A DNA stretch of 64,000 nt from NCBI GenBank assembly GCA_003693705.1, contig RBZT01000364.1, positions 1-64,000 of the forward strand, written 5' to 3'. The translations under genes and the position numbers were made by a program. The notes beneath the pieces are model-generated. The model saw only the letters and a program-made list of their open reading frames with translations. It was not told the origin of the DNA and made no database searches. The stretch comes from Polymyxa betae (Eukaryota > Endomyxa > Phytomyxea > Plasmodiophorida > Plasmodiophoridae). This document shows, piece after piece, positions 1-64,000 of the stretch (positions are counted from its first letter, which is position 1; every line of letters starts with the position of its first letter).

Positions 1-130
1 TGTTTAACTGGATCAGTAACAATAACAGTAATGACGACGACGTTCACAATACCAATCATGATTCAAATTGTTGAGCGGCATTCTGCCCAATCAAATACTG
101 CGAACTGCGTAACGTTTGAGAGAGAAATGT

Positions 131-677
131 CAAAGTTATCCCTCGATATGGTGACAGTGTGACACCTTCAAATAGGTAGTGACATTCTCGATATAGTGAC
201 TTCCACCCCTTCGACAATTATATTTCCCATACTAATAGTGACACCCCCTGTCACTACCTTGCTTTAGTGACAGGAACAGTATTCTCCAGTGATATGTCAT
301 TATTTGGAGGAACTGTAAAGCAGCTCTAGGGGTTGTTTATTAGTCATTATATCTAAGCCCAACGTTGTAATTCTTGTTCAATACATTCTATATGCATGCT
401 AGCAATACCATCTCCTCAAGAGTCAATCGCGTCCGTTTGGAACCCGTCATGGTCGAATATGATATTTCACTCTACAAGTAAATTACTATATCCAAGAGAT
501 TTTTGAAAACTTCCGATAAGCTCCCAAAAAGAATGTGTCTCCCAATTGTATTGGGGACAAAGATATTCTCAATTATGGGGCCCAATATTAAAATATGTTA
601 GGGTTAGGGTTTTGGGTTTATTTCAGATTGTGACCCCCTCGAACAAATAGGTGTCACTATATCGAGGGATAACTCTG
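131..677. mobile_element. MITE-like element with terminal inverted repeats
   Basis: A roughly 26-bp sequence at 131-156 (core agttatccctcgatat) recurs in inverted orientation at 652-677 with about two mismatches. The space between has no convincing open frame. The pentamer GTGAC or its complement GTCAC is repeated close to both ends (near 151, 158, 179, 196, 236, 250, 268, 630 and 653), including a perfect small palindrome at about 235-255. This is the build of a short non-autonomous DNA transposon with subterminal transposase-binding repeats. The end sequence resembles Tc1/mariner-pogo type termini. A TA follows the right end at 678-679 but the left flank is GT, so the target duplication is imperfect. 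A telomere-like run (TTAGGGTTAGGGTTTT) sits inside at about 597-619. Confidence 0.6.
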
Positions 678-1692
678 TATTGGCCCTCTCACCCTCGCTG
701 GGTGCGTTGCTTCAGTGAGTCCAGTCCCTCTTCTAGCTTCACACTGTACAGTCAGTTGGACGTTTTCACGATAAATACTTAAAGTGAACAAAATCAAAGT
801 CATGAAAGAGCTAAAGTAATGAGCTCGTAACGTCGTTGTTACTTTTCAGACGTAGACTGGACTTGAATTCCTGATAAGACTTTTGTTGTTGAATCGTAAA
901 GTGTAGCGGTGATGACATTCGAGTAAGATGAACAAATCATGTAGCATCAAAGACTAGAAGGATAGGGTCCCTGGTTAATTGTCCAAACAGCGATCTTACA
1001 ACCAGTAAAGGTGGCTTGGCTTAGGAGCCAGCATCCGCGAACGGGTCGATAATTAACGTAACTCGAGACGACAGAACAAATAATCCTGTATCGAAATGAA
1101 ATCGAGCCCAAAGAAATATCACGATAGAAGTTCCAATAACGTAAGGCTACGAATTCCAGCACTTCCGGTCTTGATCGATTTGAATGAATATCCTCCCCGT
1201 AGAAGATAGAACCAATTTTAACGGAGAGACATAAATAGAAGTATAGTATAGCAGATCATAGCCCGGAACGTTATTTAACTCAATATGACAATCTCGTTTG
1301 GGGATCAATGAGGTTGATTAGATGAGGTGTAAACGGAGAGCTGAGATGCGATCCTGCAACGACGAACGAGACGCCCTTCCGCTTATCTTAGTGTTGTCAG
1401 ATTTTCGCAAAGCCTAAGATCAGTCTTTGACCCATTCGTCTCACTGGCGTTATAGCGCCTGCACTTTCCAGGCCAACGACAAAACCATTTGGCACACAAG
1501 GAGGCCGCTTCCCAGAAAAGTCGCCTTGTAACATTATCCGTCATTGAATACATTTAGAGTATATTGCTCATTTCTCCAATTTGTCTGGTCACCTTCGAAG
1601 GGTTGCCAGACAAGGGGTCAACAATGGAATGCGAGATCAGGGATTAATCTTAATTCGGTCGCGCCGATTGACAATCGAGTTGTGGACCGGCG
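678..1692. other. non-coding stretch upstream of the RNase III gene
   Basis: About 1 kb in which I find no reading frame with recognisable protein character on either strand. It probably holds the promoter and 5-prime UTR of the double RNase III gene, and an unrecognised 5-prime exon of that gene cannot be excluded, because the start at 1693 is only the first ATG after an in-frame stop at 1669. Confidence 0.3.
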
Positions 1693-4187
1693 ATGTCGCT
1701 GCCGACGTCTTACGCCTGCCGCGTCATCGCCTGTCGCACCTCGCTGTATCCAATCGTCACCACATTAGAATCTGAATACCGATTTCAAGGGCTTGGTATC
1801 TCCATCCCAATCGGTGCTCTGCCTCGGATAATTCGATTCGCTTTGACGTCTCAGTTGCCGCTGATTGCCGAATTCACTCGAGCACCCGAGCTTGATTCGA
1901 TATTCGAAAAACGCTCTATGTCGATTGCTTATTTAACCACGATTTTATTCGATTTTTTTTTGGGGATGGATGCTGGTCTTACCACTTCGATGCTTGTTGG
2001 GCCTCCGATAGCGCTATTCCCCATTTTTCGCAACGATTCCGGTGAAATACTTGACCCACAGAGACTTATGGATCTGGTGAAACCAAAACCATTGAGAAAG
2101 CTGATTGCAGAACATGCTGATATTAGTGGTGTCGTCGCGAATTCATTGCAGAGTGCAATTCGCATTGACAAATTGGCAAGCGATATGTCGGCTGCAGATA
2201 TTCCTGGAAAACGCCGTCGAAAGGAAGCAACATCAGGCCCTCTGGCGGTGCACTTTCAAATCACCAACAACAAAGACAAATTCTCTTCCCCGCTTTTGAT
2301 CGACATCGACTCTAGTACTGCCACTCCATTGAAAGCTGACGTTGTACAACATTTGTTTGCGCTTTTACATCTTGGTAAGGGAGTTAAAGACTTTTTTATA
2401 CCCAACTGGATTTAAATCATAGAGTTTTAGAGCTTCATTAATGTGTCCGTTCAGTGCCGATGTTACGCCAAATCTATCAGATTCGTGGCGTCCTGTCTTC
2501 ATTAGAAGTTGTTGATGTCGACTTGTCTTTGGATATGTTTCGTCGCGTCTTGCAAGTTCCGTTATCGCAAATTCACAGATGCTGTATAAGGCTTAACGAA
2601 AAAGCAGAACGTAATAATCGCCAATTATCGAGATAACTCATAGTAAGGTGGAATCCGCAGGCCAAAGACGGGCTTGTCTGCCTACAGATGGATGTGTTTC
2701 TAAGGAATGGATTCGGGTTATTGATGAACAGGAACACAGTCTGTATTCTGTAATAGTATTGTATAATGATTGATGATTCTGTAGCCTGATTGCTTTTAGG
2801 ACCATTTGAACATATCCAGAATATCGCTTCTCGGCAATGCTGTGATATTGTTTATCTTAGCATCACAGCTAATGGCAGTGCTGCCAAAAGCTCCTGAAGG
2901 CGTTCTGACTCAGCTACGTGCTTCGATTTTTAATCAATCGTATGTCGGAGCTGTTGCGAAAAAGCTTCAACTCGGCTCTGTCTATCTTGCCGATGAAGGT
3001 TGCTTTCGTGATTGCAACCTTTAGCTTTTGACATTGATGGTTTTGGCTTTAGAGGAATCCAGGAAAATCAGCTCTAAAACTATGCTATCGATATTCTGTT
3101 CGATATTTGGAGTTTTGTACCGCTCTCAGGGTATTCGTGCGTGTCGCGAGCTTCTAACACGCATCATATTCGATAACGGACCTGAGGATCTACGCCGTTA
3201 TTGGTCAGGATCCGATTTGAAGACTTTTGTCAAAACGATCGTTGCCGACCATGAACAAGATTGGTTCGTGTCTGCTTATTTGCTTGGCCATAGTGGTGAA
3301 CTGCTCTACCTAGGTGGAATGGGCTTGAAACCTTGCAGGCAGCAATGGGAATTCACTGGCGTCTTCCTGCTCTTGTATCCGCAGCTTTAACCCATCCTAC
3401 AGCTGGCGGCAAACATCAAGAACGTCTTGAATTTCTCGGCGATGCTGTTATGCAGGTGCGTTTCCGGAAACACTGTGATACAATGAGCTTCAATAATTTT
3501 TACTTTTGCTCTAACCTGCAGATGCTTGTTACGGATCTGCTTTTGGATCTACAGCCAGAGGCAGACGAGGGTCAGATAACCCTCTTGCGGACAGCGTTAG
3601 TGAAAAATGCAAATCTAACGCGAGTCGCCAAAACTTTCGATCTCGAGAATTGCATCGCTTGCAGAACTTTCAAAAAGAATCCTAAATAGTACATGACGCG
3701 GGGTATCCCTGGTTGTTTCCTGATTTTGTTTTAGCATCGCCGATGCGGTTGAGGCCTTGATCGGATCACTTTACCTAGATAGCAGTCTTGGTATTTACAG
3801 TTGAATGTTCTTTTAGCTAGATGGTCTTATCTTGTTGTCTCAGGCACTTGTCGAGAATTTATATCTCACTTCATTATTGACGACGAGATCTTGGCGCTCG
3901 AAACCAAAAGCTTATTGGGTCCAAAAAATTCGCTGCAAGAGCGTCTTGTCTCTTTATATCCCTCGTCGCAACATTTCCCAATTTACGTTCAGGTGAATTG
4001 TTCAAAACTGTCCAGTACTTCTTTTCTTAAAAGTTTTCAGAGCAAATCTGTTAATAGCATGGATTCGTTTGAAGTGGATGTCTATCACGATAAAACATTA
4101 TTGGCCAGAGGTACTGGCCGAACACTGAAGGAAGCAGAGAACGACGCAGCTAGTAATGCCCTCAAAGCACTTGAAAGCAGACAGTGA
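1693..4187 (+). CDS. Dicer/Drosha-like double RNase III protein, first domain degenerate
   Basis: Class 2-type RNase III enzyme, expected to cut double-stranded RNA in small-RNA production. Exon 1 (1693-2374) encodes a segment with a Dicer-platform-like stretch (near VFRNDSGEILDPQRL). RNase III domain a lies around 2806-3267 (LLGNAVI; APEGVLTQLR). Domain b spans 3313-3790 (ERLEFLGDAVM; DEGQITLLR; IADAVEALIGS). A double-stranded RNA-binding domain ends the protein. Introns of 46-65 nt at 3268-3313, near 3453, 3689, 3790 and 3992 restore the frame; TAG is avoided at 3689 because the codon is split. In domain a the signature Asp is Asn, and the acidic residues of the ERLEF and ALIGA motifs are missing, so only domain b looks catalytic. 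No helicase is seen. The exons at 2580-2800 are unresolved. Confidence 0.8.
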
Positions 4188-4385
4188 CGACAAGTACTTA
4201 TTATGTATTTTTCACCCCTAGTGTATCCATAATGTTATTTATGTATAAAACGACTATTTGCCGAGGTGCCTTTTAGGCTCCAATTTCAGCGTTATCGTTT
4301 CAGACGCGATTATGTAGCGTTTTGCACATGCTTCATGCTCTATCTCTATAACTCAGTTTAAGTTTTCAGACGTAAGGGAACATTA

Positions 4386-7276
4386 TTAGATTATAGTTGT
4401 TGCATTGGCCCCCAAAGCCATGACAGCTGGCGATTGACGGCAACACAACCTGATAGCACGATCGATATGACCCGATTGCCATGACGAGAACATCAACTTT
4501 TCATGGCGGATTAAAGAACCAACAACCATCAGTATCTTCCCGTCCTTCATACCATAAGTCAAGAATTCGTTAAGAACAATTCCTGGGTGCGTATTCGTCA
4601 ATACGAGCAGCATTTAGGTTTAAAAGTGCCAGACCTTGAACGATTTCGTGTGTGCCTATTTGTAAGAGGAGCAAACCTCTCCAACTGACAGCCATAATCA
4701 TCGGCTCACTCTCTATATGTCCCTTCTTTGTCGTCGTTAATTTCTCGATATGGAAGAAATTCGATCCGAACGTCGGCATATGCTGAGCTTCATCTAGAAA
4801 CAATCTGAAAGTAAACCGTGAGAGAGAGACAAAAGAATAGTGGAGTCTCCAGCACCTCCTCGCTTTACTTGTCGTCATAACGTCTCCTAGCCGATATACA
4901 TGTGCTTCTATCTTTGAAACCAGCTCGGATTCAGTATACTCCAACCTGTTTGAAATGCAATTGAACTGAAGCAATTCAGAGTGCGGCAGTTCGGTTTGGT
5001 ACCTGATTTTTGAGGGAATGATTTTATCGAGTTTGTTTCGAATCATGTCCACTATTTCGACATGACGACAATCAAAACAGCTTTGAATAATCAGGCCACC
5101 CAATGATATATAATCGTTATTGGTCAACTTATGGTATCCATGCAGGACGCTATCGACAACTTCCACAAAAATCATCGATCTCGTTCCTCCTAACACAAAG
5201 AATAAGCGACGAACGAGCAGCCTCGCTTGTTTCTTTAAATGAAAACACCTTCCGATGTTACCTCTCATTTTGCTCTCATTTAGAGAATCAGCTCTGAACA
5301 TCCGAACTCGAAAAACGAATTCCAATAGTCGAGCGTTGTCGACAATATTGCATCCAGCATTTTCCAATAGTTCGCGAGACCGGCTGGGTCGTGATGTAAC
5401 CAAATCCATGATACGGTCGCCACTAAAAACAGTCAAACAGGGCAGCAAATTATATGTTCTTGATACTATTCCAAAGGTAGAAATAATCGTCCTCCCTTCC
5501 CATCCAGAACCGTTTCGCACAGAGTCAATCCTTCGTCTTGATCTGTCTAAAGAGACATATACCTTTTCACTGAATGCTTTCGTAGACATATCGTCAGTTT
5601 TGCTTACATCGAAGAACTCGCAGCATAACGCCAGCACATCGTGAACTGTTGATTGCGAATGGACAGCAACTTGCACCGATTCACCATGCAATAGATGAAC
5701 GCGAGCAATGTTAGGCTGTAGATTTTTGATAGCGGTTAGTTCCTCCTCTAGTGGTTGTTCAAGGCGATTGCCGCGAGCCATGGTCAGCTCTAAGGAATGA
5801 ATGCAAGCCACGACAATCGTATTTTGCGGTTCCTAGAAAAGTATTTAGGTTCGCTTTCAATGCAACGCGGCAAGGAAAATCACACCTGAATATTCTCCAA
5901 AAGTTGCTGAAAGAAAAAAGATCGTAGATAGCAGGCCAGCTCTTCGCTTGGACCGAAGATGCAGCAGCAAATCAGCATCAATCTCCAGCCTAAATCTAGT
6001 GAAGTCATCGATGGGTTCTTGCTGATTTGTTTCACAATTAGGAGGTAAATCTCGTTCCGAATGTCCTTGAAGCATCTCAGAAATCTCGGTTTAGCTCAAA
6101 GAATTAAACACTACCTCGTTGCCAGAAAGGGCTACTTTTACTATTCGCGAGGCATGCCCAAACCAGTCTTTGCTTGACTTCCGATCTTGCATAAACGATT
6201 GTATATTCTTGTACATCTGAGCGGATGTCGTTTGACCATCAGCAGAAGAGCAGGTTTCTTTGCTTAACGGCGCTTTCAGTTTCCCATTCGAATGCCGTAC
6301 AATTGTGTTCATATCAGGTGTAGCCGATGACGACCCAAACCAAGATCTGAGCAAATTTGTTTGAATCACGAGAAATTCAACACAAACGGAATATATGACT
6401 TTGGCACAATAAAGTGGGCGGCGACATAGCCAGAAAATGGATATAAGGCTGCTTCTGTTTGGCAATCAGAAGCAGAAGGTTTGGGCCAAGAGGGCAAAGG
6501 GATTGTGGAAATCTGAAGTCCGTCCCATGAGTTGCCATCTAGAACCTGTTACGCAATGAGAAAATTTGGCCATCCAGCAAGATGAGAAATGTCGACCTTC
6601 AATCTTGAGCCGTAATCTTGAAATGGAGAAGTTTCATTGGTCCCAGCATGTTCACTTGCTTGGCGTTTGTGCTTCGGACGAGGCGGCTCAGTAAGAATAT
6701 TCTTCGATATACTCGATTGCCTTCAAAATTGGTGAGTATCAAAATGAAGCGTTTAATATTGGTAAATCAAACCAATCACAACGCTTTAAAAGGTAATCAC
6801 CTGCTCAGGTACCTTGAGTGTCTTCCACCTAAGCTAGCCGAGCTATCACCTCGCATTAGCTTTCGATCTTTCATCGATAAGCACGGCTTATTGTCTTCTT
6901 CATCGCTGAAGTCGAATTGATCCGCTTCGTTCAGATCTAGATCGGCTATGGCGACCGCATCGTTCTGGTCGGTAGCTAGCACCGGCTCCTCCAAAGCTTC
7001 GTTCAGTTCGTGCTGGACTTCATCAAGCAAGGCAGTAGCGACACGAGATTTATAATCTGTTTTTCGACTGATAGCAGCGAATCGACCAGACGAGGTCGTA
7101 TATACAACAGGCTTGTCATCGGCATTGTCGTCTTTAGGCGGATCGTCCTCAACAGACGATTTCACCTCGAGCTGATCTGGTTTCTCCCAGGTTGTCACTC
7201 CTGTCTTTATGTTGGCATAATAGATCTGCCCGGTGGATTCATCCAGGACTTCCATCCATGGGCTGTCATCGTCCAT
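4386..7276 (-). CDS. WW-MyTH4-FERM domain protein
   Basis: Cytoskeletal adaptor without a motor domain. From the start at 7276 there is a WW domain in the first 35 residues (WMEVLDESTGQIYY ... TTWEKP), then an acidic linker, then a MyTH4 domain at about 6250-5880 (MYKNIQSFMQDR; RNEIYLLIVKQISKNPS; GWRLM), then a FERM domain to the stop at 4386. The FERM part shows the ubiquitin-like lobe (about 5700), the helical lobe (FVFRVRMF; YISLGGLIIQ) and the PH-like lobe (TFGSNFFHIE). Introns near 6072-6119, 5824-5876 and 4583-4634 rejoin the frame. MyTH4-FERM tails bind microtubules and membrane-protein tails, as in myosin VII/X; WW domains bind proline-rich peptides. The small introns between 6480 and 6800 were not resolved. 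The domain calls are firm; the cellular role is inference. Confidence 0.82.
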
Positions 7277-7647
7277 GTTTCCAAAGATTCAGTACCATAG
7301 AAAGATCGGTCGTGGCCTCGAAATCTCCCCAGAGATATCTCGACCTGCAGCGATTGCTCATCCGTGAAACGCCTTGTAGAGGTCTCAATATAAAGCACGA
7401 AAGTTAACTATGGCTAAAAAGTACGTATTGAAGCTGACAGTGCCCCATAACCCCACCAGATCTTCATGTAAACTCTTCTTGCAAGCTAAATATGCTAGTA
7501 AGACCGACCCAGAATGTTACTAGCAATCCATGATCGCGAACCACTTCCAATGGTTAAAAACGTGATTGGCCTTTCGTAGCAGACACCGCAAAGTCTGTTA
7601 CGAAAAGAATTTCTTTATCTGTGTCAATTGAATACAATCACGGTAAG

Positions 7648-7667
7648 GTTAGGGTTTTAGGGTTTTC
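7648..7667 (+). promoter_or_regulatory. telo-box-like promoter motif
   Basis: The run GGTTAGGGTTTTAGGGTTTT lies about 75 bp upstream of the AP-4 sigma start codon. The reverse complement contains AAACCCTAA, the telo-box that plants and some other lineages use in promoters of growth-related genes. Similar cores occur at 54501 and 46421 in this window. The region 7277-7740 otherwise shows no gene. Confidence 0.35.
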
Positions 7668-7740
7668 ATTGGTGGATTGATAGGCCTCGCGGTAGTTGTA
7701 TATTGTGGCTAAGTCGCAATCGTCACTTGCTTTTGCTACT

Positions 7741-8294
7741 ATGGGCGCCGGAAAGCTGACGATCCGCTTCGTCCTGATGGTTAATAAACAGGGACAGACG
7801 CGTCTCGCCAGGTATTTTCAAGATCTCACAATCGAGGAAAGAGTCGCACTCGAATCCGAAATTATTCGCAAATGTCTTTCTCGTAATGAAACTCAGGTAA
7901 GGATGAATGACATTTTAGCTGTTCAAACACGTCTTATTGTCTTTGCAGTGCTCTTTTATTGAGTATCGCGATTACAAAGTAGTATATCGGCGGTATGCAT
8001 CTCTGTTTTTTGTTATTGGATTGGAAGACGTTCCTGGGATCAATGAGTTGGCAGTCTTGGAGTTTATTCATACCCTTGTAGAAACCCTAGACCAATATTT
8101 TGAGAATGTTTGTGAACTGGATGTAAGAATGTTAGGTTTTTCACTCCAATGGTCTCAGATTTTTGCAGATTATGTTTAATATCGATAAAGCTCATTTCAT
8201 CCTCGATGAAATGGTGATGAATGGGGAAATAATTGAAACAAACCGAAGCTTGATTTTAGAACCCATTAGGCTAATGGAAAAACACAGCAGTTAA
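7741..8294 (+). CDS. AP4S1: AP-4 adaptor complex sigma subunit
   Basis: Small subunit of the AP-4 heterotetramer, which sorts cargo at the trans-Golgi network. Exons 7741-7896, 7949-8122 and 8169-8294 give 151 residues, close to the 144 of the human protein. The start is near-diagnostic ([16 protein letters not shown]). It is followed by [21 protein letters not shown], the [19 protein letters not shown] helix and the [17 protein letters not shown] strand-helix. These read closest to AP-4 sigma rather than AP-1 to AP-3 sigma. Both introns (52 and 46 nt) are GT-AG and phase 0. The start at 7741 was chosen because it places the conserved hydrophobic strand at residues 7-14. Sister subunits are not in this window. 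Confidence 0.93.
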
Positions 8295-8372
8295 ATTTTG
8301 ATTGATAATCGTTGAGAAAATATCACTGCTAATGTAACAATTCTAATATCCATTTATAACAATAATAAATAA

Positions 8373-11156
8373 TCATAATTTCTTTTCAAAGAAGTTTGGT
8401 GCAATTTCAGTTAGTAAGGTGGGTTCAATCTTCGTCAGATCGCGTATATATATCTGATCGGTGTGAATGGCATCGTAATAGATGGTCCACTGAGGGGACT
8501 GATCCACCTAGGTAAATGAGTAAATGCAAAATCTGATCATCCCCAGGGATTTTACCAGAACTGAATTGGGATGAATCCGTAATTGGACTTTCGCCATGTT
8601 GTGTGTAGTGCTGTGAGGAAATGAACAGGCGAAATCGTTGCAGCAAATGGAAGCTTACAGAGTAGAATACGTCCCATCTCTTTGCAAAGAGGCAACATTC
8701 ATGAAAAACCCAGACACAATGCTTCTTATTATTGGCGCTACCTTTTCACCACACGAAATGATCGGCAGATCTAGATCCATGCTTAAATGCACAAGCATAG
8801 CTAAGGAAGTTTGGAAAACTCACTCAAGCTTTTGAACGCCCTTGTAATACGTTTTCGGATTTGTGAAGCCCTTCGCATTGACCTCAGATCGATACTGTAG
8901 TCGTTGCACCAAGATTCCCCATTTCCACTCATACTGTAACCCCTCCAAACATTGAGCAACGTTATAAGGTCACCTGTAATTTCGTTAACTGAATGCAGCA
9001 TTAACAAGGAAACGAACCTTCGCCAACAGCGAACTTTTTATGTCCTTTGATTGATTGCCCAGAAAAATTCTTATTTCGCGGGCGAGAGAAAACATTGTTC
9101 ACAGAAAGCATTGCAGCAATATCTATCTGCATCGAAATCAGCATTACATCGGACAAATAGCCTGCGACAGTTACCATTTCGCTTGAGCATCCATGAGCGA
9201 CGGATTCTAGCAGCGCCTTGCTTAAGCGACAAGACAGGTTAAATTCTATAATGGAGGAGCCGATTGTAGTTAAAGTCGACAAATCATCAATTGCACCCAA
9301 AGAATACAATAATTGAAGTGCAGAGGAAAGCGATAACACGGATGGCGCTTCCAGATATTCGAAATGAACTTCAACACTTCTGTAAGCAGAGGGAACACAC
9401 AAAATTTGAAGCAATTACTCAGGTCTCTGATTCCGATAGCTTTAAGGTAAAGAACCATAAGATCAGGGGATTCTCTCCTGATTGCAGGCGATGGATATGC
9501 CTATCCGGGATGTGTGAACCGCCTTCGGTACGTGTAACAGTTAGATTTTACCTGCAGCTTTTTGAAAGTTTCGACAGTGTACATCCGGTACACGTGACCA
9601 GGTCGTACACGCCCGGCACGCCCAGCACGCTGAGCAGCTTCAGCTTGAGATATCGGAACTAAGGATACGTTAGCTTTGATACTCAGATAAATTGCTAGCA
9701 GGATTACCGGTTTGAAATGTTTGGAAACCTGTCTGCGGTTCGAAAGCAGACTGTTTCGCAAAACCGCTATCAACAACATAAACTACAGACGGAACAGTCA
9801 CTGAAGTCTCAGATATATTTGTGCTGATAATGGCCTTGCGATAGGACGATGCCGATGGTTCCAGTACCTATGTAGAATCAGAAATTGGCAAATGAGCTTT
9901 AACGACTAGAAACCTTAATTTGCTCGTTGTGATGTAGGCCAGAGTACATAGGCAACGCTCGTAATGGTCGAGACTTAGAATCCGTTTCACTTCGTTCACG
10001 CAGCAAGAATGTGACTTGATCAACCTTAACAAGTACTTAGTCTTCATTCGGGATAAACACATGGGGAAAGCACCTCATCCTTAGAGGGCAGAAACACGAG
10101 AATGTCACCCGAAGGCAGCCGAACGTGTATATTCATGATCAATTCAACACAGTCTTGAATATAATTGCGAATAGGTTCAGAAGCATACAGGGCCTGAGTT
10201 TTCAATCAGCAAAATATACGAATTTTAACACAAACATGGAATTACTTGAACTGGATAGAGAGAATTTTCAACACTGACTACAACCGCAGTTGCATCTTCA
10301 TGGCTTCCATTCGGATTCATTTCGAAGAAATCTTTGAAAAGGTCGGTATCTATGGTGGCCGATGAAATCACAATCCGAAGATCTGGGCGCCGAAAGCAGA
10401 TTTTTCTTAACAGCCCCCTAAAAAGCGGTTATTCCACTGAACGACACTCAAACAACTATTACAGAAGCACATCAGTTTCCATGGTACGTTCGTGAGCTTC
10501 ATCGATAATGACGACAGAATAAGCGGAAAACAGAGGGTCTTTCATCAGTTCAGCAATTAAAATACGATCAGTGACAAACTCGATCTGTGTATTGGCAGAT
10601 CGACGATCTTCGAAAGGCACCGAGTATCCAACAATACCACCGATCTCGACTCCCATCTCCTGTGCTACACGAGTAGCAATCGTCACGGCTGATAATCTGC
10701 CCTAGCCGATCAGATATACAGCAAAACTACTGAAAGAAGCACTTACGGCCGCGGTTGACTGCAAATGATTCGGTACCCAAGACGGCTCCAACCACTTTCA
10801 TGCTGAGAAGAAGATTGGTGAACGGCTAAACCAATAACGAATCGGATTACGAGATACTGAGGAATTTGAGTAGATTTGCCGCATCCCGCCTGACCACTAA
10901 CAACAATGCAGCGAAATTTCTCAAATGCATAAACCAATTCGTCCCCTAAACCGTTTCAACGATCCTGTAAAGAATCAAATATGGAAATTATCCGCATACG
11001 ATGTTGAAATATGGGAAGCTGCTGCCTTTGGGACGACACCGATAGGTGGGCTAATGGGTTGAACACGACCGGCTGCTGATCAGCACCGGCATCCCTATCG
11101 GCAGCAATCCCAGGTGCCGCCGTTCCAGGGACCCAAAACCCAGCCCGGACGTCCAT
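8373..11156 (-). CDS. DHX35: DEAH-box RNA helicase, DHX35 type
   Basis: ATP-dependent RNA helicase of the DEAH/RHA group. DHX35 is associated with late spliceosomes. The N terminus ([28 protein letters not shown]) matches the DHX35-specific leader. Motif I reads [15 protein letters not shown], with Gln-Ala where GETGCGKS is usual. The DEAH box is IIDEAHERT near 10490 and motif [10 protein letters not shown] near 9620. The winged-helix and ratchet region ([22 protein letters not shown]) lies at 9420-8990, and the OB-fold end ([38 protein letters not shown]) at 8750-8400. About a dozen short introns interrupt it; the last stop is at 8373-8375. It is transcribed divergently from the JmjC gene across about 240 bp. 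Confidence 0.9.
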
Positions 11157-11398
11157 ACTCGCAGCAACGCTCTACAACAACTCGAAATTTCCGATCTGCG
11201 TGGCCAGCGTCTCGATCGCCGTCTTCGCTCAGCAAGGGCTTCCATAACCGATAACAGAACGAGTAAGAAATAAAGGTAATCAATTGAAAGAGACGAGATG
11301 ACAGCTGCAGTTGGAAATGATTAAGCTATGAATTTGAAACGTATCATGACTGTCACTGTAAACCTGGTCCTTCTTCAACTTGAATAACCTCACAGGCA

Positions 11399-12757
11399 AT
11401 GTTTGTCGTGTTAATATGGCTTCTGGCTGCTGAGGCCATAGCGCTATCACAAGGCTCGACCTGGGAGCTGAATCGGCAGGCAATCGAGCTAGCCCAAAAT
11501 GGTGATCTGCAGGGGGCCCTGAATAAATTCAATTTAGCTCTAGAAGTACGTTGTCCTACAACTGGTTGACTTATCTAAATGTAAATTTAGACCAGCCCGA
11601 AGAATCGGGAGCTGTTTAATAATTTGGGAGTCACACTCATGCGAATGGGGAAACTCCAGCCAGCCTTGGATGCTTTTGAAAAGGCTCTTGATATCGATCC
11701 CAACCATCGCGATGCTCTTGATAACCGCCGCGAACTTCTTACCTTCATGGAAAACTCGAAAGCTGGAAAAGCTTCGTTTGAACCGCTTGAGCTTAAACCC
11801 AGGTTGAAACTGCCTCGAATTACATACAAGCAGTTGGAGTCGCCGGGATATGAAGAATATGCTGAAGGAAAGAAGCCCTTCATTCTGATTGGGGCAGCGC
11901 CTAGTTGGCCCCTATTTCAACAAAATCCGGAATGGATTTTAGAGCACCTGAAAGAAGAATGTTTGAATTCGACTGCCGACTTTTATCCACATAATATGGG
12001 TAGGGCAACATCCAGGCCGTTTCTGATACCCTTATGGCAGGCAATTGCTGAACTTCAAAATCCATCGGGAGACTTTCCTGCAGATCCGAATTATCCTGGT
12101 ACATATATTCAGTGGAATGTCCCAATGGCGGAATGGGGTTTTCTACGAAAACTCATGCATCCGATGCCCAAAGCATTTCGTTCAGATGAACGCTGGTTGC
12201 GAGAATGTCTTGTTGACAGCAACCTTATCAATGAATATTCTCTGAAATTACATTGGCGAATGCTGCTGATTGGAACCGAAAAAGCAGGCATGTTCTTTCA
12301 TAAGGACGTTCTTCGTGGGTCATCATGGCAAGTTCAAGTATCTGGAGAGAAACGTTGGACTTTATGCGACCCAATTGCAAACGAAGCAAAATTATACGAT
12401 CCTGGGGATATAGACACGTTCTCACCAGACCTAACCAAATTCCCAAGATTTGCAGATTCAGTTTGCTACGATGATGTTGTAAAGAGAGGAGAGATGCTGT
12501 TTTATCCTGGCGATTATTGGCATCAGACATTGAATCTGCAGACGCCAACAATTTCTATCTCTGGAACTATTGTGGACAACAACAACTACGAAAGTGTCAC
12601 AGAAGAATTACAAGCTGAATGCTCATATGGTAAATGGAAATGGCATCTGAGCAACCAGCTTTGCGATGCACTTCAGAACTGTTTTGATCTGTGGGATGAT
12701 GGACTTTTGAATCTCCATCCGCCTTCCAGGACTTCAGAATTGAAATCTGAACTCTAA
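11399..12757 (+). CDS. secretory-pathway TPR and JmjC (cupin-8) oxygenase
   Basis: Predicted Fe(II)/2-oxoglutarate dioxygenase. Exons 11399-11545 and 11591-12757 (45-nt phase-0 intron) give 437 residues. It begins with a signal peptide (MFVVLIWLLAAEAIALS), continues with about two TPR-like helical repeats (NNLGVTLMRMGKLQPALDAFEKAL.IDPNHRDA), then a JmjC domain. The iron-binding HxD is in FFHKDVLRGSSWQVQ and the distal His in YPGDYWHQTLN. GEKRW and PTISISGT are typical of the JMJD6/FIH/HSPBAP1-like cupin-8 group. A signal peptide on such a protein suggests hydroxylation of a luminal or secreted substrate, as in JMJD8 or P4H-TM settings. No ER-retention tail is obvious (ends TSELKSEL; the final SEL is only loosely similar to KDEL). 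The substrate is unknown. Confidence 0.85.
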
Positions 12758-12894
12758 CAATCACTACTTATAAGAGTATCTAAAAAAATTAAATATAATT
12801 TTCTTAAAATGTTATAACGAAGAGTAGTAGCCCTTAAATTGACAAGAAGCTATCTCTCTCCGAAGTGTTTCCGGCAGAATGCAGAGAGCCTAAG

Positions 12895-14429
12895 ATGCAT
12901 ATCGTAGTAGCTCCGAACGCCTTCAAGGAATGCCTAACAGCCGATCGCGTTGGCGAAGCGATAGCCAAAGGATGCCGTCAAGTGTCAGCCTATGCTGATG
13001 ATGAAACGACCATTGATATAATTCCTTTGGCTGATGGCGGTGACGGTCAGACGAAAGATAGCCGCGTCTATCTATTCTTATTGCTTGAAAACAGGAACGG
13101 CTGTAATTTTATCGGATTATTACGGTGCTGGCTGGAAAGACGTTCCAGTACACATTGACACTTGTTGTATGCCAGTTAAAAAAAGTGTCTTAGGCTCATG
13201 ATCCATTGGGAAGGCTAATCAACTCGGGATTCTCATGCAGCATAGAAAACAGCTTTGTCGTCATAGAAATCGCCAAGGCCAGCGGTTTAGCTCTATTAAC
13301 AGGTCGCTTTTAATTTATTATCTCGTTTTCTGACCGCATTCAGATTCGGAAAAGGACCCGATGAGAACTTCAAGTCGTGGCGTTGGCGACCTTCTGCGGG
13401 CCGCTGTACAACTAGGGATGGAAAATATTACAGTATCTCTGGGCGGATCTGCAACGAATGATGCTGGAGCAGGGATGGCGTATGCGCTAGGTTTTAAATT
13501 CTACGACACCAAGGGGAAGGAAATTGTTCCATCCGGTGGCAACCTACGAGAAATCAGGACCTGTCTTTTTCCTTCTGAGCCGAAGGACACGTTAGCACCG
13601 CTTTTAGAGTTCGTTGAATTGTGTGATAACTCGGCGACAGAGAGATTTATAACATGCTGAAATTAATCTCTTTGACCGTGGCTGTCGATGTCGATTCTCC
13701 ATTGACTGGAAAGGGAGGTGCCACAGACAAGTTTTCACCACAGAAAGGTCTTCCAGTAGTAAGTGATGAGAAATGTTATACATAATTGTTGCATAGGAGC
13801 CAAACCAGAAGACATGGTGGTGTTAGAAGAAGGACTTCGATCGATGCTGAGGCTTTGGACCCAAGACGCCAACTTTGACAGAAATTTCGACTATATTGGC
13901 CCTGGTACAGGAGCCGCTGGGGGTATGATAGCTAAACAGCAAAACGAGCATTGACAAATATTTGCCTTCAGGACTAGGAGCGGGATTGGTTGCATTCTGT
14001 GGAGCAACAATGAAATCTGGATTTCAACTCGTCTCTGAAGCTGTGGATCTGGAAGCGCGGCTTTCCAAAGCTGATTTGGTATTCACAGCTGAGGGCATGG
14101 TCGATTCTAGTAGAGGAAAGGTAATGAGGCGATTTTATATCAAATGAACCAAATTTAAAACCTTTGTCTAGGTCCCAATGTCGGTGGCTGAACTGTGCCA
14201 GAAATTGAACAAGCCATGCGCTGCAGTCACTGGAAAAATGCCTTCGTTGACCGACATTCAGGCATTAAATGCATCTGGTTTGTCGGCTGGGATATTCTGC
14301 ATCGCTCCCGGGCCTGTCACCCTTCAGCAATCCATGAAGGATTCCGAACTTCTTATCCAGCAGACGTCGGAGCAAATCCTACGTGCTTTCACAGCCAGCA
14401 AGCACAGCCAGCGAGAAGCCCACACCTAA
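12895..14429 (+). CDS. glycerate kinase, bacterial GlxK/GarK type
   Basis: Phosphorylates glycerate, feeding it into glycolysis or photorespiratory salvage. The start (MHIVVAPNAFKECLTADRVGEAI) and PLADGGDG are the hallmark of the GlxK/GarK family rather than plant GLYK or animal GLYCTK. Further signatures are FVVIEIAKASGLALL, SRGVGDLL, VSLGGSATNDAGAGMAYALG, DVDSPLTG.GGA...FSPQKG, GPGTGAAGGLGAG and the final GK.P.SVA region. Exons: 12895-13045, 13095-13184, 13246-13302, 13344 to about 13608, then others split by introns near 13760-13797, 13925-13971 and 14119-14172. One small intron near 13610-13641 is uncertain (32 nt as drawn). The introns look like those of the neighbours, so the gene is resident, but the family is essentially bacterial. 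Confidence 0.87.
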
Positions 14430-14657
14430 CAAGCTCCTGAGCACTTGTTATTTCTGTATACACAGCGTGAAATTCTTCGAAGTCTTTATCAACCATAGTA
14501 AACATAATACGAGCATCCGGTCATTCAATCTTCCAGACGGACAAGGGTAACGTGACTCAACAGTCGATGGCAGACGAGGGACTCCTGTTGTTGTTTCTAG
14601 AAGGAATGTAAAGCGATCTGAACGGCACTCTTAAAAACGGAGGGTTTATATCGCATA

Positions 14658-14909
14658 ATGGCTGCCAAACTTGTCGCCGTTGTTCTATTGCTCTTATCAC
14701 TGGTTTCAGCTCAAGTATCGTCTCAGATCCAAAAGAAAGTGGATAACGCTAATTCGAAGCTACCAGTTCCTCTTCCAGTTATCATCGGTGCTGTTGTCGC
14801 TGTTATTATCGTAATTTTCCTGTGCTGCTGTTGCCGACAGTTTGCTTGCTGTGCCGCATCCACAGCTGCATGTTGCTGTTTGGCGCCCTCTGCCGAAGCT
14901 CTGTGCTGA
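14658..14909 (+). CDS. small signal-peptide, single-TM, cysteine-rich protein
   Basis: An 83-residue single-exon frame. It starts with a clean signal peptide (MAAKLVAVVLLLLSLVSAQV), has a short luminal stretch of about 20 residues, and then a strong transmembrane helix (VIIGAVVAVIIVIFL). The helix runs directly into a cysteine cluster (CCCCRQFACCAASTAACCCL). The juxtamembrane cysteines would suit palmitoylation. No family is recognised. A protein of the same plan lies at 51573-51794. Confidence 0.65.
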   Translation: MAAKLVAVVLLLLSLVSAQVSSQIQKKVDNANSKLPVPLPVIIGAVVAVIIVIFLCCCCRQFACCAASTAACCCLAPSAEALC

Positions 14910-15123
14910 AGAACCGTAACTACATCCTCAATATATGCTTGCAGCGAATCTAAGCTGTTGAAATTTTGGATCGAACACGAATAGTTCGTGGAAGTTGGAA
15001 AACCCATATTTCATCGCAGGATAGGGTCGTCCATGATTACCTCACTGCTGCTTGTATATTAAGAAAAACTAGCAACAGCTCACACTGTTGGCGTGTTCGA
15101 ATGTTGAGCAACGTTCAGGTTAT

Positions 15124-16331
15124 TTATAATAGGACGTAATCATCAGTTTCTGTAGAAGTTTCCGGCGCGTTGTATCTCGGTTTGTCTTGTTGCATATCGA
15201 ACATCGGAGGGCTGATTGCAGATGCTTCCTTCCAGAAGGTGTCTAACGACTCTCTTGAGTCGATTAAAAACGCCAAGGCAAGGCAAGGGTCTAGATCAGA
15301 AACAGGTATCGCTCGTACATAACTGCAGTGGAATGACGACGTCTGTTAACAATGTCAGCAACTATTTGGAGCACGTTTCAGAAAACATACATCCCGGTCC
15401 AGCTCATCATCGCTAACAAACTGCTGGTTGATGTGAGGATCGAAATAAAGCAACTGATCTCCACATGTCCCAACTATATACAGCGATGATCGAGGGCGCC
15501 CTCCCTATTACAGTTGTGAAAATTGAAAACTCCAATGAAAGTAGAATACGTACAATAAAACCGCAGGACTGCGAGATTTGCACAGCTTGTAATAAGGCTG
15601 AAGAATAAACTGGATTTACAAAACGACCTAGTCCTAGCCGCAGGGGAATGACGATTAAAGCTCGATTCCATTTCACACCATCATCGCTGCAAACGCTTAA
15701 AATTTCATCTTTATACAAACCTAACTGAGAGTTAGATACCAATAAACACACACCCTGTCTCATTTACCGTCATCGCAAACAATAAAACGAAAATGGTCGA
15801 ATTGAATTGAGCTTAAACATGAAGCTATCATATGACAGATCTCCGATGGTCCATACCACTGCCCAGCACCAGGTTTACTTCTGCTTGATTCCGTGAGTCG
15901 ATGTACAGATAGGGCGTGTTCTGGTGTATCGATGAACCATCTTAGCGCTTCTCTTTCACTGCACCAAAACGAATCAATCATTATAAACTGTTGACATCCG
16001 AGATGGTATTTACTCAGTCTGAATTCGGAGAAGAACATTTGCTAACAGCATCTGACCGGAACGAATCATGCACCCCCAGCCCGCATCGCTTTCATAACCC
16101 AATAACGGCGGAAACCCTTTCCGATAAGTGATCCATATCAAGGAGTATAATCTACAGCCTCTATTATAGACCCATTCAGCAACTGCTAGCTCGCCATTAC
16201 ACTTCACGAGCGGCTTCCAAACTCAAGCCCGATCGCCCAAATATCGTGATCTGTTGGGACGACCCGGGGCTGAAGTCCCCCATGTGTCGCCTGATGTAGT
16301 TGGACAGGCTCTGAGCCAGCTCATAAATCAT
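15124..16331 (-). CDS. ATG4: ATG4 cysteine protease
   Basis: Autophagy protease that trims ATG8 and removes it from lipid. From ATG at 16331: a short leader, then [13 protein letters not shown] and [17 protein letters not shown] with the catalytic Cys of WGCM. After that come GEWYGPS-like, [14 protein letters not shown], and [12 protein letters not shown]...LYFDPH with the Asp and His of the DPH motif, then SSFHC and [13 protein letters not shown]. It ends TETDDYVLL at the stop (15124-15126). Acidic residues plus Y-x-x-L at the extreme C terminus match an LC3/ATG8-interacting motif, in the position where ATG4B has one. Introns are GT-AG, about 45-50 nt. A plus-strand frame at 15216-15416 is only the shadow of the last exon. 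Confidence 0.9.
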
Positions 16332-17121
16332 TATTTCGACTGGTTAGAAATGAGAGGTGGACCATGAATCGGCCATTTTACATTACAATAGTCGGACTTG
16401 TTTAAAATGCAGCTGCCTTCAACATATCTCGTCACGCAGGTGTGTTGTTGCTGATTTTCGGTTTGATATTCGCCAGCCCCCATTATCGTTCAATTTTACT
16501 ATCGCAGCAGCGCCTGACGATCGTTGATGGCTTGAGGTCTCTGTTCCGCATGCTCCGCTCGGGCAATGACAAGACACTTTGGTAACCTGCTAGAGCGTGA
16601 AACTGTTCGACGGTTACAACGTAGAAGCTAGCTAGCTCTGCCTTTTGTGCTTGCACCTCTAATGCTTTATTAAACGCTCTAAAATTGCCTCGAATACGAC
16701 CAAAGTTTGTCGAACTCATTTCGGCATCTAATGGTCATTTTTACGAAAACAACCGCTTATTATAATAGTGCAGGCAAATATTCTATCTACAGTAGCTCCC
16801 CTCTGACAATCTTCAGCAGCCCGTCAGCTCGCTAGGATGCATTTGTTATTGAAGGTACTTATAATGCTCGGCAATGAACATGTTTTGTAAGTTCATTAAA
16901 CCCCGGTTGCACTTCGGGAACCAAGACCAGAGCTTAACGAGCTTAAGTCAGGGCTGCCGAGCCCCGAGCCCGTTCATCGAAATTGATTCGCGCCTGACAA
17001 CTCTGACTCTTCATGAAACCGGTGAATCAAAGTCCAGGTAAAACTGCGCATCCAGCTCTGGGAGCAATCGAGATTCCACGAAGTCGATTTCATTTCGACT
17101 TATTTGTAAACTAGTCGATAG
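16332..17121. other. unresolved interval between ATG4 and the ankyrin gene
   Basis: Two competing small readings overlap here. On the plus strand, 16440-16585 encodes a hydrophobic segment (VLLLIFGLIFASPHYRSILLSQ) ending in a stop, but no start codon joins it in phase. On the minus strand, 16719-16483 is open (MSSTNFGRIRGNFRAFNKAL...). Neither resembles a known family. From 16740 to 17121 I see nothing coding; this is the likely promoter of the ankyrin gene. Confidence 0.3.
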
Positions 17122-18703
17122 ATGCCCGGTGGCAAGCATAGAAATACGTCACCGGACGCCTGCTTGGTTGCCGGTGATCTCCTATTACTTCGACACAGGC
17201 TACCGCTGGAAATAATTGTGAAGGTTTTCCGCTTTCATCTACCTCCGAACAACGCCTCTTTCCGGAAGCAGTTCCGTAAGGAGTTCGCCGTTCTTGATGC
17301 TATCCGAGCGCGCCAATACACGTCACATGAGGCGATTTTGAGGGCTATCAATAACCGTGAAAGGTGACCCAATACTTTTTTTGCCTGTACTGCTGATGTA
17401 ACTTCAGGGTGGGCGTTATCAAGCTTCTGATCGATCGCGGTGCCGATGTCAACGCCTATGACCGGGACTATCTGGAAACAGCCCTGATGAGAGCGGCTGC
17501 TAACGGAAAGTAGGCCATCTTGCACTTCCGAAGCCGACCCGGCTCTCAGCCAATTGATTCAGTCACGAAATCGCCGAATTGCTACTGCATCACGGCGCCC
17601 GAACAGACCCGACAAATTCGCAGCACGAAACCGCTCTGCTATTGTCAATCTCGCACGCTCAGTTAGTTACCAGCGCCCTGTTCGTGTCTGCTGCTGCTAA
17701 TTCTCCCATCAGCTATGAAACAACTTTGCTGTTGTTGCAGCACGGTGCTTTCGTTAATGCCAAAAACGAATTACATGAGACACCACTTATTATCGCCTGC
17801 TACGCTGGCATGTACGTTGAAATCTGGACGCTATTGGTTGCTGATTGGATGAATCCAGTGTGAAAATAGTGGAACGACTTCTGCATTATGGAGCCGACAT
17901 CAGCGTAGCTGACGATCACGGCTGCACAGCCTTGATGGTAGCTGCCAAGAAAGGGCGGTAGGTCAAGGGTGGCACCCTTTTCTTCGTGGCTTTGAGCTGG
18001 GTCGTAGAAATGATATAGTCGATCTGCTGCTTCGTCATGGAGCCACCGATGAAGATCGCGATAACGAAGGACGCACCGCCCTGATGCTAACCGCAACTGA
18101 AAGCCATCATCATAGGTTCTATTACTACCAAATGGAGGTTTTATTCTTATTGAAATTCAGCGTTGACGTGGCCCGGCAATTGATGGAATCTGGATCGCCA
18201 ATTGAAGCATTGGATCGGTATGGCCAGACGGCTTTAATCATCGCTGCATCCAAGGGAGAGTACGTCAGTGTATTTTTCATAGAATGATAACTGAACCATT
18301 GCTTAAACAGTCAGCAATCCGGGATAGTCCAGAGCTTACTGAAGAGGAAATCGAACGCGAACGTTGTTGATTCCGAGTCTAGGACAGCTTTAATGAGGGC
18401 TGTATCTGCAGGAAGGTTCCAAAAGTCTCCAGCTATCTTGTTTCCGATAACTTATTCGTGTCATTCAGTTATAAAGTGACTTCGATGCTCTTGAACTATG
18501 GTGCTGCTGTAAATGTGACGACGAGGAAAAACGAAACGGCGCTTTCCATTGCATATAGTCGCGGATTGTAAGAATGTTGAACAGATTTGTAAGTTGTTGT
18601 CAACCTTGTTAGTGAGGACATCGCTGCGTTATTGATACATCACGGCGCTATAAAATCCGAGCCTTATCGCATGAAGGCGACGACATCAAGGAGAAGAATA
18701 TAG
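17122..18703 (+). CDS. ankyrin-repeat protein
   Basis: Interaction scaffold with at least seven ankyrin repeats. The first exon (from ATG 17122) has a leader with an F-box-like helix (LPLEIIVKVF). It is followed by repeats with consensus parts such as VIKLLIDRGADVNAYDRDYLETALMRAAANG, EIAELLLHHGA, LLLLQHGAFVNAKNELHETPLIIACYAG, RLLHYGADISVADDHGCTALMVAAKKG and LLLRHGATDEDRDNEGRTALMLT. Introns of about 45-60 nt fall repeatedly at the same place, between the two halves of a repeat (after AAANGK, AKKG and similar), implying exon duplication. The stop at 18701-18703 follows a basic tail. The first half-kilobase is GC-richer. Partners are unknown. Confidence 0.8.
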
Positions 18704-18786
18704 ATCCAGGAGGGAACTGTTTAATCAAAATAATGTCATTAATATAGTATAGCTCTGACGATATATGTGTCCGCGTAGTTCAGCAT

Positions 18787-19564
18787 CTAATTAAAAATAC
18801 TGAATGTGAAGTAGGACAAGGCCGATGTGATCCATTTGGTGAGATTCATGATATGGCGAACAGATATCCTATGGTCAGAGCAAAAGATGCAAATGCACAT
18901 TTGAATCACGTTCAACAAACAGAAAGCAGAGAGCATGTTTAAAGCGCCGCCTAGACGAGCTATTTTCCCGCGATTGCAGCAGAAAACAACAATGGTTGTA
19001 TAGAAAGCAGCGAATCCGATTAGTGCAGGAATGCGCATGCTGTGGAAGATGTCTTGCTTACAGAATTCTTGAACAGGGCTAAATTCGTTCGCGTTTGCAT
19101 CCATGACGAACTCGACCAGGAGAAAGAAGCACGTAGAGACGATCACGAACGCGTATGGAATCCAGAGCGTCAATGACCGATACTTCCCCGGTCTGAAGCT
19201 ATTACCGCGCTCGAGGCTTTTCGACAGCATACACTTTCCAACAACGTTGACTATGTAATAGTCAAGTGTCAAATAGTTTGGTGTGATTAAGCCACAAGAC
19301 GTAGGGCAAAATGTTGCGGATGAGTTGTTCTCAGGAGCACTATTAATGGCGTCGAGGCCCCCCGACGAAGCGACATAGTTATCTGAATGAATAGAACCGA
19401 ACATCAGGAACGGAACCTGCGCCTTTTGTCAGTGCTATTATATCGCCCCTGTTCAGTAGCAGGATAATGTTACCATTCCATGGTACAGTATCATTGCTCG
19501 GTCGTCGTCTGACTAGACGATGGTCGGCCAATACTTGAAGCTTGGTCTGAGACTTCACTGACAT
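18787..19564 (-). CDS. multi-pass membrane protein, unknown family
   Basis: Start chosen at ATG 19564 (MSVKSQTKLQVL), because the longer frame upstream begins without ATG. An intron of about 35 nt near 19384-19419 joins exon 1 to the main exon. At least three transmembrane helices are visible (WIPYAFVIVSTCFFLLVEFV; IPALIGFAAFYTTIVVFCC; LSAFCLLNVIQMCICIFC), with a cysteine-containing loop (FCPTSCG) before the first. No recognised domain. It is convergent with the ankyrin gene, with stops about 85 bp apart. Confidence 0.5.
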
Positions 19565-19776
19565 GAGCGTCGTAGCCTTACGATTATCGGTCACTGAATG
19601 TTCCTGTTCCTCGCTCTCTTTCCGTCTCGATCCATCTCATCTAACTTTCTCTCGATCTCTGCGCAATGGTGTCAGGTTCTATCGTTAACAAGCTATTTAG
19701 CTGCAAGGCATTCAATTGGTATTTTTTGTTTGCCAGAATGCTGCACTTAGCTTTTTTACGCATCTGGATTCTGAAT

Positions 19777-20168
19777 TTATATCAGTGAAGTCACAGGCTG
19801 ATGTATTGCTGGTTGGACAAAAAAGTCAGAGATGACCTTCTGCATCAGCAGTGCTGGTTTGGTTGTAAAGTTACTACAGAGCTAGTTCCAGAAGTGCTCA
19901 CTATCAAGCTTTCAACCAATATCCGCAAACGTGTCCTTTCTGCTCGAGTCAGTAATCGACTCACTCTGATGGTCAATTGAATTAACCGCTCGTTATCAAT
20001 GCGAGGTTGTCGGATCTTTTCCAAATTTATCTCACGATAGTGCGATAAAACGGAAAGCCATTCATACAACTTCGAGCAACCCAAGTTTAAATTTTAAATT
20101 GCGAATTAAACAAGCAATAAGCAACACTGAATCAGAAGCAGCATCGTAGTGTAGAGAGAGTGGCGCAT
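19777..20168 (-). CDS. small putative secreted protein
   Basis: Spliced reading: ATG at 20168 gives a hydrophobic leader (MRHSLYTTMLLLIQCCLLL). A 43-nt GT-AG phase-0 intron follows, then LYEWLSVLSHYREINLEKIRQ and an Arg/Leu-rich helical stretch (RVSRLLTRAERTRLRILVESL). A second 38-nt intron leads to a short tail stopping at 19777. No family recognised. The start codon lies only about 22 bp from that of the divergent gene at 20191, so transcripts must overlap or one start is wrong. Confidence 0.4.
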
Positions 20169-20190
20169 CACTGTTCTGCGTCGTTTGCGA

Positions 20191-21487
20191 ATGTTTTCGC
20201 CATGTCATGGTGTGCTCTTGATCTTGTCAACGCTATTGGGGACTAGTCTTGCCCAGGATGCGTATGAATCCATGAGTCGCTTGGCATCTGCATCATCCTA
20301 AACAACGTTTTAGGTCTAACAACGAGGACAACGATTCCGAATCTGTGTGGATTCAGGTCTGTTAATCTTCTGTTTATTGCTATTGCATTATTTTGACATT
20401 CAGCTTGAAATGCAAGCAAGCAGTGTTTCAACATACTAAAGTCTACAAATTTCATTTATTGGTTTTCTTTCCATCATCAAGTTTCATCTCAGCTGATGTT
20501 GAAGTAACATTCACCAATGAACTAGCTTTTAGTTTACACTGTTTTAGACAGCGTTTTGGCCTAGTCGGCAAACCGATACAGAGCCGTTCTTCGAAGTGAA
20601 CTGGCCGACAACCGATGACGAAAACGAGCCAGCCGAATCGGGGCCCCATGTCATCATGCTGCCGCACGATCGCCATTGGGGAGCCCAATTCACGGTCGCT
20701 GAAACTGTGGAGAAGTTCCCTGAATTGATCGCACCTGCTGATGTCCTTTCGCTAGAAATTCGCCAAATTCAGGTATCATGATGACTGTCAGAACGGTCAA
20801 AATATTCAGGCTTTATACAGTCTAGCAATTCGTACGTGATTGTCCTGGAGGTCGATGATCAGGCCTTTAATGCGACTCGTGCTGTTCATTATATCGATCA
20901 TATCCTAAATTCTGAAGGGCGCCTTATCAGTGAGAAATGTCACACTCCGTTTTAAATCCCATTTAGACGTTATTGCAGAGACTTTATTACATGAAGCAGG
21001 AACTGGGCATAGATTTGCTTCTATTCCATTAGGTACATGTTATTTCTCTTATATAACTCTGCTTTTTTGAGGCTGTATTTAGACATGGTTGATTTCTGGC
21101 GATATGACATTCGAATCACTCCGGAAGCGATCGAACCAGGCGCCCTAACAGCTCTTGTAGCTTCTGTAACCGATGTTGATATGATATCGTCTTCGTTCTT
21201 CAACATTCCCGGGATGGTAAGTTCTGCGGTTATGAATAAGAAAAGAGATTTCATATCATTTCGGCTAGCGCGCGAAAAAATCGCCTCTCAACGATTGGCT
21301 GGCGACGCGACAGAATATCTGGCATTCTGCCAGAGATGTGCCGCTTGGACTAACGCTAACGACACGCTACCTCCGGGTCGTTGGCCAATACGCTCTATAT
21401 GCAGAAGTAGTGCAGCATGATCCTTCCCCTGAGCCAATAACTGTGGAATTTAATCCTAGTTCCGAAGATACAGAAATTGAGGTCTGA
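20191..21487 (+). CDS. secreted or luminal protein of unknown family
   Basis: ATG 20191 opens a signal peptide (MFSPCHGVLLILSTLLGTSLAQDA). This is spliced at 20258 to an acidic exon (SNNEDNDSESVWIQ), then through an unusually long intron of about 190 nt to TAFWPSRQTDTEPFFEVNWPT. Later exons encode beta-rich sequence (HVIMLPHDRHWGAQFTVAE; SNSYVIVLEVDDQAFN; VDFWRYDIRITPEAIEPG) and a last exon with a helical stretch and acidic end (PITVEFNPSSEDTEIE). Introns are GT-AG. The next gene is PIG-X, an ER membrane protein in the same orientation about 135 bp on, but I see no homology between them. No domain recognised. Confidence 0.5.
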
Positions 21488-21622
21488 ACTTGCCATTGCT
21501 CAATTTTATTTTCGAAAATGAGCATCTCGAATTGCTATTTATCGTGTTTTACAGTTTTACTCTTTATTCGTTTTGATTAATTGCTTTTTTTCACGCGTAG
21601 GTTATTTTGTCGCATTGGAGTC

Positions 21623-22662
21623 ATGACCAGCAGCTCGGTGGACGAATTCTTCATGTTGGTGGCGGCCAGCGCCGTACTGTTAGCCTTTCAAGGTTTTGCT
21701 ACCTGCCTTACACTGCATTCTCTAAATGCCTCCTTAGTCCAATATGGTACGATAATGTCCAGAAGGCGAAAATTATTCGCCGATTGGTGGGGAATGGGTT
21801 TCATCGGCATCTGGAGACATCGTTGCTTTTGAAATCGGACATTCCTGCCCCTTGTAATGTTTCTCTAATGATAATGGAGTTCCTGCCAACAGGCGCTTAT
21901 GTCGACCCAGACGAAATTGAGGTATTGCTGTATCTCTGTTTGTTGCATTCTGGCAGTTAAAATCCCTGTAGCGGTTGCGGCGGTTTCGAAATATCGATGT
22001 CTCAGTCATTGGCGATCCAATCAATATTGAACATCCAGCGTCAATGTCGACACAAAACGTCGTTTTTATCCATGTAAATAATGTCACAAGGTGCTAAACA
22101 ATTTCCCGACAAAGGTTCGTTCTGAATTTTTGTTAGAGAAAATTCTGATATGCAATGGTTCAACATTTCCGTTCCTATCCATTTGCGATATCAGCTTCCT
22201 GCACACGGGACCAGTTTCATGGATGTCGTCTTCCCCCCTCCCTCCGTGTTCGTTTCGTATTCAGGAACCGAACGTTCGCCGAGGTGCCCGAAAACCGGTT
22301 TGTAATCTAGCGCTATTTGTTCTTACACTAATGTTGGAATAAGGCACGATATGGCCTCAACCATTTTTGGTCGAATCTCATTTGCAGCAATGTCCTGGAT
22401 GGAACAATGTTTTGATAGAAAACTTTGCTGAAGATAGGGATCTGGAAAATACTGGTTAGCCTGCTTTTCGTGTTTATTTATGTGTTGACATGTTTCAGAG
22501 GCAAGCGTTCCAAGAGGCAATTCTAGTCAGCACCAGTTTGTACAGCTTGTGACATTTGCGTCGACTTCACTTGGAGCAGCTGTCATTCTCGTCACCATCT
22601 GGATATCAAGCAGGTCATCTGCAATGCAATCGAAGCCCGATATTTCCAAAAAAGCCCAATGA
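21623..22662 (+). CDS. PIGX: GPI mannosyltransferase I subunit PIG-X
   Basis: ER type I membrane protein that stabilises PIG-M, adding the first mannose to GPI anchors. The signal peptide (MTSSSVDEFFMLVAASAVL) joins through a 59-nt intron to WYDNVQKAKIIRRLVGNGFHRHLET. The family signatures follow: CNVSLMIMEFLPTGAYVDPDEIE (human DIPAGLYVDPYEL), the RNIDVSVIGDPINIEHPAS strand, and VPIHLRYQLPAHG (human LPVHCRYHRP). The last exon carries the transmembrane helix (VTFASTSLGAAVILVTIWI) and a short Lys-containing cytosolic tail, stopping at 22660-22662. The intron positions were placed by reading frame and GT-AG rule. Confidence 0.82.
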
Positions 22663-22663
22663 A

Positions 22664-22879
22664 ATGTTCAGTTTTTTACAAGAATGTTGCCCTGGTATTG
22701 CATTCATAGGTTATCTTTCGAAATCGCTTAGCGATATTTCTCTTTGGCTTGGACTATTTCTGTTGCTAGTATTAGCGAAACGAAATATTGAAAATCCTGC
22801 TTTCATACTTCAAATCGTTTGGGTTGCACTTGCTTTTTCACCGATTGCTACTCACCGATTGCTACTCTTCGTTGCTTGA
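22664..22879 (+). CDS. 71-residue hydrophobic frame, doubtful
   Basis: Begins 2 bp after the PIG-X stop and encodes two hydrophobic stretches (ISLWLGLFLLLVLAKR; ILQIVWVALAFSPIA). It contains a perfect 14-bp tandem duplication (caccgattgctact). It may be PIG-X 3-prime UTR read by chance rather than a gene; no homologue recognised. Confidence 0.2.
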   Translation: MFSFLQECCPGIAFIGYLSKSLSDISLWLGLFLLLVLAKRNIENPAFILQIVWVALAFSPIATHRLLLFVA

Positions 22880-22908
22880 AACTCGTCACAAAGTTTCTTT
22901 ACCTACCC

Positions 22909-23529
22909 ATGAATCCCGACCAGGATCATGTATGTATTGCTCTGTCGTTGTAAATGACACCTAACTGGCTCTAGAATGCACCTTCGTATCCTATTATGTC
23001 AGTCAATGCAGCCGACATTCGACAGATGTCCAAATTAGCTGCAGATTCGGAACGACACCGTCATATGGCGCTTTGCAAATCCACATGTAAAGATTCTCAT
23101 GTAGTTCAAACGATGTTCAATGCAATGCGACCTGAGGCTTATATCCGACCCCATCGCCACCGGGATATCGAGAGCCGAATTCGTTATATTGTCTTACACG
23201 GAACCATCGCCGTGGTGATGTTCGACGAGAATGGACTCATTATCTGGGCCGATAAATTTTCGTCTGGTGATAGGTTTCTAGCTGATATCCCTGGCTGTGT
23301 CTATCATACTGTGATTTCCTTGGATCCAGATGCTGTTATTTACATGATTAAGCCAGGACCATTCGGTGGATCGGGAGATAAGATATGGCCGGACTGGGCT
23401 CCTGAGGAATTGGAGAAGGACAAAGCCAACCAATATCTGGTCTCGTTGAAATCTAAGCTAGCGCCGTTGATTGAAAATGAGATTCCAATCAGATCTGATG
23501 CAAATATTCTAAAAAATATTTCGATTTAA
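22909..23529 (+). CDS. WbuC-family cupin protein
   Basis: Exons 22909-22929 and 22975-23529 (45-nt intron, phase 0) give 191 residues. The body is a cupin with MRPEAYIRPHRHRDIESRIRYIVLHG, giving metal-binding His residues, followed by VVMFDENGLI, IPGCVYHTVISLD and the WAPEEL end. This is the order seen in the WbuC cupin family found in bacterial polysaccharide clusters. Reaction unknown. The family is bacterial in the main, so transfer into this lineage is likely; the intron and local codon use say it is settled. It follows PIG-X in the same direction. Confidence 0.75.
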
Positions 23530-23566
23530 GATCGGATAATGCTGGTTGTTATGATCGATCCAGTTT

Positions 23567-24060
23567 TCAATCACCTGGTAGCGGAAAAGTTTTGTTGCAA
23601 TAATTTTTATCGTCTTCCTCAAAAGTTACTATACGAGGACTTCTAAAATTCTTTGCGATGTTATTAGTTGGCGATTCTGTATCCGATCCAGATTTCGCAC
23701 TGCTTGACGAAAGTAAGATTGAATGATGTTTCTGCGAGACTCGAACTCCTTCGAGTTTGAATGGAGGATGAATGCTTAATAAAAATTCAAACCCTGTTCA
23801 GTCTATGCCTCAGCAATCCTTGGAAAGATAAGTTCTGAGTGCTGCTGACACTGAGAACCTGAGAGGAGCCACAAATATCAAATACAGAACAGTGTCGTTC
23901 TTGTCCAAGCAACTATCTCGCCAGTCATCTCAGGGTTCCACGACTTTTCGTTTCTTTATTCATCCAATTAAACCTTGCGATTCCAATAGCCGACTGCAAA
24001 TGCAGGCTGCCAGCTAGGAATACCACTGAGGCCAAATGAATTTGTTGCTGTAATTTTTCA
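23567..24060 (-). CDS. small protein with Ser-rich acidic tail, weakly supported
   Basis: The last exon is convincingly coding (SSSSAKSGSDTESPTNNIAKNF; TFEEDDKNYCNKTFPLPGD), with the stop at 23567-23569. Upstream exons probably include FDICGSSQ near 23880 and a helical HEKLQQQIHLASVVFLAGS near 24030. The start codon is unresolved. It would share a very short divergent promoter with ISWI. No family recognised. Confidence 0.35.
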
Positions 24061-24136
24061 TGTTTGCGATGTTGGCAGTGCGTAGCCGCCTAGTATCAGG
24101 CCGGCTCTGCTATTGTGTGTCAAAAATCTGTCGATA

Positions 24137-28378
<4,242 letters not shown>

Positions 28379-28554
28379 TCTTTCAGTTCCAATCATGTTT
28401 ATCCAAGGTCTTAAGGATCGCGACCAATACTATCGCTTACCAAGGATTTTATTCGTGTCTGTAATTGAAATAGTATTTTATACATTGTTGCTAATATAGC
28501 TTAATTTGACATGCTGTAGCCCTGGTAGCGCTCTCCTTTGATTCAGGATAGACC

Positions 28555-28573
28555 AACCATTGTTGAATGGTTG
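28555..28573. repeat. small perfect hairpin between convergent genes
   Basis: AACCATT GTTG AATGGTT forms a 7-bp stem with a 4-nt loop between the ISWI stop and the end of the minus-strand VPS13B half. It may sit in overlapping 3-prime UTRs. No function shown. Confidence 0.3.
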
Positions 28574-28631
28574 ACTTCAGCGTGGCAGCTCTCCGTCATG
28601 AAATTAAAAATGATCAGGCTTGCTACAATAT

Positions 28632-31600
28632 TTAAATTTTTGAAGACATAGGTGCTAATGACACGAGAGCTAGTTTGAATGCATTGGCTTGGTTGACGTC
28701 CATAGACACAATAATGCGGCTGACGTCGATTGATGCCTGCGTCAGCGATGATGTAACAGCAGCATTTGCTGAAACTGGAGCGAGCAGAATGTTCCCATTG
28801 GTGTCAGTTATGGAAAAATCTGTTAATGTCATCGATAAAGGCGAGATAGCAACAGAAGGCAAATGGAAAGAGAGTGAAGGGCTGGATCTATAACCAAAAA
28901 CTGTCGGAAGGCGCCGAATGTGGTACGCATCTTGCAAAGGCACGAAAATAATAACTGGGGATATATTGACTGCCAGGGACGATGGCTTCCATTTCAAGTC
29001 GCTAGACTCTCTGTCTTCAGGCTCCGAAGTGTTTGGTTTGAATTTTATTGGTAGAGTGCTCCTGAGAATGGTTATATTAGCTGACGAAAAAAAGAGAGAT
29101 GGTACGACTAACCTATATATCTGAAATAGTCTGATAAAATCGCAGAAAACGGAATCCCAAACTAGTTTTGCAGGCGAAATATTAACCTAACAGAAATTCA
29201 TAATAGCTCATATATAGGTGAACAACTTACTGAGACATCTCGTTTGGCTGAAATTTCAATATCTAGGAAAGCAGAAATTTCTGTCGACAACAAACAGCGA
29301 AGTTGTCCCCGCCGTGAAATATCAATAACAACTCTCATTACAGTGAACTTATGAGCATCTGGAAGACTTCCCGAAGCAGACAGGCGAATGATTTTTAAGG
29401 AGAGAACAGCATTAACGAACATAGCATCGAAAAAGCAAAGCGTCCTTGTTGGCCGAAGCCCAATCAGTGATAAACGAAGCTCATTTACAGAGCAAAAATA
29501 CTGGATGATGTCTGCTAAAGCAGCTCCGGACAAGACAATCAGATAAATGTGATGGAGACAAAAAGTAGCCAGCATATCTTTGAAGGAGAACGAATACCTT
29601 TTTGTCTGAGGAACCATCTCGCAATTAAGTTCGTTTACTGAGAAACAGCTGGAAGTCGACGGTTGCACCATTTCCCTAAACATATGCGCTTTTAGTGCCA
29701 ATGACAACATTTTCACAGTTGCTGAGGAGCAGGAAATCCTTCTGGTCTGAGCTCCATATTCAGCTGCCAAACCTGCAATCTAACAACGATTTCAGAGGTA
29801 AGAACTGAAAAGCGACCTTTCGGGTTTTACATGGAAGGAGACAGAGTTCAGATTCGAATAGAGTTCATCTTCCTTCCAATCTGGCATATCTTCGATATGA
29901 AGAGTTAAACAGAAATTTCCAAGCACTATCCCAGATGTGGAGTTGAGCTTCCTCACTAATGAGGTTGAGCCTTTCTTGGGTTTTTCAATCGGAATGAACT
30001 TGAACAGTTGTTCGAATAACACGACCGATGACGAAGACTTCAAATTTAAAAGCACCGCTGCCGATCGTATAAATATAGTATTGTACTGGTTGTCCTTGTC
30101 GGCAAATGAATGCAGGCATATTGAATTTGAGTAATCCTGCACTCGTTCTCTTATGGGAACGAAATGCGTATCAAACCCATGTCTCTCTAATGATTGTCGA
30201 AATTTGTCCGAAAGATCTGTTGCAGAGAGTTGAATATTCAAAAAAGGCATGAACTCCTTGCAGTCGTCATCCCCAGTTATAATAAGCAATGGTAACAGGG
30301 TAGATTGATCAACAAAGTTGAGAGATTGTAACGAGATCGAAAGTCGCTGATGTGAAATTTCTTTGATTGCAAGAATAGACAGATGTCTAGCATGCAGAGT
30401 GGCGAACATGAATGATATTGAATAGAAATGAAAAATCACGGATGGCGCTTGAATTGAAAGAATCATAGTATCGCTGGGCATATATTCACCTGCATGTGGT
30501 TAGTTTTCAGGAATGCAAAACGAATCAGCATACTAATATCAACCACAGAATTATTGTCAGGGGGCACAGCAAGGAGATCCCAAGCCCAAGAGCCCCAGGA
30601 ATTGCTCCTTGGTTCGTCTGAGGCGATCGACATCCCTCTGAACATGTATAAGTAAACATTTACAGTGTACAGCTTGCGAATACCTAGAAGTGGCAGGCGC
30701 AACCAAATCAACCGGATGTTTCGTAGATGTTGATTGAATCGATTGTGACATTGCCAACAGCAATTGAATTTGCTCAGCAGAAAGTGAAATTTCGAGAGGC
30801 GAAAGAGCTAAAATGTCTGCCTAAATGGAATTATAAAACCTGTCCAAAGGAAATCGAACAAATCTGTTACTTGAAGTTTTGGTCCTGATTTCGGGACCGG
30901 TGTCGAGATCGCAGTCCTACGAACGACGCGAACAGATGGTGTTCGATACATTCTTATCCGAATGTCAAGATCTGCTGATAGAATCAGCTGCCACAGGAAA
31001 CCATGTCTTAGAGAAATTTCCAACCTAGGCCTCTCAGCACCGTCCGAGTTGCATATGATGGCCGGCCATGGCTACGTTCCTGTAATCTAGCTTAGAACTC
31101 ATAGTTTAGGTTCCCCTCATCCTAACATCTTGAAGAGAAACTTCTAATGTACACAAAGAAATCACGTAATGAGTGAGACGCCACGGGGCAGAAGGAGGTT
31201 CGATCTGAACAGCCTCCCATTCCACGTTGGTCGGGCGAACATTTGCCGACGCAAATGAGATCTGAAGACAGCCAAGATCAGGACTAGACAATGTTAATGA
31301 TAGATCTTCGATATTGACAACAGCATTAGCAACAATACGTTCTGTATATCTAGTGTTAGCGAACCTTAAAGTAAGCACAAGAAAACGAACCTAATAGCGA
31401 CTTCGTCCATGAATTCGATTCACCTCCTTGGTTAACCGATTCGTTGCTATTGCCTTCGATTTCGATAAAATCCGAATCGATGGCACCGTCTTGAAGGTTT
31501 GGTAATGTGCCAGGTTCTTCCTTGGGTTTCGATAGCTCCCGATCTATCGAAAGCCTGATCTTCATTTTTGATAAAGTAATTTCTACACTTTTTGTAGTGA

Positions 31601-31987
31601 TCGAGGTCCAGGGGATTCGAATCTGAAGCCTGAGACGATTCGTATAAGCGGTTCCTTGAACGCAACTCTACACGAATTGCACTGTACTTTCCAATCAAAG
31701 CGTAATCAATTCGAAGTTGTTGATCATAACCTAACATACGCTTTACATGCGTTAGAACGAAAGAGAAAACAAAAGGTAAATCACCCACCTGTAAAACATC
31801 CAGTCGTAATTCAACACCCTTCAGCACAACGTCTCCGCCTGAAGCACTTTTCAGAATTCCCCACGTCAGCTATTTAGTCATTAATACTCCAAAGCGAAAG
31901 ATTCAAGTCCGAATCAATCTTATCGAGATACTGGTTGGCGAATTTCATTATCAAGCCGGACAGCGTCCGCTGCATGCTGCCCAGCAT
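28632..31987 (-). CDS. VPS13B (N part): VPS13B-like lipid-transfer protein, N-terminal half
   Basis: Bridge-like lipid transporter family. ATG at 31987 starts a chorein-type N terminus (LSGLIMKFANQYLDKIDSDLNLSLW; GDVVLKGVELRLDVL; IGKLQIRIPWTSITTKSVEI). Next comes the second-strand region (ERIVANAVVNIEDLSLTLSS). A stretch SWGSWAWDLLAVP matches the VPS13B-specific GWVSWAWSFVPA. Repeating beta-strand segments continue to the stop at 28632 (LALVSLAPMSSKI). Short GT-AG introns are frequent. The product, roughly 950-1000 residues, lacks the VAB, ATG-C and PH-like parts, which appear on the opposite strand from 32252. It is convergent with ISWI. Confidence 0.8.
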
Positions 31988-32251
31988 CTTGGCTGTCGTA
32001 TTTTCCGTTCAGCCAGTCACTAGCGGGGAAGCCAAATGAGCGCATTCAATCGAAACATGCCACGACGATGGCTACAGAGATGTCGACAATGCCGATATAA
32101 ATGATGGATTTGTCAATGACGATCGCCGAAAAGCTTTTACGCCATCGACACGGAGACAGTGGGTGCAGCCCGCCCTATGTCGTCTCCCATCTGGAATCGT
32201 TGTCATTATCCCCCCATGTGGTCTGGCGTGTAAATACTGACTAGGACGCCT
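31988..32251. other. junction between the two VPS13B halves
   Basis: A 264-bp interval between the divergent halves. On the plus strand a frame from about 32040 to 32222 lacks ATG but can splice by a GT-AG intron of about 59 nt (near 32223-32281) into EFSSTFTEISCNV of the C-terminal half. If that exon is real, almost no room remains for a promoter. If it is not, this is a compact bidirectional promoter. It is the candidate inversion breakpoint. Confidence 0.4.
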
Positions 32252-35200
32252 ATGGGCAATGCCATATGTGCTCATGCAGAATTCAGCTCCACATTCACTG
32301 AGATTTCTTGTAACGTCGAATCAGTGAGGGCGTCGCTGAAGGGGAACAGCCCCAGCACTCTTCATATTGCTATTGATACCATCTCTTCGACCTATTTTCA
32401 GAACCATGACGTCGCCGTCTCAGTTTGGTGCAGTTTGATCATCTGCTGCGATTTGCTTATTGGTGTTAGATAGCCTCCACTTCAGTGAAGTCTTTGTGTA
32501 ATGGGTCTGAGCGGGATTTGCTGAAACTACGAAATGGCCTGTCATTTGATAAAAGGAGGAATGGCGCCCACTTAATTTTACGCCCTTTAATTGCCCTCAT
32601 CGATATCGATTCCTTGAACGCTGGTGCTGAAGTTGTTACTGCTGCCATACCACTTCTTCCACCGAAATCTGTAGCATCCCCGAATCAGGCAGTTCAACCT
32701 GCCTTGGAAAACCTTTGTGTTTCTGTGGCCTCAACTGAAGTTGCAATTGCCGTCGACCCTAGTGCTGCGTTTGCTTTGTCTTTCCAATCAATGGAATATC
32801 ACTATAACTGTTCCTGTCGAGGAAAGCTCAGCGGACGTGTTCGCATCAGTCGACTCAAACTTCTGACGATATTTTGGAAAAAGGAATGCGATGATTATCG
32901 AACCTCGATCTCAAGTGATATCGATCTAGAAGTAATGCTAACTCCCAAGCTGGATCAAGTCGCGTTGACGCTGGAATCTGCTCTTACTTTCACTATCTCG
33001 TTTGCCATGATCGCGTTAGGTCAGAGGCTGCTCTCCAAAGTCGCACAACAGAAATTTTCTGCACAGAAACCCAACAAGACCGTTACTCCTAGGCTCGGTT
33101 TGAATATGCGATTTCACAGTATTGCTTTGGTAATTACTGGCGACAATTTCGACAGTATTACATTAACTGTAGCCCATATAGATGTGGGCAGCGAGAAAGT
33201 AACAATTGGGAATGTGGCCCTTCTGTATTCGGATCGTACGAACACGTCTTCGATTCTGTCATGCGTTTCTTCACCCGTCGCGTCCATCGATATAACTTCT
33301 AATTCCATCCTCGTAGAGCTGACAACATTTCGTGTTTGCGTCCCGCTTAAATTTCTAGCATTCTTGGCCTCTGTGCCGTCATCACCAAGCAACAGCAACG
33401 TGGAGGCAGCGGAAATTATAATCTCTAAGCGGCGAAACTCATTACGTATTTTATTACCACTGTTCGATTTCCGACTCCAAGAGCAAGAGCAAACTTCAGT
33501 GTTAGCAATGGTTCAGATTTCTGACCTTTTTGCTCTCTGTTTGCCAACGATAAAAGAAGCTGACCACGTCTACTCTAACACGAACTCATTACGCTGCACG
33601 TTCAGCGTAACCATTGCCAACAATGTTTTACTTCAGCAAACCCTAATAAGTCTCGAGCAAGTTTATTCAACCAACGAATTTTCAAGGCTCAATAGTTTCT
33701 ATCCGGTGTCCCGAAGAGAGTCTTTATCAGTTTCTACAGATTCGATCAATATTCAGCTCTATTCTGAACAGATCAAGCCGATCCAATCTATCTTAGTGTC
33801 GCTTAACGGTCTTCCATCATCCCAAACTCGCAGCGGCCGCAAACACAGCATAACGGCACATGTTTCATCTCATGATGATTTACGCTCGCTTTATATTGAC
33901 GATGGCGCCTTTGAGCCGAAACCTGGTCGCATCACGCTGTCAGATAATGAAATCGCATGGTGCTATTTAACCTCTCGCTGTATCACTCATGTATCTCTAA
34001 GCGCTTTACACATTGCATTTGAAACTACGTTGACGCTGTAATCAAATCCTAGTTGTCTGGGTACGTTTGCTAATTTGGAAACAGATCTGCCGTAGACGTT
34101 GTCACCAATGAACGTTTTATCGTTGATCGAATCAGAGTCGATTTAAATCGAGCAACCGCGCATCAAGTCGTTTACTCTGTAATTGCGGAATCATGGGTCA
34201 TCTCATGGGCAGCATCGTCGCTATTAACCCCAGCTGATCTTGTGCAAATCATGCGAATTGATTCGATATCAGGGCCCACCGTTTCCAGTAGGTTGTTTTG
34301 AGACATTTATTGCCCATGATTGCACTATCACATTAGCCTTAGTTCCTTGTAACTCACATTATTATTGCTGCTTGTTGAAATCGCAAAGGAAAGTTCTGAC
34401 TATGCCTTGAACAGGAATCGCATCTTTAATTGTGCCCTCGCTATGTGTAACGTTAACATCAAGGAAAGACGGTTTGGAAGCGGATCATGCCATAATATCT
34501 GCTGAAGAGCTGCGCTCAAAGGCATTTACGACCAACAGGCTTTCAGTTATGACCATGCATATGAACCGTTTCAGGGGGAGTATTTTCCGGTATTCTGACT
34601 TAGCCGAAGTCCCAATTGCCTTGACACATGAAATTGGCATTCTAATGATCAATAACGCAAATTTTCCTGGATCTGTAGTTCCGATTATGTTGCAGCAGTG
34701 CGAGAAATCTCGGGTGGTTAAAGTATCAATATCGAAAAAGCTGAGGTTGAATGTCAGCAGTTATGGTATCGATGCACTTTTATATGCTATTGAATCATTT
34801 CGTGATACACCTCAATCCGTGCCATTCGATGCAATCATATTCGCCGCCAACACCACAAAGCCTCATCACTGTAGTCAGATTCTCCTTCGTAATGATATAG
34901 GTGTCCCCATTCAGTATCGGCAGGAGGGTCAATTATCAACTGCTCTGTTATCACCGGGAGAGATGCATAACTTCACTTGGCCTTCGTAATTTTTTTCATG
35001 CTTGATGACGCTTTTCTCACTTATGATAGGGTCATGAGGCAACAGTTGCGAATATCCTGTCATCCTGGAATATGGTCAGATCCTTTCACTCTAAAGAATG
35101 CCACTGCAATTCGTTTACCGAGAAAGCAAACTTTCACCGATTTGCTTTTAAAGCAAGATGCGGCTCTGTATTCGTTCGATGCTCAACTTCATGTCGCATC

Positions 35201-38200
35201 GAAATTGACTTTTGCCCTTGAGTTGAAGATTATCACCATATCGGATGACGATTTAGAAGAAACCTCTACCTATACCCTGACATTATTGCCTGAATCAGGA
35301 ATCACACCAGTTCCTTTATGGCTGCCAAACGATCGGTCTGTCAATATCGAATATCAACTTCGTCCATGCATAGATGGCATCGAATGGCTCTGGGTAAGAA
35401 TAGAATCGTTTCAATTCCACTTTTCCTGCTCGTTTAATTCCTTGGATGCTTCTGCTTTGCCTCTCGTCCTTGGCTTCTTTTTTTATCTTTGTGTGATCTT
35501 TTGACTTAGTCTATAGAGTACGTTATCAACAGGTAGCGTGATCGTTTTTGAAGATGTTGACGGAAAGCACAAGCGCTCCGCCTGGCTGCATTCTGATGGT
35601 CGCACTATACGCCTGGCTCCTGCCGTTAAAGTCACTAATCAAACCGAATCAAATCTTTTCGTTCGTCTTTCTCAAACCGAGCCAATTCAAATTGATTCCC
35701 ATCAATCTGTGCCCGTTTACGATTTTGATGAGAGATTACAATTGGCGGCTGCCATTCACATTGAAACCATTGATGTTGCAGAAACCGCTCTCCTCCTATT
35801 TCCGAAGGAAGGCGAATCAGTTGCAACGTGCGTAATGTTGCCGTCGCAGCAAATGATGATTGTAGTTGCTACGTTGGATCCAGATCAGGGCTTACAGCTT
35901 GACCTTTTTTCCAGCGTCACATTCCGCAATCTGACAAGCCAGCCTTTCTCTGTGCTGGATCGCAACGACTCTGAGATTTCTATAAGCCCGAACGGTGTCG
36001 TCTCGACTTTTTGGGCAAATCCAATCGATGCTCGCTTTTACGTCGTCTACAGTGATGACGCTTTACGCAGCCAACAGCTTCACTGCAAGAGGTAATGTGC
36101 TACACATTCGCTTTTGACGTAGTTGCTAACCTTATTTACTCAGATCGGGATCTTTTGCTATTGATTTGTGTTCTGCTGTCAAGCTTAGTGTTACTAGGAT
36201 TGTCATGGTAATTCATCGCGTTTTTGCTGAATTCATTTTGTTCATTATTTACGTTGCAGTCAGTATCATGGACCACAAGCACATCATCGAAATCGTACGA
36301 CTCATCATCACGATGCGAGATAACACTGCAATCTCGATATTGCTTACATAATCGCTGCCCCTTCCCCATCTTTGTTCGTCCAGAATCACCAACGCCCGAT
36401 GCTATCGAGGTTATTACCGGTAACAGTCTTTTGTGGAAGCTGCGCCTTCAAATATTTACCTTTCTGTAGTGGCTGCCGGAGACAGCCATGATATTTTGGG
36501 CTGGTGTCTCGGTGCGCCTCCAATCCAGGCAATACGAGAGCCTCCTTCATTTGAATCTGGAGCCTGGCTATCTGACAATTCAGCATTGCGTCTGACCCGA
36601 TCAGCCGCTGATAAAAATCGATGGGGATGGTCAATGCCAATTAATTGTTTTGCAGGAGGTATCATTCTCTACTTAGATGATTTCTGGCTGATATTGCCTG
36701 GTAGAGAATCGTCAACAACGAGCACTGATTAAACTACGTAATCGCCAATCCGGCTTCGATATCGTTCTGTCGTGTGTTCGATTACGCGAAGACCATGTCA
36801 CACATCTGGTCTTGCTCAAGTTCTGACAATTATTCAACTTTGTTCTATTACTAACTCTGTCATAGCGATGTGCAAGTTCCACTCGTACTGGTGAACGCTA
36901 CTCCATATAAGCTCTCATACTTTGCATCATCGCTGAGATCTCCTACTCCGTCAAACCTGAACTTCATTAAAACTGATATCGAACCACATCAAAGCACTCA
37001 GATTCCTCCTGGTAAACACAACCATTACTTTCTTTTAAACTAACTAGAAAAACAGAGGTATCCGAAGATGAGCGGATCTTCACGAATGGCGTTACGCCAA
37101 TGGCATTGCATATTCGTGGAGTCGGTACCGAATGGTCTCCAGAACCCATTCTGCTTCGTAATGGTGTTCGTGCTCAATCTTTAGAACTGCCCTACATATC
37201 ATCAGGGTCATTGCATGTCCCGCAACCTCATATGCTAGGAAGCTCGCCAGCTCGAGCGGTCAAATCATCCAACAAACTGTTAGCTCTAGAGGTAAACATG
37301 AACTGTTAACATTTTCGACGGCTCGTTTATTTTCTTCATTATATCTAGCTTTTGCCATAATTTTGCTATAAGCTTGTTTAGCTTTGAATAAAAGTTCTCA
37401 GATCTGTGAGATAATCCAATAATCATGTTGTTCAAGGTGGATTGCCTAGACCGGAATGGGACACTGGTTACAGTGATCGGTGTAAAAGACCATTCAGAAG
37501 AAGCAGTAGCGCTTCCAGAACACTCGTCGATATTGGAGATAGCTGCAGACTGTATTGAGGTATGCTTCCTGACGGCTTCAGCTGGCGCCGGATTCGCTGT
37601 CATTCTCGAGGATGTGGCCCTTTGCATAAATCAGCAGTTTGAACGGGTGTTTGAGTGTTTCTCATTTCGATTTGCAGTTAACAATTTCTTAGCGCTATGC
37701 CCGGATTTTACACGAACTCTCGAAACCGTTTGTGCCTTGCCGAACTGCTTCTCTACGAATTCGTTCCTTTCAACTGGAACACACGGCTAATCCTGTCGAA
37801 TATCCCATCGTCGCGCATAAGGCAGATCATGAGAGCAACAGTAGTTCCATTGAAATCCTTGTCTGTTTTGGTACCCAAATTGATTCGAATGATGAGCACC
37901 AGCAAACCCCGCTTATGTATATTATGCATGCGGTTCATATTCAGGTTGGGAAGATGCTCCCTTCCTCGCTTGCAATGACCTCTTTGTGCAGAAATTGAGT
38001 ATCTCGTTAGCGCCTTTTCGCTTATATATCGAAGACGCCTTCATATCAACGGTAACGGAATTCATCCACGAGCTCACGAGATCAATTTTCAAGATATATG
38101 GCCAAACGGAATCTGCTTCTCAACCTGTTTGAACCCTTGTGCTAATTGCTTCCATCCAAATGACAAAGATCTAGGTGCAGGCTAGCGTAGGATGGCGCTC

Positions 38201-39830
38201 GGATCCGGAATTCGTTGCCTTATTAAATAACTCAAGTAAGCCTCGATTTGCTGTGCACCATTTATATATCAGCTCTATCGAACTCAGGTTGGTTGTGATA
38301 TCTGGCTATTTCTTAGTATTTCTTGTTATATTGACTGTCAGATTGACGTATTCCGGGTCTCGGCCGTATTTAGCCTGCCAGTCCTTACCGATCACGCTTG
38401 CCGCTTTGGAGCTATCGTCGGTTCTATCTCCTACTGACCGTCTGATCAAGGAGCTTTCTGCGAATTATCTCGCCGTAATTCTTCTTCGTTCTCATATAAT
38501 CTCCTCTAAAGTACAATCAGGATGTGATCATGATTGCACCAGTTCTGTTCGGCTCAATGGATTTGTTGGGAAACCCAACGCAGCTCATTAGCAGCATATC
38601 TCGAGGTATTGGAGATCTTGTCAGATTGCCAACTCGTGCCTTGACTCAAGGTAGCCTCTACGGAACTGTTCATGGCATTTATTCTCAGCATTCTTAGGGC
38701 CAAGGGCTTTAGTTTGGGCTACCTTGCAGGGTGTCGGATCACTGCTTCATAATATGAGCGAAGGAACTTTGACTTCAGTTAGCGGATTTGCCCACAGTTT
38801 GGCTCGGAATGTGGGTGGAGTTTCGCCTGATCACTACCATCTTTTTCAAACAAATCGCAATTCAGCAGCTGTAAATCAGTTTCTGACTGCACTGCTCGTT
38901 GTGCTAACCTGGTTCAGATTCATCAACGTGGGATCTCGACAGGGCTGGTTAATGGCGCCACCAGTCTTGCTACGGGCTTGGTATTAGGCGTAACAGGTTA
39001 ATACACGAATTCTCCATCCATGCTTATCATGTGAGACTAACGCATGCTGACAGGAGTTGTCAGTGCACCCATACGTGGAGTTGCCCGCCAAGTAGGTTTA
39101 TTAATTTAAACATTTTAAGGTAATTAATGTATATAGGGTACATGGGGATTTGTAAAAGGCGTGGGTGCTGGGCTAGCTGGCCTAATCACAAAGGTAAGAT
39201 TTGAGTGGTCTCAATCTGACCTTATAATGATTATTAGCCCGTTTCTGGAGCGTTGGATATGGTTAGTGAAACTAGCCGAGGAATAGCTGCTAGTGCTGGT
39301 CTGTCACCAACCTTTCCTGCGCTTAAGTACCAGCAAGAGCCAACTGCTCATGTAAATCATCTGTTGATCTGATATTGACGGATTGTGATTGTATATAGGA
39401 CGATATCTTTGGCCAAATTTCAACTCTACGTTTGAAAGCAATATCGCAGAATATGCAGGAGAGCTACAGAAAACACATTTACGCCAATAGCGTCCTTGAT
39501 GCAGGTTCTTATTATATTATTGTATTATTATGCTTTCTGTGATTATCACCATTCGTTTGTTTCATAGCTGTCTTACATCGCTTATTTGAATCTTTAGATG
39601 GAGCATTGTTATACGAACGTGCGTTGATTGTTTGCACGCATGCAACAATGCATATAATAGCTCCTGGATCGGACCGGGTTGTACAATCTTTGGCATATAA
39701 CCAGGTTCAAGTGAATTTCTCGGGTTCTCACTCTGTTGAAGTTAGACATAAGGGAGACGTTTTGTTTCATTTCAAGACAGACCATACGACCAGACAGTCG
39801 TTCGTCAATTGTATATGCCAGAGTCTTTAG
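32252..39830 (+). CDS. VPS13B (C part): VPS13B-like lipid-transfer protein, C-terminal half
   Basis: The first Met at 32252 falls inside a VPS13 beta-repeat, not at a chorein N terminus. A 518-residue open stretch (32485-34041) and later exons form the beta groove; 34432-38200 covers the VAB-like repeats (VKVTNQTESNLFVRLS; IHIRGVGTEWSPEP). The ATG-C region at about 38560-39320 reads LLGNPTQLISSISRGIGDLVRLPTRALTQGPRAL, then NMSEGTLTSVSGFAHSLARNVGGVSPDHY, which is closest to VPS13B (KGTLTSITNLATSLARN). The PH-like end reads LYERALIVCTHATMHIIAPGSDRVV and stops at 39828-39830. Numerous short introns are present. The gene looks intact except for its missing front, which lies on the other strand. 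Confidence 0.82.
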
Positions 39831-39984
39831 CACAAATGGAATGCATAATGGCTGAAAACAGGACGATGACCACAGTTTATGCATCCATTTGAAGGTTTGA
39901 TATGAAGTCTCGTCTACACGGAGCAATAAATCGCCTGATAGCGGTTGCTTTGTGGTTAATGCTTAATGCCATTGTTTAATTCAT

Positions 39985-42457
39985 TTATACTGCCTCAGCT
40001 GTCCGTTCCAGTATCACTTTCACATCAGACTCGGAATGCTCCAAAGCGAGAGCATAGATATCTGAATAATTACTGGCATAGTGAACACAGATCTCGCCTT
40101 TCACATAGTTAGGCAGCTCTTCAAACTCGGCCTTGTTTTCTGCTGGAAGGACAATATCAGTACAACCAGACCGTCGAGCTGCCATGACTTTCTCTCGAAC
40201 GCCTCCGATTCGTAATACTTTCCCGGTTAAAGTCACTTCACCAGTCATGGCTAAATTGTTGGTGACTGGGCGGTTCAAAGCCAAAGACAATAAAGATGTG
40301 ACCATTGCACAACCGGCGCTTGGTCCGTCTTTCGGGGTCCCACCGCATGGTACATGCATGTGAATGGCACATGTGTCCAGCACCGAATTTTCAGGGTCGA
40401 TTTTGGCTAAAAATGCCTTTGCGTATGACAATGCAATATTTGAAGATTCGGTCATGACTTCACCCAAGTGTCCAGTAGTCTTTAGCGACGCCGAACCTTT
40501 GCTTGCGATGCTTTCGATATATAGTGTTTGCCCACCATGAGACGTATATGCCAATCCCATAACAACTCCAGGAGGTGTTCTGTCATGATAACGATCGCTC
40601 ATGTAAACAGGTAAGCCTACGTAATCGCAAAGATTCTCAGGAGTTATCACGATTTTCTCTTTGAACTCTGCAGCGACCTGCAATGTCACTTTTCGGAAAA
40701 TCTTATCGAGGTGCTGGCGAAGATTACGAACACCCGCCTCCCTGCAGTATCCTCGAATTAAAACACCAAGCGCTTCCTCAGTGATTTCTGCCTTTTCGTC
40801 CGTGAGGCCGCAATCGGTGAGTGCCCGAGGCACCAAATACTTTTGAGCAATGGCAATCTTTTCTTCCGTTACATAACCAGAAAGCGAAATGACCTCCATT
40901 CGGTCCAACAACGGCCGAGGGATCGTTTCCAGAGTGTTGGCGGTCACTAGAAACAGAACTTTGCTGACATCAAAGGGAACGTCCAGATAATGGTCCAAAA
41001 ACGAATTGTTCTGCTCTGGATCTAACACCTATAAACATGTTAGCAAAAATAGCATTCCAAAAAGACAATAACTCTACCTCAAGCAAAGCTGATCCGGGGT
41101 CTCCGTTAACGCCCCTTCCAACTTTATCGATTTCATCGATAAGCAAAACAGGATTGCTAGTCTGCGTCACTTTCAAAGCCTGGATAAGCTTTCCAGGCAT
41201 GGCGCCGACATAAGTTCTTCGGTGCCCTTTGATCTCAGCAACATCGGTCATACCGCCAACAGAGAACCGGAAGAATTTCCGATCGAGGGCTCGGGCGATC
41301 GACTTTCCAATACTCGTCTTTCCAGTGCCTGGTGGACCAACCAGACACAGAATCTTGCCATTGACGGTACCTTTCAAGCTGCCGACAGCAATCAGCTCCA
41401 TGATGCGCTCTTTAACGTCGTCCAAACCAAAATGGTCGTCGTTCAGGACTTGCCGAGCTTTATCCAGATTGAAATTCTCAGGTGTAGAGACACCCCAGGG
41501 TAAGATAGTAAGCCAATCCAGATAATTTCTCGTGACAGCGAATTCAGACGATGAAGGCTCTAGCCCGCTCAACTTAGCACATTCCTCGTTGATCGTGCTC
41601 TGGACGGGTTCAGGGATTTGTCGAGTGCCGCATCGAGCTTGGAATTTTGATAGCAGGACGTCTTTCTCGTCTGTCTCCATGCCGAGCTCCTTCTTGATCG
41701 ATTTCAATTGCTCCATCAGCACGAAACGTCGGTGGGTTTTGTTGCCGCCCGGGTCCATTTGGCGATGCAATTGCGATTGTACCTCTCCATAAGCGATCTC
41801 CTTCCTTAGCAATTGCAAAGTTAATTTCATTCGCTCGGGAATCGAAGTGCATTCGAGCACTGCTTGTGCAGCGGCATTGTCTACATTGGTAATCAGACCA
41901 GCAACACAGTCGGCCAGATCGCCGGGATTGGAGACGTCGACTTGCTCGACAATGGTGGAAAATTGCTCCTTAAAGACCGGGCGAAGTTTCAGAATCTCTT
42001 TGCAGGCCAAGACGATTTCGTTAGTCAACGCGGTTAAATCTTCAGTGTATGCTTCGTCGGCAATCGTTTCCACAGCAACCTGAAATGGGTCGGTGGCAAC
42101 AGCTTCAGTTGCATAAATTCTATTCAAGCCGATAACGACGACTTGCGATTGCCCTTGCTTATGAGGAAACACGCGAAGCACCTGGGCTAACAGCCCGGTC
42201 TGATGAATATGCTCGATTTTGTTAAAGGAGCAATCGTTCGAGACGTCTTTCGACATAAACAGGCCTACATTCATGGGCAGGCCGTCGCGAAGTACTTGCA
42301 AGGTCGAAGCGAACTTTTCGTTCGGTACTACAATCGGGGCAACAATCCCTGGGAAGATCGGCCTGCGATACAGCGGCAGTGCCAGCAGCGACGGCGGCGT
42401 CACGAGTCCGCCAAATCGCCGCCTTTGGATCAGCCTCGAGACAGTCATTGCAACCAC
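39985..42457 (-). CDS. LONP1: Lon protease, mitochondrial type
   Basis: ATP-dependent serine protease of the mitochondrial matrix. Exons 41078-42457 and 39985-41028 are joined by a 49-nt phase-0 intron and give 807 residues. The arginine-rich start (SRLIQRRRFGG) suits a short targeting peptide. The Lon N domain begins LPLYRRPIFPGIVAPI. The AAA+ module has Walker A GPPGTGKTSIGKS, Walker B VLLIDEIDK and LEVLDPEQN.SFLDHYLDVPFD, closest to mitochondrial Lon. The protease domain has catalytic Ser in KDGPSAG and Lys in GGVREKV. It is shorter than human LONP1 (959 residues), mainly at the N terminus, and has no C-terminal SKL, which argues against a peroxisomal Lon. Confidence 0.95.
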
Positions 42458-42849
42458 GATTGTTTATGACGATAACAGCATGAGGACCCACAGACTGTCA
42501 GGACAATGCCTGTCCAGCAACAGTCACATCCGTCATGATTGGGCACGAGGCGCAGCCAGCATCACTGACCTGAATACGGGCGCGGCCTTCATCGCCACTC
42601 TGAGACAGCACCCTTCTGCCTTCTATTCGGTTCTGGAATCGACGCGTGATATCGAACAATATCTCGTTCTATAAGCGCTTCCAATTTACAATCACAGCTG
42701 AATTACCAGCTAAAATTATAAAGTACTTACCCAGAGATCGAGTTTGCATTGAAGGAAGATTCATAAAGCTGTCTTAAAATTAGCAAATTCCGATTTATTG
42801 AACGGAGATCTGGTTTTTGTATAGTATAAATGAGAGGGCATAAACACAT
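42458..42849. other. intergenic, Lon to eIF5A
   Basis: About 390 bp with no supported gene. It holds the Lon promoter (Lon reads leftward) and the eIF5A 3-prime UTR. Confidence 0.4.
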
Positions 42850-43386
42850 TTACTGAGAAACGGCCTTGAACGAAACGATCATGCGGATCCAAACAGCAGT
42901 GTTGGGATCGACACCTTCAGGGGCCTGCAAGACTGTGACGAGAACGTCCTTGTCACCAGCGGCGAAAGCCTCCTGAATGCCATTGGACATTTCTTCGTCT
43001 TCCGGCAATTTAACGTCCTCGATGGGGTTACCATCTTCATCCATGATGTGGACGAAGCCATCGGCAACATCGATGACCTGGAATTCAGTCTTTGTGACAA
43101 TGGGGACCGAGACGTTGTGGGAAGTAGGAGTCATATCTTCATACTTCTTGTTGGTCAGCACATCAACACCAACGATGTTCATCTTGGCGTGTCCGTGCTT
43201 GCCGGTCTTCGAGGTCGACATCGACATAATCTACATACGTCGGTTAAAAACGATATCGAAGGGAGTCCGGGCCGTACTGACTTTGCATGGGTGGCCCTTG
43301 ATTTGGATGTATCCTCCCTTCTTCAAGCCGCCCGCCTTCAGCGGCGTCATCTTGGCCGCATTCTCGCCCGCTTCGACGTCGCCCAT
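42850..43386 (-). CDS. EIF5A: translation factor eIF5A
   Basis: Promotes translation of difficult peptide bonds and termination. Exons 43282-43386 and 42850-43230 (51-nt phase-0 intron) give 161 residues. The N domain reads [20 protein letters not shown]. The hypusine loop is [12 protein letters not shown], with the modified Lys in TGKHG, followed by [19 protein letters not shown]. The C domain keeps [13 protein letters not shown] and [11 protein letters not shown]-rich codons mark it as highly expressed, like RPS16 at 52045. Deoxyhypusine synthase and hydroxylase must be encoded elsewhere. Confidence 0.96.
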
Positions 43387-44211
43387 GATTTATAAAGACG
43401 ACGATCGGGTTTGAATCGGGAACTACAAGTCCGTTACGCAGTCCGAGTTGTTATGGGGCCCAGTACGAAGGTATTGCGACGCCCCTATTATCGGCAAGTC
43501 TCGACGCTTCCGGGAAAGGAGTGGCGACTGTCGTTCGTCGAGTTTTCCGACAGACACCCGAGGCAGGCGCCGATGTAAGCACCTTTGAAGGATCCGCTAC
43601 CTCCGACTTGGCGCGATTAGAACAAATCTCTTTAATCCACTTTCAATCTGTTATCCGAAATTGGTGAATTGTTCGGACGTTTTCGTTGTGCTTTTTGCCT
43701 CAATGTTTTAACGAACAACAGCAACTCAAAGCCTATGTCATAAAAAAGGTTTTAAATCAGACGTATATGCAGTCGCCATGTCGACTCTTGCATTTTGCGT
43801 CCTCACATTGCTTTTTATCTATTACGCCTCGAATACAATCAGATTTAGTGGGCAATCAAGTATAGCTAGTACGTCATACTGTTAGAAAAACGAGTCCAAA
43901 AAGGACCGAGTAATCTTTAGCAGACTTGCAATAAAACGAAATCGTGACGCTTTGCAGGAATGATAAATAAAGTGTAAATATGCAGGAATAACATACTTCA
44001 TCTTGAATCTGTCAGAATTTGCTGTCGACCGTTATTTTACGGAAAATGTCGATCAGAAGCTGAGTCTAAACATATACTTATTTTGCTAAAGTATATTAGG
44101 GATTGACGTCGATTGAAATATTATGTTAGTATGGAAACATGATTAGAGAAAAAAAATGCTATATACATAGGCGCTTCGTAGAGATGGATGATTTGGAAAG
44201 CCATCTGAAGG
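43387..44211. other. intergenic, upstream of eIF5A
   Basis: An 825-bp gap, the likely eIF5A promoter. It contains one 35-codon frame at 43778-43885 (+) with a single hydrophobic helix (STLAFCVLTLLFIYYAS). Such a micro-protein is possible but unsupported. Nothing else is seen. Confidence 0.3.
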
Positions 44212-44729
44212 CTACCTCGACATCTTCAACGCATTCTTGTTGGGCTTCGAAGACCTCCTTCGTACAGCATCACTGGGTCGCCTTCTTTTACTTGGCAATA
44301 CACACTCCTGCGGGCTTATGCTACGACTTCGCCGTTTCTTTGGCTTATCGCCGAGAACGTTGAGCATCTCTTCTGCTTCATCGCTAACATTGTCAATCTA
44401 CAACATAGCAGCCACCATGAAATATCCTGGACCACCATCGCAAGCATAACTCGAACCTGGTCTAGTGTTTGATATAAACGCTCTACGATCAAACGAGGCT
44501 CTTGCTCGATCTGCATGATATGTTCTTTTAAGCGAAGCGCAAGCAGTGCTTCTTCGTACCGGAGATGGCCAGTGATCATAACCTGCTCGACCTCATCATG
44601 ATCAACATGCTTCAATGGCAGAACGGCCATCATATCGCAGATCTGTGCAGGAGTTAGGGAATATTGAGACGCACGGGCCTGGAACAACGCCACGGCCTGC
44701 GACAGACCAGAATCGTCAGAATCTGACAT
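44212..44729 (-). CDS. small nuclear-type protein with basic tail
   Basis: Exons 44457-44729 and 44212-44397 (59-nt intron, phase 0) give 152 residues. The acidic start (MSDSDDSGLSQ) is followed by a helical region (VEQVMITGHLRYEEALLALRLKEHIMQIEQEPRLIVERLYQTLDQ). The tail holds basic clusters (KPKKRRSRS; KRRRP; VRRRSSKP) that would serve as nuclear localisation signals. No family recognised. Confidence 0.6.
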
Positions 44730-44817
44730 CGAGGACAGGAATGAATCCTAAATGGGATAGAATCGTCACAGAATGGTCAATGACAGAATTGATGGAAGGA
44801 TGGCAACCTCCAATTAG

Positions 44818-45296
44818 ATGAGTCGGGTGCGTGGGCCGCGCCCCAACCAACACAAGTGGGCTCGTCGACAATTCAGCCGGGACTTTGGCACGTGGCAGCG
44901 TATGGCCGCCGATTGGCTTAAAGATACTGTCCTAAGAAATCCGCTTCACAATTTATCGCGGTCGCTTTGATCATATGGGGTCGATCGGTCGTCTACCTTC
45001 GATTGTCAAGTGTGGTTTCTGATCGGTACGGTTTCAGGGTTGCCTTACAGTCTCTTGCTTTTACCGTACGTCGAACATTACGTTCAAGTTGTAGCGAGAT
45101 CCTGTTTACTCTGCATCACTGGTTGATGGTCACGAGTAGCTTTTGTCTCTACGCTTTCTTTGCAGTTGGTCAGTCTCACGTTAGATTTTATTATATTACT
45201 TGCGTTGAGCTGAACGCATCCACACAAAAGTGTCCCGTTCAATCTTCATTCATAATTACTATAACCAAACTGCCCAAAGAGAGTTTCTTTCTGTGA
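44818..45296 (+). CDS. small basic protein, second exon uncertain
   Basis: Exon 1 (44818-44960) encodes a basic, tryptophan-containing start (MSRVRGPRPNQHKWARRQF; TWQRMAADWL). A 50-nt GT-AG intron (44961-45010) leads in phase to a frame running to 45296. A different frame of the same exon looks more like a membrane protein (WFLIGTVSGLPYSLLLLPYVEHYV, stop 45126) but does not join in phase. It resembles small mitochondrial or ER proteins only in composition. Confidence 0.35.
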
Positions 45297-46002
45297 TTGA
45301 TCCTGAGCGGGAATTAATCACGTGAAGTTCATCATCTTGAGTGCTGATACCGCCCTGTAAAATGGATGTAAATAGTAACATAAAGGGACGGCAATCCATT
45401 CATACCAGTAGCAGAGATTTCAAATCCCGAAGTTGTTGTTGCTTCGAACGATTTACAACCATCCATGTTCACCTTTTTGTCTACGATTAAGTACCAAGAA
45501 AGAACCTTCAAAAACAATTACCAGTATGTCCCCCATGAGTTCCGAACAGTCTAATTGTAACTTGTCAACGAAATCCACACAAGATATTGGGTAGTAGGAG
45601 CTCCTATAGTGACCATGTGTGTCCTATAAGCCAGGTGCTTAGGAGATAGCACAGCCTGTTGATACTTGATGAAAATCAACGAACTACATCCTTTAAATGA
45701 TGTGGCGTTACGCTTAATATGTTTCTCTCTTCATTGTTGAATTTGCTGGTTGAGATCCTTTGGGCGATACGTATTCGGTCAAATCAGCCATCGGATCATT
45801 TCATGCGGTCGGGCGCTTCTCACAACTGCCAAATTAACCCAACCTTTGGAACAGCAAACCTTTGACCAGGGCTGACTCTCGAAAACTTTTGACCGGGCAT
45901 CTCTCTGATCTCTTTTGGCCGACGCCGATTTGAAACTATCCTTGTGGTTATCATGGCCAGGAAATTCATAATATCCAGGACAACAAGCCTTAGAGACACC
46001 AT
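45296..46002 (-). pseudogene. decayed cathepsin Z copy
   Basis: A broken duplicate of the cathepsin Z gene at 46766-48194. It keeps a recognisable start (MVSLRLVV, from ATG 46002), a degraded propeptide, the RPHEM motif at about 45795, and the last exons (GTHGGHTG-like, then the QDDELHV region, to about 45300). The part encoding the active-site Cys, the CNGG region and the catalytic His is missing, and stops and frameshifts interrupt the rest. Flanking DNA at 46090-46190 also resembles that upstream of the intact gene (48250-48390), showing a tandem segmental duplication. Confidence 0.8.
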
Positions 46003-46187
46003 CGTTTGAGTTGATACCAGAATAAGCCAGATTCATTGACCCAATGTGGTCGCGGATAACAGCCAATGTAAAACGTTATGACTTGAAGGAAGCCTGCCTC
46101 TTAACGCCAGCCATGCCCAGAGTGGCCCAATTGACCGGTCTATGATAAACTGAGAGGCTCCTTCAATACTTTGGAAACATTTCGGCC

Positions 46188-46544
46188 TCAGGCTATAGAG
46201 GGGTTCGATCGTTTCCAGGGGATCCCATTCCTCAACGTTGCAACTAGACTGCTACTCTGCAACAGCAGGCGGCGATCAAGCGATGTTTCATCTTGTTTGC
46301 ATAACTGGAGTAGCCCTGATTGCTGATGATCATGGTGAGCAGCACGCTCCATCATGCATATTGCCAAAACCCTGGATTTGGCTTCTGTAGAACCTTTTGT
46401 GAAACGAGTCTGCTCAATTTGGTTAGGGTTACTTGGATTGTAGGGATCGACCGTGTTTGTACCTTCAACTGGTGAGTCGTCTGTTAGGTAAAGTGCAAAC
46501 ACAATCTCTTGCTGTAAGCTGAGCGTACATCGGCTCATTCTCAT
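46188..46544 (-). CDS. 118-residue open frame between cathepsin copies, doubtful
   Basis: Open from ATG 46544 to a stop at 46188, Gln/Leu/Ser-rich, with no recognised motif. It overlaps a telo-box-like GGTTAGGGTT at 46421. It may be chance sequence in the spacer. Confidence 0.2.
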   Translation of the reverse strand: MRMSRCTLSLQQEIVFALYLTDDSPVEGTNTVDPYNPSNPNQIEQTRFTKGSTEAKSRVLAICMMERAAHHDHQQSGLLQLCKQDETSLDRRLLLQSSSLVATLRNGIPWKRSNPSIA

Positions 46545-46765
46545 TACTTGTGATGAGCCCGAGTTGTGTGTATCCCAGTTGGTGCCTATACGCTTGTATT
46601 GCCAACAATACGTAGATACTTATATCAAAGCGATTGTTGGTCGGCATGATTATCAACTCCTAACGCCCATCGCTTACCGTAAATTGGAAAAACGTTCAAT
46701 ACATGAAAGTATCCGGTTTAATTATACTATAATCAAACGACTCAGGCAGCCTTTAATTCTTTCTG

Positions 46766-48194
46766 TTATTGGTCCTGAGCGGGAATAACGACATGGAGTT
46801 CGTCATCTTTCTGGAGAGTTGGAGTCGCCCTGTAAACGGATGCAATTAGTAACACAAAAGAGCGACAGTCCTCACATACCAGTTACATCCAGACTCGATA
46901 ACAGCGTTATTTTTACCTCGAACGATTCGGAACCATCCGTGTTCTCCCCTAAACCAACGATTAATAAACGTTCAGAAGTATAGCAAAGTAGTACCAGTAT
47001 GTTCCCCATGAGTTCCTACCAATCTAGCAGATTTGTCAAAATAAACTCAAAATGGATCCGCTACTGCAACCTACCCAATACTTCGTGTCGGTCTTGTGAT
47101 CGTAACCCCATCCGGCAATTGATATAATGTGATTAGCTTCTTGGAACTGATCTATAGTAAGAAGATAAATTGGCAGAACAACTCTTAAATCAAGAACACA
47201 GACCAGGAGCGTTGACGATGCCTCCGGTGTAGTCTTCTAAAGCATTAGCGTCAATCTGGCAAGCAATCGGACCACGGGCGTAGATTTCTGCCATCTGACA
47301 ATTGTTAGATGCAGGAAATAGTCGGTTTAGTAACTACCATCTCCTGCTCTCCGTGCGCTTCGCCATACTCTTCAACAAACCATTTTGGATAATCCTTGAC
47401 AGGGAAGCAGATACCGGAATCTGGGCTGCAATTTCGGCATTCTATGGTTGGTCAGCGCAAATGGAAACACTTCAAATAAAGCTCGATTACGATCCATGGG
47501 ATTACACTCGTCGTCTCGGGCTTTATATTGTTGGCACGTATCTTCAGGAATACCATTATCGTGAACCCATTCCTGAATCATTTAAGCACATAGCAAAGTG
47601 AGCACAGGAGGTATTTACGTAAGCACCACCGCCATCACCTCCGTTGCATGAACCGGCAACATCAGTACCACAGTTCAAAAGAACTTGGATAGACAGATTG
47701 ACTGCAGCAAATCAGCATCCAGATGTCACATTCTGAGACAATAGCCTCGTCATTACTCTCAGGGAAAGTAGCGTTACGCTTAATCTTGATTCTGTCAGCA
47801 AGCGCAGACAATGTTCCATGAGCCCAGCATGAGCCCTAAAAATGATCGCAAAACAACAGCTTTACATGATCGTGTGGACCTACACAGTATTGAGGAATAT
47901 GCTGGTTGAGATCCTTTGTACAATAATTCACACCCGAAACATTACGCCAATCAAAATGCTCGGGCAAATCATCCATCGATAACATCTCATGCGGTCGGGT
48001 GTTTTTTACAACTGCCAACAATTAAAAATTAGTGCCGACCAGAAAGCAAACGAGACCAGGAACTAACCTTCAAAAGTTCTGCGACCGGGCATCGTCCTGA
48101 TCTCGCTGCGTCGAGGACGATTGGATGAAAATCCTGTTGTTACCGTGGCCAAGATAGCTACATTAACCAGGACAACAAGCCATAGAGACGTCAT
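46766..48194 (-). CDS. CTSZ: cathepsin Z (cathepsin X) cysteine protease
   Basis: Papain-family lysosomal carboxypeptidase. A signal peptide ([21 protein letters not shown]) and a very short propeptide lead to [25 protein letters not shown] and LNQHIPQYC, where cathepsin Z differs from other cathepsins. [16 protein letters not shown] holds the catalytic Cys; [20 protein letters not shown] and [21 protein letters not shown] follow. The catalytic His is in [13 protein letters not shown] and the Asn in [11 protein letters not shown]. It ends [15 protein letters not shown] at 46766. Around nine short GT-AG introns must be removed; all key residues survive, so this copy looks functional. Its neighbour at 45296 is a dead duplicate. 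Confidence 0.9.
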
Positions 48195-48401
48195 CTTTGC
48201 CAATGCAACTAAGAATGGACCAGGTCAAAAAGAGCCGACTCGGTTCCGGCTAGCACCCAAAGTGAAACGTTATGTCGCCAAGGGGTTGCTCCTCGACGTT
48301 AGCCAACGCCGCCCTGAATTGCCCTTTCATGGACTGATTCTGTTACATTGGTGACGATCCTTCAAGACATTCGGCCTAAACGTTTACAAGATTCGACTCA
48401 T

Positions 48402-48868
48402 GGCAATCAGGATATTCTATATCTGTGTTTTTTTCCTACAAAAGTGCAACTGTAGACTGCGATAAACGACCTTTCCATGCTGTTCACCTGGTTGCAGCAG
48501 CCATCAAGAGAACTGATCATGGTAAGCGTGATCAGGAGTGTCGTCCAATTGCTGAATAGGCTTCTGCTTGGAGCTATTGTGGGTTCCAAGATAAAAGTTT
48601 TCAAGCGAACGTAAAGCTCCTCAATCTCACATCAAGAAGTAGCTGCTCATTTTAGAATGTGATGGTAAATTCGATGTTGAAATTTGCAAAAGTTAAAAAA
48701 ATGAAACAATCAATGCATGTGTATCGCCAGACTAAGTGAAGTAACAGTATCGATTTGATTCAGTTTCTTAATCGTTTTCCGGAATCTCATTCGTTTGCTG
48801 TCGTAGATGCCAGAGATGTTTTAAGAGCTTCCTTGACAGCTCATTCTGATGAGTTGCTTAATCTATAA
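48402..48868 (+). CDS. small putative secreted protein, exon structure unsure
   Basis: ATG 48402 opens a hydrophobic leader (MAIRIFYICVFFLQKC) that can splice through a 47-nt GT-AG intron to SAIKRTDHGKRDQ. A convincing terminal exon (DLIQFLNRFPESHSFAVVDARDVLRAS) stops at 48866-48868. The exons between about 48580 and 48750 were not resolved, and the two ends may not belong together. Confidence 0.3.
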
Positions 48869-49091
48869 AAAAGTTTGGTAATTGTAGTTTATAGACTAAA
48901 AACCAATCCGAAGTGAGAAATTGGCTTTACTACAAAGCCACCAGATGATCTTATCATCCTTCACTCTATTATCTGTATCGCCCAGCCATGCTATTTACGT
49001 CTAAGCTCGCTGGAGGCTGGCAGGTACCTGCTACGGAGATGTAGTCGGTGGCCCAGCCACCCCATCTGGGATTGAGGGGCCACCCCGAGCT

Positions 49092-51311
49092 ATGGATGTC
49101 CCATGGCAGTCCTCATGTAATCTGTCTCCAGACGATGATCTCATCGAGTATTCGGTGAAGCGCTGGGCCCCATTCATATGTCGGGAGCAGCGTCGCATCG
49201 TCTCGATCTCGACCGATGACATCCTCCATGAGTACGCCCGGCGCCTGACCAAGCCGGTGTCGGAAATCATCGACAGGTATCGCAAGATTCATAACAGCCG
49301 TCGTCGTCATCGCCCTAAACGTGGTCTTTCGATGATATGGAATGTCAATACGAACCGCCCTCGTGTTGTCTTTTATTGGACCAATGGACGCTCCCATTTC
49401 TGGTGCTGCGATCCGCTACAGCTCTGCCCAGCTCGATTCTTAGGCGATTATAGAAAGCCTTCAAAAGAAACCTTCGAGGACATGGTCAACTATTCGCTCA
49501 ACGTATTAAGCTACTTCGACCCGAGCCCCGTCATCGAAGGCGCTCGCCATCGGCCGGCACCAGAATATCTCGTGGCTCTCTACGACGATGAAGATTCCAG
49601 CGCCAGCGAAGAAACCTTCCGACCTTCATTGCCGACATCGTCACGAACGCCTTCGCCTGCACCGTCGACTATGGACGATCCGATCATCCCATATCGCCCT
49701 GACGAGACAGACGAATCATCGTCTGATATTGATTTATTAGATTCAGACGAGGATAAAAATGACATTCCTGAGCGACCACAACCTTTAGATCTTCAACAAA
49801 GCGAGAACGTCCTCCCAGATGCCGCCACTGCTTCTACGCAAACGCCAGTGAGAACACGAAATTTCGACGACATCGTCTTCGACAATTCCGATATTGATAA
49901 CGTAATCGCCACGATTCAGGGTGTGAAGCCCATGACCGGCAACGATCTTCTTCAAACGGTGCAAACCATTCGCCATCGATCGATCTTCTCTCCGGCCGCT
50001 TCGTTTTACTCGCCATTGATTCCAGGCAACATCACGTTCCCTGCCAATGTTCGCCCTGTCCCTATCATGTTCGACATCCCGCGTCCTATACAGCCCACTA
50101 GATTCCATGCCGAAACGCAGACCGACAACGAGCTCAGCCAATCCTCGATCGAGGTGGCCCCGACTCAAGACCAGCCGTTGGTTTCTTCTGATACCACAAC
50201 GGATGCGATCCAGTTACCGGATGAAGAGGCTCCAGCTCAGTCGGAAGCTCCGGTCTGTGCTGATAATACCATCAATGTGGTGCACTCGCCGGTAGTTACA
50301 GGTCCCGATGAAAGCCAGCCTCTGATCTCTTCTGGTGACGCCGTGGCTGCTCTACGATCGTCCGATGAGATGGCCCGTGTCCAAGATGAGCCGTTGACGT
50401 GCTCTGACTGCCAGATGGAGACGGAACCAACGGCTTTGCCGTCGCAATTGAAGGGCGAGCATTTGATGACGCAGTCGGATGAACCGGATTCGCAATCGTC
50501 GCCGTCATCGTTCTGGCGTCAGCATTTCCCGTACATTCTGCATTTCTGCACCAAGTCGGCCGATGTGTTCGAATTTGGCAGCAAATTCGAGTCCTATATT
50601 CGTTTCGATTACGAGGATATCAGCGGATCCCCTCGTCAGGTCGTTGCGATTGCCATGAGTACACTAGCGCCTTCCATTCTTGTTAAATGGATATGCAATC
50701 AATCATTGATTGAAGGTGATGCATGTTTAACCTCGCTCTCTCGCACCTTGCTAATGGTTTGAACAGCGCCGTTTGCTTCCACATGCAAGCAGCAGTACGC
50801 CTTGGTACCGTTCGCTGAAAACCAGGGAATCTGTCTATGCTTGAATGAATCTGCCTGGCAGGAGTTCGGACACGCTGCGCTTCTCGAGGCCATTCGTAGG
50901 AAGCCGGAATTAACGGGTCCTGATGAGACGCTGGCTGAAGCCTGGAGCTCTGTCTGTAAACGCTATCTCGAAAATATGCAAAAGAGCTATTCGATTGAAC
51001 GATTTCATGACGACATCATAGACGCGTTGACCCACGAGGAAACCCGATCTGATAATGCAAACTTGGTTCCAATTCCGACACAGACAAGGGCTTCTGGTGA
51101 TTCCGAGAAAATCGAAATGCTGCCGCTATCAGATCTGTTTAATGTCCCTACGCAGCCGAAATCGACAGAAATAGAAGCTCCTGCTGCTGATTTTCAATCG
51201 CAAGCTCTAGGCCACGAGATCAGAGAAGAATCACAACCGATTGTTGGTGATGGCATTTCGCAGACTCTCAACTATCTTCTGGATAACGTGGCCTCACAGT
51301 TAGCAGCATAA
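49092..51311 (+). CDS. large acidic protein with degenerate repeats, unknown family
   Basis: Exons 49092-50724 and 50767-51311 (42-nt intron) stay in frame and give 725 residues. An N-terminal basic, Trp/Cys-containing segment of about 150 residues (SMIWNVNTNRPRVVFYW; HFWCCDPLQLCPARF) is followed by a long disordered Ser/Asp/Glu/Pro region. Within it a motif like QPL[V/I]SS or EPLTCS recurs about every 35-40 residues. A second folded-looking segment spans the intron (FWRQHFPYILHFCTKS; ICLCLNESAWQEFGHAALLEAIRRKPE). The body is GC-rich and nearly intron-free, unlike its neighbours. I recognise no domain. Confidence 0.65.
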
Positions 51312-51572
51312 CGTTTTTTATTAATATCCATAATTAATTCACTGTTTCACTTTCAACTTCTCGCCAAAAGCAGAGCCTGCTTTCTGAATTCTCTTTGCAA
51401 ATATGAAATGTTGTGTTTCAATTTTGAATGACTAACTTTCTGAGTTTGCCCTTGACTTAGAAAATTTTCATTGTCCAATATTAGCGTCCAAGAGCTCGTC
51501 ACCTAAAAGCAACAGTGACTCAACTGAGGAATCCATTTCTATAATTTCTTCAAGTTATTCAGTATATGTTCT

Positions 51573-51794
51573 ATGCTATGTGCCGCTCTGTTGGCTACGA
51601 TCGTGATGGTTTCTGGTATTGCTCAAGCTGATACCACAAACGGATCCCAGATGCCGACAGTCTATCTGATCATGGTCTATGGCGTCGTGGTGATTTTGCT
51701 ATTCGCTGTTGTTTATTGCTTCATAAGAAGGCTATTTTCATGTTGCCACAGCGTTCACGAATACTTCAACGGCGGGTACGACTACAACGTCTGA
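51573..51794 (+). CDS. small signal-peptide, single-TM protein
   Basis: 73 residues, one exon: a signal peptide (MLCAALLATIVMVSGIAQA), about 12 luminal residues, a transmembrane helix (IMVYGVVVILLFAVVYCFI), a short basic/cysteine step (RRLFSCC) and a Tyr-rich tail (YFNGGYDYNV). Same architecture as 14658-14909, without clear sequence identity. Function unknown. Confidence 0.6.
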   Translation: MLCAALLATIVMVSGIAQADTTNGSQMPTVYLIMVYGVVVILLFAVVYCFIRRLFSCCHSVHEYFNGGYDYNV

Positions 51795-52044
51795 ATATCA
51801 ATAAGCTCATCTATATAAAACAAGCTCATGAATTTCAAAAGTGCTGCTTCTGACAGACTAACACGTAAAATCTGTCTAAACTTTTTAGCATGTTCGAAAT
51901 GGTCTCTTGCGATGTTCATCCAAATGGAAAAAGCTTTGCAAAAATCGAGGAAAGAATGCCGATATTAGGGGACAGGACATATAGATGACGGTCATCGCGG
52001 ACTCCGTCGCGGGGTCGCTTGATAGAAAATTTGCCAGATTCACG

Positions 52045-52482
52045 ATGTCGGCGTCGACGATCCCCCATGTCCAGGTCTTCGGACGTAAGCGTTCGGCCGT
52101 CGCCGTCGCCTACACTAAGGCCGGAAAAGGCCTGATCAAGATCAACGGAACTCCCATCGAGTTCGTTCAGCCTGAAGGTCTGCGCTTCAAGGTCATGGAG
52201 CCGGTCATGTTGTTGGGCTTCCCCCGATTCGAGAACGTCGACATCCGCGTCCGGGTCCAGGGTGGTGGTTTCACCAGCCGCGTTTACGCCATCCGACAGG
52301 CTATCGCCAAGAGCCTGGTTGCGTACTACCAGAAATACGTCGACGAAGCCAGCAAGAAGGAGATCAAGGATGTCCTTCTGAGCTACGACCGTAGCCTGTT
52401 GGTCGCTGATCCCCGTCGCCGTGAACCCAAGAAATTCGGTGGTCGATCGGCCCGTGCCCGTTTCCAGAAGTCCTACCGTTAA
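52045..52482 (+). CDS. RPS16: small-subunit ribosomal protein uS9 (RPS16)
   Basis: 145 residues, a single exon, the usual length of RPS16. [31 protein letters not shown] is followed by [33 protein letters not shown]. The C-terminal tail ([24 protein letters not shown]) reaches the P-site tRNA in the ribosome. Start at 52045, because the longer frame from 51985 adds sequence the family lacks. Strong GC-rich codon bias. Confidence 0.97.
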
Positions 52483-52835
52483 ACTGCTTATGCGAAAATA
52501 CATTGTACTTATCTTTTTACTCTAACACATTCGAATCTGTTCTTTTCAGGCGGTATAGAATTGTGGATGTTCTTTGATATGACGAGCTGCGTATGCTATT
52601 GTTTTTCAATATTTGAGATCACGCGAATCGCTCCTCTTCTTAATTGGTATACTGAAAAAATCCAACTTCAAATCGTCGTTCCTGCTAATCCTTTGTAGAT
52701 TGTAAATACTGATATCAGCATGCATACAGTTGTTAAATGTATTTATTAGCTGCGAATAGTCATCCGCACTATATTTGTTGAGCTATTTAACCTTTATGGT
52801 TGCTGCGATTGACTTTGCTACGTGTTTAACTAGAT

Positions 52836-54190
52836 TCAAACGGTAGGCCTAAATTGTTGGAAGAAACACTTCGCCATATGCTGAGAAACAGATGTATCGG
52901 GAGCCACGAAAACGCCTTCGCGTACATGAGCAGGACGATTGTCTCCAATGAACAATAATCCAACGCTCGGATACATTTCTGCTTTCTGCTTGATAGATGG
53001 GGCAACTTCTTTTTCACCATTTTGCATAAATAGCAGTTCTGAACGAGATTTCAATTGACTAACACTTTTAATCGAACTCGTACCTATCTGCGTTCGGGTC
53101 AATTTTGCCTGTCTCGTCTCAGCCAGTTTGAATGCATTAGTACGCGTTAACTCCTGCACTATTGCCATAGCTGTATGATCGGCATTATCAACGACTAACA
53201 AGAACCAGGCTTTCTGCTGATTGTGGTCTGGGCCCTAAGAGAAGGACTGTCAAACGTGGTATTGAAATTGTATCCGCGAGATCTAAACTGAAGAAATATA
53301 ACCAGGAAAAGGAATAGACTGAGCGTTAGAAATCAACCGAATACCAAACTAGCAGATTACCAAAGTGAGCGGGACAGGAGATGGAAGCTGAGTCTCTTCA
53401 AATCGAATGTCAGGGCAGACAGCGCTCGGGTTGACGCCAAGAAACTCGCCCTCTTCATTATTGAAATTGCCGATCTCCCAATGCCGTTCGCCATCGGTTT
53501 CGTTGAAATCGTGCACTCGCCACCAGTTATTGTCCCAGATACATAAATTGGCGGAATGGAACTGTTCGCTGAGGCTGAAGTACGACGCCTACTTTACTTA
53601 GCGACAGAATTAGAGTGAGAATCCGCAAACGTACCTGAAAGCAAGACAGTCGAAGCCGAGTCGTTGTCTCGATCGACGGCTGCGTTATGGAGAAAAGCAT
53701 CATATCAATATCAGAACAATCTCGTGTTCGAAGCTGCTGACAGGCAGCCACAACCCGGCATGCTTTACAGTCGCGAAAGAAAACGCTGAAAGAACGTTAT
53801 ATACGTATTCGATTTTCTGAAAAGAGTTATATGCCACCTGGATTCACATGGAGCAATGAAAATTCGACAATTGGTAGCGAAATCGATCGTAACTTGAGCG
53901 CTATTATCAAAGAGAAAAATATTACAGTTATCGACAGTATCTATTATGAATTGTTGCCCTGCGATTTGCCTAAATACATTTATGAATGCAAACTGACCAA
54001 AGCATATCGCCTACTACCCGGGACCTCTCACAACCGTAACATCCTTCAGACCTGTTACCATGAAATCTTTGGGGTTCAACTTGGCTTGCGGTTTGGGCGG
54101 CGGCGATTCAGACTGCCCAACGGATGCGACGACATCCGGTTGCTTTGACAGGGGCGGAGTCTGGCCACGCTTGGAGCAGAGATTCCCCAT
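52836..54190 (-). CDS. RP2: RP2 protein, TBCC-domain ARL3 GAP
   Basis: GTPase-activating protein for ARL3, releasing lipidated cargo into cilia. ATG at 54190 gives MGNLCSKRG, a myristoylation/palmitoylation start like human [23 protein letters not shown] follows, then the TBCC beta-helix: [38 protein letters not shown] (the arginine finger, human R118) and FSITQPSIE (the conserved Glu). [22 protein letters not shown] follows. The C-terminal part ([32 protein letters not shown]) is the NDPK-like domain, stopping at 52836. Introns are about 45-75 nt, with one perhaps near 130. A plus-strand frame at 53831-54148 is a shadow. Confidence 0.88.
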
Positions 54191-54419
54191 GACGTCTGCA
54201 GCGGTGCTCCTGAGACCTGCAGTCGCTACCCATCGATCATCTAGAAACCTCTCGGCGTTCGAAAGTCACAGCAAACCTAAGACAACAACATCAATACTAT
54301 CGATAAGAGAAGTGTTGTAAAAAACAAACCCGAAATAGAGACACGACGTAGCCGACTGACGTCATTGACAGTACAGTAGCTTACATGAGTTACACTTAAA
54401 GCGAACTTCATAAATAGAA

Positions 54420-54485
54420 ATTGCGCAGTCGGGAAAATTGGCGCAACAAGCGCAATATCGGAATTGCGCACAGGTATTGCGCACA
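54420..54485. promoter_or_regulatory. cluster of TTGCGCA elements in a divergent promoter
   Basis: Five TTGCGCA/TGCGCAA-like sites lie at about 54421, 54440, 54450, 54463 and 54476, the last two as a tandem attgcgcacag repeat. They sit between RP2 (leftward from 54190) and the RFxV coiled-coil gene (rightward from 54697). A telo-box core (GTTAGGGTTT, 54501-54510) and a GTC trinucleotide run (about 54568-54587) follow. Probably a factor-binding array; the factor is unknown. Confidence 0.4.
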
Positions 54486-54696
54486 GTGCCCTCTTGTCTT
54501 GTTAGGGTTTCGTCATCGTTTAGCCTCACTCTGATAGTCTCTAATTCTGTGTCTCTCGTTTTTTTTATTGTCGTCGTCGTCGTCGCTGCAGGCGCCTGCT
54601 GACAATTGACTTTGTTGCTGCAGTCAGTCAGCGAGTTTGTAGGCAGCAGACGTTGAGCAAATCGTTTTATTCGGCCACAGCTGCCGCTCGATGTGA

Positions 54697-55242
54697 ATGG
54701 TGGATCTTATCAATCCTTCTCGGAGCCCTTCGCCCAAGCCCAACAGTCATCACTCGTCGGCCATTGTTGCTGGTCGGTTCGTCGTCTCGGATGCCACTTC
54801 GGAAGATACCGTTGCTACCTCGTCATCGCCGTCAAAGTCGGTTACTTCATGTTGCAAGCGTCGCATTGCTGGTCGATTTATCGTCGTCGATGAAGACACA
54901 ACTATGCCCAATCAATACAACAACCAGGCATCTCGCTTCGAAATTCTTGATCTACCGGTCGTCCCCGAAGGTCGGGAAGCAATAGAAGAGCCTCTGAGTT
55001 CCTTGCTAAGGAGTCTCAGCGATCGCGTCCTGGTAATAGTTTTCTGTTTTTCAGTCCAGGTACAATATCCCATACTAACGTGAAGGCAATATCAATAGGC
55101 AGTTGAGCGAGAGAATGACCGTCTTAAATCGGAAAACGCCAATCTACGAGCAGAGATGATGCGAATGCATTCTCTGATAGGACAGCACGGAGACAATTCG
55201 ATTGCTGCTAAGGATCTAACTGATATACTCCTGTTTTCGTAA
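54697..55242 (+). CDS. coiled-coil protein with three RFx[V/I] motifs
   Basis: Exons 54697-55032 and 55099-55242 (66-nt phase-0 intron) give 159 residues. Ser/Pro-rich N terminus. Three similar motifs recur: AGRFVVSD, AGRFIVVDED and SRFEILDL. They are followed by a leucine-zipper-like helix running across the splice site (LLRSLSDRVLAVERENDRLKSENANLRAEMMRMHSLI). RFx[V/I] is the docking peptide for the CCT domain of SPAK/OSR1 and WNK kinases. Animal TSC22D proteins combine such motifs with a C-terminal coiled coil in the same order. I infer an adaptor of WNK-SPAK type signalling; homology to TSC22D itself is not established. Confidence 0.65.
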
Positions 55243-55348
55243 TATTAAATTATTAGATTAGGTACTCTTTCATAAGCATATTGCTGAAACCCAAAAACCT
55301 TTTGCTTGCTCATGATGCTTCTCAATTTGTAGAAGGGGTTGAGTTTAT

Positions 55349-55633
55349 TTAAGCAGTTTCAGGTGTAGCTTTAGTAGCTGCCGTCTCTTGAACCTCATCC
55401 TTTTTAGCTTCGAGATAGGCAGTCTTAACGGCGTCAGAGAGCTCATCGCTTGGGGGATCGACTTTGTTCAAGTCGACACCTTTTTTGATCGTGGAGTGAA
55501 GTTTGATCTGATCGGCAACAATATTCTTCTCAACGGGGACCTTCTTGTTTTTCAGAGAGACCCCCTTCTGAATTTCCCGAAGCAGAGCAGCTGGCTTCTG
55601 CTTCTCAACCGGCATGACGATAGGTCGACCCAT
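55349..55633 (-). CDS. tandem WH2/beta-thymosin actin-binding protein
   Basis: 94 residues, a single exon. Two WH2-like units: ALLREIQKGVSLKNKKVPVEKN and STIKKGVDLNKVDPP. Each is a short amphipathic helix (L..I..G) followed by the LKK/LNK strand that lies along the actin cleft; VEKN resembles the beta-thymosin QEKN. Expected to bind G-actin monomers. It ends in a disordered Glu/Ala/Thr tail. Confidence 0.75.
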   Translation of the reverse strand: MGRPIVMPVEKQKPAALLREIQKGVSLKNKKVPVEKNIVADQIKLHSTIKKGVDLNKVDPPSDELSDAVKTAYLEAKKDEVQETAATKATPETA

Positions 55634-56006
55634 GATGCTAAGAGCGAAACTTGATGTTCTATGAATTGATTCAGTTAGCTTGTGAGGGAGGCACGCGACT
55701 CGATCGAAACAGTCCGATATCCATTAATGAATCACCATATTTCTCCGGTAGGAGCACAACCATAAGTGCCTTCGATGAATTTACAATTAAATTTCGGTAG
55801 ACTGGGTGGGTATGGAAGACCATAACTCTGATAGAGCGAAATGCTCTCTCATTGTCATATTGCAAATTAGGCGAAAGCAGCTCAAATACAAAGAGAAAAC
55901 AAAACCATCAAGAAATACAAAGACACATTTTTAGTAATGATTATCACATTGCAAGTGATATTTTAAGAGTAATATATAAATACAGAAACTGGGTATTAGA
56001 CAATGA
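55634..56006. other. intergenic, WH2 gene promoter region
   Basis: About 370 bp between RAB5IF and the WH2 gene, both leftward. An open frame at 55671-55865 (-) has no protein-like features. Nothing else is seen. Confidence 0.35.
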
Positions 56007-56498
56007 CTAAGGATGTACTAATGAATATGCAGTGATCCACGAGACCTAAAAATATCTATGAGCTATCAGGAGTATTGTGTAAAAGTCGTACCAGGAAACT
56101 GGCATATGAAGGCATCCCTCCTTCCGTAATCATATCCCAGGGATTGAATTCATCCTGATCAACTTTCAGGAATTGGAAATAGGCGAATGTCGAGACCAGA
56201 TATAAAACAGCAAATCTATCCCGAAAAAATCAATACTGAGCAGAAGGTTGCTTTTAAAAATCATACGAAATGTTGCCCAAAGCGCCAGTTACAGGAACGA
56301 TGCCGAAAGCCAATCCGACGACAACAGCTAGGATCTGCCTTAACCAATACAGCACCGATTCCAGTTCAACCTATGCTGAAATGTCAAGTTGTGTTTCCAG
56401 CAGAACCGAAACCCGCCCCGCTTGACCTTTGTCCATTCTTGCTCAGGCTGGAACGCCTTAACCCAGTCGAACCCAGCCTTGCCTTTACCGACACCCAT
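56007..56498 (-). CDS. RAB5IF: RAB5IF/OPTI (Rab5-interacting protein family)
   Basis: ER membrane protein of the multipass translocon (GEL complex, with TMCO1/OPTI), related to EMC6. ATG at 56498; the N terminus FDWVKAFQPEQEWTK corresponds to human VWSKVLRSDAAWEDK. The next exon VLYWLRQILAVVVGLAFGIVPVTGALG matches human VIYWFRQIIAVVLGVIWGVLPLRGFLG. The following exon FAYFQFLKVDQDEFNPWDMITEGGMPSYASFL matches YLYFSNYLQIDEEEYGG.WELTKEGFMTSFALF. A last short exon encodes the final helix (SWITAYSLVHP), stopping at 56007. Introns are about 45-55 nt. The plus-strand frame at 56187-56603 is spurious. Confidence 0.85.
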
Positions 56499-56649
56499 GC
56501 TTTCTCTATTCAGGTTTATGAGATGAAAGGGGCCGCTCTACGTAATAGGTTTTCCAAATTGCGAAAAATATTTCAATATTGTTTTTTTTATCCAATATTT
56601 TAGGGCTAACCGCAGATCACAACGAGAACTGAAAATTGTATTTGAATGG

Positions 56650-57579
56650 TCAAACTTTCTGCTCGAAATTTCGACCAGAAAATGTCTTTTTCTTTTTATC
56701 TTTGCCGTCGTCTTGTTCGACCTTGGCCCGATTAAGAATCTTGAGTAGAGACACCACCCTGGCACGCATCCTGAGATGGAAGTACGCTTTGCTGCATTTA
56801 ATGTGGTATTGGACATATGTTCGGAATCCTGAAAACACAGCTGCTGCAGATTCGACTTTTAGTGGCGTATCAACATGGCTCGGTAGCATTCCAAACGAAA
56901 TAAAACCAACATTGCCAATCGGTCCATTCACCGAGAAAGCATCCTGTATTTCTTTCGGAGGCGCCATTGAAAACTGAACCAAAGGCCCAGCAGGCACCTT
57001 CCGCTTAGCTTCGGCGAATTCGGTTAAGAACACTGAGCTGATAACAGCATCGGAGCGTTCTTTAACGCCTAAGGAAAAAACACATACAACCCGGTCGTTT
57101 TTTGGGATCAAAAAGACGACGCAATCGGGATGTAGCGAGAATCGAGCCGGCTGCAGTTGCATTTGGGTATTTTTTGATAATGCCCCAAAATACAGAGAAA
57201 ATGGGGCTCCAGAGACAACTTGTCGCAGACGGCATACAGCTTGGATCAAGTCGTTAACATGAGCAGGATCGATATTAGCCAGATCCATTCTAAGGCAAGC
57301 ATCGCTGCCATCTTCAGGTCTGATCACCAGATCACCATACGTATCTTTCAGAAACTGCTCGACACCCAATCCAACCAGGTCTTTGTAGATGGGTACAGAC
57401 AAAGATAAGATCAGGATGTCATGAGGGCCATCGGGAGTGGCGCGCGACGATCGCAGCCAATAATGAGCGCCGTCAAAATCGCAGATCTTGACATCGATAG
57501 CGGTGCGCTTCTCTGCCGCGAAAGCAGCGGCAATGGTCTCCTCCAAGATCCGATTTCGCGTCTCAAGCTGAACTAGCAT
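56650..57579 (-). CDS. ARPC2: Arp2/3 complex subunit 2 (p34)
   Basis: Core subunit of the actin-nucleating Arp2/3 complex, contacting the mother filament. 309 residues, uninterrupted, near the 300 of human ARPC2. Start LETRNRILEETIAAAF; DVKICDFDGAHYWL; SVPIYKDLVGLGVEQFLKDTYG. Then NDRVVCVFSLGV, SVFLTEFAEAKRKV, GPIGNVGFISFGMLPSHV and YVQYHIKCSKAYFHLRMRARV. It ends with a Lys-rich tail (DKKKKTFSGRNF). Together with the WH2 protein 1 kb away it points to an actin-based motile or endocytic system, though adjacency may be chance. Confidence 0.96.
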   Translation of the reverse strand: MLVQLETRNRILEETIAAAFAAEKRTAIDVKICDFDGAHYWLRSSRATPDGPHDILILSLSVPIYKDLVGLGVEQFLKDTYGDLVIRPEDGSDACLRMDLANIDPAHVNDLIQAVCRLRQVVSGAPFSLYFGALSKNTQMQLQPARFSLHPDCVVFLIPKNDRVVCVFSLGVKERSDAVISSVFLTEFAEAKRKVPAGPLVQFSMAPPKEIQDAFSVNGPIGNVGFISFGMLPSHVDTPLKVESAAAVFSGFRTYVQYHIKCSKAYFHLRMRARVVSLLKILNRAKVEQDDGKDKKKKTFSGRNFEQKV

Positions 57580-58011
57580 GGTTAGAAATGGGCTCTGGAA
57601 CAGAACATCTGTTCCAAGACATCACAAAGGTTACGATCGAGGCCGCGCCCAACCTTAATAACAGCCGAACTGCTATCGAAAGCATTAGCCTGAACAGAAG
57701 CTAAACACAACCGTTTGCTTGGCTGAAGGCAATTGTGATGTTAACCTTTGCTGATTTGTAATGCCTATTAGTTCAGAAACTTCAATTAAACGAAAAAAAA
57801 TCTGATGGTATTTTCTCAAAAGTCTGAATTCCTCCTGTCTTCAACAGAAATTCTGAAGATGCTGAAGCTTTTATATGCAACACATCAGCATCGCTTACGT
57901 TATACAATTTCGCTGAGAATAATAATCATTTAGCTGTACTTCATTCAAAATTCTTTTGTTCGAGTTCAGATTGTATCAAAAAGACCTAGAAACATTTAGC
58001 GATGAATTTAG
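57580..58011. other. intergenic, ARPC2 promoter
   Basis: About 430 bp, AT-rich near 57780-58000. No gene seen on either strand. Confidence 0.4.
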
Positions 58012-58644
58012 TTATACTCTTGCAATAACAGCATTCTCAAGTGATCGAAAGTTTTTTATACAATTAGCAGACCGTCTGCGATAAGCATCAACGACGACGA
58101 AGAGGAAACCGGCCTCTGGACAGGCTACGAACAGTCCCACCCAGTCATGATACAATCGATTGATGTACTCGTTGATGATAATCAATGCGCCGGTCGACCC
58201 TGAGCAGAATACCATCGGTAGAATCAGCGTAGTCGAGATCGGCGGCATGATGATGCCAGCAATGATAGAAGCTCCACATACGCCGGCAGTGAGGTATGGC
58301 GCCACCATGAACGCTTTCAACATGATCACATCCAGTTGACGTTCACCGACCAATCTTCTAATGAAGCCTTTGCCGAGACGCAGCATGAAATCGATCTTGC
58401 GCTCCAGGTCGGTGTAATCTCTGCCCGAATCACTTCGAACAGGCCCTAAACGTTCTTTAAAAAAACGACGGGAAACAGCAGAACTGCATTTACTGGAATC
58501 ATTCTCAGGAACAGGAACAATGGCGTCCTCCACAGCCTCGGGTAAGGTCGATTCAGAGATGGTCGATGCCAGTTCGGGAGGAGCCGCATCGACCAGCACG
58601 GTCGCGGCCAGCAAGCTGATGGCGATCACGAGCAGGAACCTCAT
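58012..58644 (-). CDS. signal-peptide membrane protein, unknown
   Basis: 210 residues, a single exon. Signal peptide MRFLLVIAISLLAATVLVDA; an acidic Ser/Pro segment; a helical basic stretch (LERKIDFMLRLGKGFIRRLVGERQLDVIML). Then two or three hydrophobic helices (AGVCGASIIAGIIMPPISTTLILP; FVACPEAGFLFVVVDAY) and a basic tail. No family recognised. Confidence 0.6.
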   Translation of the reverse strand: MRFLLVIAISLLAATVLVDAAPPELASTISESTLPEAVEDAIVPVPENDSSKCSSAVSRRFFKERLGPVRSDSGRDYTDLERKIDFMLRLGKGFIRRLVGERQLDVIMLKAFMVAPYLTAGVCGASIIAGIIMPPISTTLILPMVFCSGSTGALIIINEYINRLYHDWVGLFVACPEAGFLFVVVDAYRRRSANCIKNFRSLENAVIARV

Positions 58645-59209
58645 GGTGTCGAAGATAATCAGCTTTCGATATGCTCAGCGGAATCACCTGGCATATCTGG
58701 ACTGCTGGACTCGGGGGGAGGCTAAAAATAGTTCTGGGCGGACGCGGGCATAGTGGCACCGCCGCGTCCGGGGTGTCGCCTCGTCAAGTAAGGACCCTCT
58801 GGAGAGCCCTGCCTTGCTATTGCGTCCGCAAGGCGTTCCACGAAGAGCGCTACGGTAGTCGTCTATCATGATCGTACAAAGTCATGGCTGGTTGCGGTAT
58901 CTCCTCGATGCTCTCAGGGTCGAGAAGAGAGTCGTTTAGTAAATTGTTGTAGATGGATCCTTGATCAGAAAGCATATTTAGCTTACAAAGATTACAAAGA
59001 TGTTATCACATTCGAATCCGAATGAAAGAATCTAAAAGAAGTGTATAGCTTTGCTCTATCTTGCAGAGAAGGGGGTTGATACTTTATCCATGTTGTTTCG
59101 TTCTGCTGTTTCTGTGTTTGTTGTAGTCTCTAACTTTATACTAATTATTTAATCGAGATGTTATTATTCAAATATTATAAATTACAAACAGGACCTAAAT
59201 ATGGAAAAA
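58645..59209. other. intergenic region without supported genes
   Basis: A 565-bp gap. GC-rich near 58700-58870, then AT-rich. Short open frames on both strands lack protein-like composition. Confidence 0.4.
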
Positions 59210-59693
59210 TCATTGGCTGCGATCAGGATTAATTTCGGCGAAGAGAAATTGCCTTCCCCCAGTTGAATATATTCGATTGTCAAACTCATCTAGACCGACA
59301 AATCTTGGCGTTAATCGAGAAAAGCCAAGGGGTAAAGATCCATTCACAACTCGGTATCGGCTGTTATGGGTGATCGTGGCCACGATAGGCGCAGTAATGG
59401 CTGCCAGCACAAATGAATGAAGATGGTATCGTCCGAAGATAATTCGAATTAGCCAGTTCGCAATTCGCAGCGCAAGATCGATGTTCTGCAGGCCACCGCC
59501 ATCGAATCACTAACAGCCCAGAGCCATTTACATGATCTGAGTAACAACCATACAACTTTGGCATTTTGATGAAGCGTTTTACTGTAACAATACTCATCGC
59601 ATCGAGAGCGTATGGCTTTGTCAAAGCGAGACGTTCAATCCAGTTTACAACTCCTCCAGCCCTTGAATAAGCAACGTTTTTTCTTTTGCCCAT
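59210..59693 (-). CDS. small membrane-type protein, unknown
   Basis: Exons 59532-59693 and 59210-59485 (46-nt phase-0 intron) give 145 residues. The basic start (MGKRKNVAYSRAGG) and WIERLALTKPYALDAMSIV are followed after the splice by an amphipathic helix (IDLALRIANWLIRIIFG), one hydrophobic helix (SFVLAAITAPIVATI) and a soluble tail (SRLTPRFVGLDEFDNRIYSTGG). No family recognised; composition would suit a mitochondrial or ER protein. Confidence 0.55.
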
Positions 59694-59710
59694 GGTTTCT
59701 GTCTTCGTGA

Positions 59711-60305
59711 TTACTCTTTCAAAGTGGCTTCTTCCGATAGTCTCATCTTTGAACTTCCAGGCGTTAGTGACGACGCTGCCTCTTTCGTAGCAGTTATGCT
59801 GCCCATCGACCAGCTGATGGGTTCCGTCAGCAGCAGCGAATCCGCCGTCAATCTTGGCTTGAAATCGTAGAACAGCTTCACCACCACCGGGCTGGACTTC
59901 GCTCCGCCTTTCAGGCCAAGGCAGCGAAACGATGGCGTCTTCAGAGGGATCTGGTTGGCTGGAATTGGGGGATCTCGATACAGCACCAAACCCTCTAACA
60001 ACAAGCTAAGCAATATAATCGTCTCTACGAATGGAATATTACAGACCGATACTTCCTGTTCGTTCTTGAATGGTTTGAGAAAGCCACAGCATCGAGTTGT
60101 CGATGTGAGCGTGGACCTGGAAGTGCATATGGGCCCAATTGACCAGGGCGATCTCGATCAAGAGCCAGCTGCTTGCAGCTGATGAAGTAACATCCGCGTC
60201 GGCTCGCTCATGAAAATCGTGAGCAGAAACGAAAGTGGTCGACGATCCTCCGCTGGTGCTTTTGCCCTTCTTTTTACCTTTAGACTTTTTGCCTTTTTTC
60301 GCCAT
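59711..60305 (-). CDS. Lys-rich N-terminus protein, unknown
   Basis: From ATG 60305 a lysine/glycine block (MAKKGKKSKGKKKGK) leads to WLLIEIALVNWAHMHFQVHAHIDNSMLWLSQTIQERTG. It can be spliced by a GT-AG intron of about 37 nt to LLLEGLVLYRDPPIPANQIPL and VVVKLFYDFKPRLTADSLLL, stopping at 59711. Such lysine blocks are common in uncharacterised ciliary proteins, but I see no diagnostic domain. The splice site is inferred by frame. Confidence 0.5.
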
Positions 60306-60534
60306 GTCCCATAAGTACTTGCTTGATCAATTGCAATCTGAAAATATCTTTCAAATGACCAGAGCAATGCTTTTGTAGAAAAGTGTATGAAAGTATTGAA
60401 AGTTCTTATCGAGCAAAAAGAATGGGAATCGGTTTTGCCGTTAACATCGACAGAATTTGAAAGCAAGTTAACTTTCTGGAGGCAGGATAATACGATGGAA
60501 AGCATTGCGCTTCTGTTCAGAACGTTATGCTGGT

Positions 60535-61293
60535 TTATTTGTCAGTGGCCATAGCGGCGCGAGCCTTTCGAATAAATTCAAGTTTGTCAACATTTTCGAA
60601 ATATTTCTTCAAAACTGGGAATTGTTTTAAATCGATTGCAAGATGATGAAACCAGGTCAGGATGATATAAAGATAGGCATCGGCAACTGTGAATTTATCG
60701 CCAAGCAAATACTTCTTAGCACCATCATCAAGCTCAATTTTGCTCAAATATTGCAATTTTGATTTAAACCTGAAACACACAACTCACGACCTGTAAACGA
60801 TAACGAAATGGTGAACAGCTGACTGTTTGATAAGAAATTCTCTCGTATCCGATGACAATCCTGGACCGAACAAAGGGGCGACTGATGCATGCACTTCAGA
60901 CGATAAATAGCTAAGCTTGGATTGCAACAAATATCGAGCTGATGTCCCGTTTGGAGGCGCCAGTTCAGCAGGTTGATTCTGGTCGGCGATCCATTGTAAA
61001 GTCACTGAATTCTCATTTAACAGAGTCTTATCATCCAGGACGATTGCCGGAACGTTCCCTTTCGGATTGACCGAGAAGAAATCCTTGCCTCTGTCTGGTC
61101 CAGTCTTGATCTGATGTGTTTTGAGATCAACCTGGTGCGTTTTCAACTTGTCTCCGAGAATCCCGGCTCTATAGGCAGCAATGTAGCTGGCAGCGCCACA
61201 AGAACTAGGTGTATAGTACAGATCGGCGAAGAATCGGCATTGGACAAGCCGACGACCATGACGAATGGGGTTGACTTTTAGGCGACCGATCAT
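60535..61293 (-). CDS. glutathione S-transferase, beta-like
   Basis: Conjugates glutathione to electrophiles. Exons 60824-61293 and 60535-60769 (54-nt intron) give 234 residues. After a basic leader of about 23 residues, possibly a targeting peptide, comes LYYTPSSCGAASYIAAYRAGI, matching bacterial beta-class GST (LYYSPGACSLA), with Cys at the active-site position. It continues with GKDFFSVNPKGNVPAIVLDDKTLLNENSVTLQWIAD and the C-terminal helices (YLLGDKFTVADAYLYIILTW; FPVLKKYFENV). The start at 61293 versus 61314 is open. Sequence upstream (61314-61430, -) is also open and could be a 5-prime exon. Confidence 0.85.
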
Positions 61294-61314
61294 GATCGTG
61301 TGGTGAATGACCAA

Positions 61315-61747
61315 TCAGCAAATGCTTTAATGATGCGTTCTTATATGGTGGGACACTCAATGGGTCATCTGATGGGGTGACCTTGTAAGACCCCATGACC
61401 CCATGGGCTACAGCCGTCCGGGCTAGCGTGCTAATCACAAGCATTCATACCGGTTGTGAGTCCAGCTTGGAAAGGCATTTGAAGAAATGCCACGCGGCCG
61501 ACGTCCTTAAAATTTAAAGCGAAACCAAGAAGAATGCACATCCGTTTGGAGCTTCAGCATCTTTGGCAAGCGATTCGACGCAGGAACCTGTACAACAATC
61601 CGCTTTCAGAGAAGACTAACAGTACTGGCTTTTAGATGTTCACAGCTAAAATTGTTGAAAGAAGACAGGCAGGATTCGAATTGGATCATGTCGTTTGTCG
61701 TCACAGAGTTCTAATCGCCCAGATGCTCTGAAACGCTGGACAGCGAC
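61315..61747. other. divergent interval with a possible CHHC finger fragment
   Basis: Between GST and the next rightward gene. A 40-codon plus-strand frame from about 61392 contains CESSLERHLKKCHAADVLK, which resembles a CHHC zinc finger (TRM13/U11-48K type). Nothing downstream continues that family, so it is either a fragment or chance. Otherwise no gene. Confidence 0.3.
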
Positions 61748-62308
61748 ATGCTCCCAGATAGGGCCAATCTAACAAGGTCAAGGTCCAGCAAAGCATCGCC
61801 GTCTCGTTCCGATTCGGCCAGGGCAATACCGATCTGGCCGAAGCTCCCGAAAGCTGCGTCTACCGCTAGTATCGCATCCCAATACAATCACGAGGAACTT
61901 CCTTCCATCGCCAGCGCAGGCAATCGACGAACGTATTCTCACTTTCTTTTAGGAATGAATCAATGCTTTCTATTACCAATGTTTTTGAGCTTTAGCCAAA
62001 TTTGCTCACTGACTGATGCTTTTATCAACCTTGTTTCTTAAAAAAAACCCGAGGATTCAATATTCTCATATCGTTTTGGAGAATGTCGTTTTGGACAATT
62101 TCGAATTCCTTTTTCAATAGTTGCTGTCGGAGAATCTGATATGTTCAGGAATCGGCAGGTGCTAGTCGGCTCAAGACGAGTGCTTTTCCGAACAAGGACT
62201 TGCAAGTGCCTCCAAGTCCTATTACTCGCACTCATCATTGGCTCGATCTTGATCACGATGGCCATCTTCATCGCGAAAGTCATCGAACAATCGTCTAGTA
62301 AGCGGTGA
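61748..62308 (+). CDS. single-pass membrane protein with Ser/Arg-rich N terminus
   Basis: Exons 61748-61932 and 62149-62308 keep frame (114 residues) across an intron of 216 nt, long for this window. The N terminus is Ser/Arg-rich and disordered (TRSRSSKASPSRSDSARA). The second exon is basic (VLVGSRRVLFRTRTCKCLQ), then has a transmembrane helix (VLLLALIIGSILITMAIFIA) and a 10-residue tail. No signal peptide, so probably a tail-proximal anchor. No family recognised. Confidence 0.5.
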
Positions 62309-62540
62309 ATTTTAGCTGTTATGGGATTAAACCACAACATAAATACTATATCAAGCTCTGAGCGTACCGTTAGGCAGCTCTTAAATTGTTAGTACAAAAA
62401 TATATTGCTGGAAGAAAATAAAAACAGATGTGAAGCTTAAGAGAGCTTGTTCAAAGTTGATAAACGATGCGGCACAAAGCTTCATCCAACGAACAGCAAA
62501 GGAGTCCCTCATCGTTAAACAGGCGCAAATCTATCGTCCT

Positions 62541-64000
62541 TTACTTGGAGTTATTAGCAAGAAAATTTTCAATCCATTTTTCGTTGATTTTCCCTACACC
62601 TTTCAGATCGGCAACCTACAGGATTGAGTGAAAATTCGGTTGAAAGATTAAAAATAATCTTACAGTAGCAAACGTCTTCGAGTCTCTAGCCCCAATGATG
62701 CTTTTCGCGATAGCCTTGCCAATACTTTTATAACAGCATAGTTCTTTAATATCCCCGCAATTCAGAGCTTGCACAAACTTCTCTTCTTCAAAGGGAATCT
62801 GTTTTGGTGGTGGTGGTAATGGTAATTGGACTGCAACAGGTTTTACTGGGCTTAGAAGCGAGTCGATGTTTTTATCATCCTAGTAGGTGTTAGTAACATG
62901 ACTAAATGAACAATGAGAGGCATTCGAAAGCAAATCATTAACAAACACTACATAATTACATCAAGTATTCAAAAGGTCTTACGCTGCAAGCGCGAAAACA
63001 ACTGAAAAGCAAATGTTCGAACCTTTCTCATAGTTTGACGACATTTTGCATCCAGTTCCTCCAATTTTGCACGAATGAGGTCATTGCTGGGCACTAAAGC
63101 CGAAGCTTCCCTCAAAAGATTTAAAGCATCATAATCAAGGCCCTTTTTAGAGAATTCTTTAGACACTTTAACAAAATCCCATGCCAGCTCAGTTTTCTGT
63201 TTTTTAATGTAGGCATCTGCATTCGAAGTTGGAAATGCAACCTGTGATCATATTTTGTCAGCCGCATCAAAAATCAAATTGAACTAGTCAAACCTCGGGG
63301 TCCTTCGAACCTTTCGGTTGTTCAGACTCAAGGCATTCAAGCGATCGTTTCTTAGTGATACCCGCTCCGTTGAAATTGTCTTGCCTCCCGTTGGCATTTT
63401 CTACAGATTCGTCAACAAACAACAAAAACTATGTATATAAGCCAATGCATAAGTTCAACCAGAAAATGATCATTTGATTAAAAAATGCAAGCTAGGATCG
63501 TACGACGTTTTAAAAGCGAACATTCCACAAATAGGCAAGAACCTTTGTTAGAGACATCGGCATGGCTTGAATTTGAAGCTTTACCGTTTGCTTTGGCGGT
63601 TGCCTCTGGAAATATGTCAGTCAGCAAACCATGACAAAGAAGGACAGAATCACCTGGTTCTATTGAAAGAGCTACTGTCTGAACTTCTTCAACAGCACAT
63701 TCTGTTGAAACAGAATGAGCGGTTTTGAAATAAAACAGTCAGAGTCCAGAAATGATAATGATCAAATTAATAAGCAAAATTCTGGAAAATCGCTAAGCAA
63801 CCGAGTTCTTCTCGTATGGTAAATTGAGTGCTGAAGACTGGAAAGACAATCGCATAATACCTCCATTGAAAGAGCCCTTGCTGGGTATGTCTAAAATTCA
63901 TGTTACAAATGGCAATACCAATCGAATGAACTCATACTTGCGCTCGAATTTGTGATATTCCTCGATTTTACAGCAAATGAGAGCGTGGTAAAAGAGGAAG
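62541..64000 (-). CDS. KIF22-like: kinesin-10 (KIF22/Kid-like), 3-prime part
   Basis: Chromosome-arm kinesin, cut by the right edge of the window. The outermost exon ends the motor domain (SSFTTLSFAVKSRNITN; kinesin-10 consensus LNFAARSR.I.N). Next come linker exons with LECLESEQPKGSKD, KQKTELAWDFVKVSKEFSKKGLDYDALNLLREASALVP and KLEELDAKC. A helix-hairpin-helix tail follows: FVQALNCGDIKELCCYKSIGKAIAKSIIGARDSKTFATVADLKGVGKINEKWIENFLANN, stopping at 62541. That tail is the DNA-binding HhH that sets Kid/KIF22 apart. Introns are about 45-70 nt. The motor itself lies beyond 64000. Confidence 0.85.

Follow-up and report, generated by a model that had tools for sequence, protein, structure and literature searches.

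The stretch of DNA analyzed here (the window) comprises the first 64 kb (64,000 nucleotides) of an 85,499-bp contig of Polymyxa betae, whose assembly amounts to 24.43 Mb in 541 contigs. Within the window lie two genes arranged head to head which, as put forward in the original prediction, represent two halves of one VPS13B: the coordinates were confirmed, both frames are open and BLASTP places the two translations in order on one and the same protein chain of Plasmodiophora brassicae. The one-chain architecture of VPS13 bridges is not found at this locus; instead, the assembly presents two genes on opposite strands, referred to here as the N half (minus strand) and the C half (plus strand, Table 1). 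On the left, a gene for an SNF2/ISWI-type remodeller (SNF2-rel_dom, E 2.4e-85) converges on the N half; its prediction had ended at 28222. On the right, a Lon protease gene (Lon_C, E 3.6e-69 for 39985-41028) converges on the C half. The GC content of the window is 44.5%, and values of 45.1% and 45.7% have been given for Polymyxa betae and Spongospora, respectively (PMC6328671; for Spongospora also PMC12883290). A megablast search against plasmids returned no match, which is uninformative for a eukaryote.

Table 1. Features of the VPS13B locus and its surroundings (window positions)
Feature	Position	Strand	Basis or remark
SNF2/ISWI-type remodeller, left neighbour	24137-28378	+	gene prediction; stop codon 28376-28378 set by eye
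N half of VPS13B, 10 exons, 935 aa	28632-31987	-	hand model, BLASTP, VPS13_N match
N half, exons 1-5	31888-31987, 31736-31838, 31391-31629, 31127-31341, 30925-31071	-	
N half, exons 6-10	30684-30820, 30534-30637, 29831-30489, 29231-29779, 28632-29186	-	
N-half exon with NSWGSWAWDLLAVPP, pairing with P. brassicae VSWGNWAWDLLAVPP	30534-30637	-	alignment
Left cut zone of presumed inversion	28633-28664		join test; low edge is the stop codon, high edge the limit of the test
Region between the halves: right cut zone, presumed shared promoter	31988-32279		sequence and join test; promoter role presumed
C half of VPS13B, 26 exons, 2113 aa	32101-39830	+	gene finder in part, hand model, BLASTP
Pfam VPS13_VAB stretch	34882-35105	+	just below curated cut-off
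C-terminal region with matches to the solved chains of VPS13A and VPS13C	38376-39309	+	called ATG_C-type
Lon protease, right neighbour	39985-44729	-	predicted extent

The N half was modelled by hand, with several splice choices made by eye, and runs from an ATG at 31987 to a stop codon at 28632 with zero internal stops. Its product starts with MLGSMQRTLSGLIMKFANQYLDKIDSDLNLSLWSGDVVLKGVELRLDVLQ and has the chorein (VPS13_N) start expected from the original prediction: Pfam VPS13_N scores 64.9 bits (E 4.6e-18), under the curated threshold of 80, and residues 1-349 match PDB 6cbc (E 1.3e-5). The predicted VPS13B-type SWGSWAW segment is present in the translation as NSWGSWAW. When compared by BLASTP with the P. 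brassicae protein P0001, the N half pairs with residues 1-975 (27.5%, E 7e-86), and 36 of its first 50 residues are identical. Similarity stops at N-half residue 930, where the last residues, VSMDVNQANAFKLALVSLAP, align with P. brassicae VSLDEKQASAIKLATAAILP; the stop codon follows five codons on. A predicted fold of the last exon, considered with regard to the RBG groove, is of low confidence (mean pLDDT 41) and was set aside.

For the C half, two starts come into question. The ATG at 32252 originally proposed is one option and, dispensing with the first intron, yields 2,080 aa; the other is the ATG at 32101, which uses a 52-nt intron (32228-32279). The 42-residue first exon that results from the latter choice shows similarity to P. 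brassicae not above that of shuffled sequences (p 0.51), and its frame is the best of six in the coding model (2.0 vs at most -0.3). The gene terminates in a stop codon at 39830. BLASTP against P0001 gives pieces at residues 1068-1233, 1278-1417 and 1534-2465, the last being the best (36.8%, E 6e-155), and C-half residues 1651-1990 (37897-39348) contain 168 of 325 positions identical to P. brassicae. Among the modules that had been assigned to this half, the ATG-C part stood, since GTLTSVSGFAHSLARN was found and the C-terminal region matches the solved chains of VPS13A and VPS13C (E 3.7e-24 and 7.8e-23), and so did the absence of chorein, no match to which appeared in the Pfam scan at E≤1. That region, which we take to be of the ATG_C type, received no Pfam family of this kind at E≤1, and neither was a PH family found on the C half at this threshold; the VAB-like stretch narrowly missed the curated cut-off of VPS13_VAB (22.4 vs 22.6 bits, E 5e-5).

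Taken together, the two models contain 34 introns, all GT-AG and 37-145 nt in length (median 48), across which both frames remain unbroken over about 3,050 codons. Since splice sites were often chosen by eye, single exon edges may be off. The outer model edges were likewise chosen by hand; an unlimited gene finder extended the N gene up to 33614 and the C gene on to 43395. As neither frame is broken, it is unlikely that one of the halves has long been dead, and the conserved outer ends together with the intact reading frames speak for both being in use. An AATAAA motif within 200 nt downstream occurs at two of 12 window genes inspected, namely the two halves, though most of these genes are predictions and too few to make use of the count.

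Known VPS13 proteins form rod-shaped bridges between two membranes and carry a lipid groove; animal VPS13B is a groove protein of this kind (Levine 2022, PMC7613979). With the joined halves as query, the best of 41 matches (7,987 candidates scored) was P. brassicae P0001, a gene model of 2,499 aa (E 3e-239) that carries counterparts of both halves on one chain, the N part first. The order of the parts is the same; the window differs in having them on two genes. In the reverse direction, tblastn of P0001 against the window gave 15 pieces (16 in a run against more loci); all six in residues 1-975 fall on the minus strand and all nine in later residues on the plus strand. In its middle, the C half contains about 590 residues (264 and 325 unaligned) without a counterpart in P0001, which may be a real difference or a fault of the gene model. 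Matches to both halves on a single chain were also seen in P0002 (2,238 aa, from an 8,472-bp contig), P0003 and P0010. A midpoint-rooted tree was calculated for the C-terminal region with 26 rows, three carp isoforms having been dropped from the 29 segments that passed the length filter. The window sequence is the partner of P. brassicae at 99/96, within a set of nine rows that also holds VPS13B from fish (P0003) and starfish (P0009); the separation of this set from the remaining 17 rows, at 100/99, is the best-supported split. The VPS13 genes C1a and C1b from the same genome fall among these 17 rows (C1a flagged for composition), so that the assignment to VPS13B is upheld. Unlike the locus studied here with its two genes, animal VPS13B is one chain, of 3,995 aa in P0003 and 3,114 aa in P0009. 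The VPS13B grouping and the single chain in relatives make it likely that one chain is the ancestral state.

How could one gene have become two? Inverting 28.6-32.0 kb had been predicted to place the N half directly before the C half, and a flip of about 28.6-32.1 kb indeed restores this order, the one found on the P. brassicae chain. In a join test over a grid of 28600-28664 by 31988-32228, undoing the flip led to open in-frame joins in 1,330 of 15,665 cut pairs, which lay between 28633-28664 and 32099-32228, the upper end on the right again being the limit of the test. A simple inversion can therefore account for the arrangement. In P. brassicae, the parts corresponding to the two halves are separated by some 50 residues of weak conservation, the C half re-aligning from about residue 1025 by eye and from 1068 by BLASTP; such a stretch would be compatible with a loop that connects groove modules. 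Across the seam, 71 of 72 residues of the joined halves align with P. brassicae, and 13 are identical. The nearly gap-free alignment implies that little may be missing, but it is weak evidence because of the low number of identical residues. One flip, about 3.4-3.6 kb long and with a cut inside a variable linker, is sufficient to explain how the two genes lie.

Our leading interpretation, tentative and held at somewhat less than an even chance, is a real inversion of an ancestral single VPS13B gene that resulted in two chains, which are probably expressed separately and may assemble with each other. It has to be weighed against an artificial flip of 3.4-3.6 kb in the assembly, in which case the organism would keep one normal VPS13B gene. 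The open in-frame joins described above and the single chain in relatives speak for such an artefact, as does a run of 19 Ns elsewhere on the contig (74452-74470, the sole N run in the 23 loci fetched), which points to scaffolding. This same run suggests that scaffolding joins leave marks, and the window contains no N run. Joining pieces without inverted repeats at their ends normally leaves one. Between the cut zones there is no inverted match longer than 8 bp; the longest perfect match has 8 bp, which we estimate to be about chance for the number of comparisons, and of the 34 inverted-repeat pairs detected in 28200-32700, the 25 longest include none that joins the two zones. A flip driven by inverted repeats was rejected on these grounds, and the lack of Ns in combination with the lack of such a match counts against a repeat-driven error of assembly. 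Furthermore, the region has one match in the assembly, and a search with P0001 revealed neither a second VPS13B-like place nor a separate full-length VPS13B anywhere else in the 24.4 Mb (best candidates scored in each case). At the three other VPS13-type loci for which both ends were located (C1a, C1b and C317), the two ends reside on the same strand; at C366 and C217 a C-terminal end was not found. We favour a real inversion over the assembly flip, which we consider rather unlikely.

An inversion that is real may also be recent or harmful, with one or both halves nonfunctional or with the split allele confined to part of the population, the frames being intact owing to the youth of the event. 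This is the main rival to a two-chain bridge and, though unlikely, it carries considerable weight. Intact frames and a seam at which little seems to be missing are what a young event should leave behind. In addition, Caenorhabditis elegans and Trichoplax lack VPS13B, and a search of amoebae did not reveal it (Levine 2022, PMC7613979). A relative that shares the split was not found either: none of 7,993 candidates (514-1,636 aa) scored when the N half served as query, and none of 181 candidates did so for its last exon. These searches are weak, however, because ordinary chorein proteins were missed and plasmodiophorid proteins seem to be scarce among the sequences covered. Against a damaging event stand the ready starts and stops and the conserved outer ends of both halves as well as the lack of any broken frame over all introns and codons of the two models. 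Finally, the halves could be transcribed apart and trans-spliced into one mRNA as in Hsp90 of Giardia, likewise an old gene that now consists of two separately transcribed parts (PMC8494341, as far as available). This precedent and a candidate acceptor before 32280 in the C half are in keeping with the idea. The longest complementarity between the 3' side of the N half and the 5' side of the C half, however, is 7 nt, a length equalled or exceeded in 97 of 100 shuffles, and the duplex energy is -100.2 compared to a shuffled mean of -104.4. In Giardia Hsp90 the complementary stretch comprises 26 nt (PMC8494341), and in contrast to that gene the halves in the window have no complementarity of intron halves and each possess their own start and stop. 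Trans-splicing of the Giardia type was therefore rejected and appears highly improbable.

We return to the preferred reading, a real inversion leading to two chains, and outline how it may have come about. An ancestral one-chain VPS13B gene would have been broken by an inversion of the size given above, with one cut just past the codons for '...NAFKLALVSLAP' in the variable linker and a second one within what had been the 5' flank. The N half would have retained its own start and its upstream DNA and would have acquired a stop five codons past the cut. The C half would have ended up beside this upstream DNA, facing the other way; its transcription is probably driven by the short region between the starts, which amounts to 113 bp from the N-half ATG to the ATG at 32101 or 264 bp to that at 32252. 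Predicted divergent gene pairs at 7276/7492 and 48194/48477 have a similar spacing, so that short promoters serving two genes may be nothing unusual in this genome. Both halves are probably made as separate chains. In VPS13 proteins, the chorein end meets the donor membrane and the C-terminal end the target membrane. The N half would accordingly take up lipids at the donor membrane via its chorein end, the C half would contribute the VAB-like part for adaptor binding as well as the C-terminal part, both serving the target membrane, and the grooves of the two chains would meet end to end. The most demanding form of this scheme, an obligate two-chain bridge in which the halves originate from a bidirectional region, dock at the seam of the groove and let lipids cross from chain to chain, is rather doubtful at present, albeit worth serious consideration.

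In searches of open-licence papers we came across no VPS13 or other bridge-like lipid carrier described as split or as made of two chains, and no two-chain VPS13 was seen in the available sections of Levine 2022 (PMC7613979). A parallel is offered by the tail-to-tail dimer of SHIP164, in which two chains would likewise join at their ends to form a lipid bridge; it is, however, a homodimer of whole proteins, whereas the locus described here encodes two unlike halves derived from a single ancestral protein. The SHIP164 dimer is predicted, and purified dimers were reported and called not conclusive (Levine 2022, PMC7613979). If true, a natural two-piece VPS13B would mean that the bridge can cope with being cut within the groove. 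It would provide a ready pair of proteins for testing whether lipids cross the seam and would cleanly exemplify how one inversion can split a gene.

Besides the window, matches to VPS13_N were found at five more places in the Polymyxa betae assembly, and three of these five lie above the curated cut-off of the Pfam family. Both loci on contig C1 contain very long uninterrupted frames of up to 2190 aa, whereas the VPS13B model, that is, the two hand-built halves taken together, has 34 introns. At the locus on contig C366 (L021), a single in-frame TAG separates long open frames of 555 and 585 aa, which are followed by an additional frame of 1015 aa; this codon could be a read-through stop, part of a short intron or a sign of decay.

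VPS13-type loci in the assembly and other predicted genes in the window
Feature	Location	Detail
VPS13_N match	C1:45-54 kb	
VPS13_N match	C1:176.7-185.7 kb	
VPS13_N match	C217	
VPS13_N match	C317:264-272 kb	
VPS13_N match	C366	
VPS13-type locus L021	C366:108001-116500	in-frame stop at L021 positions 5462-5464, minus strand
Predicted papain-family cysteine protease	window 46766-48194	family match, E 3.6e-17
Gene model with PIG-X/PBN1 match	window 20207-23529	E 9.1e-8, within first 366 aa

The start of the predicted papain-family protease was judged by eye to be hydrophobic, and 283 bp separate it from a predicted divergent gene. Past its PIG-X/PBN1 part, the remainder of the other model looks, by eye, like a second gene. 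Beyond the window, the same contig (C61) carries a run of 19 Ns at 74452-74470 (positions 452-470 of the fetched stretch L017).

When the plus-strand C half was aligned with P0001, the 2499-aa VPS13B-type protein of Plasmodiophora brassicae, about 590 residues of the C half, within its stretches 247-560 and 561-1150, had no counterpart in P0001. The P0001 record carries a mitochondrion label, yet its contig measures 1.37 Mb. The gap in P0001 may reflect either a real domain loss or a fault in the gene model.
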